Source of the DNA: Clostridia bacterium
GTDB lineage: Bacteria > Bacillota > Clostridia > Christensenellales > Aristaeellaceae
NCBI GenBank assembly: GCA_017434775.1
Contig: JAFSGG010000077.1
Location: 1 to 42,938 of the forward strand
Reading direction: 5' to 3'
Length of the DNA stretch: 42,938 nt
Shown: positions 1 through 42,938 of the stretch, piece after piece
Layout: every line of letters begins with the position of its first letter
How positions within the stretch are numbered: the stretch's first letter is position 1
Position numbers and translations under genes: made by a program
The notes under the pieces: generated by a model
What the model was told of the DNA's origin: nothing
Databases searched by the model: none
Seen by the model: only the letters and a program-made list of their open reading frames with translations

Positions 1-1451
1 CGCTGCTTCTGGCCGCCGGATACGTTCACGCCGCCCTGGCCCAGGTCCATATCGTACTGTTCGGGGAAGGTGCGGATGAAATCGTCCGCAGCGGCGGCCT
101 GACAGGCAGCCACGATTTCTTCGTCCGTGGCGTTTTCATTGCCCCAGCGCAGGTTATCCTTGATGGAGCCGGAGAAGAGTACGTTCTTTTGCAGCACCAT
201 GGCCACCTGATTGCGCAAAGCGTGCATGTCGTATTCCCGCACGTCCCGGCCGCCCACCAGCACTTTGCCCACGGTTACGTCATACAGCCGGGGGATGAGG
301 GACACCAGCGTTGTCTTGGCGCTGCCGGTGCCGCCGATGATGCCGATGGTTTCGCCGGAGCGGATGGAAAGGTTCACATTTTCCAGAACCAGGTTCTCTT
401 TGTCCCCGGCGTAGGAAAAGCCCACGTTTTCAAACACGATGGAGCCGTCCTTTACTTCCGTTTCGGCGCCGGTTTCGGGATTTTTGATTTCCGGTTCTTC
501 ATCCAGCACTTCGCAGATGCGGTTGACGGAGGCCCGGGCCATCACAAAGGAAACAAACAGGAAAGACAGCATCATCAGGCTCATGAGAATCTGAATCATA
601 TACTGAATGAAAGCGGACAGGGCGCCCATTTCCATATGACCGCCGATGATCTGATTGCCGCCCAGCCACAGGGCTGCAATGATGCAGGCATTCATCAGGA
701 TGGACATGATGGGACCGTTCCAGATGACAATCTTTTCCGCAGCACGCTGGGTGGCGGTCACGTCATCGGCGGATGCTTCAAACTTGTCTTTTTCGTGGGT
801 GGCGCGCACGAAAGCCTTTACCACCCGGATGCCAATCAGGTTTTCCTGGACGGAGGCATTGAGGGCATCGTATTTTTTCATCATGATCTGGAACCGGGGG
901 AAGGCCTTGCTCATGATCAGCACGATGGCTGCCAGCAAGATAGGCAGGGCCACCAGCAAAATGGGCATCATGGATGGATTCATGCGATAAGCCATCACAA
1001 TGGCCATCACCATCATGATGGGGCTGCGCACTGCCATGCGTACCAGCATCATTACCACCATCTGGGTCTGGTTCACGTCAGTAGTGAGCCGGGTGACCAG
1101 GGAAGCGGTGGAAAATTTATCAATATTCTTGAAAGAATATTTCTGCACCTTTTCAAAAATGGCCTGGCGCAGGTTCCGGGAAAAGCCCATACCGCCCAGT
1201 GCGGAAAAGCGGCTGCCCGCCATGCCAAAGCCCATGGAAATCAGGGCCATGAGGATCATCAGCCCGCCATAGGCAATCACCCGGCCGATATGGCCGGTCT
1301 GGGCGCTTTGTGGGATGATGTTGTCGATCAGGTCGGCGGTGAGCATGGGCAGCAGCATTTCCATCACCACTTCGCCAATCATCACCAGGGGGCAGAGAAT
1401 CAGATACTTTTTGTACTTCCCTGCGTACTTGAGTAAACGAAAGAATTGCAC
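1..1451 (-). CDS. Multidrug-type ABC exporter half-transporter (permease-ATPase fusion), 3' end beyond the window
   Basis: This protein probably forms one half of a heterodimeric ABC exporter that moves drugs or lipids out through the cell membrane. About 483 residues are present. Residues 1-320 form a six-helix ABC transmembrane domain, followed by the nucleotide-binding domain. The Walker A motif reads GGTGSAKTT near residue 370, the Q-loop segment reads QKNVLFSGSIKDNLRWG, and the window edge cuts just inside the signature VSGGQKQ. Walker B and the H-loop lie outside. The GTG start at 1451 is chosen because AGGAGG sits about 10 bases upstream and because it follows the MarR stop by only 3 bases. 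That spacing implies one transcript with the MarR regulator. In such loci a second half-transporter usually follows, here expected beyond the left edge. The substrate cannot be read from the sequence. Confidence 0.93.
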   Translation of the reverse strand, partial: MQFFRLLKYAGKYKKYLILCPLVMIGEVVMEMLLPMLTADLIDNIIPQSAQTGHIGRVIAYGGLMILMALISMGFGMAGSRFSALGGMGFSRNLRQAIFEKVQKYSFKNIDKFSTASLVTRLTTDVNQTQMVVMMLVRMAVRSPIMMVMAIVMAYRMNPSMMPILLVALPILLAAIVLIMSKAFPRFQIMMKKYDALNASVQENLIGIRVVKAFVRATHEKDKFEASADDVTATQRAAEKIVIWNGPIMSILMNACIIAALWLGGNQIIGGHMEMGALSAFIQYMIQILMSLMMLSFLFVSFVMARASVNRICEVLDEEPEIKNPETGAETEVKDGSIVFENVGFSYAGDKENLVLENVNLSIRSGETIGIIGGTGSAKTTLVSLIPRLYDVTVGKVLVGGRDVREYDMHALRNQVAMVLQKNVLFSGSIKDNLRWGNENATDEEIVAACQAAAADDFIRTFPEQYDMDLGQGGVNVSGGQKQ

Positions 1452-1454
1452 GGC

Positions 1455-1949
1455 TTATGTTTCCTCCTGTATTGTAATTGGGCTTTCCGCAGCCTTGTGC
1501 AGGCGGCAGATATTCAGGTTTCTTGTGGTTTCATCAGCCAGATTATCGAACATTTTGTCGCACAGGGATTTGAATGTTTCCATATCTTCCCGGGATAAGC
1601 CCTGGAACATTTCCCTGTCCAGCCCGTCCATATTGTTGCGGCCCTGCAACATTTGGGACAAGCCCATTTCCGTCAGGGACAGGCAGTTGCGCCGGCCGTC
1701 CTTTTCATCCTGCCGCCGCTTGACCAGCCCGGCCTTTTCCATGCGTTTGAGGCTGGAGGCAGCAGAAGCCGGGGTGATATCCAACGCCTGGGCCACTTCC
1801 TTCTGGGTACAGCCGGGATGAGCATGGATGTATTCCATCATCCGGGGCTGGCCGGGATACATTTTCCGTGCGGCCATCATGCGGTGGATGCGTATTTTCC
1901 GCAATAGTTCCAGCCGATGCATGGCACCTGCCACTTCCCTCTCGTTCAT
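1455..1949 (-). CDS. MarR-family transcriptional regulator of the ABC exporter operon
   Basis: This is a winged-helix repressor of 164 residues that probably controls its own operon and the exporter behind it. The helix-turn-helix lies around residues 45-75 (CTQKEVAQALDITPASAASS), followed by the wing with the typical DEKDGRR motif. The family is dimeric and often releases DNA when it binds a drug or oxidant. The start at 1949 is preceded by AGGAAAGGAG at good spacing; a longer reading back to 2039 would run through a consensus promoter, so it is unlikely. The gene ends 3 bases before the exporter GTG. An imperfect palindrome around AAACGTTT just downstream of the -10 box is a plausible autoregulatory operator. 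Confidence 0.93.
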   Translation of the reverse strand: MNEREVAGAMHRLELLRKIRIHRMMAARKMYPGQPRMMEYIHAHPGCTQKEVAQALDITPASAASSLKRMEKAGLVKRRQDEKDGRRNCLSLTEMGLSQMLQGRNNMDGLDREMFQGLSREDMETFKSLCDKMFDNLADETTRNLNICRLHKAAESPITIQEET

Positions 1950-1975
1950 GGGAATACTCCTTTCCTGCAAAATAA

Positions 1976-2017
1976 TCAAACGTTTAACATTATAGGCATT
2001 TTTCGCCTGCTCGTCAA
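1976..2017 (-). promoter_or_regulatory. Sigma-A promoter with palindromic operator for marR-ABC exporter
   Basis: On the minus strand TTGACG (2012-2017) and TATAAT (1989-1994) are separated by exactly 17 bases. TTAAACGTTTGA (1976-1987) overlaps the expected transcription start and is nearly palindromic. Its position suits a MarR operator. The operator role is inference. Confidence 0.8.
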
Positions 2018-2150
2018 CCGGAAAAGCGGCTTTTGCCACACAAATGCCCTCTTTTCAGCCGGAAGAGGTTCCCGAAGGGGGAATAAAAACGTCTCCTTCA
2101 TCGTTACTGTTTATGAAAAGAAAAAAATGCGACAAAATTGCGCATTAGTA

Positions 2151-2180
2151 TTTACAAAATTATTAACAATATGTTATACT
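2151..2180 (+). promoter_or_regulatory. Sigma-A promoter for the 2228 gene
   Basis: TTTACA (2151-2156) and TATACT (2175-2180) are 18 bases apart, about 40 bases before the start codon. The copy of TTTTGTGTACA at 2180-2190 directly after it recurs upstream of the ABC locus at 10171. Confidence 0.6.
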
Positions 2181-2227
2181 TTTGTGTACACCTTTATGCC
2201 TGTGGATAGAGAGAGGGAGTGCTCCGG

Positions 2228-3334
2228 ATGAATGGAAATCGCGGTCATTATGCATTTGCACCGCTGAACAATATGAAAAACAAACGCTCGGTCCAGGCGG
2301 CTGTGCCTGCGGCCCGGGCTGCGGCTGCACCCGCACAGGAAGAAACCGTACGCCGCAGCGGCGTGATGAGCCTGGCAGTAACCCTTTTGCTGCCGGTATT
2401 GTTTGTGGTGGCGTTGCTGGTGGACAGCATTCCCCTCCGGCTTGTTTTCCTGGCCGTGGCAGCCATTGCCATTGCGGCCATGTGGCTGATGAATATTTTT
2501 GCCAGGGGAGCCCGCAGCACTTTGTCCATTGCTTATGCAGCGCTGATGGTGGTGATTGCCGTGGCGCTGGTGCTGAGCCTGCAGGCGCCGGAGGCCCGGC
2601 AGAATCCGGCGGCCGCTTCTGCCAGGCAACCGGATGTGCAGGACTGGACGGCTCCCTATTATGCCAGTACAGCGTCAGCTTCTGCCACGCCGGCAGCTTA
2701 TGTAATAGAAGAAACGTCCACCTCGGTTGCCCAGAAACAGCTGGAATCCTTTATTCTGGGCTGGCGGCAGGGGGAAATTCCTGCCATGCTGCCCATGTGT
2801 GCGCCCTCCTGGGTGGCCAAGCAGCAATCACCGGAAACGGCCCTGTGGAACCTGATGCGAAACCGGGAGCCCGTGGAATATAAAATTGAAAGTGTGCAGG
2901 GCAGCGAAGCCGATACCAGCCGCACCATCACCGTGAAAGTAACCTTTGAAAACAAGGGCACCGGGGATGTGACGGTGGAAAGAATGCATGTATTGATGAT
3001 CCGGGTGAACGATACCTGGTATGTGGATCCCCAGTCCCTCAACGGCACCAGAGTGGACGAAGCCGCGGAACAGGCCCGGGCGGAACAAGACAGTTACCGC
3101 ATCCAGAGCACCAAGGTGCCCATGACCCCCACGCCCAAACCCACCGGTGAAGATGCCGTGCTGGTATATTACAATCCGGACGGCGGTCGTTTTTACCACA
3201 AAAAACCCAATTGTCCGGATGTGGCGGAGAGCTACTGGCCGCTGTCTTCCCTGTATTACAGCGATCTGGAAACCCAGAACTTCCAGCATCTGATGCAGTG
3301 TCCCACCTGTAATCCGCCGGCCCGCCGCCGCTGA
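2228..3334 (+). CDS. Membrane protein with three N-terminal helices and a C-terminal Cys/His metal-site-like tail
   Basis: I do not recognise a named family. The 368-residue protein has a short basic cytoplasmic start and three hydrophobic segments (about residues 45-65, 67-90 and 97-118). An Ala/Ser/Pro-rich linker follows, then a domain of about 110 residues (roughly 155-270) that resembles the small alpha/beta folds often found outside Gram-positive membranes. A second low-complexity linker with TPTPKPT leads to the tail. The tail holds FYHKKPNCPDV and, 30 residues later, CPTC, an arrangement also seen as a small structural zinc-like site at the end of secreted nucleases. ATG 2228 is chosen because GAGGGAG lies 9 bases upstream; a GTG at 2219 would touch that site. 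The stop is one base from the convergent SPOR gene stop. Confidence 0.8.
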   Translation: MNGNRGHYAFAPLNNMKNKRSVQAAVPAARAAAAPAQEETVRRSGVMSLAVTLLLPVLFVVALLVDSIPLRLVFLAVAAIAIAAMWLMNIFARGARSTLSIAYAALMVVIAVALVLSLQAPEARQNPAAASARQPDVQDWTAPYYASTASASATPAAYVIEETSTSVAQKQLESFILGWRQGEIPAMLPMCAPSWVAKQQSPETALWNLMRNREPVEYKIESVQGSEADTSRTITVKVTFENKGTGDVTVERMHVLMIRVNDTWYVDPQSLNGTRVDEAAEQARAEQDSYRIQSTKVPMTPTPKPTGEDAVLVYYNPDGGRFYHKKPNCPDVAESYWPLSSLYYSDLETQNFQHLMQCPTCNPPARRR

Positions 3335-3335
3335 T

Positions 3336-4148
3336 TTATGGGTTCAGGAAGGCTACATATTCTTCCAGGCTGCAGATCAGAAAAAGCTGGCAAGCTTTGA
3401 TGTGGCTGCCCAGCCGGACAGCGCCGGATGCCTGAATAGCCTGTGCAAGCAAACGATCCGTTTCCGAAAGGATGGCGCAAAGCCGCAAAACGGCTGCATG
3501 TTCATCCCGGGCAAAGCGGGCGGAAAGCCGGTTATTGAGGGCTTGCACCGTATCTCGCTGGGAGGAAAGGGCCTGCACTGCTTCCTGAAAAGTCATTTCC
3601 CCCTTGTCCAGCGCCTGGGAAAGGCTGGCCAGGGTGTAAGTCAGTTGATCACACAGCAAGAAGGCGTCTTCCAGGGCGTCCAGTTGTGCTTTTTGCCCGG
3701 TGAGCCGCAGGGTTACTTCGCTGCGTGCCAGAGGATAGAGATAAGCGTCCACGCCATGATGGAGGGCCAGTTGTGCCTGCACGGCCTGGGCGCTTTCTCT
3801 GCTTTCATAGGCAGCGGCCAGCACCCGGTAGGTATCGCCCGGATACACATGCCCGGCAGCGCCCCGGCTGCGGAAGGAATCGGCCAGGTTCCGGGCGCTT
3901 TTTTCCTCCTCAAAGGCGCCCAGCTGCAGGGCAAACCATTGGCCCCCGGGCAGGGTGATCACCCGGGTCTGTTGCTGCATTTCTTCAGCGGACAGGGCCG
4001 GAGCGGTGAAAGCGGGCAGGGTAAGGATATGCCGACCGTTGAGAATAAAAAGGGCGGCTGCCGCAGCGGCAAGGGCAAACAGTATCCAAAGCAGCCCCTT
4101 TCCACGCTTTACCTTATATCGTTTGATTTTGTATTTGCCGTTTTTCAT
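3336..4148 (-). CDS. SPOR-domain membrane protein, possibly sporulation-linked
   Basis: This 270-residue protein has a basic N-terminus (KIKRYKVKRGKG), one transmembrane helix at about residues 19-36 and a SPOR domain at about 68-145 (FALQLGAFEEEKSARNLAD ... YRVLAAAYESRESA). SPOR domains bind denuded glycan strands of peptidoglycan, so it most likely sits in the membrane with the domain outside, at septa or engulfing membranes. The C-terminal 120 residues are helical and unassigned. The start has GGGAGG 8 bases upstream. Upstream on the same strand is a sequence with a perfect sigma-E -10 box (CATACAAT), which suggests mother-cell expression. It converges on the 2228 gene with only one base between the stops, so no separate terminator fits between them. 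Confidence 0.88.
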   Translation of the reverse strand: MKNGKYKIKRYKVKRGKGLLWILFALAAAAAALFILNGRHILTLPAFTAPALSAEEMQQQTRVITLPGGQWFALQLGAFEEEKSARNLADSFRSRGAAGHVYPGDTYRVLAAAYESRESAQAVQAQLALHHGVDAYLYPLARSEVTLRLTGQKAQLDALEDAFLLCDQLTYTLASLSQALDKGEMTFQEAVQALSSQRDTVQALNNRLSARFARDEHAAVLRLCAILSETDRLLAQAIQASGAVRLGSHIKACQLFLICSLEEYVAFLNP

Positions 4149-4171
4149 GGTGCAATCCTCCCATCCGGTGG

Positions 4172-4200
4172 ATTGTATGCCTGAAAATATGGCTTCATGC
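4172..4200 (-). promoter_or_regulatory. Candidate sigma-E promoter for the SPOR-domain gene
   Basis: Read on the minus strand, GCATGAA (4194-4200) and CATACAAT (4172-4179) are 14 bases apart, and the -10 box lies about 23 bases before the start codon. The -10 matches the known sporulation sigma-E consensus exactly; the -35 matches only partly. Assignment is inference. Confidence 0.5.
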
Positions 4201-4275
4201 GCAAAGAATGGATGCAGGATGGGAAAAAGTGTGGTATGCTAATAGAGAACAAGATGAAAAGGAGATTTGCAGGCC

Positions 4276-5049
4276 ATGCGTTATCATATCGATACCATTC
4301 CGGTGTGGGATGCACTGAAACTGAATGGAGAATGTCCTTTGTGCGCCCTGCGCCGGAAAGTGGAACTGATGGATGTGGACCGGTACCTGGGCGCATCGGT
4401 CATGGAACCGGATACCCGGCTGCAGGTAAATGAAAAAGGCTTTTGCCAGCGGCATCAGAAACTGCTGACAGAAAAGAAAAACAAGCTGGGCCATGCCCTG
4501 ATGATGCATACATACCTGAAAACCACCATGAAGAAAACGGATGCGGCTTTTGACGCAGCCATCAACGGTGCAAAGGGCGATGCAGGTACCCCTGTGTTCA
4601 AGCGTATGCGGGGCAAGGGCGGCGGCAAGGAAGAAATTCTTAAAGCGGCCCAGGCTTTACGTGCTCTTTCTTCCACTTGTATTCTGTGCGACAGCATTGA
4701 AGACAATATGCAGCGCTATACCTATACCCTTTTGCATCTGTATCAGACGGATGCTTCCTTCCGCAAAGCTTTCGCCGCCTCCCGGGGCGTGTGTTTGAAG
4801 GACGCCGCCGGGCTGATGGAAATGGCGGCGGCGGAAATGAGCGGCAGCATGCTGCAGGATTTTATCACCGACCTGTGCAATGCTACCCGCAAAAGCCTGG
4901 TGAAGCTGGAAGGGGACCTGGAAGGCTTTACATTGAAATTCGATTACCGCAATGCAGATAAACCCTGGGGGGACAGCAAGGATGCACTGGAAAGAACGGT
5001 GACCAAGCTGCGTTCCTGGTGTATTGGGGAGGAGCCGAACCCGAAATGA
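4276..5049 (+). CDS. DUF6062-family protein with paired Cys motifs
   Basis: A 257-residue soluble protein of a clostridial family of unknown function that I recognise from its start (RYHIDTIPVWDAL) and the following CPLC motif. Two similar Cys modules are visible: CPLC with a later FCQRH in the first third, and CILC with a later VCLKD near the middle. In the second module the last ligand position is Asp instead of His, so one zinc site may be weakened. ATG 4276 has AAGGAG at proper spacing; a TTG at 4267 is too close to it. An extended -10 (TGGTATGCT, ending at 4240) lies upstream. The stop overlaps the ATG of the GerMN lipoprotein gene, so the two are translationally coupled. Confidence 0.85.
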   Translation: MRYHIDTIPVWDALKLNGECPLCALRRKVELMDVDRYLGASVMEPDTRLQVNEKGFCQRHQKLLTEKKNKLGHALMMHTYLKTTMKKTDAAFDAAINGAKGDAGTPVFKRMRGKGGGKEEILKAAQALRALSSTCILCDSIEDNMQRYTYTLLHLYQTDASFRKAFAASRGVCLKDAAGLMEMAAAEMSGSMLQDFITDLCNATRKSLVKLEGDLEGFTLKFDYRNADKPWGDSKDALERTVTKLRSWCIGEEPNPK

Positions 5050-5996
5050 AAAGAGCATGGATTCTGGCTGGGATGTGCCTGATGTGCCTGGTGCTTGCCG
5101 GGTGTTCCGCTGCGCCTGCCGGTCAGGAGGGGGAAGGGCAGCGCCTGGTGGATGCGGATGCATCCCGGCTGCCGGGACAGCAGCAAACGTACAGCCTGTA
5201 TTTCCGTCTTGGCAGCAGCCCGTATCTGGCGGCGGAAGAAAGAGTGATTACCGTGGAGCGGGATGAAACCCTGGAAGCAGCCCTGATCCGGCAGCTGCTT
5301 TCCGGCCCTTCCGCCACCCAGACGGTCCTTTCCCCCCTGTTTCCCAAAGGGACGGAACTGATTGCCGTTTCCCGGCAGGGGGATGTATTGTTTGTCACGT
5401 TCAACGAAGCGTTCCTGTCCGGTTACGGCGCGGAAAAGGGTCCTTTGTCCGGCGAAAAGAAAACACAGGCTATCCGGGCGGAACGGCAAATGTGTCTGGA
5501 TGCCCTGACGGCCACTTTGACAGATGCCGGCACCTGCAGCCGGGTACAGGTATTGATTCACCGGGTGAAACTGCAGGGCAATTCCCTGCGGCTGGAGGAA
5601 GATTATCTGTACCTCAATGGCAGCACCCTGCCGCTGGAGCCTGTTGTGCGCCGGGAAGAAAGCCTGTACACCCCCCGCAATGCGGCGGAGTATATGCTTT
5701 CCTTGTGGATGGCCAGGGACTTTGGCACACTGAAGGGCTGCATTGTTTCCGCCGGCAGGCCGGGGGATCAACAGCTGCAGGAAGAGATGGAAGTCAGCCC
5801 CGTGCTGACGGGGTTTGTATTATCCGGCGGCCAGCCGTCCTTTGACGGCCAGCGGGCTATCGTGACAGCGGATATCACGTTCTGTCAGGGTGAAAAAACC
5901 TGGACCCGCAAAGGTTACCCTTTCCGGCTGCAGCGGGAAAAGGGCGTGTGGAAAATGCATTATGACACCCTTTGTAATCTGATGACAGAGGAATGA
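5046..5996 (+). CDS. GerMN-domain lipoprotein
   Basis: A 316-residue lipoprotein. The signal peptide ends in the lipobox LAGC, so Cys 20 should be lipidated and the mature protein anchored outside the membrane. Residues about 50-180 form a GerMN domain, recognisable from YSLYFRLGSSPYLAAEER, the LLSGP turn and the VLFVTFNEAFLSG strand. GerMN is named after Bacillus GerM, a sporulation lipoprotein involved in engulfment-stage envelope assembly. The second half (about 205-316) resembles a small alpha/beta domain followed by a repeat of strand pairs and is unassigned. The start overlaps the upstream stop (ATGA) and has GGGGAGGAG 9 bases before it. Its own stop overlaps the next GerMN gene, so all three are one operon. 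Confidence 0.9.
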   Translation: MKRAWILAGMCLMCLVLAGCSAAPAGQEGEGQRLVDADASRLPGQQQTYSLYFRLGSSPYLAAEERVITVERDETLEAALIRQLLSGPSATQTVLSPLFPKGTELIAVSRQGDVLFVTFNEAFLSGYGAEKGPLSGEKKTQAIRAERQMCLDALTATLTDAGTCSRVQVLIHRVKLQGNSLRLEEDYLYLNGSTLPLEPVVRREESLYTPRNAAEYMLSLWMARDFGTLKGCIVSAGRPGDQQLQEEMEVSPVLTGFVLSGGQPSFDGQRAIVTADITFCQGEKTWTRKGYPFRLQREKGVWKMHYDTLCNLMTEE

Positions 5997-7516
5997 TGAA
6001 CAGAATGAAGAAAAACAGGGCTGCAATCCTTTTATTGTGCCTGGTGATGGGGTTGACCGGATGTGCCTCCCAGGGTGTGGTGACGGAACAGGTTGCCCTG
6101 CCCGCCCCGCAGCTGCCGCAGGCACCCTATAATGACAGCCGGCAGGATGTGGAGCAGACGGTTTTGCTGTATCTGCCCTCTGTGGGCGGAGAAAAGCTGG
6201 TAACGGTGCCGGTGGAGGCGGCGTTTTCCGTTTCCCGGCATCCGGCGGAAGCGCTGTGCCGGCTTTTGTACGCCTATCCCGGTAACGATTACGCCGCTGC
6301 TTTTCCGGAAGACGTTACTTTGTCCGGCGCCCATCCGGTGGAGGTGTCGGGGAATACGGTGACCGTTATCCTGTCTGCCGGTGCGCTGCGGCTGACCCAT
6401 GAAGAATTGTTTATGGTGTGCCAGGCTACGGCCAATACCCTGGGGCAGCTGGATGAGGTACAGTATGTGAATGTGCTCATCAACGGTGTGCAGCCCGGGC
6501 TGGATCTGGCGGCTACCCAGCCGGCCGGGTGTTACCAGCCGGTGGCCCAGCCGGAACTCAGCGCCCAGTGGAGCCGCGTTCTTTCCGGCAAAAGTGTATC
6601 CAGGCAGACCATCAGCACAGCGCTGTATTATCCGGCAGCCGGCGCCCGGGGAATTGTGTGCGAAGCGCGGCCGCTGTCCTTTGGCAGTCTGGAATATACG
6701 GATGTGCTGCAAACCCTTTTGTCCGCCCTTTCCGAAGGGCCGGAAGCGTTGCAGGGCGTGCCCCGGTATCCTGATTTTGCCCTGTATATGAGCCGGGAAC
6801 CGGCTGTTGTGGAGGAAAACGGGACCAGGCGGGTGGTGCTGTATTTTGATGCATCCCTGAACGGAGCCATCATTGAGCACGGGATCACCCGATCCGTGAT
6901 GGCGGCTTCCCTTGTGTATACGTTTACCACGTTCATTCCCGGCGTGGAGGGTGTGGAAATCCATATCGGCGATGAAATGATCACGTCCCTGACCCCTACG
7001 GCTACGCTCACCGGCGCCGGAGAAACCATTGAATTTGAAAACGGGCTGATGAAGCGCAGTGATCTTTCCGGTTTTCTGTTGAACGGATGTACGCTGTATT
7101 TTGCCGGTACGGACGAAAAACTGCATCGGGTGACCCGCACCGTGCCCTATTATGAAAGCAGGAATGTACGCTTCATCCTCGGCCAGCTGATGAAGGGTTC
7201 TCAGGATTTTGACAGTGAGGAAAAGTTGCAGCCGGTCCTGCCTGCAGGGCTGCGGGATGCGGACCTGATTGGCGTATCCATGGAAGGGGATACCCTTGTG
7301 CTCCATTTTTCGGAAAACCTGATGGCCATGTGTTCGGGGATGGATAAAACCCGGGAGCGGAATATGATCTACGCCGTGGTCAACAGCCTGTGTGAATTGC
7401 CCCAGGTGAAAAGAGTGCAGTTCCTGGTCAACGGTCAGCAGCCTGACACCCTGGCAGGCACGATTTATCTGCCGGGAAGTTTTCTGCCCAACTGGGATAT
7501 TCTCTCATCCGAATGA
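5993..7516 (+). CDS. Lipoprotein with multiple GerMN domains
   Basis: A 507-residue lipoprotein with lipobox LTGC near residue 24. Two clear GerMN units lie at about 50-165 and 375-500; both end in the typical VNVLINGVQP / VQFLVNGQQP strand and turn. The middle segment (about 200-340) shows the same strand order in weaker form (VVLYFDASLNGAII ... VEGVEIHIG), so this is probably a three-unit array. Arrays of this kind suggest ring or lattice building at the outer membrane face, though no function is proven. The first ATG overlaps the upstream stop; ATGs at 5996 and 6005 are possible alternatives because the ribosome site AGAGGA is very close. No clear terminator follows. Confidence 0.9.
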   Translation: MMNRMKKNRAAILLLCLVMGLTGCASQGVVTEQVALPAPQLPQAPYNDSRQDVEQTVLLYLPSVGGEKLVTVPVEAAFSVSRHPAEALCRLLYAYPGNDYAAAFPEDVTLSGAHPVEVSGNTVTVILSAGALRLTHEELFMVCQATANTLGQLDEVQYVNVLINGVQPGLDLAATQPAGCYQPVAQPELSAQWSRVLSGKSVSRQTISTALYYPAAGARGIVCEARPLSFGSLEYTDVLQTLLSALSEGPEALQGVPRYPDFALYMSREPAVVEENGTRRVVLYFDASLNGAIIEHGITRSVMAASLVYTFTTFIPGVEGVEIHIGDEMITSLTPTATLTGAGETIEFENGLMKRSDLSGFLLNGCTLYFAGTDEKLHRVTRTVPYYESRNVRFILGQLMKGSQDFDSEEKLQPVLPAGLRDADLIGVSMEGDTLVLHFSENLMAMCSGMDKTRERNMIYAVVNSLCELPQVKRVQFLVNGQQPDTLAGTIYLPGSFLPNWDILSSE

Positions 7517-7662
7517 CAGAATCCTAAAGATTTGGTTACACGATATTTACACGGTAGAACGAAGATGTTCTAAATAGACAAATAAACACCGGAATCGCCC
7601 AAAAGTTACAGACGATTGCCAGGAAGATACAGCAAATGTAACCATCTTGTCGAAATTCACGG

Positions 7663-7691
7663 TTGACAAAAGCCGGGATTGGGTATATGAT
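7663..7691 (+). promoter_or_regulatory. Sigma-A promoter for the 7791 gene
   Basis: TTGACA (7663-7668) and TATGAT (7686-7691) are 17 bases apart. Transcription should begin near 7698, leaving a leader of about 90 bases. Confidence 0.8.
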
Positions 7692-7693
7692 TA

Positions 7694-7744
7694 ATCCGGA
7701 TTGAAAAAGCAGATAAATCAAACGAAGGTTTGAATTATCCGGAT
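7694..7744 (+). other. Structured 5' leader with nested inverted repeats
   Basis: ATCCGGAT occurs at 7694-7701 and again at 7737-7744, so the copies can pair. Between them ATAAATCAAAC (7713-7723) pairs with GTTTGAATTAT (7728-7738) around the loop GAAG with one mismatch. The last bases of the inner stem overlap the outer arm, so the two folds compete. Whether it regulates anything is unknown. Confidence 0.45.
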
Positions 7745-7790
7745 ATACGCATTACTGCTGCAACCTTTGTTGTTTGTATTGGGGGAATGG

Positions 7791-8213
7791 ATGATGAAAA
7801 AATTCTGGAGTATGCTGGTCGCTGTTGTGCTGTTGCTGACGGTGCTTTCCACTGCCGCACTGGCTGAAAAGGGTCCCAAGGCCCACGGCCCCAGGGAAGT
7901 AAAGATTGCTGAAAAAGCTGAAAAGAAAGCCGATAAACAAGCCGAAAAGCAGCTGAAGAAACTGGAACAGATGGTGGATAAGGCCAACCGTGATATTGAA
8001 AAGGCGGTGCGCACTGCACAGAAAACGCCCTATAACGATATCGATTGGCTGCAGGCCCGGGTGGCTGCAATCACTTCTCCCGTTTTTGCCTATGCAGAAA
8101 GCATCGGCGCTCAGGTGGAATGCACCTACACCACCTACTATATTGACGGCCAGTATGTGGACGTGGATCCGCTGCGTGTCATCAATGTGATTCCCAGCGA
8201 CAGGAAAAACTGA
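7791..8213 (+). CDS. Small exported protein with a Lys/Glu coiled coil
   Basis: A 140-residue protein of unknown function. It starts with a clear signal peptide (FWSMLVAVVLLLTVLSTAALA) with an AxA-type cleavage site, so it is secreted or released outside the membrane. Residues about 35-85 are a charged helix rich in Lys, Glu and Ala with heptad spacing, probably a coiled coil. A short C-terminal part (about 100-135) contains TTYYIDGQYVDVDPLRVI and probably forms a beta hairpin. Two adjacent ATGs (7791 and 7794) share the GGGGGA ribosome site. It has its own sigma-A promoter and a strong terminator follows, so it looks like an independent gene, perhaps conditionally expressed through its folded leader. 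Confidence 0.8.
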   Translation: MMKKFWSMLVAVVLLLTVLSTAALAEKGPKAHGPREVKIAEKAEKKADKQAEKQLKKLEQMVDKANRDIEKAVRTAQKTPYNDIDWLQARVAAITSPVFAYAESIGAQVECTYTTYYIDGQYVDVDPLRVINVIPSDRKN

Positions 8214-8230
8214 ACGAAAAACCAAATGCA

Positions 8231-8262
8231 GCGCCCCGGCAAAAGCTGAGGCGCCATTTTTT
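8231..8262 (+). terminator. Intrinsic terminator after the 7791 gene
   Basis: GCGCC-c-CGGC, loop AAAA, GCTG-a-GGCGC, followed by CATTTTTT. The stem is about 9 pairs with one bulge pair. Confidence 0.8.
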
Positions 8263-8282
8263 AAACAAGGGGCTTGGACAAA

Positions 8283-9215
8283 ATGAAAGGGCTGTACTTG
8301 CACAAGGCGGATGAAAACCGGGCTTGTAAAGATGAAAACCAGTGGCTTGAGCTGCTGGCCAAGAAGGGAAACTTTGAGGTAATGACCCAGCGGGTAACCA
8401 AAGGAGCCACTGCCTGGCTGTATCCTGCCCGGGACAGCAATGATCTGGAATTCTATTTTGTCCATACCGGCGCCATGGAGATTGTCATTTCCGAAGATCA
8501 TGTGCACAGGATCGGCCCGGGGGATTCTTTTTATACCCAGGGGCTGAGCCGGAATGTGCTGATGCGCTGCCTGGAAGACGCTATGCTTTTGTCCGTTTCC
8601 ACCTGCCCTGCTTTTGATGAGCAGTATTATTGGCAGCATGAATTGCAGGCTTTGCTGCACCGGGTGGACCAATACGATCACAGCACCCAGCGCCACAGCC
8701 GTGCGGTGATGCACTATGCCGTGCTTTTATACAAAGCCCTGGAAGAGCATCTGCAGGGGATTCAGATGGAAGATTTCGTCGTGGCGGCGCTGTTCCATGA
8801 TGTGGGCAAATGCAATGTGCCGGAACATATCCTGCAGAAGAGAGCCAGGCTGACGCCGGAAGAATATGCGGTGGTGAAACTGCATCCCCAGGACAGCGCC
8901 ACCATCCTGCAGCCCATGTACGGGGAACGCATTGCCCGCATTGCCCTGATGCACCATGAGCGCATGGACGGCAGCGGCTATCCCATGGGCCTGAAAGGGA
9001 AGGAAATTCCGCTGGAAGCCCGGATCCTGATGGTGGCGGATTCCTTTGACGCCATGACCAGCAACCGGGGATACAATCAGGTCATGAGCCATGAAGCGGC
9101 TGCGGCGGAAATTGTGGAAAAGGATCAGCTGTATGATCCCATGGTGGCCGGTGTGCTGCAGCAGTTGGTGCTTTCCGGCAAAACAAAGGAAGCATCCCAG
9201 GACATTATGGAATAA
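8283..9215 (+). CDS. Cupin-like sensor domain fused to an HD-GYP phosphodiesterase
   Basis: A 310-residue cytoplasmic protein. The first 115 residues look like a cupin (EFYFVHTGAMEIVIS ... HRIGPGDSFYTQG), a small beta-barrel that can bind a ligand or metal. The rest is an HD-GYP domain with the metal pair H172-D173 in FHDVGK, a KLHP motif, and HHERMDGSGYP at 224-234. HD-GYP proteins hydrolyse cyclic di-GMP and related cyclic dinucleotides; all hallmark residues are present, so activity is likely. The cupin probably senses the signal, replacing the receiver domain common in this family. ATG 8283 is preferred because AGGGG lies about 10 bases upstream; TTG 8274 is too close. It follows a terminator closely and may depend on read-through or an unseen promoter. 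Confidence 0.9.
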   Translation: MKGLYLHKADENRACKDENQWLELLAKKGNFEVMTQRVTKGATAWLYPARDSNDLEFYFVHTGAMEIVISEDHVHRIGPGDSFYTQGLSRNVLMRCLEDAMLLSVSTCPAFDEQYYWQHELQALLHRVDQYDHSTQRHSRAVMHYAVLLYKALEEHLQGIQMEDFVVAALFHDVGKCNVPEHILQKRARLTPEEYAVVKLHPQDSATILQPMYGERIARIALMHHERMDGSGYPMGLKGKEIPLEARILMVADSFDAMTSNRGYNQVMSHEAAAAEIVEKDQLYDPMVAGVLQQLVLSGKTKEASQDIME

Positions 9216-9222
9216 ATAACGG

Positions 9223-9263
9223 AAGGAAAGAGAATGCGGTGAAAGCCCGTCTCTTTCCTTTTT
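9223..9263 (+). terminator. Intrinsic terminator after the HD-GYP gene
   Basis: AAGGAAAGAGA (9223-9233) pairs perfectly with TCTCTTTCCTT (9250-9260), an 11-pair stem with a 16-base loop followed by T residues. Confidence 0.8.
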
Positions 9264-9286
9264 GTTCACAGAAGGAGGAATGTGCT

Positions 9287-10048
9287 ATGCGTGCTGTTAT
9301 CAGCAGCCTGGACAAGGGAATCTATCGGATTGACGATGCGGGGGAGAGCACCTGCTATCTGGTATGTGGCGAAAAGGAAGCAGCGCTCATTGATACCCTC
9401 AACGGGCTGGAGGATCTGAACGAAATCATCAGAACCCTGACGGATCTGCCGGTGACGGTGATCAATACCCACGGCCACTGCGACCATATCGGCGGCAATA
9501 TCTTTTTCGAAAAAGCATGGATTCATCCGGCGGACGAGGCTCTGGCCCTGGAACATCTGGGGTATATGAAAGAAACCATGGAAGCCCTGGGCCGGCAGCC
9601 GGCCACGTTCCGCTTTGTGAAGGAAGGGCAGGTGTTTGACCTGGGCGGGCTTACCCTGGAAGTGGTGCCGCTGTACGGGCATACGGCAGGGTCTGTGGGC
9701 CTTTTGTGCCGGGAAAAGCGGCTGCTGTTCACTGGAGACGGCATGAATCCTCATATCTGGATGCAACTGGAGGAAAGCCTGCCCCTGGCCGTGCTCCATC
9801 AATCCCTCACGCATGTACGCCATACCCTGTGGGATGCTTTTGATTATGTCATGTACGGTCACGCTCACGGCATGGAAAAACGGGATAAAAAACTGCTGGA
9901 TCAGCTGATTGCCGGCTGCGGGGAAGTGATGGCAGGGCACACGGAAAAAGACAGCACATACACATACTTCGGCGGCATGACCTGTATGCAGCATCCCTAC
10001 GGCGATGCCGATGATCAGGTATTGGTATACCAGCCGGTGGCGAAATAA
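9287..10048 (+). CDS. Metallo-beta-lactamase-fold hydrolase (glyoxalase II-like)
   Basis: A 253-residue cytoplasmic hydrolase of the metallo-beta-lactamase fold. The full metal set is visible: H62-x-H64-x-D66-H67 in THGHCDHIGG, H132 in YGHTAGS, D151 in FTGDGM, and a His pair at 192 and 194 in YGHAHG. That layout resembles the thioesterase-like branch that includes glyoxalase II and many uncharacterised clostridial enzymes. The real substrate cannot be told. The start at 9287 has GAAGGAGGA about 8 bases upstream. It follows the HD-GYP terminator without a visible promoter and ends before a long regulatory region. Confidence 0.88.
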   Translation: MRAVISSLDKGIYRIDDAGESTCYLVCGEKEAALIDTLNGLEDLNEIIRTLTDLPVTVINTHGHCDHIGGNIFFEKAWIHPADEALALEHLGYMKETMEALGRQPATFRFVKEGQVFDLGGLTLEVVPLYGHTAGSVGLLCREKRLLFTGDGMNPHIWMQLEESLPLAVLHQSLTHVRHTLWDAFDYVMYGHAHGMEKRDKKLLDQLIAGCGEVMAGHTEKDSTYTYFGGMTCMQHPYGDADDQVLVYQPVAK

Positions 10049-10092
10049 GGTGTTCTGTCCGCCGGTTATGTGCATAAAATGAAAAGGAATCC

Positions 10093-10183
10093 TTTGTACA
10101 CAAAAAAACCAAATGAGAAAAGGGTGTTTATATTGGACAAAAAAACGCCGAAATGAGCGAAATATTTACGTTTTGTGTACAAA
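10093..10183. repeat. Inverted pair of 13-base TTTTGTGTACAAA motifs
   Basis: TTTGTACACAAAA at 10093-10105 and its exact reverse complement TTTTGTGTACAAA at 10171-10183 flank 65 bases upstream of the ABC-locus promoter. Each motif is itself nearly palindromic around GTAC, as many operators are. Possible regulator sites; no protein can be assigned. Confidence 0.5.
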
Positions 10184-10207
10184 TGTGATAAAAAAAGGGA
10201 GAACTTG

Positions 10208-10236
10208 TTGACAAAACTGGCGGATAACTCTATAAT
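10208..10236 (+). promoter_or_regulatory. Consensus sigma-A promoter of the ABC/DUF5696 locus
   Basis: TTGACA (10208-10213), 17 bases, TATAAT (10231-10236): a perfect match to the vegetative consensus. The gene-free stretch 10049-10368 holds the inverted motif pair, this promoter and a folded leader; nothing else was seen in it. Confidence 0.9.
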
Positions 10237-10257
10237 GAGTGTACATTTACCAGAGAT

Positions 10258-10294
10258 GCGCCCGGTGTTAATTGCACGATTAATCAACGGGCGC
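10258..10294 (+). other. Leader hairpin downstream of the ABC-locus promoter
   Basis: GCGCCCG (10258-10264) pairs perfectly with CGGGCGC (10288-10294); inside, TTAAT pairs with ATTAA. No T-run follows, so it is not a terminator. It sits in the 5' leader of about 125 bases and may stabilise the long mRNA or bind a regulator. Confidence 0.5.
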
Positions 10295-10368
10295 TCATAT
10301 TGGTGTGTGGCATTATAGCCGTTCAAAAAGGTTGGCAGAGATGTCAATGGAACAGGAGAGACGAGGGT

Positions 10369-13300
10369 ATGCGGAAAAACTGGAAGCGGAAACTGGTCAT
10401 CCTTCTGATCGTGGTGGCTGTTATTGCCGTTATTTTCTGGCCGAACAACAAGACAGAAAATTACGCCGGCAAGTACGAAGGTGTGAATCTGAAAGAAGAT
10501 ATTTCAGAATTCAGCCGTGCAAACACCTACTCCGATTATGAAGAAAAGCATGCAAATGTGGCATCCGGTACGGAAGAAATCGTACTGGATATTGCTGCGT
10601 TTGAAGGAGATGGCCGGAAGGTTGAAATGGAAAAGCAGGTGGAAGGCCAGACCGTTATGGTACCGGGCGTACTGACGGTTGACGGCGACTATACCACCTG
10701 GAAAGTGAACGTCCCTGCGGATGGCATGTACAACATCCGCATCGAATACCTGACGGAAGCTTTCTACCTCAAGGACGAAGCTCTGGGCGAAACCGATGAC
10801 AATATGGTCATGAGCCGCGGCGTGGATATTGAACGCGCTGTGGAAATCAACGGGGAATCCCCCTTTGACGGCGCCAAGACCATTCGTTTCTCCCGTCAGT
10901 GGACGGATAAGGGCCCGGTGAAAAAGGATAACCAGGGCAATGATATCCGCCCCTCCCAGGTGGAAACCTTCGGCTACCAGACAGCTTTCTGCCGGGATGA
11001 CAGAGGCTATGTTGTGGAACCCTATAAGTTCTTCTTCAAAGCCGGTGAAAATACCCTGTCCCTGCGGGCTGAAAACGAATTTGTGAAGATCAGCAACATC
11101 ACCCTGGTGCCCGTGACCACCTTCCGGAGCTACGAAGAATATATCAGCGCTCAGCCGGCAGATGCGGTTATGACGGAAGAAGCCAAGGACTGGTGCCTGG
11201 CCATCGAAGGTGAAAGCGCACAGCTGCGTTCTTCGCCCTCTTTGTATGCCCGTTATGACCGTTCTTCCCCCGCCACCTATCCCAACGATGTGGCGCACAC
11301 TGTGCTTAACTACATCGGCGGCGATCCGTGGAACCAGGCCGGCCAGTGGATCGAATGGTCCTTTGAAGTGCCGGAAGCCGGTTATTACAATATCACCATC
11401 AAGGGCCGTCAGATGTATTCCCGCGGTTCTATTTCCTGCCGCACGCTGTATCTGGACGGCGAAGTGCCCTTTGATGCAATGGCATCCGTAGCCTTCAAGT
11501 ACAACACGGCCTGGGATCTTGTGACCCTGGCCGATGACGAAGGCACGCCCTACCGCTTCTACCTGTCGGAAGGCACCCACACCATCCGCCTGGAGGCCAC
11601 GCTGGGCGAAATGGGCCCCGTGCTCAACGAAATGGAAGACAGCATCTATCGCCTGAACCAGATTTACCGCAAGGTGCTGGTGCTGACGGGCCCCAACCCC
11701 GACCGTTACCGTGACTATAACCTCAAGGGCGTGTACCCTGATATCATCACGGCTATGGAACTGGAATCCAAGCGCCTGTACAAACTGGTGGACGACACCG
11801 TGGCCCTCACCGGCCAGATGAATGACCGCGTGGCTGTGGCCCATACCCTGGCCCTGCAGCTGGAACGGTTTGTGGAAAACAATGACCGCATTACCCAGTC
11901 TTTTGCTAACTTTAAAGATAACATCACCAGCTTTGGTACCGCTGCCCAGAACATGGCCGAAACCAAGCTGGATATTGACCAGATTTTCATTCACGGCGAA
12001 AATGTGACCCCCGAAGGCACAGCCGATAATGCCCTGACCCGTGCCTGGCACGAAATCAAGGCCTGTGCTGCTTCCTACACGGTGGATTACAACAACCTGG
12101 GCGACGTTTATGACGAAGATGCAGAAAACATCATCGAAGTGTGGATTGTGACCGGTCGCGATCAGTCCACCATCCTCAAGACCATGGTGGACGATACCTT
12201 CACCCCCATGACCCGTGAAAACGGCAATGAAATCCTGGTGAACGTAAAGCTGGTGCAGGCAGACGCCATCCTGACCGCTGTGGTAGCCGGCAACGGCCCC
12301 GACGTGGTTCTGACGGTGGACGGCTGGTTCGCTGTGAACTACGCCATGCGTAATGCAGTGGAAGACCTGACCCAGTTCGAAGACTTTGACCAAGTAGTGG
12401 GCCGCACCCGGAATGAAGACGGTACCTACAATTACGATAACGCCGTCTTCTACGAAAGCGCCCTGGAACCCCTCATGTACAACAACGGCGAATATACCGG
12501 CGTGTACGGCATGCCTGAAACCCAGCTGTTCTCCGTGCTGTTCTACCGCGAAGACGTGCTGGAAGAACTGGGCCTGGAAGTGCCCAAGACCTGGGACGAC
12601 CTGATCGCCATGCTGCCCACCATTCAGGGCAACAACATGAGCGTGGGCATTCCCTTCCCGGATATCAACAGCGTGGATATGTCCGGCTTCAACTCCCTGA
12701 TCTATCAGAACGGCGGCACCATCTATTCTGAAGATGCCAAGCGCACCCTGATCGACAGCGAAGCCGGCGTGAAGGCCTTCAAGCTCTACACCAGCTTCTA
12801 TAACGACTACGGTCTGCCCACGGTGTATGACTTTGTCAGCCGTTTCCGTTCCGGTGAAATGCCGGTGGCCGTTGGCCAGTACAGCCTGTACAACACCCTG
12901 GCTGTTTCCGCTCCCGAAATCCGCGGTCTGTGGGATTTCGGCGAATATCTGGGCACTGTGCAATACAACGAAGACGGCACCCCCATGCTGGATGAAAACG
13001 GCGAACCCGTGATCAACAACACCGTGCATTCCAACGGCGCCTGCTGTCTGATGATTGCTACCGATGATGAAACCGTCAAGCAGAATGCCTGGACGTTCAT
13101 CAAGTGGTGGGTCAGCGCAGAAACCCAGGTGCGCTTTGGCCGTGAAATGGAAAGCGTGCTGGGCTCCTCCGCCCGTTATGCCACGGCCAACCGCGTGGCC
13201 CTGCGCCAGCTGGCCTGGAGTTCCGATCAGCTGGAAGTGCTGGAAACTCAGATGGCCAAGACCAAGGGCTTCCCGGAAATCGCCGGCGGCTATTCCACCA

Positions 13301-13440
13301 CCCGTCACATGACCAACGCCATCCGCAAGGTCATCAACGAAAAGGAAGATCCCCGTGAAGTGCTGATGAACTACACCCGCACCATCAACGAAGAAATTAC
13401 CATCAAGCGCCAGCAGCTCGGCCTGCCGGTGGATGAGTGA
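10369..13440 (+). CDS. Very large membrane-tethered extracellular solute-binding protein with two beta-sandwich domains
   Basis: A 1023-residue protein, over twice the usual size of an ABC sugar-binding protein. Residues 8-24 form a single membrane helix with no lipobox Cys, so it is a signal anchor. Two beta-sandwich domains follow (about 65-250 and 270-425). Each contains the phrase type VPADGMYNIRIEYL / VPEAGYYNITIKGR seen in carbohydrate-binding modules of the galactose-binding-like fold. A helical region (about 430-570) leads to a MalE-type binding domain (about 586-1010) with GMPETQLFSVLFYRED and LGLEVPKTWDDL. It probably captures an oligosaccharide and hands it to the downstream permeases. 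The start has AGGAGAG 8 bases upstream. Codon choice is strongly biased, which suggests high expression. Confidence 0.9.
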   Translation: MRKNWKRKLVILLIVVAVIAVIFWPNNKTENYAGKYEGVNLKEDISEFSRANTYSDYEEKHANVASGTEEIVLDIAAFEGDGRKVEMEKQVEGQTVMVPGVLTVDGDYTTWKVNVPADGMYNIRIEYLTEAFYLKDEALGETDDNMVMSRGVDIERAVEINGESPFDGAKTIRFSRQWTDKGPVKKDNQGNDIRPSQVETFGYQTAFCRDDRGYVVEPYKFFFKAGENTLSLRAENEFVKISNITLVPVTTFRSYEEYISAQPADAVMTEEAKDWCLAIEGESAQLRSSPSLYARYDRSSPATYPNDVAHTVLNYIGGDPWNQAGQWIEWSFEVPEAGYYNITIKGRQMYSRGSISCRTLYLDGEVPFDAMASVAFKYNTAWDLVTLADDEGTPYRFYLSEGTHTIRLEATLGEMGPVLNEMEDSIYRLNQIYRKVLVLTGPNPDRYRDYNLKGVYPDIITAMELESKRLYKLVDDTVALTGQMNDRVAVAHTLALQLERFVENNDRITQSFANFKDNITSFGTAAQNMAETKLDIDQIFIHGENVTPEGTADNALTRAWHEIKACAASYTVDYNNLGDVYDEDAENIIEVWIVTGRDQSTILKTMVDDTFTPMTRENGNEILVNVKLVQADAILTAVVAGNGPDVVLTVDGWFAVNYAMRNAVEDLTQFEDFDQVVGRTRNEDGTYNYDNAVFYESALEPLMYNNGEYTGVYGMPETQLFSVLFYREDVLEELGLEVPKTWDDLIAMLPTIQGNNMSVGIPFPDINSVDMSGFNSLIYQNGGTIYSEDAKRTLIDSEAGVKAFKLYTSFYNDYGLPTVYDFVSRFRSGEMPVAVGQYSLYNTLAVSAPEIRGLWDFGEYLGTVQYNEDGTPMLDENGEPVINNTVHSNGACCLMIATDDETVKQNAWTFIKWWVSAETQVRFGREMESVLGSSARYATANRVALRQLAWSSDQLEVLETQMAKTKGFPEIAGGYSTTRHMTNAIRKVINEKEDPREVLMNYTRTINEEITIKRQQLGLPVDE

Positions 13441-13454
13441 GAGGAGGGAAAGCA

Positions 13455-14408
13455 ATGAGCAACATGCAGCTTGGTTCCTTTGGCCAGCGTTACTTCAATA
13501 TGAAGGCCAATAAGCTCCGGTATGGATGGGAAAAAGCGAAGCGTTCGAAAGTGTGTTACCTCTTCCTGGCGCCCTACGCCATCCTGTTCTTCACGTTCTT
13601 CATTCTTCCTATCTGTATTTCCATCTACTATAGCTTCACTTACTACGACATTCTGCAGCCTGCCCGTTTTGTAGGCCTGGAAAACTACATCAACCTGGTG
13701 CTTCAGGACGACGTTTTCCTGACGGCCGTGAAGAATACTTTCGTCATTGCCGTCATCACCGGCCCCATTGGCTACATTCTCTCGTTCATGTTCGCCTGGT
13801 TCATCAATGAATTGCCCAAGTGGCTGCGGACCATCGCTGTTGTGGTATTCTACGCGCCCAGTATTGCCGGTAACGCGTATACCATCTTCAGTATCATCTT
13901 CCGCGGCGACTACTATGGCTACCTGAACTCCATCTTGCTGGACTTTGGCTTCATCGATGCGCCCATCCTGTGGCTGTCTAACCCCCAGTACATCATGCCC
14001 GTGCTGATCATCGTTATCCTGTGGATGAGCATGGGTACCGGCTTCCTCTCTTTCGTGGCCGGTTTCCAGGGCATTGACAAGAGCATGTACGAAGCCGGTT
14101 ATGTGGACGGCGTACGCAACCGCTGGCAGGAACTGTACCACATCACTCTGCCCAGCATGAAACCCATGCTGCTGTTCGGTGCCGTTATGAGCATCACCTC
14201 CGCTTTCAACGTGTGCGACGTGCCCCGCGCTCTGGCCGGCTATCCCTCCACGGACTACGCCGCCCGCACCGTTGTGACCCACTTGTTCGACTACGGCTTC
14301 AGCCGCTTCGAAATGGGTTATGCTTCCGCTATTGCTACGCTGCTGTTCCTTGTGATGATTCTCAGTAAGAAGCTGATTGCTTCTGCTTTGGAAAAGGTAG
14401 GTACCTGA
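13455..14408 (+). CDS. Sugar ABC transporter permease, MalF/UgpA type
   Basis: A 317-residue inner-membrane permease with about six helices. The conserved EAA loop, where the ATPase docks, reads EAGYVDGVRNRWQELYHITL near residue 217. It lacks a long periplasmic insert. The start at 13455 has GAGGAGGG upstream and follows the binding-protein stop by 14 bases. With the next gene it makes the usual permease pair of the carbohydrate-uptake type 1 (CUT1) family. No ATPase gene is in the locus, so a shared MsmX-like ATPase from elsewhere is expected. The substrate is not readable from sequence; the context suggests an oligosaccharide. Confidence 0.93.
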   Translation: MSNMQLGSFGQRYFNMKANKLRYGWEKAKRSKVCYLFLAPYAILFFTFFILPICISIYYSFTYYDILQPARFVGLENYINLVLQDDVFLTAVKNTFVIAVITGPIGYILSFMFAWFINELPKWLRTIAVVVFYAPSIAGNAYTIFSIIFRGDYYGYLNSILLDFGFIDAPILWLSNPQYIMPVLIIVILWMSMGTGFLSFVAGFQGIDKSMYEAGYVDGVRNRWQELYHITLPSMKPMLLFGAVMSITSAFNVCDVPRALAGYPSTDYAARTVVTHLFDYGFSRFEMGYASAIATLLFLVMILSKKLIASALEKVGT

Positions 14409-14409
14409 T

Positions 14410-15627
14410 ATGAGTGAAAATGCTATGATCAAATCCAAAGGTACCATCCTCATTGGCAATAAGAACATTCGCGGCGAACTGCGCTGCCAGGATGACCGCG
14501 CTGCCTTCTACAATGTCAAAAACGAAGAGGTACTGGCTATCGAGTATTCCCACATCCGCGCGCTGAAGAATGTGCGCAACGGCGGCATGGCGTCCACCAT
14601 CACCATGAAGCTGGCGGATGAAAATCAGTACGAGCTCATGCTGAACACCGGCGTGAAGGTGTTCAACCACATGTATGCCGCCTGGCCCGGCAAGCCCACC
14701 CAGAAGAGCCGTGCCGACGAACTGCACCGCCTGGCCGAGCTGCGCGGCGAAAAGATCCAGAAGCCCAAGAAGCATCTGATCAAGCGCCGCCACCCCAACC
14801 GTTCCATCGGCGGCGACATCGGCGTGTATCTTCTGCTGACCATCGTGGCTGTTGCCATGGGCTTCCCGCTGGTGTTCGCCATCGGTTCCGCCCTGAAGCC
14901 GCTGGATGAATTGTTCCGCTTCCCGCCCACCATCTGGCCGCAGCATCCCACCATCGATAACTTCTCCGACCTGATCGTGACCATGGGTCAGAGCTGGGTG
15001 CCCTTCAGCCGTTACCTGCTCAACACCGTGCTGATCACCTTCCTGGGTACGTTCGGTCATCTGATCATTGCTTCCATGGCCGCTTTCGTGCTGGCCAAGT
15101 ATGATTTCCCCGGCGGACGCACCTTCTTCAATGTGGTCGTCACCGCCCTGATGTTCTCCGGTTACGTAACGGGTATTCCCAACTACGTGATCATGAACAG
15201 CGTGAATATAATCGACACCTACTGGGCACTTCTGCTGCCCGCTTTCGCAGCTCCCATCGGTTTGTTCATGATGAAGCAGTTCATGGAAAGCCTGCCCACA
15301 GCCCTGATTGAAGCCGCGCACATCGACGGCGCCGGTGAATTCCGGATCTTCTGGAGCATTGTGATGCCCAACGTGAAGCCTGCCTGGCTGACCGTGATCA
15401 TCTTCAGTGTGCAGAGCTTGTGGAACAACAGCGCCGCCACGGTCATCTATTCCGAAGCCAAGAAGACCCTGGTGTATGCTTTCCAGCAGATTCAGGCCGG
15501 CGGTATTGCCCGTACCGGTCAGGCAGCGGCCGTAACGGTTGTGGTTATGTCCGTGCCCATCCTGATCTTCATCCTGAGCCAGAGCCAGATTCTTGAGACG
15601 ATGGCCAGTTCCGGTATCAAGGACTAA
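14410..15627 (+). CDS. Carbohydrate ABC permease (MalG type) with an N-terminal GRAM/PH-like domain
   Basis: A 405-residue protein. The C-terminal 275 residues are a standard MalG-type permease with EAA motif EAAHIDGAGEFRIFWSIVMP near residue 305. The first 130 residues are an unusual cytoplasmic extension. Residues about 9-90 show a run of short strands and one helix (GTILIGNKNIRGELRC ... AFYNV ... IEYSHIRALKNV ... ITMKLADENQYELMLNT) that resembles bacterial GRAM/PH-like domains. A basic linker (KPKKHLIKRRHPNR) joins it to the first membrane helix. Such domains bind lipids or proteins, so it may couple the transporter to a membrane or regulatory partner. The extension is continuous with the permease and the ATG lies one base after the previous stop, so the fusion is not an artefact of start choice. 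Confidence 0.9.
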   Translation: MSENAMIKSKGTILIGNKNIRGELRCQDDRAAFYNVKNEEVLAIEYSHIRALKNVRNGGMASTITMKLADENQYELMLNTGVKVFNHMYAAWPGKPTQKSRADELHRLAELRGEKIQKPKKHLIKRRHPNRSIGGDIGVYLLLTIVAVAMGFPLVFAIGSALKPLDELFRFPPTIWPQHPTIDNFSDLIVTMGQSWVPFSRYLLNTVLITFLGTFGHLIIASMAAFVLAKYDFPGGRTFFNVVVTALMFSGYVTGIPNYVIMNSVNIIDTYWALLLPAFAAPIGLFMMKQFMESLPTALIEAAHIDGAGEFRIFWSIVMPNVKPAWLTVIIFSVQSLWNNSAATVIYSEAKKTLVYAFQQIQAGGIARTGQAAAVTVVVMSVPILIFILSQSQILETMASSGIKD

Positions 15628-15670
15628 GCCGGAAAACGTCATTCCATTCATTTTAGAAGGGGGAACGATT

Positions 15671-17236
15671 GTGAAAGCGAAAAACAAGCTTCTGGCAATG
15701 CTTCTGGCCATTTTGCTTCTGGTCTGTTCATGCAGCAGTGCACTGGCTGTGGATGAAGGCTTTGCCAGTACTTATACCTATAACTACGACTATTGGAGTG
15801 ATATCCGCGAATCACCCGATGCCTATCGCGTGGTGGATGTGCTCTACGGCAAGGACATCGCTCCTGTTCAGGACAATGGGGAAGACGGCGCGCTCAATGC
15901 GCCCCAGTCCATGTTTGTTCAGGGTCAGGACCTGTATGTTGTGGATTCCGGTAACAACCGCATTCTGCAGTTGACCCGGGACCAGGCCACCGGCAAATTC
16001 TCCCTGGTGCGTGAAATCAAGGAATTCACGGCCACGGACGGCACAGCCATCACCACCTTCAGCAATCCCACCGACGTGAGCGTGGACGTGGCCGGCAATA
16101 TCTACATTGCCGACAACAAAAACGAACGGATTGTGAAGCTGGACAAGGACCTGAACCTGCTGATGGTTATCACCAAGCCGGATGATACCACCTTTGACCA
16201 GAACCTTTCCTTCCTGCCCAACAAACTGGTGGTAGACACCACCGGCCGTGTATTCACCCTGGCCACCATGGTGAACAAGGGCGTTGTGAAGTTTGAAAGC
16301 GATGGTACTTTCACCGGTTATGTGGGTGCCAATAAGGTTTCCTACAGCCTGTACGATTACATCTGGAAAACTTTCTTCATGACCAAGGAACAGCGGGCGC
16401 AGCAGGAATCCTTCGTTCCCACCGAATACTGCAATATCTACATGGACGAAGATTCCTTCATCTACGCCACCAATATTTCCTTCAGCGAATATGACCTGCT
16501 GTGGGACGTGGCGCAGCCCATTCGCCGTCTGAATGCTGTGGGTAACGACATTCTCATCAAGAATGACCATTATCCCCCCATTGGCGATCTGTACTGGGAA
16601 GAAGGGTCGCAGGACTATCATGGTCCTTCCAAATTCGTGGACATCACGGTGCTGGAAAACGATATCTATGTGGGTCTTGACAGAACCAGAGGCCGCATCT
16701 TCGGTTATGATTCCCAGGGCATCATGCTGTGGGCTTTCGGTAACCAGGGCAGCAGCGAAGGTACCTTCAACAACAACGGTGCCATCGCTCTGGACCACAT
16801 GGGCCGGGATCTGCTGGTGCTGGATCAGCGCCGCGGCTGCATCACGGTTTTCGCTCCCACCGAATACGGCAACCTGATCTACGATGCTATCGGCGATTAT
16901 TCCAACGGTAAGTTCGAAGAATCTGCCGCCAAGTGGGAACTGGTGCTGGACCGGAATGCCAACTACAACCTGGCTTTCATCGGCATCGGCCGCGCACTGA
17001 TGCGTGAAGACACCTACGAAAGCTATATTGAAGCCATGGATTATTTCAAAATGGCTCAGGACCGCGATAATTACGGCCGTGCTTTCCAGCTGTTCCGTAA
17101 GATCTGGGTGGAAAGAAACATTGGCTGGATGATGATCGTGCTGGTGGTGATCATCGTCATTCCGCTGGTACTCAAGCAGATCAAAAAGAGAAAGATGGAG
17201 GTGGAAGCATATGAGCGCAACCAAGTTGCAAAGTAA
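15671..17236 (+). CDS. NHL-propeller protein with TPR-like segment and C-terminal membrane helix
   Basis: A 521-residue protein of unknown function. It has a signal peptide (LLAMLLAILLLVCSCSSALA) and then NHL-type propeller repeats at about 60-400, for example APQSMFVQGQDLYVVDSGNN and NPTDVSVDVAGNIYIADNKN. A short helical TPR-like part follows (about 415-485: GKFEESAAKWELVLDRNANY). One transmembrane helix near 490-508 and a basic tail (KQIKKRKMEVEAY) end the protein, so the propeller should face outward and be anchored at its C-terminus. NHL propellers bind proteins, glycans or RNA. The GTG start is chosen because AGAAGGGGGA lies 7 bases upstream. Its 3' end overlaps the YIP1 gene by 26 bases, a sign of tight coupling. 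Confidence 0.85.
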   Translation: MKAKNKLLAMLLAILLLVCSCSSALAVDEGFASTYTYNYDYWSDIRESPDAYRVVDVLYGKDIAPVQDNGEDGALNAPQSMFVQGQDLYVVDSGNNRILQLTRDQATGKFSLVREIKEFTATDGTAITTFSNPTDVSVDVAGNIYIADNKNERIVKLDKDLNLLMVITKPDDTTFDQNLSFLPNKLVVDTTGRVFTLATMVNKGVVKFESDGTFTGYVGANKVSYSLYDYIWKTFFMTKEQRAQQESFVPTEYCNIYMDEDSFIYATNISFSEYDLLWDVAQPIRRLNAVGNDILIKNDHYPPIGDLYWEEGSQDYHGPSKFVDITVLENDIYVGLDRTRGRIFGYDSQGIMLWAFGNQGSSEGTFNNNGAIALDHMGRDLLVLDQRRGCITVFAPTEYGNLIYDAIGDYSNGKFEESAAKWELVLDRNANYNLAFIGIGRALMREDTYESYIEAMDYFKMAQDRDNYGRAFQLFRKIWVERNIGWMMIVLVVIIVIPLVLKQIKKRKMEVEAYERNQVAK

Positions 17237-17891
17237 CGCCGCAAGCGCCCGTAAGGAAAAGTGGCAGCGCTACATTGAATCCGTCAAGTATGCCAAGTAT
17301 GTCATCTTCCATCCCTTCGATGGCTTCTGGGATCTGGTGCATGAAAAGAAAGGCTCCGTTGCCGCAGCCACCACGTTCCTGGTGCTGTTCCTGATCACCC
17401 ATGTGGTGAAGCTCATGTACACCAACTTCCAGTTCATCGCAGCCCCTCTGCAGTATGTGAATGTGCTGGAACAGGCGCTTTCCCTGCTTCTGCCTTTCAT
17501 GATCCTGTGTCTGGCCAACTGGAGCCTGACCACCCTGTTTGACGGCAAAGGCCGTTTCCGGGATATCTACATTGCCATGTGCTATGCGCTGGTGCCCTTT
17601 GTGTTCATCCAGCTGCCCCTGGTGTTCATCAGTAACATCATCGCCTTTGACGAAGCGGCTTTCTACACGGTGCTCATGAGCGTATCGGTGGTATGGTCTG
17701 TGGCGCTGGTGTTCACCGGCTTGATGGAAGTGCACGATTACAGCCCCGGCAAGACGCTGACCTTCCTGGTGTTCACCATCGTTGGCGCACTGATCATCAT
17801 TTTCCTGGTGCTTGTGTTCTTCAGCCTGCTGAGCGATGCATTGAGCTTCTTCATCTCCCTGTATCGCGAGATTGCATTCCGCTTGTATTAA
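17211..17891 (+). CDS. YIP1-family integral membrane protein
   Basis: A 226-residue polytopic membrane protein with about five helices in the Yip1 layout. The N-terminal helix region contains KYAKYVIFHPFDGFWDLVHE, a phrase typical of bacterial members next to carbohydrate transporters, and the family core shows CYALVPFVFIQLPLVFI. Bacterial YIP1 proteins have no established function; eukaryotic relatives act in membrane traffic with Rab proteins, and that role should not be carried over. The start has GGAGGTGG about 8 bases upstream and lies inside the end of the NHL gene. It is followed after 15 bases by the DUF5696 gene. I infer that NHL, YIP1 and DUF5696 proteins form one complex with the transporter. 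Confidence 0.85.
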   Translation: MSATKLQSNAASARKEKWQRYIESVKYAKYVIFHPFDGFWDLVHEKKGSVAAATTFLVLFLITHVVKLMYTNFQFIAAPLQYVNVLEQALSLLLPFMILCLANWSLTTLFDGKGRFRDIYIAMCYALVPFVFIQLPLVFISNIIAFDEAAFYTVLMSVSVVWSVALVFTGLMEVHDYSPGKTLTFLVFTIVGALIIIFLVLVFFSLLSDALSFFISLYREIAFRLY

Positions 17892-17906
17892 GGAGGGAGT
17901 AAGAAA

Positions 17907-20528
17907 ATGAAAAAGAAAAAGCTCATTTTGCGCTTGCTTCCGTGGATCATTACGCTGGCTGTGATCGCCGCTCTGGTTATCTTCGTGGGTATCCCGATGT
18001 ATTCCCAGACGGAAGAGGAAAACCTTTATGAACCCACCGTGGTTTCCTATGACGGCGATACCAAAGCCAAGCTGGTGCTTTCCAACGAATCCCTCACTTT
18101 CGAAATGGATCCTGTGACCACCCAGTTCAAAGTGGTGGATAACACGACCGGTATGGAATGGCTGTCCAACCCTGTGACCACACTGGATGAAGCCAAGAAG
18201 GATCCCTACGCCAAAACGTATGCTCAGCAGTATTCCCTTTTGTCCACCCTGCTGCTGCATTCCCGTTCCACCGGTGAAGAAAAGGCGTGGAGCAATTACG
18301 AATATTCCATTGCCAACGGCAATTACACAATCGAATTTGTGAAAGCCGGCGAAGGCGCTGAAACCGATGAAATCCATGTGATCTATGCCGTGGGTAACAT
18401 CGAAAAGGAATACATGATTCCTCAGGCCTGGACCAAGGAACGCTACGATGCTTATACCAAGGCGATGAAGGGCAAGGCCAAGAAGCAGGTGCAGTCCAAC
18501 TACACCAAGCAGGGTCCCTCCACGCTGGCCAAGCTGGACAGCACGGATGCAGACCGTGAAAAGAAGGCTGAACTGCTGGCGCTGTATCCCGCCCTGGAAA
18601 CCCAGGAACTTTATATCCTCAAGGATGTAAAGGATGAAATGAAGGCGAACATTCAGACGTATCTGACGGAAGTTGGCTACAATGAAGAAGAATTCGCTAT
18701 CGACCAGCAGTGGGTTGCCCAGAAGAAAGAAACCAATAAGGAACTGTTCAACGTAACCATCATCTACCGCCTGGAAGGCAATGACCTGGTGGTGGAAGTG
18801 CCTTACGACCAGATCCGTTTCCGCACAATGGCAACGGTGACCGGTATCACCCTGCTGCCCGCCTTCGGCGCCGGCGGCCTGGATGAAGAAGGCTATATGT
18901 TCGTTCCCGAAGGCGGCGGCGGTCTGATTGAATTCAACAACGCCAAGGTCGGTGCCGACAACTACTATGCGGACGTGTATGGCTGGGACTATTCCATCGA
19001 ACGTAAGGAATACATCAACGAAACCCGCGCCACCTTCCCTGTATTCGGCGTTGCCAAGGGAGACGCTTCCTTCCTGTGCATCATGGAAGGCAACAATTCC
19101 TTCGGCAGCATCTATGCGGAAAACAGCAAGTACAACAGCAGCTACAATGTGATCCGCGCCAAGTATCATGTGATGCACTGCGGCCAGTACAACGTTTCCA
19201 ACAAAACGGCCACGCAGGTGTTCATGTTTGAAAAGGAAATGCCCGAAGGCGGCATCGTACATCGCTATCGTTTCCTCAACAGCGGCAATTACGCCGATAT
19301 GGCCACGGCTTACGGCGAATACCTGCGTGAAAATGAAATGATGAGCCAGGCCAAGGCTTCCGAAGATGTACCCGTGTCTGTGGAACTGATCGGTGCCATT
19401 GACAAGACGGTTGTGAAGATGGGCCTGCCCATTGACTCCGTTGTGGCGACCACCACCTTTGCCCAAGCCAAGGATATCATGACGGAAATGAAGGATTCCG
19501 GTGTGGAAAACCTGAACATCCGTATGAGCGGCTGGGCCAACGGCGGCATCACCCAGCAGGTGTTCACCAGCGTGAATATCCTCAACGAGCTGGGCGGCCG
19601 CGACGCCATGGTGGATCTGATTGCCGCTGCCAAAGAAGACGGCATCAATCTCTACTTCGACGGTATTTCCTGCTTCGCTTATGACAGCGGCATGCTGGAA
19701 GGCTTCACCCCCTTTGGCGATGCTGCCCGCTATGCCACCCGCGAACAGGTGTACATCGAGCCCTATGACGTGGTTTATTACAAGCCCGTCGATTGGCTGG
19801 ATCCCTTCTATCTGGTGCAGCCCCAGTACGCACAGAAGTGCACCACCAACCTGATCAACGCTCTTGATGACGTGGATGCAGACGGTGTTGCTTTCCGTGA
19901 TCTGGGCAACCTTCTCAGCGGCGATTTGAACTCCAAAAACCTGGTGACCCGTGAAAAGGTCAAGGCTATGAACATTCAGAGCCTGCAGGAAGCCAAGGCT
20001 GCCGATCAGAAGGTCATGATCAAGATGGGTAACGATTATGCGCTGCCCTATGTGGATATGATCACCGATATGGATCTGTCCGGTACCAACTATACCATCA
20101 TCGACCGGCACATTCCTTTCTATCAGATCGCGCTGCACGGCATGAAGGATTACACCGGCAAGCCCATCAACCTTTCCGGTGAATACGTGACCGAATTCCT
20201 CAAGTGCGTGGAATACGGCAGCGGCCTGAACTTCACTTTCATGGCTGAAAATGCCTGGGTGCTGCAGGATACCACTCATTCTTCTCTCTTTGGTGCTGCT
20301 TACGACGCCTGGAAGGGCGACGCTACGCAGATGATCGTCGATTATCAGGCCAAGATGAAGGGCCTGAACCAGCAGCGTATCGTGTCTCACGAAATGCTGA
20401 CGGATGACGTGGTCGTAACCGGCTACGAAGACGGAACCAAGGTATATGTCAACTATGCGGAAATCGAATATAGCGGCAACGGCGTGGTGGTTGCACCCCG
20501 CAGTTACCTCGTGGAAAGGGGGCAGTGA
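17907..20528 (+). CDS. DUF5696-type membrane-anchored protein, candidate glycoside hydrolase
   Basis: An 873-residue protein that I match to DUF5696 by its sequence style and its neighbours. Residues 8-32 form one membrane anchor. A beta-rich N-terminal part (about 45-510) contains LVLSNESLTFEMDPVTTQF, as in the sandwich domain before the barrel in GH31/36/101-type enzymes. Residues about 511-760 look like a TIM barrel (TTTFAQAKDIMTEMKDSGV, then LNIRMSGW, GINLYFDGI and a DGVAFRDLGN strand with D665). A small C-terminal strand domain (about 830-873) carries YEDGTKVYVNYAEIEY, again as in glycosidases. No catalytic residues are proven. Placed between permeases, it could trim the oligosaccharide at the membrane. 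A strong AAGGAGGGAG precedes the start. Confidence 0.82.
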   Translation: MKKKKLILRLLPWIITLAVIAALVIFVGIPMYSQTEEENLYEPTVVSYDGDTKAKLVLSNESLTFEMDPVTTQFKVVDNTTGMEWLSNPVTTLDEAKKDPYAKTYAQQYSLLSTLLLHSRSTGEEKAWSNYEYSIANGNYTIEFVKAGEGAETDEIHVIYAVGNIEKEYMIPQAWTKERYDAYTKAMKGKAKKQVQSNYTKQGPSTLAKLDSTDADREKKAELLALYPALETQELYILKDVKDEMKANIQTYLTEVGYNEEEFAIDQQWVAQKKETNKELFNVTIIYRLEGNDLVVEVPYDQIRFRTMATVTGITLLPAFGAGGLDEEGYMFVPEGGGGLIEFNNAKVGADNYYADVYGWDYSIERKEYINETRATFPVFGVAKGDASFLCIMEGNNSFGSIYAENSKYNSSYNVIRAKYHVMHCGQYNVSNKTATQVFMFEKEMPEGGIVHRYRFLNSGNYADMATAYGEYLRENEMMSQAKASEDVPVSVELIGAIDKTVVKMGLPIDSVVATTTFAQAKDIMTEMKDSGVENLNIRMSGWANGGITQQVFTSVNILNELGGRDAMVDLIAAAKEDGINLYFDGISCFAYDSGMLEGFTPFGDAARYATREQVYIEPYDVVYYKPVDWLDPFYLVQPQYAQKCTTNLINALDDVDADGVAFRDLGNLLSGDLNSKNLVTREKVKAMNIQSLQEAKAADQKVMIKMGNDYALPYVDMITDMDLSGTNYTIIDRHIPFYQIALHGMKDYTGKPINLSGEYVTEFLKCVEYGSGLNFTFMAENAWVLQDTTHSSLFGAAYDAWKGDATQMIVDYQAKMKGLNQQRIVSHEMLTDDVVVTGYEDGTKVYVNYAEIEYSGNGVVVAPRSYLVERGQ

Positions 20529-20531
20529 TCC

Positions 20532-21512
20532 ATGGCAAGAGAAAAAGGTCTTCATGACCATTGGTATGACGGTATTGTAGATGCGTTCAGAATCTACATC
20601 CCCGGCAACAGCACTTACCATACCATGCGCGCCCGCAATGCCCGCACCGGTACCTGGTTCATCCTTCCTTTCATCATTGGTTTCCTGCTGTTCATGCTCA
20701 AGCCCATCATGGAATCCTTCTCCATGAGTCTCAGCGACGTGGTGCTGCTTCCCGGCCAGGGCTATCATCAGACCCCGGTGGGCTTCAGAAACTACCACAC
20801 CGCCCTTGCCGTTGACCCCGAATTCAATAAATACCTGGTGGAAGAAATCGGTCAGATGGCCATCAACACCATTGCTACCCTGGTGCTGAGCTTCGTCATC
20901 GCCGTGATCCTCAATCAGGAATTCAAGGGCCGCACCCTGTGCCGTGCCATCTTCTTCCTGCCGGTTATCCTTTCTTCCGGCGTGCTGCCCGGCATTGAAC
21001 ACCAGAACGAATTCTACGACATGATGGGCGGCCTGGCCGAGTCCATGGCTGAATCTTCCGGCATGGATATTTCGGCCACATTGCAGGACCTGCTGGGTGC
21101 ATCCGGCGTGGCCGGCAGTGTGTTCGAAGTGGTGTTTACCATGATCGATTCCATCTACGATATCGTCATGGCTTCCGGTATCCAGATCATCGTATTCCTC
21201 TCCGGTCTGCAGTCCATTTCTCCCTCTCTGTATGAAGCGGCGGATGTGGAAGGCTGCTCCGGCTGGGAATCCTTCTGGAAGATCACGTTCCCCATGGTCA
21301 GCCCCCTGCTGCTGGTGAACTGCATTTACACCATCATCGACTTCTTCATGAAGAACGATAACCGCGTGATGGAACTGATCTATCAGGTCACCTATCAGGA
21401 TGCGAAGTTCGGTGTTTCTTCTGCTATGAGCTGGATCTACTTCGGCGTTGCTCTGGCCTTCATTGGCGTCAGCAGCTTCATTATTTCGAGGATGGTGAAG
21501 TCTTATGAGTAA
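20532..21512 (+). CDS. Second sugar ABC permease, MalF type, with an extracellular insert
   Basis: A 326-residue permease of the CUT1 family with about six helices. The EAA loop reads EAADVEGCSGWESFWKITFP near residue 235. Compared with the 13455 permease it has an extra segment of about 45 residues (about 155-200, GIEHQNEFYDMMGGLAESMA) between membrane helices, probably exposed outside and perhaps contacting a different binding protein. The start has GAAAGGGGG about 10 bases upstream and lies 3 bases after the DUF5696 stop. Its end overlaps the next permease by 8 bases. The two pairs in one locus point to two importers or two assembly states. Confidence 0.92.
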   Translation: MAREKGLHDHWYDGIVDAFRIYIPGNSTYHTMRARNARTGTWFILPFIIGFLLFMLKPIMESFSMSLSDVVLLPGQGYHQTPVGFRNYHTALAVDPEFNKYLVEEIGQMAINTIATLVLSFVIAVILNQEFKGRTLCRAIFFLPVILSSGVLPGIEHQNEFYDMMGGLAESMAESSGMDISATLQDLLGASGVAGSVFEVVFTMIDSIYDIVMASGIQIIVFLSGLQSISPSLYEAADVEGCSGWESFWKITFPMVSPLLLVNCIYTIIDFFMKNDNRVMELIYQVTYQDAKFGVSSAMSWIYFGVALAFIGVSSFIISRMVKSYE

Positions 21513-22515
21513 GAGTGAAACCGTATTTATCGGCAAGAACAAAAGCTTCTGGGAACGCAACCGCCGCAGCGAAGGCTATTTGCTGAAGCGTAAGGTGCGC
21601 AGCATTGCAGGCTCTGTCATTCGTGCCCTGCTTCTGTTCGGCCTTTGCTTCATGATCATCCAGCCCATCCTGATGCGCATCACCACCGGTTTCATGCCGG
21701 AAAAGGATCTGTATGATACCACGGTGGTCATGATGCCCCGCAGCGTTACCCTGGATAACTATAACCTGGTGTTCCGGCTGACGCGCTTCCCCAATTCCAT
21801 GGTCAACACCCTGTGGACGTCCCTGCTGATGTCCGTACTGCAGGTTATCAGCTGTACGCTGGTGGCCTACGGCTTTGCCCGGTATGAATTCCCGCTGAAG
21901 AAGCTGTGGTTTGCCTGCGTGGTTATGCTGATCATCATTCCGCCTACCACCATCCAGACGGCATTGTACATGAACTTTGTAAACTTCGATATTTTCGAAA
22001 TTTTCAAAGTGACAACAGGGAAGACAGTCAACCTGCGTACCTCTTTCATTCCCTATGCCATCATGTGCCTGACCTGCATGGGCCTCAAGAACGGCTTGTA
22101 CATCTATATGCTGCGCCAGTATTTCAAGGGCGTGCCCAAGAGCCTGGAAGAAGCAGCGTATATCGACGGCTGCGGCACCATGCATACCTTCACCAAGATC
22201 ATGCTGCCCGATGCTATGCCCACCATCGCCAGCTGCTTCCTGTTTGCGTTTGTGTGGCAGTGGACGGACGTGTTCTACTCCCGCAACTTCCTCAGCAGCT
22301 ATTCCATCTATGCTGTGGAACTGAGCTCCATCGTCAGCCGCATGAGCCGTGAACTGGCACCTCCCGGCCAGCCGGCCGTCATCGTATCCAACGGCCGCTC
22401 TCAGCAGCTGATCTCCATCGGCGTGCTGGTGTGCTGCATCCCGCTGATCATTCTGTACTGCTTCACCCAGAAGACTTTCGTTAAGTCTCTGGCCATGACG
22501 GGCAGTAAGGAATAA
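21505..22515 (+). CDS. Second carbohydrate ABC permease, MalG type
   Basis: A 336-residue CUT1 permease with about six helices and EAA motif EAAYIDGCGTMHTFTKIMLP near residue 213. It lacks the GRAM/PH-like extension of the 14410 permease, but has a basic start of about 30 residues (NKSFWERNRRSEGYLLKRKV). The start overlaps the upstream permease end and has GAGGATGGTGAAG before it. It is the last gene before the internal promoter of the second binding protein. No terminator is visible at its end, so the main transcript may continue into the binding-protein gene. Confidence 0.92.
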   Translation: MSKSETVFIGKNKSFWERNRRSEGYLLKRKVRSIAGSVIRALLLFGLCFMIIQPILMRITTGFMPEKDLYDTTVVMMPRSVTLDNYNLVFRLTRFPNSMVNTLWTSLLMSVLQVISCTLVAYGFARYEFPLKKLWFACVVMLIIIPPTTIQTALYMNFVNFDIFEIFKVTTGKTVNLRTSFIPYAIMCLTCMGLKNGLYIYMLRQYFKGVPKSLEEAAYIDGCGTMHTFTKIMLPDAMPTIASCFLFAFVWQWTDVFYSRNFLSSYSIYAVELSSIVSRMSRELAPPGQPAVIVSNGRSQQLISIGVLVCCIPLIILYCFTQKTFVKSLAMTGSKE

Positions 22516-22543
22516 AAAATCAGCAAATATACACAAAAATGTC

Positions 22544-22572
22544 TTGCCAAGCTGCAAAATCTGGTGTATAAT
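22544..22572 (+). promoter_or_regulatory. Internal sigma-A promoter for the second binding protein
   Basis: TTGCCA (22544-22549), 17 bases, TATAAT (22567-22572). It gives the last gene of the locus its own strong transcription. Confidence 0.8.
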
Positions 22573-22573
22573 A

Positions 22574-22651
22574 AGCCAAGAAGTAGCAGCTTGGCTGCAT
22601 TTTCCCATCGTAACTATATGAATGACTTGCGTGAAAACGAATCATTCATAT
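22574..22651 (+). other. Two leader hairpins before the second binding-protein gene
   Basis: AGCCAAG (22574-22580) pairs with CTTGGCT (22590-22596) right at the expected transcript start. ATATGAATGA (22616-22625) pairs perfectly with TCATTCATAT (22642-22651) over a 16-base loop, ending about 12 bases before the ribosome site. They may protect the mRNA end, as for other abundant binding proteins, or act as operators. Confidence 0.5.
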
Positions 22652-22677
22652 GGAAAATAAAAAGGAGGAACTCCAAA

Positions 22678-24036
22678 ATGAAGAAACTGGTTGCTCTGCT
22701 TCTGGCCGTGCTGATGCTCTCCGTGAGCTTCGCCGCTCTGGCCGAAGTGCCCGAAGGCTATCCTGAAATCAACGAAGCTATGATTCAGGCCGAACCCAAA
22801 ACCATCACCATTTATGACTACTGGTCTGGTGACGGCGCCCGCGTTGCTGAACCCAATGACGAACAGCAGGCTCAGTATGACTATCGCGATTGGATCGAAG
22901 CCACCTACAACGTGAAGATCGAACAGAAGCAGGGTGGCGACTGGGGCACCTGCGCTCAGGAAATGATCGACTTCTACGGCGCTGCTGATGGCTCCTATCG
23001 CGCCTACATCATCGAACCCGGCAAGGTCGGTTCTCTGGTTGCCAGCGGCTACGCTGCTTCCTGGGGCGACTATGACTTCTCCAACGAAAAGTGGAATCAG
23101 GCTACCATCGCTGCCTGGTCCAAGAACGGCGAAGCTTACGGCGTGTCCACCGGTGCTACCGAACCCCGCGGCTGCCTGTACTTCAACAAGCGCGTTCTTG
23201 AAGAAGCTGGCATCGACTGGAACACCATTTATGACATGCAGGCTGAAGGCACCTGGACCTGGGACGTGTTCGAAGGCATGCTGAAGCAGATCACCAAGGA
23301 CGTCGATAACGATGGCGTTAACGACATCTGGGGTATGCTGGGCTCCGGCGACGATATGTACGTTCTGTCCGTGTTCTCCAACAAGGGCTCCTTCTTCGAT
23401 TTCGACGAAAATGGCAAGCTCTATCCCTCTATGAACAGCCAGGAAACCATCGACGCTCTGACCTGGGCCAAGAGCCTGATGGACAACTACTTCTACAAGC
23501 AGCCCGCTGACGGCAACTGGGACTACTACAAGGCTGCTTGGAAGCAGGGCTTCTGCGGCTTCTATGTATACCAGACCTACGGCGGCTTCAATGACAACAG
23601 CGAAATGGCTGACATGGAAGACGAATGGGGCTGCGTTGCTTGGCCCGTGCCCAAGCCCGTCTCCGAAGGCTATGACTACATCCACGTGATGAGCGAAAAC
23701 ACCACCCTGATCCCCAACGTCTACACCGCTGAAGAAGTTCAGATGATCGCTTTCTTCATCGACCTGTGGACCAACCCCACCCCCGGCTATGACGATGAAT
23801 TCGCCTGGATCGGCAACAAGTACAACTTCACCGACGAACGCGCTGTGGACGAAACCTATGCCATGCTGCGTGAAGCTGATCATGCCCGCGACAACAAGGT
23901 CGTGCTGCTGGGCACCCAGAACGACGTGCTGGGCTCCTCCCTGCTGTGGGGCATCGCCGGTGGCGATCCCGCTGCTCTGATCGAAGCTGGTATGCCCGCT
24001 TGGCAGGCTCTGTGCGACACCTATAACGCTAAGTAA
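22678..24036 (+). CDS. Second extracellular solute-binding protein, highly expressed
   Basis: A 452-residue carbohydrate ABC binding protein of the MalE-like type. It starts with a signal peptide (MKKLVALLLAVLMLSVSFAA, cleavage after ALA) and has no lipobox Cys, so it may be freely secreted or held by the partner proteins. The binding-protein fold shows in KTITIYDYWSGDG, GCLYFNKRVLEEAGIDWNTI and the C-terminal WGIAGGDPAALIEAG. Codon choice is extremely biased (AAC, TTC, GAC, GGC, CTG), stronger than in the genes around it, which points to very high expression. It has its own promoter and folded leader, a strong AAAGGAGGAA site and a strong terminator. It is the probable partner of the 20532/21505 permeases. 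Confidence 0.92.
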   Translation: MKKLVALLLAVLMLSVSFAALAEVPEGYPEINEAMIQAEPKTITIYDYWSGDGARVAEPNDEQQAQYDYRDWIEATYNVKIEQKQGGDWGTCAQEMIDFYGAADGSYRAYIIEPGKVGSLVASGYAASWGDYDFSNEKWNQATIAAWSKNGEAYGVSTGATEPRGCLYFNKRVLEEAGIDWNTIYDMQAEGTWTWDVFEGMLKQITKDVDNDGVNDIWGMLGSGDDMYVLSVFSNKGSFFDFDENGKLYPSMNSQETIDALTWAKSLMDNYFYKQPADGNWDYYKAAWKQGFCGFYVYQTYGGFNDNSEMADMEDEWGCVAWPVPKPVSEGYDYIHVMSENTTLIPNVYTAEEVQMIAFFIDLWTNPTPGYDDEFAWIGNKYNFTDERAVDETYAMLREADHARDNKVVLLGTQNDVLGSSLLWGIAGGDPAALIEAGMPAWQALCDTYNAK

Positions 24037-24076
24037 GGTTCGCCGGCTGAATATCAGTCAAAGCTAAATAAAAATG

Positions 24077-24111
24077 GGCCGCTGTGTGCAAGCACAGCGG
24101 TCTTTTCTTTT
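24077..24111 (+). terminator. Intrinsic terminator ending the ABC locus
   Basis: GGCCGCTGTG, loop TGCAAG, CACAGCGGTC (10 pairs, one wobble), followed by TTTTCTTTT. Confidence 0.9.
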
Positions 24112-24216
24112 GTTCATGCCATGAGAGGAAAGAAGAAAACAGGATACAGTTGATCCTGCCGCTGCCGGAACGGGCAGCGTGGTTTTTCTGTCGAAAATAA
24201 GAAATAAGTGGTTTCG

Positions 24217-24471
24217 TCAACGCAGATACCGTTTCAGCACACGGTACAAAAACAGCAGCAGACAAGCCCCCAGCACGGAAATCAAAAGGCTGTACAGATT
24301 AAACCCACTGATACCGCCAAGGCCCAGCATGATGGCCAGCAATCCGCCGATCAGGCTGCCGGCAATGCCGACGGCAACGCAAAGCAATATATTTTTTTCC
24401 TGTAAGCCCATCAAAAAACGGGCCAGATAGCCGGAAACGGCGCCGAGCGCCAGGAAGATGATCAGGTTCAT
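24217..24471 (-). CDS. GlsB/YeaQ/YmgE-family small membrane protein
   Basis: An 84-residue protein with three hydrophobic segments and the family start: LGAVSGYLARFLMG followed by Gly-rich helices (GIAGSLIGGLLAIMLG). The family is called transglycosylase-associated or stress-response membrane protein, but the biochemical role is unknown. The start is preceded on the minus strand by GGAGG about 10 bases upstream. It is transcribed away from the P-II-like gene. The segment between its end and the ABC-locus terminator (24112-24216) holds no gene I can see. Confidence 0.87.
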   Translation of the reverse strand: MNLIIFLALGAVSGYLARFLMGLQEKNILLCVAVGIAGSLIGGLLAIMLGLGGISGFNLYSLLISVLGACLLLFLYRVLKRYLR

Positions 24472-24549
24472 TTTTTATCGCCTCCGATGGTATAGTATGC
24501 AAGGATACTGAATTTGGTGAAAATGGAAAAAATAACATCATATAGGCCA

Positions 24550-24578
24550 TTGAAAGTTGACGATGCGCGGCATAAAAT
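24550..24578 (+). promoter_or_regulatory. Probable sigma-A promoter for the P-II-like/antiporter operon
   Basis: TTGAAA (24550-24555), 17 bases, TAAAAT (24573-24578). A competing pair, TTGACG with TAAAAA, is shifted by 7 bases, so the exact start is uncertain. Confidence 0.6.
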
Positions 24579-24618
24579 GTAAAAATGTGCAAAGGAAATT
24601 TTTGAATGAGGTGACAGT

Positions 24619-24960
24619 ATGCAGGTATTCATCTTTGTTTTGAACCGCACGGAACATTTGGAGCATCTTTTGCAGGAATTTGAAAAGAACGGCATCATTG
24701 GCGCCACGGTGCTGGACAGCAAGGGCATGGCCCGCATTCTCCACAGCGAGGATGAAATGCCGGTGTTCTATGGCCTGCGCAGCATTCTGACCCCCGAACG
24801 CCGCAGCAGCAAAACGATCTTCACCATCCTACCGGACGAAAAGGTGGAATTGGCCCGGAAGATTGTCAATGAAGTGACAGGCGGCCTGGATCACCCCGAT
24901 TCCGGCATCATGTTCGGCGTGCCCATCTCCTTTGCGGAAGGACTGGTAAAAAAGAAATGA
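24619..24960 (+). CDS. P-II-like small signalling protein paired with an antiporter
   Basis: A 113-residue cytoplasmic protein with the ferredoxin-like pattern of the P-II/GlnB superfamily. It has a first strand MQVFIFVLNR, a helix HLEHLLQEFEKNG, a strand GATVLDSKGMARIL, a strand TIFTILPDEKVELARKIVNEV and a C-terminal Gly/Pro segment. It lacks the classical T-loop Tyr/Ser uridylylation motif, so it is a divergent member. P-II-like proteins commonly sense nucleotides such as AMP, ADP or ATP and bind membrane transporters. Its stop overlaps the start of the antiporter gene (ATGA), so the pair are co-translated; regulation of the antiporter by this protein is a reasonable inference. The start has GAGGTGA before it. 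Confidence 0.75.
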   Translation: MQVFIFVLNRTEHLEHLLQEFEKNGIIGATVLDSKGMARILHSEDEMPVFYGLRSILTPERRSSKTIFTILPDEKVELARKIVNEVTGGLDHPDSGIMFGVPISFAEGLVKKK

Positions 24961-26153
24961 ATATTCTGCTTGTAATCGGCATTGCCATGGCAGCAGGCCT
25001 TTTGATGAGCCGCGTGATTCGGCTGCTGAAACTGCCCAATGTGACGGCTTTCCTGCTGGCCGGCCTGATCATCGGCCCCTGTGTGAGCAATCTCGTTACC
25101 AAAGAACAGGTGGAAAGCATGCATGTGATCACCGAAGTGGCGCTGGGCTTCATTGCCTATGCCATCGGCGGCGAATTCAAGCTGAGCTACCTGAAAAAGA
25201 TTGGCAAAACGCCCATTATCATTACCATGTTCCAGGGTTTGGCTACAGCATTCTGCGTGGATGTGGGGCTGATTTTGTGTGGCTATGACGTGCCCCTGGC
25301 CCTGTTGCTGGGCGCCATTGCGCTGGCTACGGCGCCCGCTGCCACGCTGATGGTGGTGCGGCAGTACAAAGCCAAGGGCAATGTGACCCAGATGCTGCTG
25401 CCTGTTGTTGCCATGGACGACGCACTTGGCCTGATGGTGTTCAGCATTTCTGCTTCCGTTGCCGGGGCTATGCTGGGCGGCGAAATGACGGTAAGTAGCA
25501 TGGTGCTGGAACCGCTGTATGAAATTGGCGTGAGTTTGCTGGTGGGCGCTGCTCTGGGTGCCGTGCTGGCGTACAGCAGCCGTTTCTTTGCTTCCCGCGG
25601 CAACAAGCTGGCGCTTTCCATTGCGCTGGTACTGGTGGGCGTGGGCTTGTGTGATGTGCTTGGCCTTTCCAGTTTGCTGGTGTGCATGATGATTGGCGCG
25701 CTGATGGTGAACCTGTCTCAGCAGCATGAAGTGCTGATGGAGCAGTGCGACCGGTTTACACCGCCCTTGTTTTTGCTGTTCTTTGTGCTTTCCGGCGCGG
25801 AACTGGATCTTTCCGTGCTGCCCACGGTGGGCTTGATCGGTGTATTGTATCTGCTGTTCCGCTCCCTTGGCAAATGGGGCGGCACGCTGCTGGGCGCTGT
25901 GTGCGTGAAGGCGGACAACAATGTGAAAAAATATCTGGGGCTGACTTTGCTTCCCCAGGCGGGTGTGGCCATCGGTATGTCCCAGATGGTGGCGATCCGC
26001 TTTCCGCAGTTGGCAGGCACGGTGACCACGGTGGTGCTGGCCTGCGTGTTGGTGTTTGAACTGATCGGCCCGGTGGTGACCAAGATTGCCCTGATCAAGG
26101 CCGGGGAAATCAAAAGGGAGACAAAAAAGACGGTAAAGGCCGCTTCTGTATAA
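24957..26153 (+). CDS. Kef/CPA2-type cation:proton antiporter without RCK domain
   Basis: A 398-residue membrane antiporter of about 12-13 helices. The CPA2 features are visible: VTAFLLAGLIIGP near residue 26, APAATLMVVRQY where the family has its conserved helix 4, and the core DDALGLMVFS with the two Asp residues used for ion and proton binding. It exchanges Na+ or K+ for protons. Unlike KefB/KefC it ends after the last helix with a short basic tail and has no nucleotide-binding RCK domain, so control probably comes from the P-II-like protein encoded just upstream. A two-way terminator follows. Confidence 0.9.
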   Translation: MNILLVIGIAMAAGLLMSRVIRLLKLPNVTAFLLAGLIIGPCVSNLVTKEQVESMHVITEVALGFIAYAIGGEFKLSYLKKIGKTPIIITMFQGLATAFCVDVGLILCGYDVPLALLLGAIALATAPAATLMVVRQYKAKGNVTQMLLPVVAMDDALGLMVFSISASVAGAMLGGEMTVSSMVLEPLYEIGVSLLVGAALGAVLAYSSRFFASRGNKLALSIALVLVGVGLCDVLGLSSLLVCMMIGALMVNLSQQHEVLMEQCDRFTPPLFLLFFVLSGAELDLSVLPTVGLIGVLYLLFRSLGKWGGTLLGAVCVKADNNVKKYLGLTLLPQAGVAIGMSQMVAIRFPQLAGTVTTVVLACVLVFELIGPVVTKIALIKAGEIKRETKKTVKAASV

Positions 26154-26160
26154 ATCAAAA

Positions 26161-26203
26161 AAAGCCTTCGCAGATGGATGGATCTGCGAAGGTTTTGCTT
26201 TTT
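26161..26203. terminator. Bidirectional intrinsic terminator between convergent genes
   Basis: CCTTCGCAGAT (26165-26175) and ATCTGCGAAGG (26182-26192) pair perfectly. T residues follow on the plus strand and an A-run precedes the stem, so it works for the minus-strand pfkB gene as well. Confidence 0.9.
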
Positions 26204-26247
26204 GGATATTCTTTTTGATCGGGCACCGGATGAGAGGTGGGTTTGGG

Positions 26248-27147
26248 TCAGTTGCCTTTGGAAAGGAGAGCATTTACTTCTTCCAGCGTAGGGGGATGGA
26301 GGGGCAGGGGGAAGCGGGAAATGGCAATGCCGGAGCAAGCGCTGGCAAAGCGTACGGTTTCTTCATCGCTCATGTTATGCAGCAGGGCGTACACGCAGCC
26401 GGCTTTGTAAGTATCGCCTGCACCCAGGGTACTCTTTACTTCCACATCGAAGGGCTTCATGCGCTTGATATCCTGACCTTTCCGGGCATAGAGCATTTCG
26501 CCGCCGCCGGAAGTGATGATGGTAAGGCCGTCGGTATTTTCCTGCATAAGGGCCATGACTTCTTCCTTGCTCATGCCCTGATAATGCCAGCGCATGCATT
26601 CGCCGGATACCACATTGATGGCGCAGTGCTTATGCAGGAAGGAATTGTGCATGCTGTCAATGGTTACATAAGGGATATGGTGCTTGACGCACAGCTCGGC
26701 CACCCGGTCGGATTCGGCCCGGAAGAAAGGATCAATGGAAGCGGCCTGGCAGCCCAGCAGGTCTTCTTCCCGGGGAATGCTCCACCAGCGGGTATCATCG
26801 CTGAAGAGGGTTTGGAAGCGGCCCATGGGGGAGCGCACCAGCCCGGCGATCACCACATAGTCCATCACGCCGTCCCCTTCCACAAACTGCAGGGGAGACA
26901 GATCCACCGTTTTATCTTTGTAGAATTCTTTCAGCATGGGGGCCACTTTCCGGCCGATATGGGTACCGTCCATGCGGACGTTGACCCCCAGGGAAGCCAG
27001 CACCGTACAGGCTGTACCGGTTTCGCCGCCGGGGAGGAAATACTGGGCGTCAATTTCGGAATATTCATCCGGCTGCAAAAAACCGCCCCGCAGAAGGAAA
27101 GAGTGGGTACCCAGTACCTGACCGAAAAGATAGGCGTCTGCTTTCAT
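26248..27147 (-). CDS. PfkB-family carbohydrate/nucleoside kinase
   Basis: A 299-residue cytoplasmic kinase of the ribokinase (PfkB) superfamily. The C-terminal signature STLGAGDTYKAG places the anion hole at 242-245 with catalytic Asp 245. The N-terminal Gly-rich part reads FLPGGETGTACTVLASLG, the sugar- and ribose-binding side of the family. It should transfer phosphate from ATP to a sugar, sugar acid or nucleoside; substrate not readable. The start has AAGGAGGTTA upstream. It is 64 bases behind the nucleotidyltransferase gene on the same strand with no terminator between, so it is probably the last gene of the tetR operon. The shared terminator at 26161-26203 follows. Confidence 0.9.
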   Translation of the reverse strand: MKADAYLFGQVLGTHSFLLRGGFLQPDEYSEIDAQYFLPGGETGTACTVLASLGVNVRMDGTHIGRKVAPMLKEFYKDKTVDLSPLQFVEGDGVMDYVVIAGLVRSPMGRFQTLFSDDTRWWSIPREEDLLGCQAASIDPFFRAESDRVAELCVKHHIPYVTIDSMHNSFLHKHCAINVVSGECMRWHYQGMSKEEVMALMQENTDGLTIITSGGGEMLYARKGQDIKRMKPFDVEVKSTLGAGDTYKAGCVYALLHNMSDEETVRFASACSGIAISRFPLPLHPPTLEEVNALLSKGN

Positions 27148-27211
27148 GGAAATAACCTCCTTGAATGAATATCTGATCGGGATTTTCCCTATGGATTTGG
27201 GAATGCGTGGG

Positions 27212-27877
27212 TCAAAGGCGGATCAGGGTTTCCTGACACCAGGCAAAGAGCAGCGAGAAAGCCTGCTCAAAAGGAAGGGATGTTCCGTTTTGCAGAGCCA
27301 TGGCCGTTTCCAGCACTCGCCTGTCCCGGCCGGAAAGAGTGGAAAGCAGTTCCGTTTTTGTGAGGAAGAACCGGCCGCATCTCAGGTAATGCAGGTTTTG
27401 CAGGATGAAAAACACGCTTTTATAGGAGAAGGAAAGGGCCTGCTCGTTCTCTTCCATGGTTGCGTGGATGCGGCGGTGGCAGATTTCGTGATAAAGGTTG
27501 CCAAGGCTCATTTGCACAAAGCAGCGAACATCGCCTTCTGTGTATTCAGGAACCAGTTCTTTCAGGGAACCGAAATAATCCTTTGTGGTGTGCACCAGAT
27601 GGCCGATTTCCAGCGGGTTCCAGTGCTGCAATTCTTCCGTGCCGCAGATGAAACCGCAGGATTTTTCCGGGTGTTCCAGCGATTTGATCACAACCCGGTA
27701 CAGCGCCATATCCGCAGGGGAAAAGCCGTCGATGACCACCATGATGTCGATATCGCTTTCTTCTGTTGCTTCTTCCCGCAGGTAGCTGCCCTGCAGGCCG
27801 ATGTAACGCAGCCGATTCCGGAAATATTCTTTCAGCAGGGTGGTGAGGGAATTGAGGTATTCTTTGGGATCCAACAT
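27212..27877 (-). CDS. Nucleotidyltransferase-domain protein with helical C-terminus
   Basis: A 221-residue protein. The N-terminal 100 residues form a minimal nucleotidyltransferase: GS at 30-31, then the metal-binding pair D42-I-D44 in the segment EESDIDIMVVID. This is the core shared by kanamycin nucleotidyltransferases and MNT proteins. The C-terminal part (about 110-221) is helical and resembles HEPN or substrate-domain helices (SFSYKSVFFILQNLHYLRCG). It could modify a small molecule or act in a MNT/HEPN-like toxin-antitoxin setting. Against the classical toxin-antitoxin model, both parts are in one chain. AAGGAG lies 7 bases before the start, inside the end of the preceding gene's stop region; the two are co-translated. 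Confidence 0.82.
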   Translation of the reverse strand: MLDPKEYLNSLTTLLKEYFRNRLRYIGLQGSYLREEATEESDIDIMVVIDGFSPADMALYRVVIKSLEHPEKSCGFICGTEELQHWNPLEIGHLVHTTKDYFGSLKELVPEYTEGDVRCFVQMSLGNLYHEICHRRIHATMEENEQALSFSYKSVFFILQNLHYLRCGRFFLTKTELLSTLSGRDRRVLETAMALQNGTSLPFEQAFSLLFAWCQETLIRL

Positions 27878-27888
27878 ATTGTTCTCCT

Positions 27889-28458
27889 TCAGGGTTCAAA
27901 AGGAACAAGTGCACAGTGAGTGATCCAATCCTTTTCGGTAAGAAGACCAAAATTCAGCAGGGATACCTGCCCCAGCACATCTTCTGTGTATCCCCAGGAA
28001 AAGCCAGCCAGATAGCCCAAACGATAACCATTGATGATGGAAGGGATGTCCACAAGATAGGTGTAGGCCTGCCAGATCAGCTTTTCGCAGCTGTGCAGAT
28101 TGCGGCAGGGAGCATCGAACAATTCCGCCGGATAACCCGTGGCGAAGTAGGGAGTATTGCGCTTGCGGAAATGCTCCGGCACATCCAACTGATAGCCAAT
28201 ATGGCAAGGGACTGCATCCTTCATGGATTTGTATTCTGTTCGCCGGATGAATTGAATCCAGCCACAATAGCGTTCATACCCTTGTAAATCCGTTTGTTCA
28301 AAATAGGCATGCAGCATGGGATATCCCTTGCATTTTTCCGGATCAAAGGGGAGGGGCAGCACACGGAAACCGGAGGAAAGGCTGTTTTCCATGGGGCTGT
28401 ATTCCACGGTTATTTGCTGCGCTTTCCCATGAAATGTAAATGGGATGGAATACTGCAT
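27889..28458 (-). CDS. Protein of unknown function preceding the nucleotidyltransferase
   Basis: A 189-residue soluble protein that I do not recognise. It is rich in aromatic residues and contains RYCGWIQFIRR, a Cys-His pair (RNLHSCEKLIW) and Trp-rich C-terminal stretches (GFSWGYTED). No signal peptide or membrane helix is seen. ATG 28458 is chosen because GAGGT lies 8 bases upstream; a longer in-frame reading from 28575 would run into the TetR gene. It starts 34 bases after the TetR stop and its own stop is 11 bases before the nucleotidyltransferase start, so the three form an operon. A joint role with the nucleotidyltransferase is inferred from the spacing only. Confidence 0.78.
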   Translation of the reverse strand: MQYSIPFTFHGKAQQITVEYSPMENSLSSGFRVLPLPFDPEKCKGYPMLHAYFEQTDLQGYERYCGWIQFIRRTEYKSMKDAVPCHIGYQLDVPEHFRKRNTPYFATGYPAELFDAPCRNLHSCEKLIWQAYTYLVDIPSIINGYRLGYLAGFSWGYTEDVLGQVSLLNFGLLTEKDWITHCALVPFEP

Positions 28459-28492
28459 AGCATGTACCTCACAGGAAGGAATGAATTTTTCT

Positions 28493-29086
28493 TTACTGCG
28501 GAGCATGACTGGTGAGAAAATAGCGGATATAGGTTTCCATTTTATCAAAAGCTTCCGTTGTTCTGCCTGGTTCACGGTCGCACAGGTGAATGAATGCAGA
28601 AATGGGCGCAGTGAAACTGATGGCCAGCATGGCAGGATCCTCTTTTTTCAGCAGGCCTTTTTCCATCATGCTTTCAAATACTTTGGTATAAATACGGGCT
28701 GTGCCTTCCAGAAAATGCTTGGTGGCCAGTTTGCATACCCGGGCATCGTGGAACTGTTCGGTAAGCAGCAATTTTCGGGTAAGAATAATTTGCGGATCGT
28801 GGGCGGTAAAGCGGATCATGCCAAGCGCCATCTGGAAAAATTCTTCCGTGGAATCCGGCATTTGGGGCAAATGATCCATGGACCCGAACCGGGCGGCGTA
28901 GTAGGCTTCCATTTTGTCCAGCAGGGCATTCCAGATGGCTTCCTTGCTGTCATAGTGCTTGTACAGGGCGGATTTGCTCAGGGAAAGCCGGGCGGCCAGC
29001 TCCCGCAGGTTGGTGCCCTTATAGCCTTTTTCGGCAAACAGCACCAGGGCTTCATCCAGTATTCTGTCTTTGGTTGATTGCTCCAT
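28493..29086 (-). CDS. TetR-family transcriptional regulator
   Basis: A 197-residue regulator. The TetR DNA-binding part is clear: LDEALVLFAEKGYKGTNL, then the recognition helix LSKSALYKHYDSKEAIW. The helical C-terminal part (about 60-197) should bind an unknown ligand. It is the first gene of a minus-strand group with the unknown gene, the nucleotidyltransferase and the pfkB-type kinase. Its promoter carries a perfect 16-base palindrome between the -35 and -10 boxes and a second copy over the start site, so autoregulation is very likely. The M42 peptidase genes diverge from it, with their promoter about 50 bases from the nearer operator. Confidence 0.93.
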   Translation of the reverse strand: MEQSTKDRILDEALVLFAEKGYKGTNLRELAARLSLSKSALYKHYDSKEAIWNALLDKMEAYYAARFGSMDHLPQMPDSTEEFFQMALGMIRFTAHDPQIILTRKLLLTEQFHDARVCKLATKHFLEGTARIYTKVFESMMEKGLLKKEDPAMLAISFTAPISAFIHLCDREPGRTTEAFDKMETYIRYFLTSHAPQ

Positions 29087-29107
29087 AATCTACACTCCAT
29101 TGATAGG

Positions 29108-29156
29108 GTGACCATTTGGTTACCATTATTATAGTGACCAATTGGTCACTTGTCAA
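29108..29156 (-). promoter_or_regulatory. tetR promoter with two operators
   Basis: On the minus strand TTGACA (29151-29156) and TATAAT (29128-29133) are 17 bases apart. The 16-base palindrome GTGACCAATTGGTCAC (29134-29149) fills the spacer. A near copy, GTGACCATTTGGTTAC on the plus strand (29108-29123), covers the transcription start. The layout is classic for TetR autorepression. Confidence 0.9.
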
Positions 29157-29206
29157 GAGAGGAAGGGCGATCCTTTCTCTTTTTTTGATGAAAGGATAAA
29201 TTTTGC

Positions 29207-29234
29207 TATACAAATTTCTGTTTTCTGGTATAAT
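29207..29234 (+). promoter_or_regulatory. Extended -10 promoter for the M42 peptidase operon
   Basis: TATACA (29207-29212), 16 bases, then TGGTATAAT with the -10 box at 29229-29234. The TGn extension helps the weak -35. Confidence 0.65.
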
Positions 29235-29270
29235 GGAGGGTGAAAATGCCCCATGGGAGGAAAATGAAAT

Positions 29271-30311
29271 ATGAAAACGGATGAATTCCTGCGCCAGGTA
29301 ACGGCGCTGCCCGGCGTGACGGGCAATGAAAGGGCGGCGGCGGATTTTATTGCCGAAGCTTTCCGGCCTTTTGTGGACGAAGTGGAAGTAACGCCTCTCA
29401 ACAGCGTGATCGCCCATAAAAAAGGCAAGGGCCCCAAAGTGATGATCTGCGCCCATCTGGACGAAATCGGCATGATGGTGAGCAAGATTGAAAAGGACGG
29501 CTGTCTGCGCCTGCAGAGCGTGGGCGGCGTGGATCCCCGGGTGCTGCCCGGCATGCGGGTGAAGGTGTATGCAAAGGATGAAGTGCTGCTGGGCATTGTG
29601 GGCGCAACGCCGCCCCATCTGATGCGGGAAGCCGACCGGAAAAACAATTATACCTTCGAAACCCTGTTTGTGGACCTGGGCATGAAGAAGGAAGATGTGG
29701 AAAAGAAAGTGTGCATCGGCGATACGGTGTGCTTTGAAAGCCGGTATGTGGAACTGAAAAACGGCCGTGTGGCCTGCAAGACGGTGGATGACCGGGGGTG
29801 CGTGGCCATTATGCTGCGGGCGGCGGAGCTGATCAGCAAAATGCACCACGAAGCCGACCTGTACTTCGTTTCTACCTGCCAGGAAGAAATCGGCTCCTAC
29901 GGCGCGTGGACGGCCGGTTTCCAGGTGGACCCGGATTTCGGTGTGGCCTTTGACGTGTGCCATGCAGAAACCCCCGGTGCACCCCGGCTGGCGGTGAATA
30001 AGATTGATTCCCTGGTAGCATCCAAAGGCCCCTTCCTGCATCCTTATCTGGTAAAGAAGCTGGAACAGGCGGCTAAGGAAAACGGTGTGCAATTGCAGTG
30101 GGCTATCGATCCCCGGTATACGTCCACCGATGCGGACGAATTGTCCCTGGTTCGCGCCGGTGTGCCCACGGTGCTGCTGTCCCTGCCCCTCAAATACATG
30201 CACACCAATGTGGAAACCTTTGATATGCATGCGCTGATGGAAGGCGGCAGGCTGCTGGCCCATTACCTGTGTGAAATGGATGGGAGCTGGGAGGAAGAAT
30301 TATGGAACTGA
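29271..30311 (+). CDS. M42-family aminopeptidase (first of three)
   Basis: A 346-residue cytosolic aminopeptidase of the M42 (TET) family, which assembles into hollow dodecamers that trim peptides with two metal ions. The metal ligands are visible: His in CAHLDE, Asp in VDDRG, the Glu pair in CQEEIG, Asp in FDVCHAE and His in YMHTNVE. The catalytic base is the first Glu of QEEIG. The usual QEEVG is here QEEIGSYGA. The start has GGGAGG about 10 bases upstream and its own promoter. Its stop overlaps the second M42 gene by 10 bases. The three copies differ clearly at their motifs, so they are old paralogs, not recent duplications. Confidence 0.92.
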   Translation: MKTDEFLRQVTALPGVTGNERAAADFIAEAFRPFVDEVEVTPLNSVIAHKKGKGPKVMICAHLDEIGMMVSKIEKDGCLRLQSVGGVDPRVLPGMRVKVYAKDEVLLGIVGATPPHLMREADRKNNYTFETLFVDLGMKKEDVEKKVCIGDTVCFESRYVELKNGRVACKTVDDRGCVAIMLRAAELISKMHHEADLYFVSTCQEEIGSYGAWTAGFQVDPDFGVAFDVCHAETPGAPRLAVNKIDSLVASKGPFLHPYLVKKLEQAAKENGVQLQWAIDPRYTSTDADELSLVRAGVPTVLLSLPLKYMHTNVETFDMHALMEGGRLLAHYLCEMDGSWEEELWN

Positions 30312-31309
30312 AACAATTGTGCGAAATCAACGGCGTTTCCGGGGATGAGCGGGAAGTAAGAAAGGCCATTATGGAAGCTGCCCGGCCTCTGTGCGATTCC
30401 GTGAAGGTGGACCGGATGGGCAATGTGATTGCCTTCAAAAAGGGCAAGGGCGACGGCAGCCGTCACATTCTTTTTTCCGCCCACATGGACGAAATCGGCT
30501 TTATCATCATGGATGCCACGGAAGACGGGCTGCTGATTTTCCGCCCCGTTGGCGGCATTGACCCCCGGGTGTGCGTGAGTAAATATGTGGTGATCGGTGA
30601 AAAGAAGGTAAAGGGTGTGATCGGCGCCATGGCTATCCATCTGCAGTCTGCGGAGGATCGCCGCCGGGTGCTGCCCTTTGACGGGCTGTATATCGATATC
30701 GGCGCCAAATCCAAGGACGAAGCGCTGGCGGATTGTCCCCCCGGCACCTATGCCTATTTTGACAGCGTGTACGAAACTTTCGGCGACGGCTTTGTGGCCT
30801 CCAAGGCCCTGGATGACCGGGTGGGCTGCTACAATATGCTGCGCCTGATGGAAGAAACCTACAATGCCGACGTGACCTACGCCTTTGTGGTGCAGGAAGA
30901 AGTGGGCTGCCGGGGTGCTTCCGGTGCCGGCTTTGCAAGCGATGCGGATACCGCCATCGTGCTGGAAGGCACCACGGCCGGGGATATGGGCGATGTGGAA
31001 AAGGTGCGCCGGGTGTGCGAAGCCGGCCTGGGCGTGGTGATTTCCTTTATGGATAACGCTTCCATTGCCAACAATCAATTTTTCCACGAAATGGTGGCCC
31101 TGGCCGAAAAGGAAAATATTCCCCATCAGGTGAAGCGGGGCGCCACCGGCGGCAATGATGCCGGCGCCTTCCAGCGCAGCGGTTCCGGCAAAAAGACCTG
31201 TGTGCTGTCTGTGCCCTGCCGGTATATTCACGGCCCCAGCTCCATCATGAAATGTAGCGATATGGAAGATCAGTTTGCCCTGGCTCAGGCCTTTGCCCGG
31301 CAGGCGTAA
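30302..31309 (+). CDS. M42-family aminopeptidase (second of three)
   Basis: A 335-residue M42 peptidase. The motifs are SAHMDEIGF, ALDDRVG, VQEEVGCRGA, VLEGTTAGD and RYIHGP. In the fourth motif the ligand carboxylate is Glu in place of the Asp of the first and third paralogs; this LEGTTAGD form is known in the glutamyl-aminopeptidase-like branch. It therefore may prefer a different N-terminal residue from its neighbours. GGGAGGAAG precedes the start, which overlaps the first gene. The third gene follows after 18 bases. Confidence 0.92.
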   Translation: MELKQLCEINGVSGDEREVRKAIMEAARPLCDSVKVDRMGNVIAFKKGKGDGSRHILFSAHMDEIGFIIMDATEDGLLIFRPVGGIDPRVCVSKYVVIGEKKVKGVIGAMAIHLQSAEDRRRVLPFDGLYIDIGAKSKDEALADCPPGTYAYFDSVYETFGDGFVASKALDDRVGCYNMLRLMEETYNADVTYAFVVQEEVGCRGASGAGFASDADTAIVLEGTTAGDMGDVEKVRRVCEAGLGVVISFMDNASIANNQFFHEMVALAEKENIPHQVKRGATGGNDAGAFQRSGSGKKTCVLSVPCRYIHGPSSIMKCSDMEDQFALAQAFARQA

Positions 31310-31327
31310 GAAAGAGAGGAAAGAATT

Positions 31328-32320
31328 ATGTTGCTGGATACATTGAAAAAAGTATTGCAGGTGTACGGCCCCACCGGCCGGGAAAAGAATGTGGCCAAGT
31401 GCGTGGCAGAGATGCTGAAGGGAAAAGTGGACACCATCCGCACCGACGTGATGGGGAACCTGATCGTGGAAAAGAAGGGTCAGGAAAACGGCAAAACCAT
31501 CATGTTCTCCGCCCATATGGACCATATCGGCCTGGTGGTGACGGATATTGAAGACGACGGCTACCTGCGGGTGACCAATGTGGGCGGCGTAAGCGTCGCC
31601 ATGAGCAAAACCCGCCATGTGGTGTTCCACAATGGGGTGGAGGGCGTGGTGGTTTGCCAGCCCACCAAGGGCGAAACCGAAACCCTGGCCCATTTGTTTG
31701 TGGATATCGGCGCGGAAGATAAGGCTGATGCCCTGACCAAAGTGCAGCTGGGCGATACCTGCGTGTATGCGCCGGATTGCTTCATGCTGGGTGAACACCG
31801 CATTGCTTCCCCTGCCATGGACGACCGCTGCGCCGTGGCTCTGCTGGCGGAACTTTTGTGTGAAACGGAAAACCCGGTGAACACCATCGTGGGCGTTTTC
31901 TCCACCCAGGAAGAAGTGGGCCTGCGGGGCGCCAATGTGGCGGCCTTCTCTGTGGCGCCGGATCTGGGCGTGGGCATTGATGTGACCGGCTGGGGCGACA
32001 CCCCCGAAGTAAAATTGCCTGCGGTGAAGCTGGGCAAGGGCGCTGCCGTGAAATTCATGGACCGCAGCATGATCGCCACCCCCATGGTGCGGGATGCCCT
32101 CATTGCCGCTGCCGAAAAGGCCGGTGTTTCCTATCAGCGGGAAGTATTGCCCTACGGCGGCACCGACGGTGCGGCCATCCAGCACAGCCGTTGCGGCGTG
32201 CCGGCGGGCACATTGTCCATTCCCTGCCGGTATGTGCATTCCGCCTGCGAAATGATTGATATGCGGGATATGGAAAGCGCCCTGGCCATTCTGAAAACTT
32301 TTGTGAATATGGCATTCTGA
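31328..32320 (+). CDS. M42-family aminopeptidase (third of three)
   Basis: A 330-residue M42 peptidase. Its motifs are SAHMDHIGL (His in the position where the others have Glu), AMDDRCAV, TQEEVGLRGA, IDVTGWGDTP and RYVHSACEM. All metal ligands and the catalytic Glu appear intact. The MDH variant near the first metal site may change specificity. The start is preceded by GAGAGGAAAG. It ends the operon; a terminator follows 12 bases later. As a set the three enzymes could form mixed TET particles, as reported for archaeal M42 enzymes; that is inference here. Confidence 0.92.
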   Translation: MLLDTLKKVLQVYGPTGREKNVAKCVAEMLKGKVDTIRTDVMGNLIVEKKGQENGKTIMFSAHMDHIGLVVTDIEDDGYLRVTNVGGVSVAMSKTRHVVFHNGVEGVVVCQPTKGETETLAHLFVDIGAEDKADALTKVQLGDTCVYAPDCFMLGEHRIASPAMDDRCAVALLAELLCETENPVNTIVGVFSTQEEVGLRGANVAAFSVAPDLGVGIDVTGWGDTPEVKLPAVKLGKGAAVKFMDRSMIATPMVRDALIAAAEKAGVSYQREVLPYGGTDGAAIQHSRCGVPAGTLSIPCRYVHSACEMIDMRDMESALAILKTFVNMAF

Positions 32321-32332
32321 TATATTCTCTGC

Positions 32333-32364
32333 CCGGTAGCTGCTTACGCGGCTGCCGGTTTTTT
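32333..32364 (+). terminator. Intrinsic terminator of the M42 operon
   Basis: CCGGTAGC (32333-32340) pairs with GCTGCCGG (32351-32358) with one wobble, then TTTTTT. Confidence 0.85.
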
Positions 32365-32410
32365 CATCGTCTTTTCCCGGAAAATTCATGGAATTCTAAG
32401 CGCTATCACA

Positions 32411-32439
32411 TTGAAATGCGGTGAAATGTGTGGTATGAT
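32411..32439 (+). promoter_or_regulatory. Sigma-A promoter for xpaC-telA
   Basis: TTGAAA (32411-32416), 17 bases, TGG-TATGAT (-10 box 32434-32439). It leaves a leader of about 160 bases in which no clear fold or gene was seen. Confidence 0.65.
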
Positions 32440-32605
32440 AAAAGATGGATGATCATGGGTCTTTTTTCAAAAGGAAAGCCCCGTGCTCATGAACGGAAAA
32501 GTGCGGCATTCAGGCGGAAAAAACCTGTTTATGTGCATTTTCTCCATCCCGGCCTTTGGATTGTGTTATGATTTTTCCGTACAGAACGGAAGGAGGATGT
32601 TCCCT

Positions 32606-33289
32606 TTGCAGAATAAAAAGAAAAAGAAATCCGGCCTGAAGCCTGGGCTCATTGCTGCCGGGATCACGGTGCTGGCATATGCCATGCTGTTCAAATTCAA
32701 GGGCGGCTGGCCCAGCTACATCGTTGCCGGCGCGCTTGCGTTCCTGGTGGGAAAAATCGTCAGCATCATGGCCCAGGGCGTGGATACCAGCAAGAAAGCA
32801 CCGTCTCAGCAAAAGCCCATTGAAAAGACCGGCGATGCGGCTGTGGACGGTATGATTGAAAAGGGCATGGAAATGCTCAAGGCCATTCAGGCAGAAAACG
32901 ATAAGCTTCCCGGGGAAGCCATTTCCCGGAATATCGATGAAATTGACGCCACGGCCCGGGAAATTTTCCGTACTGTGGCGGAACAGCCGGCCAAAGCGCC
33001 TCAGATTCGCCGCTTTATGGAATATTACCTGCCCACCACGCTGAAAATGCTGGCCGGGTACAGCAAAATGGACGAACGTAACGTGACCGGCGCCAAGGCC
33101 GATGCAGCCCGCAAACAGATTGAAAACGCCACGGCGGTGGTGGTGAAAGCGCTGAAGAGCCAGCTCAATAACCTCTATCAGGACGATATTCTGGATATCT
33201 CCACCGATGTGGAAGTGCTGGAGACGCTGCTCAAATCCGAAGGTCTGGTGGATACGGGCCTGGGTTCCATGGTTCAGGGAAGCAAATAA
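32606..33289 (+). CDS. XpaC-like membrane protein, partner of TelA
   Basis: A 227-residue protein of the XpaC family (named for 5-bromo-4-chloroindolyl phosphate hydrolysis), which usually sits beside telA. A lysine-rich start (QNKKKKKSG) is followed by two short membrane helices (about 13-50) and a helical cytoplasmic part (about 80-225). TTG 32606 is preferred: GGAGG ends 9 bases before it, whereas the in-frame ATG at 32597 touches that site. The protein's action is unknown; with TelA it is linked to tellurite, antimicrobial or envelope stress. The gene is 59 bases ahead of telA with no terminator between. Confidence 0.82.
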   Translation: MQNKKKKKSGLKPGLIAAGITVLAYAMLFKFKGGWPSYIVAGALAFLVGKIVSIMAQGVDTSKKAPSQQKPIEKTGDAAVDGMIEKGMEMLKAIQAENDKLPGEAISRNIDEIDATAREIFRTVAEQPAKAPQIRRFMEYYLPTTLKMLAGYSKMDERNVTGAKADAARKQIENATAVVVKALKSQLNNLYQDDILDISTDVEVLETLLKSEGLVDTGLGSMVQGSK

Positions 33290-33348
33290 AACCGGTACCA
33301 AAATCCAAAGGGATTTATGTATAAATGAATTGAAGGGGGATTTTCACC

Positions 33349-34533
33349 ATGTCCGAACAGAATACCGCTCAGGCTGTACAGAATGTACCCGTGCTGACCC
33401 TCAAGCCCGATATGGGTGATAAGCAGGTCATTGAAAACGCTGTGGAACTGCTCAACGAACTCAAGGCTCCCGCTGCGCCCGAATCCGCCGATGAAGTGAT
33501 GGAAAATCTGGATGCCACCCTCACCGAAGAAGAAAAGGTGCAGGTTGCGGAATTTGCCAAGACCATCGACGTGACCAACCCTGATCACGTAATGCTCTAC
33601 GGCGCCGATGCCCAGAAGAAGATTTCCACCTTTGCAGATACCGTCCTTGGCAATGTGCAGACCGCCGATACCGGCGATGTGGGCGATATTCTGGCCAATC
33701 TGATCACCGAACTCAAGGGTTTCAATACCGCCGGTGATAAGCCCAAGGGCATCCGCGGCTGGTTCTTTACCGCCCGCAAGCGCATTGCCGCCATCACCGC
33801 CAAGTATGAAGAAGTGTCCGTTAATGTGGAACAGATTGCTTCCACCCTGGAAGGCCATCAGGTGCAGCTGCTCAAGGATGTGGCCATGTTCAACCACCTC
33901 TACGAACAGAACCTGGAATACTTCCATGAACTGACGCTGTACATCGTGGCCGGCGAAAAGCGGCTGGCGGAAGTGCGCGCCACCGACCTCAAAGCCCTGC
34001 AGGATAAAGCGGCCGCAAGCGGCGATGCCATGGACGCCCAGGCTGCCAAGGACCTGGCCGATCAGTGCGACCGTTTTGAAAAGAAGCTGCATGACCTGAA
34101 GCTCACCCGGCAGGTATCCCTGCAGATGGCGCCTCAGATCCGCCTTTTGCAGAACAATAACGCCCTGCTGGTGGAACGCATTCAGTCCACCCTGGTGAAC
34201 ACCCTGCCTCTGTGGAAGAACCAGATGGTGCTGGCTCTGGGGCTGCATCATTCTCAGCAGGCCATGAAGGCTCAGCGCGCTGTGACCGATATGACCAACG
34301 AACTGCTCAAGAAGAATGCCGAAACCCTGAAGATGGGCACCATCGAAACCGCCAAGGAATCCGAGCGCGGCATCATCGATATGGAAACCCTGGTTGCTAC
34401 CAACCAGAGCCTCATCGATACCATCGACGAAGTGAAGAAGATTCAGCAGGAAGGCCGCCAGAAGCGCTTCGAAGCCGAAAAGCAGCTGGCTGAAATGGAA
34501 AAGACCCTCAAGAACAAGCTGCTGGAAATGTAA
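33349..34533 (+). CDS. TelA-family toxic anion resistance protein
   Basis: A 394-residue cytoplasmic, mainly helical protein of the TelA family. Family phrases are visible: FNTAGDKPKGIRGWFFTARK, IASTLEGHQVQLLKDVAMFN, NLEYFHELTLYI, LRQ-like QVSLQMAPQIRLLQNNN and the C-terminal MGTIETAKESERGIIDMET. The C-terminal 60 residues are strongly charged helix. TelA proteins are linked to tellurite and toxic-peptide resistance, but the mechanism is not settled. GGGGGA precedes the start. A hairpin follows the stop. It should be co-transcribed with the xpaC-like gene. Confidence 0.92.
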   Translation: MSEQNTAQAVQNVPVLTLKPDMGDKQVIENAVELLNELKAPAAPESADEVMENLDATLTEEEKVQVAEFAKTIDVTNPDHVMLYGADAQKKISTFADTVLGNVQTADTGDVGDILANLITELKGFNTAGDKPKGIRGWFFTARKRIAAITAKYEEVSVNVEQIASTLEGHQVQLLKDVAMFNHLYEQNLEYFHELTLYIVAGEKRLAEVRATDLKALQDKAAASGDAMDAQAAKDLADQCDRFEKKLHDLKLTRQVSLQMAPQIRLLQNNNALLVERIQSTLVNTLPLWKNQMVLALGLHHSQQAMKAQRAVTDMTNELLKKNAETLKMGTIETAKESERGIIDMETLVATNQSLIDTIDEVKKIQQEGRQKRFEAEKQLAEMEKTLKNKLLEM

Positions 34534-34551
34534 GCACATATTGGATATGAA

Positions 34552-34590
34552 CTGCAGGGGGAGAGGCAGAGATGCCTCTTCCCTTTGCAG
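34552..34590 (+). terminator. Terminator-like hairpin after telA
   Basis: CTGCAGGGGGAGAGGCA, loop GAGA, then TGCCTCTTCCCTTTGCAG pairs along most of its length. The T-run after it is poor, so termination may be partial. Confidence 0.55.
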
Positions 34591-34631
34591 GCTAAACGGT
34601 AGAATTTCGTGCTTTTTCGGGAGAGGAACGA

Positions 34632-35813
34632 ATGAAGAAGAGGCTGTGCATGATTTCGCTGGATGCTGCATCCCATGAGGATGCGGAGCAGTTGTTTGCC
34701 TTGCCCAATTTGCGGGCATTGCAGCAGGGCAGCCTTTTTTGCAGCCGAGTCAATACCATTTACCCCACCATCACCTATCCCATCCATGTTTCCCTCATCA
34801 CCGGCTGTTACCCCAATAAGCACGGCATTCCCCATAATCAGCCCCTGCAGGCGGATACGCCGCCCGTCCTCCGCAAATGGTACTGGGAAGTGGGGCAGAT
34901 CAAAGTAAAAACCCTGCATCAGGCGGCGAAAGAAGCCGGGCTGGATGTGACATCCGTTTTGTGGCCGGTCACGGGCAAAAATCCTTACACCCGCCGCAAT
35001 TTTCCGGAAATACTGCCGCTGCCTGGGGAGAATGCCGCACTGAAAATGCTGCGGTACGGCACGCCGCTTTGGATTTTGCAAACGGAACTTTCCATGGGCA
35101 AAAAGCGGGAAAGCATCCTGCAGCCTCATCTGGATCGGTACGCCGCTCTTTTGTGTGAACAATTGTATGCATCCAAAAAGCCGCCGGACGTGCTGACGGT
35201 GCATTTGGTGGACCTGGATTATATGCGCCACAAATACGGTGTTCACAGCGTCGAAGCCCGGCAGGCCATGGAAAGGCTGGATGAAAATGTGGGCCGCATT
35301 GTGCAGGCGGTGAAAGAGGCCGGGCTGTATGAGGAAACCTGTTTCTGCATCGTTTCCGATCATGGGCAGCAGGATGCGCCAAACGGCGTGTATCTGGATG
35401 CCCTGCTGAAAAAACACACCGGCTGCCGGGCCCAGACGTTGGGCATGGGTGCTTATGTTTTCGGGGATAATCTGCAGAAAGCCAGAAAATATCTGGATGA
35501 AAATATGGAGCCGCTTGGCATCAAACGGCTTTATAATGCGGACGATATCCGGGCCATGCAGGGGCCGGAAAATGTGCAGCTGGCAGTGGATGCCCGGGAA
35601 GGGGTTTGCTTCCTGGATGAAGGGAAGCAGAATTTGGGTGAGCATGGCTTTGGGCTGGATTGTCCCCAGGCGAAAACCCTGTTTCTTTTGAAAGGCCCGG
35701 GGATTCGGCCGGGTACGCTGCCGGAAATGGATCTGGTGCAGATTGCGCCCACTCTGGCGAAGGTGCTTGGGCTTTCTTTGCCGGATGCTCAAGGGCAGGC
35801 ATTGGAGATATAA
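34632..35813 (+). CDS. Type I phosphodiesterase/nucleotide pyrophosphatase-family protein
   Basis: A 393-residue member of the alkaline-phosphatase superfamily (PF01663 type). Metal ligand D11 is in ISLDAAS, and the nucleophile is probably T48 in YPTITYPIH, followed by LITGCYPNKHGI. Later ligands are seen in LVDLDYMRHKYG, IVSDHGQ and LGEHGFG. Enzymes of this kind cleave phosphodiester or pyrophosphate bonds of nucleotides or lipids. It lacks a signal peptide, so it appears cytoplasmic. GAGAGGAACG precedes the start. The gene lies 27 bases ahead of the MBL-fold gene on the same strand and is probably co-transcribed with it. Confidence 0.9.
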   Translation: MKKRLCMISLDAASHEDAEQLFALPNLRALQQGSLFCSRVNTIYPTITYPIHVSLITGCYPNKHGIPHNQPLQADTPPVLRKWYWEVGQIKVKTLHQAAKEAGLDVTSVLWPVTGKNPYTRRNFPEILPLPGENAALKMLRYGTPLWILQTELSMGKKRESILQPHLDRYAALLCEQLYASKKPPDVLTVHLVDLDYMRHKYGVHSVEARQAMERLDENVGRIVQAVKEAGLYEETCFCIVSDHGQQDAPNGVYLDALLKKHTGCRAQTLGMGAYVFGDNLQKARKYLDENMEPLGIKRLYNADDIRAMQGPENVQLAVDAREGVCFLDEGKQNLGEHGFGLDCPQAKTLFLLKGPGIRPGTLPEMDLVQIAPTLAKVLGLSLPDAQGQALEI

Positions 35814-35840
35814 GCAAAAGGATATGCGGGAGGAATTTAC

Positions 35841-36707
35841 ATGAGCGCAGGGGCGATGGTCACCTTTTTTCACCATGCCGGGTTTATGGCGGCGGTGGAA
35901 GATACGCTGATGATATTTGACTACTGGCGGGGGGAAAATGGAGAAATCAACCCGGAAAACCAGCTGACGGAACGGGATTTGGAAGGATACAAGCATATTA
36001 TCGTGTTTGTGTCCAACGATGATCCGGATCATTTTGATCCGGCTATTCTGGAGCTGGATGATAAAAAATTCCCCATTCAGTATGTGTTTGCTGCGGACAT
36101 GAAACGTTATCCCGCCCTACAGAAGGATGGTCTTTTCCTGGCGGAAGGGGATGCGGCGGAAATTGGCCCGGCCCAAATCCGGGCTTACGCTTCCACCCAC
36201 AAAGGCGTATCCTATTATGTGACGGTGCACGGGCTGAATATTTTCCATGCCGGTACGCTGAATATGTGGCACTGGCGGGATGAAAGCACATTGCGTGAGA
36301 TTGTGCGGGCGGAAGAGGATTTTTATGCGGCTGTGGTGCCCCTTACCCGGCTGCCCATGGATATCGCCATGTTCCCGGTGGATCCCCGGATGGGCGGTAT
36401 GTATGAAGCCGGCGCCAATCATTTCGTCATGGCGGTGAAACCCCGGCTGTTCATCCCCATGCATTTCCAGAACCGGCCGGAAGTGGCTACCAGTTATGCC
36501 CGGCAGGGCCGTACCAATTATACGGAAATTCTGGCTATGACCCGGCCGCGCCAGCGGGCGGAACTGACCTTTGATGATATGACGCTGCGCATCCATGTGT
36601 TCACCCTGAAGGAAATGCAGCAGGAGATGGCTAACCGGGACGTGAAACTGGATTCTTACAACAAGGACGATCCCTTTAACGATACCGATCTGCCTGTGAC
36701 ATTATAA
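35841..36707 (+). CDS. MBL-fold protein with a degenerate metal motif
   Basis: A 288-residue protein with the metallo-beta-lactamase fold: start MVTFFHHAGFMAAVEDTLMIFDYW, a central strand FVSNDDPDHFDPAI and later IFHAGTLNMW and FIPMHF. Where active relatives carry the HxHxDH metal motif, this sequence has N59-D-D61-P-D63-H64. Both first His ligands are lost, while the final Asp-His pair, the downstream HAG and the C-terminal MHF His remain. Metal binding is probably altered or restricted to one site, so the enzyme may use a different metal, act as a binding protein, or be inactive. The start has GGGAGGAA upstream. A terminator follows. It is in an operon with the phosphodiesterase. Confidence 0.87.
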   Translation: MSAGAMVTFFHHAGFMAAVEDTLMIFDYWRGENGEINPENQLTERDLEGYKHIIVFVSNDDPDHFDPAILELDDKKFPIQYVFAADMKRYPALQKDGLFLAEGDAAEIGPAQIRAYASTHKGVSYYVTVHGLNIFHAGTLNMWHWRDESTLREIVRAEEDFYAAVVPLTRLPMDIAMFPVDPRMGGMYEAGANHFVMAVKPRLFIPMHFQNRPEVATSYARQGRTNYTEILAMTRPRQRAELTFDDMTLRIHVFTLKEMQQEMANRDVKLDSYNKDDPFNDTDLPVTL

Positions 36708-36714
36708 AGAAAAG

Positions 36715-36739
36715 TGCCCTTCCGGAAAAGGGCATTTTT
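36715..36739 (+). terminator. Intrinsic terminator after the MBL gene
   Basis: TGCCCTT (36715-36721), loop CCGGAA, AAGGGCA (36728-36734), then TTTTT. Confidence 0.85.
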
Positions 36740-36840
36740 GTTATTCAGACGGATTATGGCAAGAATGCATGGTAAATATTTGCGGTATAGAAAAGCCGCA
36801 GCTCTTTGTGTATACTGATTGCGGAAAGGAGGCGTGCCGG

Positions 36841-37587
36841 ATGAAGTACGAAAATGCCCAGGACATTTTGCCGGAAGCCTTGCTCCGGCAATTGCAGAAG
36901 TATGTATCGGGGAAGCTGATCTATGTGCCCGCCCGGGAAAAAAAGCGCAAATGGGGTGCGGTCAGCGGTTACCGGGCGTTTTTGCAAGAGCGGAATCAGC
37001 AGATCCGGGAGCAGTTTGCTCTGGGGAAGCCGGTGGAAGAACTGGCAGATGAACACTTCCTTTCCTGTGAAAGCATCCGGCGAATCGTTTACAGCCGAAA
37101 GGAGACAAGGACCATGCATTATCAGGGAACACTTTCTTCTGCCCGGGAATGGGCGCGCTATAACAAACTGGAAGAATGGGTGCATGAATATTTGCTGTCG
37201 GACGGGCGGAACAAGGCCTTTTCCGATGGGCTGAAGATTGTGGATCGCATTTTCCTGGGCCCGGTGGTGATGCCGCTGGATATATTCAGCCGCTGCACCG
37301 GTCCGGTGGAGGAGGGATTGAAATATCCGATTCCCCCGGACGTGTGGGAAAAGCGGGTGCAGCAACTGATGGAAGCCGTGAACCGGAAAAAGGATCTGGC
37401 GCCGCTGATTGTGCACTATCTCATTCCCGAAGGAGAAACGGAAGGTACCTTTGAACTCAACGACGGCAACCACCGTTGGGAAGCCTACAAGCGTCTGGGC
37501 ATCCGGGAAGCCCATGTGATTGTGTGGATCACGGACCGGGAAGAATACGATCAGTTCATGGAACGCTATGGCGCATACATGAAATAA
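36841..37587 (+). CDS. CD3324-like HTH domain fused to a ParB-like domain
   Basis: A 248-residue fusion. Residues 1-87 match the small CD3324 family (KYENAQDILPEALLRQLQKY ... GYRAFLQERN ... CESIRRIVY), normally a stand-alone helix-turn-helix protein of about 90 residues. Residues about 92-248 form a separate part whose C-terminal segment (about 185-232) looks ParB-like, with the Asp-Gly-Asn-His-Arg motif at 208-212 and WEAYKRLGI, as in ParB/sulfiredoxin-fold nucleotide-using domains. The full start at 36841 has AAAGGAGG upstream. An internal ATG at 37114 (residue 92) has its own AAAGGAG 9 bases upstream, exactly where the second domain begins. The likely history is loss of the first gene's stop codon; two proteins may still be made. 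Confidence 0.85.
   Translation: MKYENAQDILPEALLRQLQKYVSGKLIYVPAREKKRKWGAVSGYRAFLQERNQQIREQFALGKPVEELADEHFLSCESIRRIVYSRKETRTMHYQGTLSSAREWARYNKLEEWVHEYLLSDGRNKAFSDGLKIVDRIFLGPVVMPLDIFSRCTGPVEEGLKYPIPPDVWEKRVQQLMEAVNRKKDLAPLIVHYLIPEGETEGTFELNDGNHRWEAYKRLGIREAHVIVWITDREEYDQFMERYGAYMK
37114..37587 (+). other. Possible internal translation start making the ParB-like domain alone
   Basis: ATG 37114 follows AAAGGAG (37098-37104) by 9 bases, in frame with the fusion gene, and begins the 157-residue ParB-like part. It would give a separate product like the unfused ancestor. Use of this start is inference. Confidence 0.45.
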
Positions 37588-37604
37588 ACGCGTAAAGAAA
37601 AGCA

Positions 37605-37640
37605 ACGGCCCCTTCGCATACGCTGCGAAGGGGCCGTTTT
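37605..37640. terminator. Strong bidirectional terminator between convergent genes
   Basis: ACGGCCCCTTCGCA (37605-37618) and TGCGAAGGGGCCGT (37624-37637) pair perfectly over 14 bases. T residues follow on the plus strand; the minus strand reads TTGCTTTTCTTT after the stem. Confidence 0.9.
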
Positions 37641-37656
37641 GTAAGCTGCTTTTGGA

Positions 37657-37965
37657 TCAGTACAGGGCGGTTACGATGTCTTCCTTGTCCTGCACGCCTA
37701 CCATGCGGTTTACCAGCTGGCCTTTTTCGAAAAAGAGCAGGGTGGGGATGGAGCGCACACCGTATTTGATGGCCAGTTCCGCTTCTTCATCCACATTTAC
37801 TTTGCCTACATAGGCTTTGCCTTCGGCCTCCTCGGCAATTTCTTCAATGGTGGGGGCCAGCATACGGCAGGGCATGCACCAGGGCGCCCAGAAATCCACC
37901 AGCACGGGCTTATCGGCGTTGAGTACCAGTTCTTCAAAATTATTTTTCGTAAAAGTCAGTTCCAT
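37657..37965 (-). CDS. trxA: Thioredoxin with a WCMPC active site
   Basis: A 102-residue cytoplasmic thioredoxin. The active site has C30 and C33 in [10 protein letters not shown], with Met at the position that is usually Gly (WCGPC); this can change redox potential or partner choice. The family core VLVDFWAPW and the cis-proline segment RSIPTLLFF are intact. It keeps protein thiols reduced. Its ATG overlaps the stop of the RseC-like gene by one base, so the two are expressed together. The terminator at 37605-37640 serves its 3' end as well. Confidence 0.95.
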
Positions 37966-38372
37966 TATCGGTTTTCTCCTTCCTCATGCACGGCAACAAT
38001 ATGGGGTTGCCAATTGTGTCTTTGCTGCAGTTTCTGTTCCACCAGCTTCAGGATGCCATAACTTACGGCCATGCAGCCGATGCCAAAGAGTGCCGAGAGG
38101 GCTTCATTTTTAAAAATCAGTGTGCCCAGCCACAGGCCCAGGAACAACAGCACCATGGGCACCACATAGGCAAGCAGGGAAGCTTTGAACACTTGCCGGG
38201 CCGGCATATCCACGTCCACCATGCTGCCAAGGGGGGCATCGCCCGTGATGGTCACCAGGGTTTCGTGCTTTTGCCCGGCACAGCCGCTGCAATGATCGCA
38301 GGCTTCCGGCCGGTTAAAGCATACGTTTACCAGCCCGTCTTTCACATCCACTACCCGTCCGGTTCTGATCAT
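37965..38372 (-). CDS. rseC: RseC/SoxR-reducing-type membrane protein
   Basis: A 135-residue protein of the RseC family. Four Cys (18, 25, 28, 31) in the pattern C-x6-C-x2-C-x2-C form the N-terminal redox or metal cluster, followed by a small strand domain ([18 protein letters not shown]) and two membrane helices (about 63-80 and 90-108). In other bacteria RseC works with the Rnf electron-transfer complex to reduce SoxR. Here it is paired with thioredoxin, which points to thiol or electron transfer at the membrane. The start has AGAGGA about 7 bases upstream and an extended -10 promoter. No rnf genes are in the window. Confidence 0.85.
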
Positions 38373-38408
38373 GGCGCATCCTCTTTCGCTTTCATGGTTT
38401 ACACCCTT

Positions 38409-38417
38409 ATTATACCA
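38409..38417 (-). promoter_or_regulatory. Extended -10 promoter for rseC-trxA
   Basis: On the minus strand TGG-TATAAT is found about 37 bases before the RseC start codon. No good -35 box is visible. Confidence 0.6.
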
Positions 38418-38452
38418 CGAAAACGACGTTTGAAACAAGTGTTTCTCCCCAT

Positions 38453-38929
38453 TCAGGGCACCATCAGGCGGATTTTTTCCGCTGGCAGGCCGGAAAGGTC
38501 CGCGGCGGACTGGATGATGGGCATCACATCCTCTTTCTTTACCGCCGGTTCTGTAAACAGCAGCATGCCGTCTTTTTGCAGGATGCATACATTTTTTTCA
38601 TACCCCATGGCGGTGAGCAGGCTTTCCGCAGCGGTTTCGGTATTTGTGGTTTCCTGCAGGGAAAGCAGGGCGGCCTGGGCTTGGGGCTGCAAGCCGGAGG
38701 CTGCATCCTGAGAAAGCCAGGCGAGGGATTTTTCGGCTTCCTTGCGCTGCGCATCCCGTTCCTTTCGGCAGGCATCCAAAGGATGGAGCGTGGGGGAAGG
38801 GGCAGCGGAAACAAAGGGGTTTTCCATGGATAATGCCGGCGCAGTTTCCGGCGGACGGCTGCTGAGGGTAATGCCAAGGCAAAGGAGCACCACCAGAATC
38901 AAAAGAGTGTTTAGTATTTTTTCTTTCAT
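38453..38929 (-). CDS. spoIIIAH: Stage III sporulation protein AH
   Basis: A 158-residue membrane protein. One membrane helix (about 5-22) is followed by an extracellular domain with ERDAQRKEAEKSLAWLSQ and a C-terminal ring-building fold (GYEKNVCILQKDGMLLFTEP). In Bacillus, AH of the mother cell binds forespore SpoIIQ and forms part of the channel joining the two cells. It is shorter than Bacillus AH (about 218 residues). Its start overlaps the spoIIIAG stop by 4 bases. It is the last gene of the operon; no clear terminator was found. Confidence 0.88.
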   Translation of the reverse strand: MKEKILNTLLILVVLLCLGITLSSRPPETAPALSMENPFVSAAPSPTLHPLDACRKERDAQRKEAEKSLAWLSQDAASGLQPQAQAALLSLQETTNTETAAESLLTAMGYEKNVCILQKDGMLLFTEPAVKKEDVMPIIQSAADLSGLPAEKIRLMVP

Positions 38930-39297
38930 TTTTCTTCCTCCATGGGGAATACGGCAATGCTGCCGGCATCCAGCCCCAGCAGCGCCTGGGCGGCTTCCAT
39001 CAGCCTGAGGCGAACCACCATGTTTCCGGCTCCCCGGGATACAATCACGGCGCCGTCCGGCACTTTCCGCCCGCCGGATAATGTGCCGCTTTCTTCCCGA
39101 TAATGCAGCACAATCCGGGTTTCCCCGGCGCCCTCAATGGCGGAAAGGGCACGGCTGATGCGGCTTTCCTCTTCCGTCATGGCGGTGGAAGCCGGGCCCG
39201 AGGGCAGCAGCAAAAACACCCCGGCACAGATGACTGTGAGCATCAGCAAATAGGGCAAAGCCTTGCTGCTTTTCATCTTTTCCAGCAGTTTATTCAT
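38926..39297 (-). CDS. spoIIIAG: Stage III sporulation protein AG
   Basis: A 123-residue protein with one membrane helix (about 15-32) and an outside domain (TEEESRISRALSAIEGAG ... SRGAGNMVVRLRLMEAAQAL). In Bacillus, AG forms a large ring in the mother-cell channel to the forespore. It is about half the Bacillus length (229), mainly because it lacks the long N-terminal linker and part of the ring-building insertion. The start lies 9 bases after the spoIIIAF stop with GAGGT between them. Confidence 0.88.
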   Translation of the reverse strand: MNKLLEKMKSSKALPYLLMLTVICAGVFLLLPSGPASTAMTEEESRISRALSAIEGAGETRIVLHYREESGTLSGGRKVPDGAVIVSRGAGNMVVRLRLMEAAQALLGLDAGSIAVFPMEEEK

Positions 39298-39306
39298 GAT
39301 TACCTC

Positions 39307-39474
39307 TTATCCGGGCAGGTGTAATATGCGCTGCATGGTCTGGAGCAGGCACAGCATCATGCACAGCCCGGCCCCTAAATCCACATAACGTTTCAGGTCG
39401 TTTTCCGGCAGGATCAGATCCATGATCATCCGGATCAGCGCCAGGGCGGCGGATTGCAGAATCATCTCTTTCAT
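39307..39474 (-). CDS. spoIIIAF: Very short stage III sporulation protein AF
   Basis: This 55-residue reading frame lies exactly between spoIIIAE and spoIIIAG. It starts MKEMILQSAALALIRMIMDL and contains two hydrophobic stretches, ending in RILHLPG. In Bacillus AF has about 206 residues: two membrane helices and a long ring-fold domain. Here only the helix part remains. The ATG overlaps the AE stop (ATGA) and the gene ends 9 bases before AG, so the order and coupling are intact. It is either a natural short form or a truncated gene; a frameshift is unlikely because the next gene starts directly after. Confidence 0.75.
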   Translation of the reverse strand: MKEMILQSAALALIRMIMDLILPENDLKRYVDLGAGLCMMLCLLQTMQRILHLPG

Positions 39475-40607
39475 CGCAGCATCACCGTCAATTGACCCAC
39501 GGCCAGCATTTGGGCAACAAGCAAAAGGAACATGGCGCTCACCGATAATTGAATGATGAACAGCATCATCAGAATATCCGAAAACTGATGGATGCTGCCG
39601 CTGATACGGCTGTCGGAAACAGGCTCCAGCAGGGCTGCGCAGGCCCGGTATACCATTACGGAGGCCAGGGTCTGCATCATGGGTTGTGCAGCGGCGGCAA
39701 GTAATAGCACAAGCCCTGTGACCCCCATTGCATTTTTGATCAGCAGGGACGCGCCCACCAGGGTGTCCATGGTATCGGCCACCATGCCGCCCACCACCGG
39801 TACAAAATTATCCACCATATATTTGGCGGTGCGCAGGCTCACGCCGTCTGCTGCGGCGGCTCCCAGAGCCTGCAGGGCAGTGACGGATAAAAACACCGTG
39901 AATCCAATCCCCAGCGTCCAGCTGCTCAGGCTTTTGAGCAGGGAAGACAGGCGGAAAAGCCGCACCTTGGGGCTCAGTTTATCCAGCATGCCGGTAACGG
40001 CGGCGCCAAGGGTCAAGGGCAGGGTGAAGCGGTGCACCAGGGCACACATCACCCCGCAGGCGGCTACCGTGGCCGGCTGGAAAAAGGCTGCGCCGGCAGT
40101 GCTGCCAACGGCCGCCAGCAGGGTGAGCAGCAGGGGAAACAGGGCCTGCATGATGCCGGCCATTTTGTCCACATTGTCCCGGCAAAGCTGCATGTGGCTG
40201 CCCAGATCCCTGGCCATCACGGCGGCAATCAACAGAAAACAGGCGGCGCACAGGGTTTCTCCCAGGGCGGCGGAAGAAAAGCTGCTTTTCAGCCGTTCCA
40301 TCACGCCGCACATAATGGCAGGCAGAAGAAGGCCGGATATGCGCCAGAGGCTGCCCGTCAGAGTGGAAAGAAAGGCTTCCGCCAGGGCTTTCAGCATTTG
40401 TTCGCTGTTCAGTATTGCTTCGCCCCGGGTCAATTTTTCCACAAGGGTACGCATGTCCTCCCCGGGAAAATGCTGCTGCCAGGCGCTTTCCATTTCGTCC
40501 AGGGAAAGGCTGTCCAGCTGCTGAGCGATTTCGTTGTTTAATGTATCTGCCCGGGCTGGAAAAATGAAAAATGAAAGAAGAAACAGGCAGATGATCCATT
40601 TTTTCAT
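39471..40607 (-). CDS. spoIIIAE: Stage III sporulation protein AE
   Basis: A 378-residue polytopic membrane protein with a signal-like start (WIICLFLLSFFIFPARA) and about 7-8 helices. It contains the core of the family: GVMERLKSSFSSAALGETLC, NVDKMAGIMQALFPLLLTLL, YMVDNFVPVVGGMVADTMDT, FSDILMMLFIIQLSVSAMF. AE is the main membrane part of the mother-cell side of the SpoIIIA-SpoIIQ channel needed for forespore gene expression. The ATG at 40607 overlaps the AD stop by 4 bases; its own stop overlaps AF. Confidence 0.92.
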   Translation of the reverse strand: MKKWIICLFLLSFFIFPARADTLNNEIAQQLDSLSLDEMESAWQQHFPGEDMRTLVEKLTRGEAILNSEQMLKALAEAFLSTLTGSLWRISGLLLPAIMCGVMERLKSSFSSAALGETLCAACFLLIAAVMARDLGSHMQLCRDNVDKMAGIMQALFPLLLTLLAAVGSTAGAAFFQPATVAACGVMCALVHRFTLPLTLGAAVTGMLDKLSPKVRLFRLSSLLKSLSSWTLGIGFTVFLSVTALQALGAAAADGVSLRTAKYMVDNFVPVVGGMVADTMDTLVGASLLIKNAMGVTGLVLLLAAAAQPMMQTLASVMVYRACAALLEPVSDSRISGSIHQFSDILMMLFIIQLSVSAMFLLLVAQMLAVGQLTVMLR

Positions 40608-40993
40608 GGCAGCATATCCATGGCCAGGGAACCGATGGCGGTGATGAGGGGCACGGTCTGGGCAGCCAGCAGGATTTTGCCGGCCAGGGCGGTTTTCTGG
40701 GCCAGCCCTTCTTCCCCCGCATCCCGGCAAGCCTGTATGGAGAATTCCGTCAGGTAAGCCATGGAAATGAGCCGCAGAAGCAGCGCAATGGTTTCGCTTT
40801 GCAGGCCGGCTTCCCGGCTGAAATCCTGCAGAGCCTGTACCACCGGGGTAAGCTGGGTTACGGCGGCGCTGAGCAGCATCATTCCGGCGCACAGGGATAC
40901 CAGCCTGCCGGCCTGTTTCTGATGGGCATGCACCATGAGGGCGCACAGAGCGCTGATGAGGGCAAAAACGCATACTTTCCATAGGATTGTCAT
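40604..40993 (-). CDS. spoIIIAD: Stage III sporulation protein AD
   Basis: A 129-residue membrane protein with three to four helices (TILWKVCVFALISALCALMV ... LCAGMMLLSAAV ... LRLISMAYLTEFSIQACRDA ... KILLAAQTVPLITAIGSLAM). AD works with AE and AC in the SpoIIIA channel. Its start overlaps the spoIIIAC stop by 4 bases, with only a weak ribosome site, so translation is probably coupled to AC. Length matches the Bacillus protein (about 133). Confidence 0.92.
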   Translation of the reverse strand: MTILWKVCVFALISALCALMVHAHQKQAGRLVSLCAGMMLLSAAVTQLTPVVQALQDFSREAGLQSETIALLLRLISMAYLTEFSIQACRDAGEEGLAQKTALAGKILLAAQTVPLITAIGSLAMDMLP

Positions 40994-41187
40994 GGGAACA
41001 GGAACACATCCTGCACCCGGCTGAGCAAATTTGCCGCCAGATCCACAATGGTAAAGAGCACCACAATGATGCCGGCAATGGTGGCCAGCGTGGCAATATC
41101 TTCCCGGCCGGCCTTGGTGAGCACCTGGCACACAATGGCGATGATCAGGCCAAACCCGGCAATTTTGATGATCACATCCGGTTCCAT
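40990..41187 (-). CDS. spoIIIAC: Stage III sporulation protein AC
   Basis: A 65-residue protein with two membrane helices, matching the Bacillus length (about 68): DVIIKIAGFGLIIAIVCQVL, a polar turn KAGREDIATL, and IAGIIVVLFTIVDLAANLL. It is a small integral part of the SpoIIIA channel. The start has AAAGGAAA before it. The gene lies 11 bases after spoIIIAB and overlaps spoIIIAD by 4 bases. Confidence 0.92.
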   Translation of the reverse strand: MEPDVIIKIAGFGLIIAIVCQVLTKAGREDIATLATIAGIIVVLFTIVDLAANLLSRVQDVFLFP

Positions 41188-41198
41188 TTTGTTTCCTT

Positions 41199-41690
41199 TC
41201 AGCACAGCAGGATGAACAGGGCGCAGCCGGCAAGCAAGCTCAGCCGGATGGCAAGCGAACCCTGACGCATCAGCTTTTCCCGGGCGTTGTCGGTTTCGTT
41301 TTCCCAAAGGGCAAGGGTGTGGTTCATGACGTTCTGGCGGTATTGGGGATCGGGCAGTGTCAGGCTTTCCAGCCATTGCAGCAGCGCTTTTTGCATATTG
41401 GCAGAAAGCCGGGGCGGCGTGCCGGCTTTTTCGAAAATCTCCTGCACGGAAAGGGCGCCGGCTTGTTCCAGGGTTTCCCCCAGTTTGTGGAGGTAGTGAT
41501 GTTCGTCCGGCGCACAGTTCTTCAGCATTTGGGGCAGGGGACAGGCGGAAAACTGCAGCCCGGCATCCAGCTTTTTCAGGGCCGGCAGGTAGCTTTGCAG
41601 CTGTTCCCAGTCTTCTTTCATCTTCGTGTATCGCATGACGCCAAAGAGCATGCAGGCGCAGGCACTGCACAGGGCACCCAGCAGCCGCAT
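41199..41690 (-). CDS. spoIIIAB: Stage III sporulation protein AB
   Basis: A 163-residue protein. One membrane helix near the start (LLGALCSACACMLFGVM) and one at the C-terminus (RLSLLAGCALFILLC) flank a helical middle (KMKEDWEQLQSYLPALKKLD, EIFEKAG, NMQKALLQWLESL) that resembles the type II secretion GspF-like domain recognised in SpoIIIAB. Bacillus AB has about 171 residues. It should sit with AA at the base of the channel. The start overlaps the spoIIIAA stop (TGATG), so it is translationally coupled. Confidence 0.92.
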   Translation of the reverse strand: MRLLGALCSACACMLFGVMRYTKMKEDWEQLQSYLPALKKLDAGLQFSACPLPQMLKNCAPDEHHYLHKLGETLEQAGALSVQEIFEKAGTPPRLSANMQKALLQWLESLTLPDPQYRQNVMNHTLALWENETDNAREKLMRQGSLAIRLSLLAGCALFILLC

Positions 41691-42502
41691 CACAGCGCCA
41701 CCACCCTGGCCGGTGCCAGCGGATGAGACAGCAGGATGCAGTGAGAAAAAATGCGGTTCTCCATCAGCAGAGAAAGGCCTTTTCTGCTTTTTGCATCTTC
41801 CGCATCCCTGGCATGGGCAGTGGCCATTACGCCCACGCCGCAGCGGCTGATTTCCATTACGGCCAGTGCTTCTTCTTCCGTGCCCAGTTCGTCGGTTGCC
41901 ATCATTTGGGGACACATGCTGCGCAGCATCATGATCATCATTTCGTCCTTTCGTCCGCCGGTCATCACGTCGCACATCGGCCCCACGTCCATTTGCGGCG
42001 TACCCTGAAAACAGGCGGCTATTTCGCCCCGTGTATCCACAACGGATACCTGCATTTCGCCGGCTGTGCGGCGTACCAGATCCCGCAGCAGGGTGGTTTT
42101 TCCGCTGCCGGGCGGCCCCAGAATCAATACATTCTTTCCTCTGATCAGGGGGAAAATATCCTTTGCGGCCTGGGGGATGGGCCGGGCAATGCGGATGCAC
42201 AGGCTGGACGGCGCCAACAGCAGATGGTTGCTCCGTTCACCGCATACACCCAGCCTGTGGCCGCCCGGCAGTGCTAAAAAACCTTGGGATAAGGCTTCCT
42301 CCCGGTGGGAAAGGCTGTGGCCGCACAGGGAAAGCAAGGCAAGGCGGATGTGCTCCTGGGTCAGGGGGTAAGACCCCTGGCGGAGGCCCCACGGGCCGGT
42401 AAGCTGCAGGGGGGAGGCGCAGCGCAGCCGCACTTCAAAGGCTGTGGCGATTTCTTCCTTTGTGAAGGCCCCGTCCGGGGGCAATGCCTGATGCCAGTCC
42501 AT
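41690..42502 (-). CDS. spoIIIAA: Stage III sporulation protein AA, secretion-type ATPase
   Basis: A 270-residue P-loop ATPase, related to type II/IV secretion ATPases, that powers or gates the SpoIIIA channel. The Walker A motif GPPGSGKTT is at 129-137, followed by VSVVDTRGEIAACF, the Asp box TDELGTEEEALAV and TAHARDAEDAKSR. It is about 35 residues shorter than Bacillus AA (about 307), mainly at the N-terminus. The start at 42502 has no good ribosome site. A sigma-E-like promoter ends only 5 bases before it, so the mRNA may start at or very near the ATG. It is the first gene of the operon spoIIIAA-AH. Confidence 0.92.
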   Translation of the reverse strand: MDWHQALPPDGAFTKEEIATAFEVRLRCASPLQLTGPWGLRQGSYPLTQEHIRLALLSLCGHSLSHREEALSQGFLALPGGHRLGVCGERSNHLLLAPSSLCIRIARPIPQAAKDIFPLIRGKNVLILGPPGSGKTTLLRDLVRRTAGEMQVSVVDTRGEIAACFQGTPQMDVGPMCDVMTGGRKDEMMIMMLRSMCPQMMATDELGTEEEALAVMEISRCGVGVMATAHARDAEDAKSRKGLSLLMENRIFSHCILLSHPLAPARVVAL

Positions 42503-42507
42503 GGTTC

Positions 42508-42536
42508 ACTCTATGTGGGAACGACGGAATTTATGC
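42508..42536 (-). promoter_or_regulatory. Candidate sigma-E promoter for the spoIIIA operon
   Basis: On the minus strand GCATAAA (42530-42536), 14 bases, CATAGAGT (42508-42515). It matches the sigma-E pattern (ATA, 16 bases, CATA-A-T) and stands where this operon is known to be sigma-E controlled in Bacillus. The -10 box ends 5 bases before the ATG of spoIIIAA. Confidence 0.5.
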
Positions 42537-42637
42537 CGGCCGGCAGGGGGAAGAATGGATTTGCACATGCGCAGGAAAAAAACAGGGAAAGCGAGCTTTT
42601 TTGTGGGTTTTTCCGTGAAAAAATACCAGTCCTGCCC

Positions 42638-42666
42638 TTGTCAAGAATGGAAAAACATTGTATAAT
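42638..42666 (+). promoter_or_regulatory. Sigma-A promoter for ppdK
   Basis: TTGTCA (42638-42643), 17 bases, TATAAT (42661-42666). The leader to the start codon is about 80 bases. Confidence 0.85.
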
Positions 42667-42752
42667 CGGAGAGATGGGTGGGACAGGCCCTTGTTGCTTG
42701 CGCCCTCCCAGGAAACCAATGCCAATCCAATTCCGAAAGGAGCAAATATTCA

Positions 42753-42938
42753 ATGGCAAAGAAGTATGTGTACCTGTTCAAGGAAGGCGACGCCTCCATG
42801 CGCGAACTGCTGGGCGGCAAGGGCGCCAACCTGGCCGAAATGACCAAGATCGGCCTGCCCGTTCCCCAGGGCTTCACCATCTCCACCGAAGCCTGCACCC
42901 AGTACTATGAAGACGGCCGCCGCATCAATGATGATATC
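42753..42938 (+). CDS. ppdK: Pyruvate phosphate dikinase, N-terminus only
   Basis: The first 62 residues of pyruvate phosphate dikinase; the gene runs off the right edge. The start [20 protein letters not shown] and the following [20 protein letters not shown] are typical of the ATP-grasp-like nucleotide domain of PPDK. The enzyme interconverts pyruvate and phosphoenolpyruvate with ATP and phosphate and serves glycolysis or gluconeogenesis in many anaerobes. GAAAGGAG lies 10 bases before the ATG, and a strong promoter is upstream. Codon choice is strongly biased (GGC, AAG, CTG, ATC), as expected of an abundant protein. Confidence 0.95.

Follow-up and report, generated by a model that had tools for sequence, protein, structure and literature searches.

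A Firmicutes gene cassette that links sugar importers to NHL, YIP1 and DUF5696 proteins

The window analysed here is an entire contig, a stretch of 42,938 nucleotides from the metagenome-assembled genome (MAG) of a Clostridia bacterium. The open reading frame listing places nine open frames, all on the + strand, at positions 10369-24036, in the order SBP1, PermA, PermB, NHL, YIP1, DUF5696, PermC, PermD and SBP2. Frames and Pfam assignments agree with the inventory given in the first-pass annotation, i.e. two binding proteins, four permeases and the NHL, YIP1 and DUF5696 proteins, encoded in one direction. The genes neighbouring this cassette in the window are not sugar genes. The genes and their accompanying signals are as follows.

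10093..10183: operator-like pair, a 12-mer at 10093-10104 with its exact reverse complement at 10172-10183
10208..10236, + strand: promoter-like site of the sigma-70/sigma-A type, TTGACA-17-TATAAT, 12/12 consensus matches
10369..13440, + strand: SBP1, a binding protein of ~1000 aa anchored at its N terminus by a hydrophobic segment, with a CBM35-like region, a linker and the SBP at the C-terminal end
13455..14408, + strand: PermA, CUT1-type permease with BPD_transp_1; the open frame begins at GTG 13437
14410..15627, + strand: PermB, CUT1-type permease with an N-terminal extension of ~130 aa; BPD_transp_1 at 222-394
15671..17236, + strand: NHL, an NHL propeller and TPR protein with a C-terminal membrane helix; Pfam NHL repeats
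17211..17891, + strand: YIP1, integral membrane protein of the YIP1 family; Pfam Yip1
17907..20528, + strand: DUF5696, a GH129/GH101-superfamily homologue with an N-terminal anchor; PF18952
20532..21512, + strand: PermC, CUT1-type permease with BPD_transp_1
21505..22515, + strand: PermD, CUT1-type permease with BPD_transp_1
22544..22572, + strand: promoter-like site ahead of SBP2, 11/12 consensus matches
22678..24036, + strand: SBP2, a second sugar-binding protein; family profile match to AbnE 6rjy
24076..24103, + strand: intrinsic terminator-like hairpin and T tract, with a 12-pair stem (7 GC)

Gene ends overlap at NHL/YIP1 and at PermC/PermD. Starts were revised by ribosome-binding sites for NHL (GTG 15671) and SBP2 (ATG 22678), and the same signal indicates that PermA probably starts at ATG 13455. 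With a promoter-like site upstream and a terminator-like hairpin past SBP2, the nine genes read as one operon. The promoter scan as a whole did not exceed shuffled sequence (9 sites versus 11.0), so the weight falls on the quality of the 10208..10236 site by itself. Terminator-like sites in the region numbered 16 versus 13.9 in shuffles, and the hairpin at 24076..24103 has the most pairs. The operator-like 12-mer has two matches, at up to one mismatch, in the whole window against 0.17 expected, a count reached by 4 of 100 shuffles.

Pfam recognizes BPD_transp_1 in all four permeases and SBP_bac_8/SBP_bac_1 in SBP1. A CBM_35 match in SBP1 falls under the curated cut-off (24.4 versus 28 bits); the SBP1 profile matches Lin1841 (5ysb, 3e-32) over positions 554-859 and CITase (5x7g, 8.2e-10) over positions 291-390, the latter through a segment that we take to be a CBM35. 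SBP2 has no Pfam match above cut-off, while its family profile finds sugar-binding proteins of solved structure, foremost the arabino-oligosaccharide-binding AbnE (6rjy, 5.4e-29); the two binding proteins thus resemble binders of different sugars. In the fetched loci, the strict EAA-loop pattern is present in 100/101 PermA, 98/103 PermB, 78/116 PermC and 103/112 PermD sequences, and the 40 commonest PermC 8-mers listed all retain E....[DE]G. By these motifs and profiles the cassette has the EAA-loop permease pairs and sugar-binding proteins of CUT1 type I importers. The N-terminal extension of PermB is missing in two loci (L010 and L013). In-frame stops in SBP1, seen in several genomes, proved to be the natural gene end in L104 and L106, both of which were checked.

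The first-pass annotation had also remarked on the lack of a transporter ATPase, and indeed no ATPase gene lies within 10369-24036. Its further remark, that CUT1 importers often share an MsmX-like ATPase, accords with the five OB_MalK matches in the window's MAG, all on other contigs and the weakest barely above cut-off, and with the presence of an OB_MalK ATPase in all 24 cassette genomes tested, 11 of which have exactly one match; the domain is, however, common regardless of the cassette, and 10 of the 14 control genomes have it too. In Paenibacillus cellulosilyticus, a plasmid carries ugpC immediately upstream of the cassette. A local ATPase as a general part of the cassette was nonetheless rejected, as proteins with at least 45% identity to the plasmid UgpC occur in the fetched stretches of just 2 of 118 loci (L110 and L112). 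Multitask-ATPase CUT1 importers of the MsmX/MsmK type, e.g. YtcPQ-YteP, AraNPQ and GanSPQ, likewise combine EAA-loop permease pairs and a sugar-binding protein with an ATPase gene located elsewhere. The cassette differs from them in having two importers per locus, linked NHL-YIP1 and DUF5696 genes, and an SBP1 that is anchored and ~1000 aa long. Incomplete CUT1 importers without an ATPase gene of their own have been described (PMC7658222).

In a neighbourhood search of 150 genomes, an approach that the first-pass annotation had suggested, 111 of 115 full-length DUF5696 places had YIP1 no more than 3.5 kb away and 111 of 112 YIP1 places had DUF5696 alongside, tying this YIP1 clade to full-length DUF5696. 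NHL and YIP1 occur in an identical 57 of these genomes, and SBP1 in the same ones plus three more. Among 398 genomes of the phylum, YIP1 and DUF5696 co-occur in an identical 40 genomes plus the window's own, giving the cassette a prevalence of 41/398. Rather than occurring mostly without sugar permeases, the outcome that the first-pass annotation had named as contrary to its proposal, the membrane genes are accompanied by PermC at 117 of 118 distinct DUF5696 loci, the sole exception (L142) being cut by a contig end; YIP1 is present at 118/118, and PermC lies immediately 3' of DUF5696 in 113/118 with a median gap of -1 nt. In the first set, 37 of the 48 distinct loci have all nine genes, with short or overlapping gaps. 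Core gene order is stable across distant families while the flanks vary, and its recurrence even where DUF5696 identity is only 20-25% puts the cassette far beyond chance. Protein distances among cassette members correlate at 0.88-0.97 (94/118 loci). A complex of exactly nine parts would not hold everywhere, since the NHL-YIP1-DUF5696-PermC-PermD module outnumbers SBP1 in some genomes and SBP2 is recognized in only 77/118 loci. The cassette is single-copy in many genomes, YIP1 matches reach 17 in one fragmented genome, and plasmid-borne copies exist in Butyrivibrio fibrisolvens and P. cellulosilyticus. Cassette-bearing Firmicutes come from gut, rumen and soil, and include a Paenibacillus, as anticipated by the first-pass view of a conserved but uncharacterized system. 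No published description of the cassette or of such extra importer parts was found in literature that is thin on subscription journals; none was found for DUF5696 or DUF6259, with those journals poorly covered, and no relevant work on YIP1 with an ABC permease or NHL repeat emerged on the basis of titles and abstract openings.

The NHL family profile matches NHL propellers and TPR structures, and by simple hydropathy 114 of 116 relatives have a hydrophobic segment at the C terminus. The Yip1 domain scores 55.3 bits in Pfam against a cut-off of 28.6, which assigns the protein to the family, and sequence search found no solved-structure homologue of YIP1 (best E 0.48). NHL and YIP1 are fused in 34 of 118 loci, the fusion state having changed eight times on the DUF5696 tree, with at least six changes forced by starred branches. 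Either permease pair with a binding protein resembles a normal importer, and one might suppose that two ordinary CUT1 importers merely lie beside unrelated membrane genes; linkage, gene order, the NHL=YIP1 fusion and co-inheritance rule out a neighbourhood of that kind arising by chance, and we regard the supposition as barely credible.

The window's DUF5696 protein matches PF18952 alone (604.7 bits), with no Pfam match to GH129 or GH101 at E values up to 1. Its family profile nevertheless matches DagB of Zobellia (3.5e-12) and NagBb (1.6e-10) in the PDB and aligns with a GH129-like set at 2.6e-43 (hhalign); by profile comparison, then, DUF5696 is a distant member of the GH129/GH101 superfamily with a homologous catalytic region. 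The first-pass statement that no recognized glycoside hydrolase is encoded accordingly holds by Pfam name but not at the level of remote kinship. In GH129, we take Asp435 to be the nucleophile and Glu478 the acid/base. The Asp435 equivalent, Asp665 in the window, is kept in 49/49 members of the window's clade and 29/69 outside it, while the Glu478 position is Lys706 in the window, Lys/Arg in 45/49 clade members and Glu/Asp in 28/69 outside. With Asp665 retained but Lys706 at the acid/base site, glycosidase activity of the window protein is uncertain. DUF5696 could be a pseudo-glycosidase, serving as a glycan receptor or gate in a system of capture and import without trimming in which external enzymes do the cutting, a plausible reading although we would not call it probable. 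The Lys/Arg replacement in the clade and the missing Asp435 equivalent in 40/69 members outside it speak in its favour, as does the frequent supply of true hydrolases by flanking genes in relatives. Weighing against it are the invariance of Asp665 in the clade, the wide conservation of Asp361, Asp733 and Glu769, and position 707, which is Glu in 26/49 of the clade (Met in the window), where a small alignment shift could bring the acid to the acid/base site. DagB also speaks against it, being active although, according to its authors (PMC5698469), the catalytic pair of NagBb is represented in it by the Asp435 equivalent alone. Beyond Lys706, DUF5696 differs from NagBb and DagB in ~200 extra residues before the aligned region, its membrane anchor and its linkage to importers. 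Short matches (L114 and L116-L121, 565-659 aa) carry DUF5696, DUF6259 and GH101 in Pfam, and GH129 in three; none of the short matches in L114-L121 has the cassette, L118 having two permease-like genes only. The ten stronger partial places (74-162 bits) have no YIP1 nearby, and short and partial matches alike were excluded from the cassette counts. The two longest DUF5696 proteins are those of L077 and L078.

The 29 window proteins scanned gave no match to a glycoside hydrolase family (Pfam; threshold 0.001 outside the locus). Flanks of relatives contain GH10, GH43, GH3, GH67, GH115, GH26, GH130 and pectic acid lyase genes, with GH10-GH3-GH67 and GH10/GDSL esterase/GH3 arrangements in Lachnospiraceae; among the 118 loci there is no conserved flanking gene set, the commonest flank cluster occurring in 13. 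In the window's clade, 16 of 49 loci have GH10 xylanase genes in their flanks versus 2 of 69 others, an enrichment whose Fisher p is optimistic because related loci share ancestry and the search probes were GH10 sequences from the clade's own loci. This difference hints at xylan fragments as the substrate of the clade, although 33/49 clade loci have no nearby GH10 and the window has no xylanase beside its cassette. An association of ABC importers with hydrolase genes (GH10/GH43/GH3/GH67 in cassette relatives) recalls Gram-positive polysaccharide utilization loci; unlike those, the cassette core is without an assigned hydrolase and keeps its order while the flanks change. The hydrolase and pectic acid lyase flanks suit plant-polymer foraging and argue against an envelope or sensing system that acts on or senses the cell's own surface glycan, importing for recycling or signalling. 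A constant gene set, single copies in many genomes and the non-sugar genes beside the window's cassette do resemble a house-keeping role, and NHL and TPR modules often bind proteins; given also the restriction to 41/398 phylum genomes and the many YIP1 copies elsewhere, we consider such a role improbable.

The reading that we hold to be probable, with moderate confidence, is that the cassette is a membrane-tethered system that captures and imports glycans and whose ATPase is encoded elsewhere. At the membrane, anchored SBP1, with its CBM35-like region, and anchored DUF5696 would engage a fragment of plant polysaccharide, most likely xylan-derived in the window's clade, and DUF5696 would either cut an alpha-linked unit from it or hold it as a receptor. 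PermA/PermB would then receive the product from SBP1, and PermC/PermD from SBP2, the two importers presumably being powered by an MsmX/UgpC-type ATPase. NHL and YIP1 would function as a single unit, with an extracellular propeller attached to a membrane domain, that probably organizes DUF5696 and the permeases within the membrane, perhaps as a physical complex. A more specific version, which we put forward tentatively and think rather unlikely as it stands, is a transporter of a new class, a dual ABC importer that depends on additional, obligate subunits. Its two importers would be connected by an NHL-YIP1 membrane scaffold to a receptor of GH129 fold with altered catalysis, the receptor/scaffold/PermC-PermD module being amplified per substrate and SBP1-PermA-PermB being shared.

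The conserved gene set suggests a sugar-uptake machine with unexplained parts. Eukaryotic Yip1 proteins are Rab-interacting membrane proteins, and the Yip1 domain is common to them and the cassette protein; unlike them, the bacterial clade is linked with an NHL propeller and with sugar permeases. Both this clade and DUF5696 thereby gain a genetic context, namely Firmicutes sugar uptake, and the plasmid-borne cassettes of B. fibrisolvens and P. cellulosilyticus provide named organisms for tests. Should the components act jointly, there would be a form of carbohydrate ABC importer with additional membrane and surface subunits, and hemicellulose-fragment uptake in these bacteria would need re-annotation.

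The window's source is a 2.26-Mb, 77 %-complete metagenome-assembled genome, of which it represents one entire contig. The gene set that the first-pass annotation had described (permeases, binding proteins, an NHL protein, a YIP1 protein and a DUF5696 protein, with no ATPase gene between window positions 10369 and 24036) is indeed present, with the layout given below.

Features of the cassette; promoter-like and terminator-like sites are no more numerous than in shuffles
10208-10236, promoter-like site with 12/12 matches, upstream of SBP1
10369-24036, + strand, cassette genes in the order SBP1, PermA, PermB, NHL, YIP1, DUF5696, PermC, PermD, SBP2
22544-22572, promoter-like site with 11/12 matches, before SBP2
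24076-24103, terminator-like hairpin with a 12-pair stem, after SBP2

Two gene pairs overlap, NHL/YIP1 and PermC/PermD. The cassette is preceded by genes for an HD-domain protein and a metallo-beta-lactamase-fold protein (8274-10048) and followed by one for a Na/H-exchanger family protein. Both types of 5' neighbour also occur at the cassette of a related locus, L064, and the metallo-beta-lactamase-fold protein at L062 and L075. An exact 12-mer in an operator-like inverted pair lies at 10093-10183, 5' of the first promoter-like site, and three M42 aminopeptidase-family genes stand in tandem at 29271-32320.

For comparison, the DUF5696 family (PF18952) was searched in 150 related genomes and 398 genomes of the phylum, the window's genome being in both sets. 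From the listed matches a subset of 120 regions, picked by DUF5696 match, was fetched along with 12 named loci; 122 of these 132 had a full-length DUF5696 (own profile, ≥200 bits), and removal of four duplicates left 118, while the remaining 10 (L114-L123) had been fetched for short or weak matches. Among the first distinct loci, 37 of 48 carry all nine families on the same strand. YIP1 is present in all 118 loci and PermC in 117; YIP1, or an NHL-YIP1 fusion, lies immediately 5' of DUF5696 in 116, and PermC immediately 3' in 113. Where this adjacency fails, the cause is a gene-calling overlap, the end of a contig (L142) or, at L111, a rearrangement that places PermC-PermD ahead of SBP1. Automatic calls are lower for SBP1 (101), PermA (102), PermB (105), PermD (113) and SBP2 (77) owing to contig ends, separated modules and the looser similarity of SBP2.

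The converse linkage, from YIP1 to DUF5696, is independent of the picking of loci by DUF5696. Within the 150 genomes, the YIP1 clade is found within 3.5 kb of a full-length DUF5696 at 111 of 115 places, and DUF5696 is present at 111 of 112 YIP1 places. Both the single YIP1 exception (G023:C51:2-178) and one of the four for DUF5696 (G016:C196, from base 174) are at contig starts; the other three for DUF5696 are partial matches. NHL and YIP1 occur in the same 57 of the 150 genomes, and SBP1 in those 57 plus three (G018, G043 and G056). In the phylum sample, where copy numbers are lower bounds (at most three DUF5696 and seven YIP1 candidates scored per genome), full-length DUF5696 and a strong YIP1 match pick out one and the same set of 40 genomes, the window's own not counted. 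Weak YIP1 matches of about 30-48 bits, in eight other genomes and as one extra in G499, are interpreted as different YIP1 proteins, and two genomes (G424 and G446) have partial DUF5696 matches barely above the cut-off with no YIP1 among the matches listed. Given the linkage in both directions and the near-constant PermC, the earlier proposal of a conserved system is well supported.

NHL and YIP1 form one protein in 34 of the 118 loci, mostly of 670-835 aa, with one of 594 aa at a contig start. On a DUF5696 tree of 116 rows, 113 with an assigned state, there are approximately eight changes between split and fused, at least six forced by starred branches (a quick tree with long branches). Pairwise distance matrices of seven genes correlate at 0.88-0.97 (94 of 118 loci), and since several genomes supply more than one cassette, this does not reflect species descent only. 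The most rapidly diverging gene is DUF5696, with a median distance of 0.74, and the slowest is PermA, with 0.49. SBP1 is present in all 16 genomes compared for copy number (cut-offs of 1e-60 for SBP1 and 1e-20 for YIP1). The YIP1 module outnumbers it in five, belonging to families f81 and f95 (10 versus 4 in G207 and in G273, 8 versus 4 in G299, 10 versus 6 in G186, 17 versus at most 10 in G226), which suggests a modular organisation, with SBP1-PermA-PermB as one module and NHL-YIP1-DUF5696-PermC-PermD as another that is amplified in some cases. Ten of the other eleven genomes stand at 1:1; G538 has two versus three, two of the three being pieces on one contig.

A profile of 49 DUF5696 sequences matched, in the PDB, DagB (a 3,6-anhydro-D-galactosidase; 3.5e-12) and NagBb (GH129; 1.6e-10), with no other match below 0.1. 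Short DUF5696-matching proteins also match DUF6259 and GH101 in Pfam, and three of seven match GH129; a profile from eight of them matches NagBb at 6.8e-175, and its alignment with DUF5696 spans 519 columns (2.6e-43). Local and global alignments agree that window Asp665 is equivalent to NagBb Asp435, and that window Lys706 aligns with the first glutamate of the NagBb SSEE motif (478 in chain numbering), the acid/base residue of that enzyme. All 49 members of the window's clade (loci with DUF5696 above 980 bits) retain Asp665, as against 29 of 69 outside it, and position 706 is Lys/Arg in 45 of 49 and Glu/Asp in 28 of 69, respectively. Since 26 of the 49 have Glu at position 707, a one-residue alignment shift would restore an acid in those, but not in the window protein, which has Met. 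According to the authors who described DagB, Asp435 alone of the two NagBb catalytic residues is conserved in it, and they proposed a separate family (PMC5698469); a review describes the catalytic domains of NagBb and GH101 as similar (PMC8106489). From these matches and residues, DUF5696 is, on sequence grounds, within the GH129/GH101 superfamily; judged by its own residues it is not a GH129 member, and it may or may not be catalytic. The two longest DUF5696 proteins (L077 7734-12449, 1572 aa; L078 7576-12381, 1602 aa) have an internal insert and a long series of C-terminal repeats resembling, by eye, their own C-terminal part.

By profile, the C-terminal half of SBP1 is similar to Lin1841 and further sugar-binding proteins, and a region of its N-terminal half matches part of cycloisomaltooligosaccharide glucanotransferase. 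SBP2 is similar to AbnE; several SBP2-like frames in a row, two of them short, lie 3' of the cassette at L128 (10500-16700). For the NHL protein the matches are to NHL propellers, both natural and designed, and it has a TPR part. Simple hydropathy gives an N-terminal hydrophobic segment in SBP1 (91/102) and DUF5696 (112/118) and a C-terminal one in NHL proteins (114/116). The cassette permeases retain their EAA loops. PermB has an N-terminal extension (window 14410-14800), lacking at L010 and L013, that comes in relatives in two unrelated-looking flavours, GRAM/PH-like soluble (by eye) versus hydrophobic segments.

Multitask ATPases of the relevant type are established in Firmicutes (PMC7658222). 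An OB_MalK ATPase match was found in 24 of 24 cassette genomes examined and exactly one in 11, so that in those 11 a single ATPase of this type would need to be shared by several importers; its occurrence in 10 of 14 control genomes means that its presence shows motor availability only. On a Paenibacillus cellulosilyticus plasmid (L168 3774-26040), ugpC lies immediately 5' of the cassette. The 3' side encodes several flavin-dependent oxidoreductases of the LLM class and one aldo/keto reductase, a neighbourhood that we take to be reminiscent of sugar-sulfonate degradation.

Flanks vary, the most frequent flank cluster occurring in 13 of 118 loci. Pfam scans of 95 and 86 representatives from 248 clusters, mechanical open frames of which some are perhaps not genes, gave among the families listed (25 of 121 and of 123) GH43, GH42, GH10, GH130, GH39, GH30, GH29, GH31, GH26, GH2, GH67 and GH115, a pectic acid lyase and many unrelated genes. 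Sought with three sequences taken from the window's clade, GH10 was found close to 18 of the 118 cassettes. These comprise 16 of the 49 in that clade and 2 of the 69 elsewhere; none of the 25 other-clade loci from related genomes has it (Fisher 1e-5 and 7e-4, uncorrected for shared ancestry). Lachnospiraceae flanks include GH10-GH3-GH67 (L011) and, in Butyrivibrio (L010), GH10, a GDSL esterase and GH3; the Butyrivibrio fibrisolvens D1 locus has GH43 and a two-component pair. The window's own genome has six GH10 places, all on contigs other than the window. The reading as a system that captures glycans at the cell surface and imports them has moderate confidence, slightly reduced in view of the many control genomes with the ATPase domain and of GH10 queries that came from the window's own clade. 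The cassette proteins may plausibly act as one capture-and-import machine. The GH10 distribution and flanking hydrolases make xylan fragments the best guess at the substrate in the window's clade, with other substrates in other clades.
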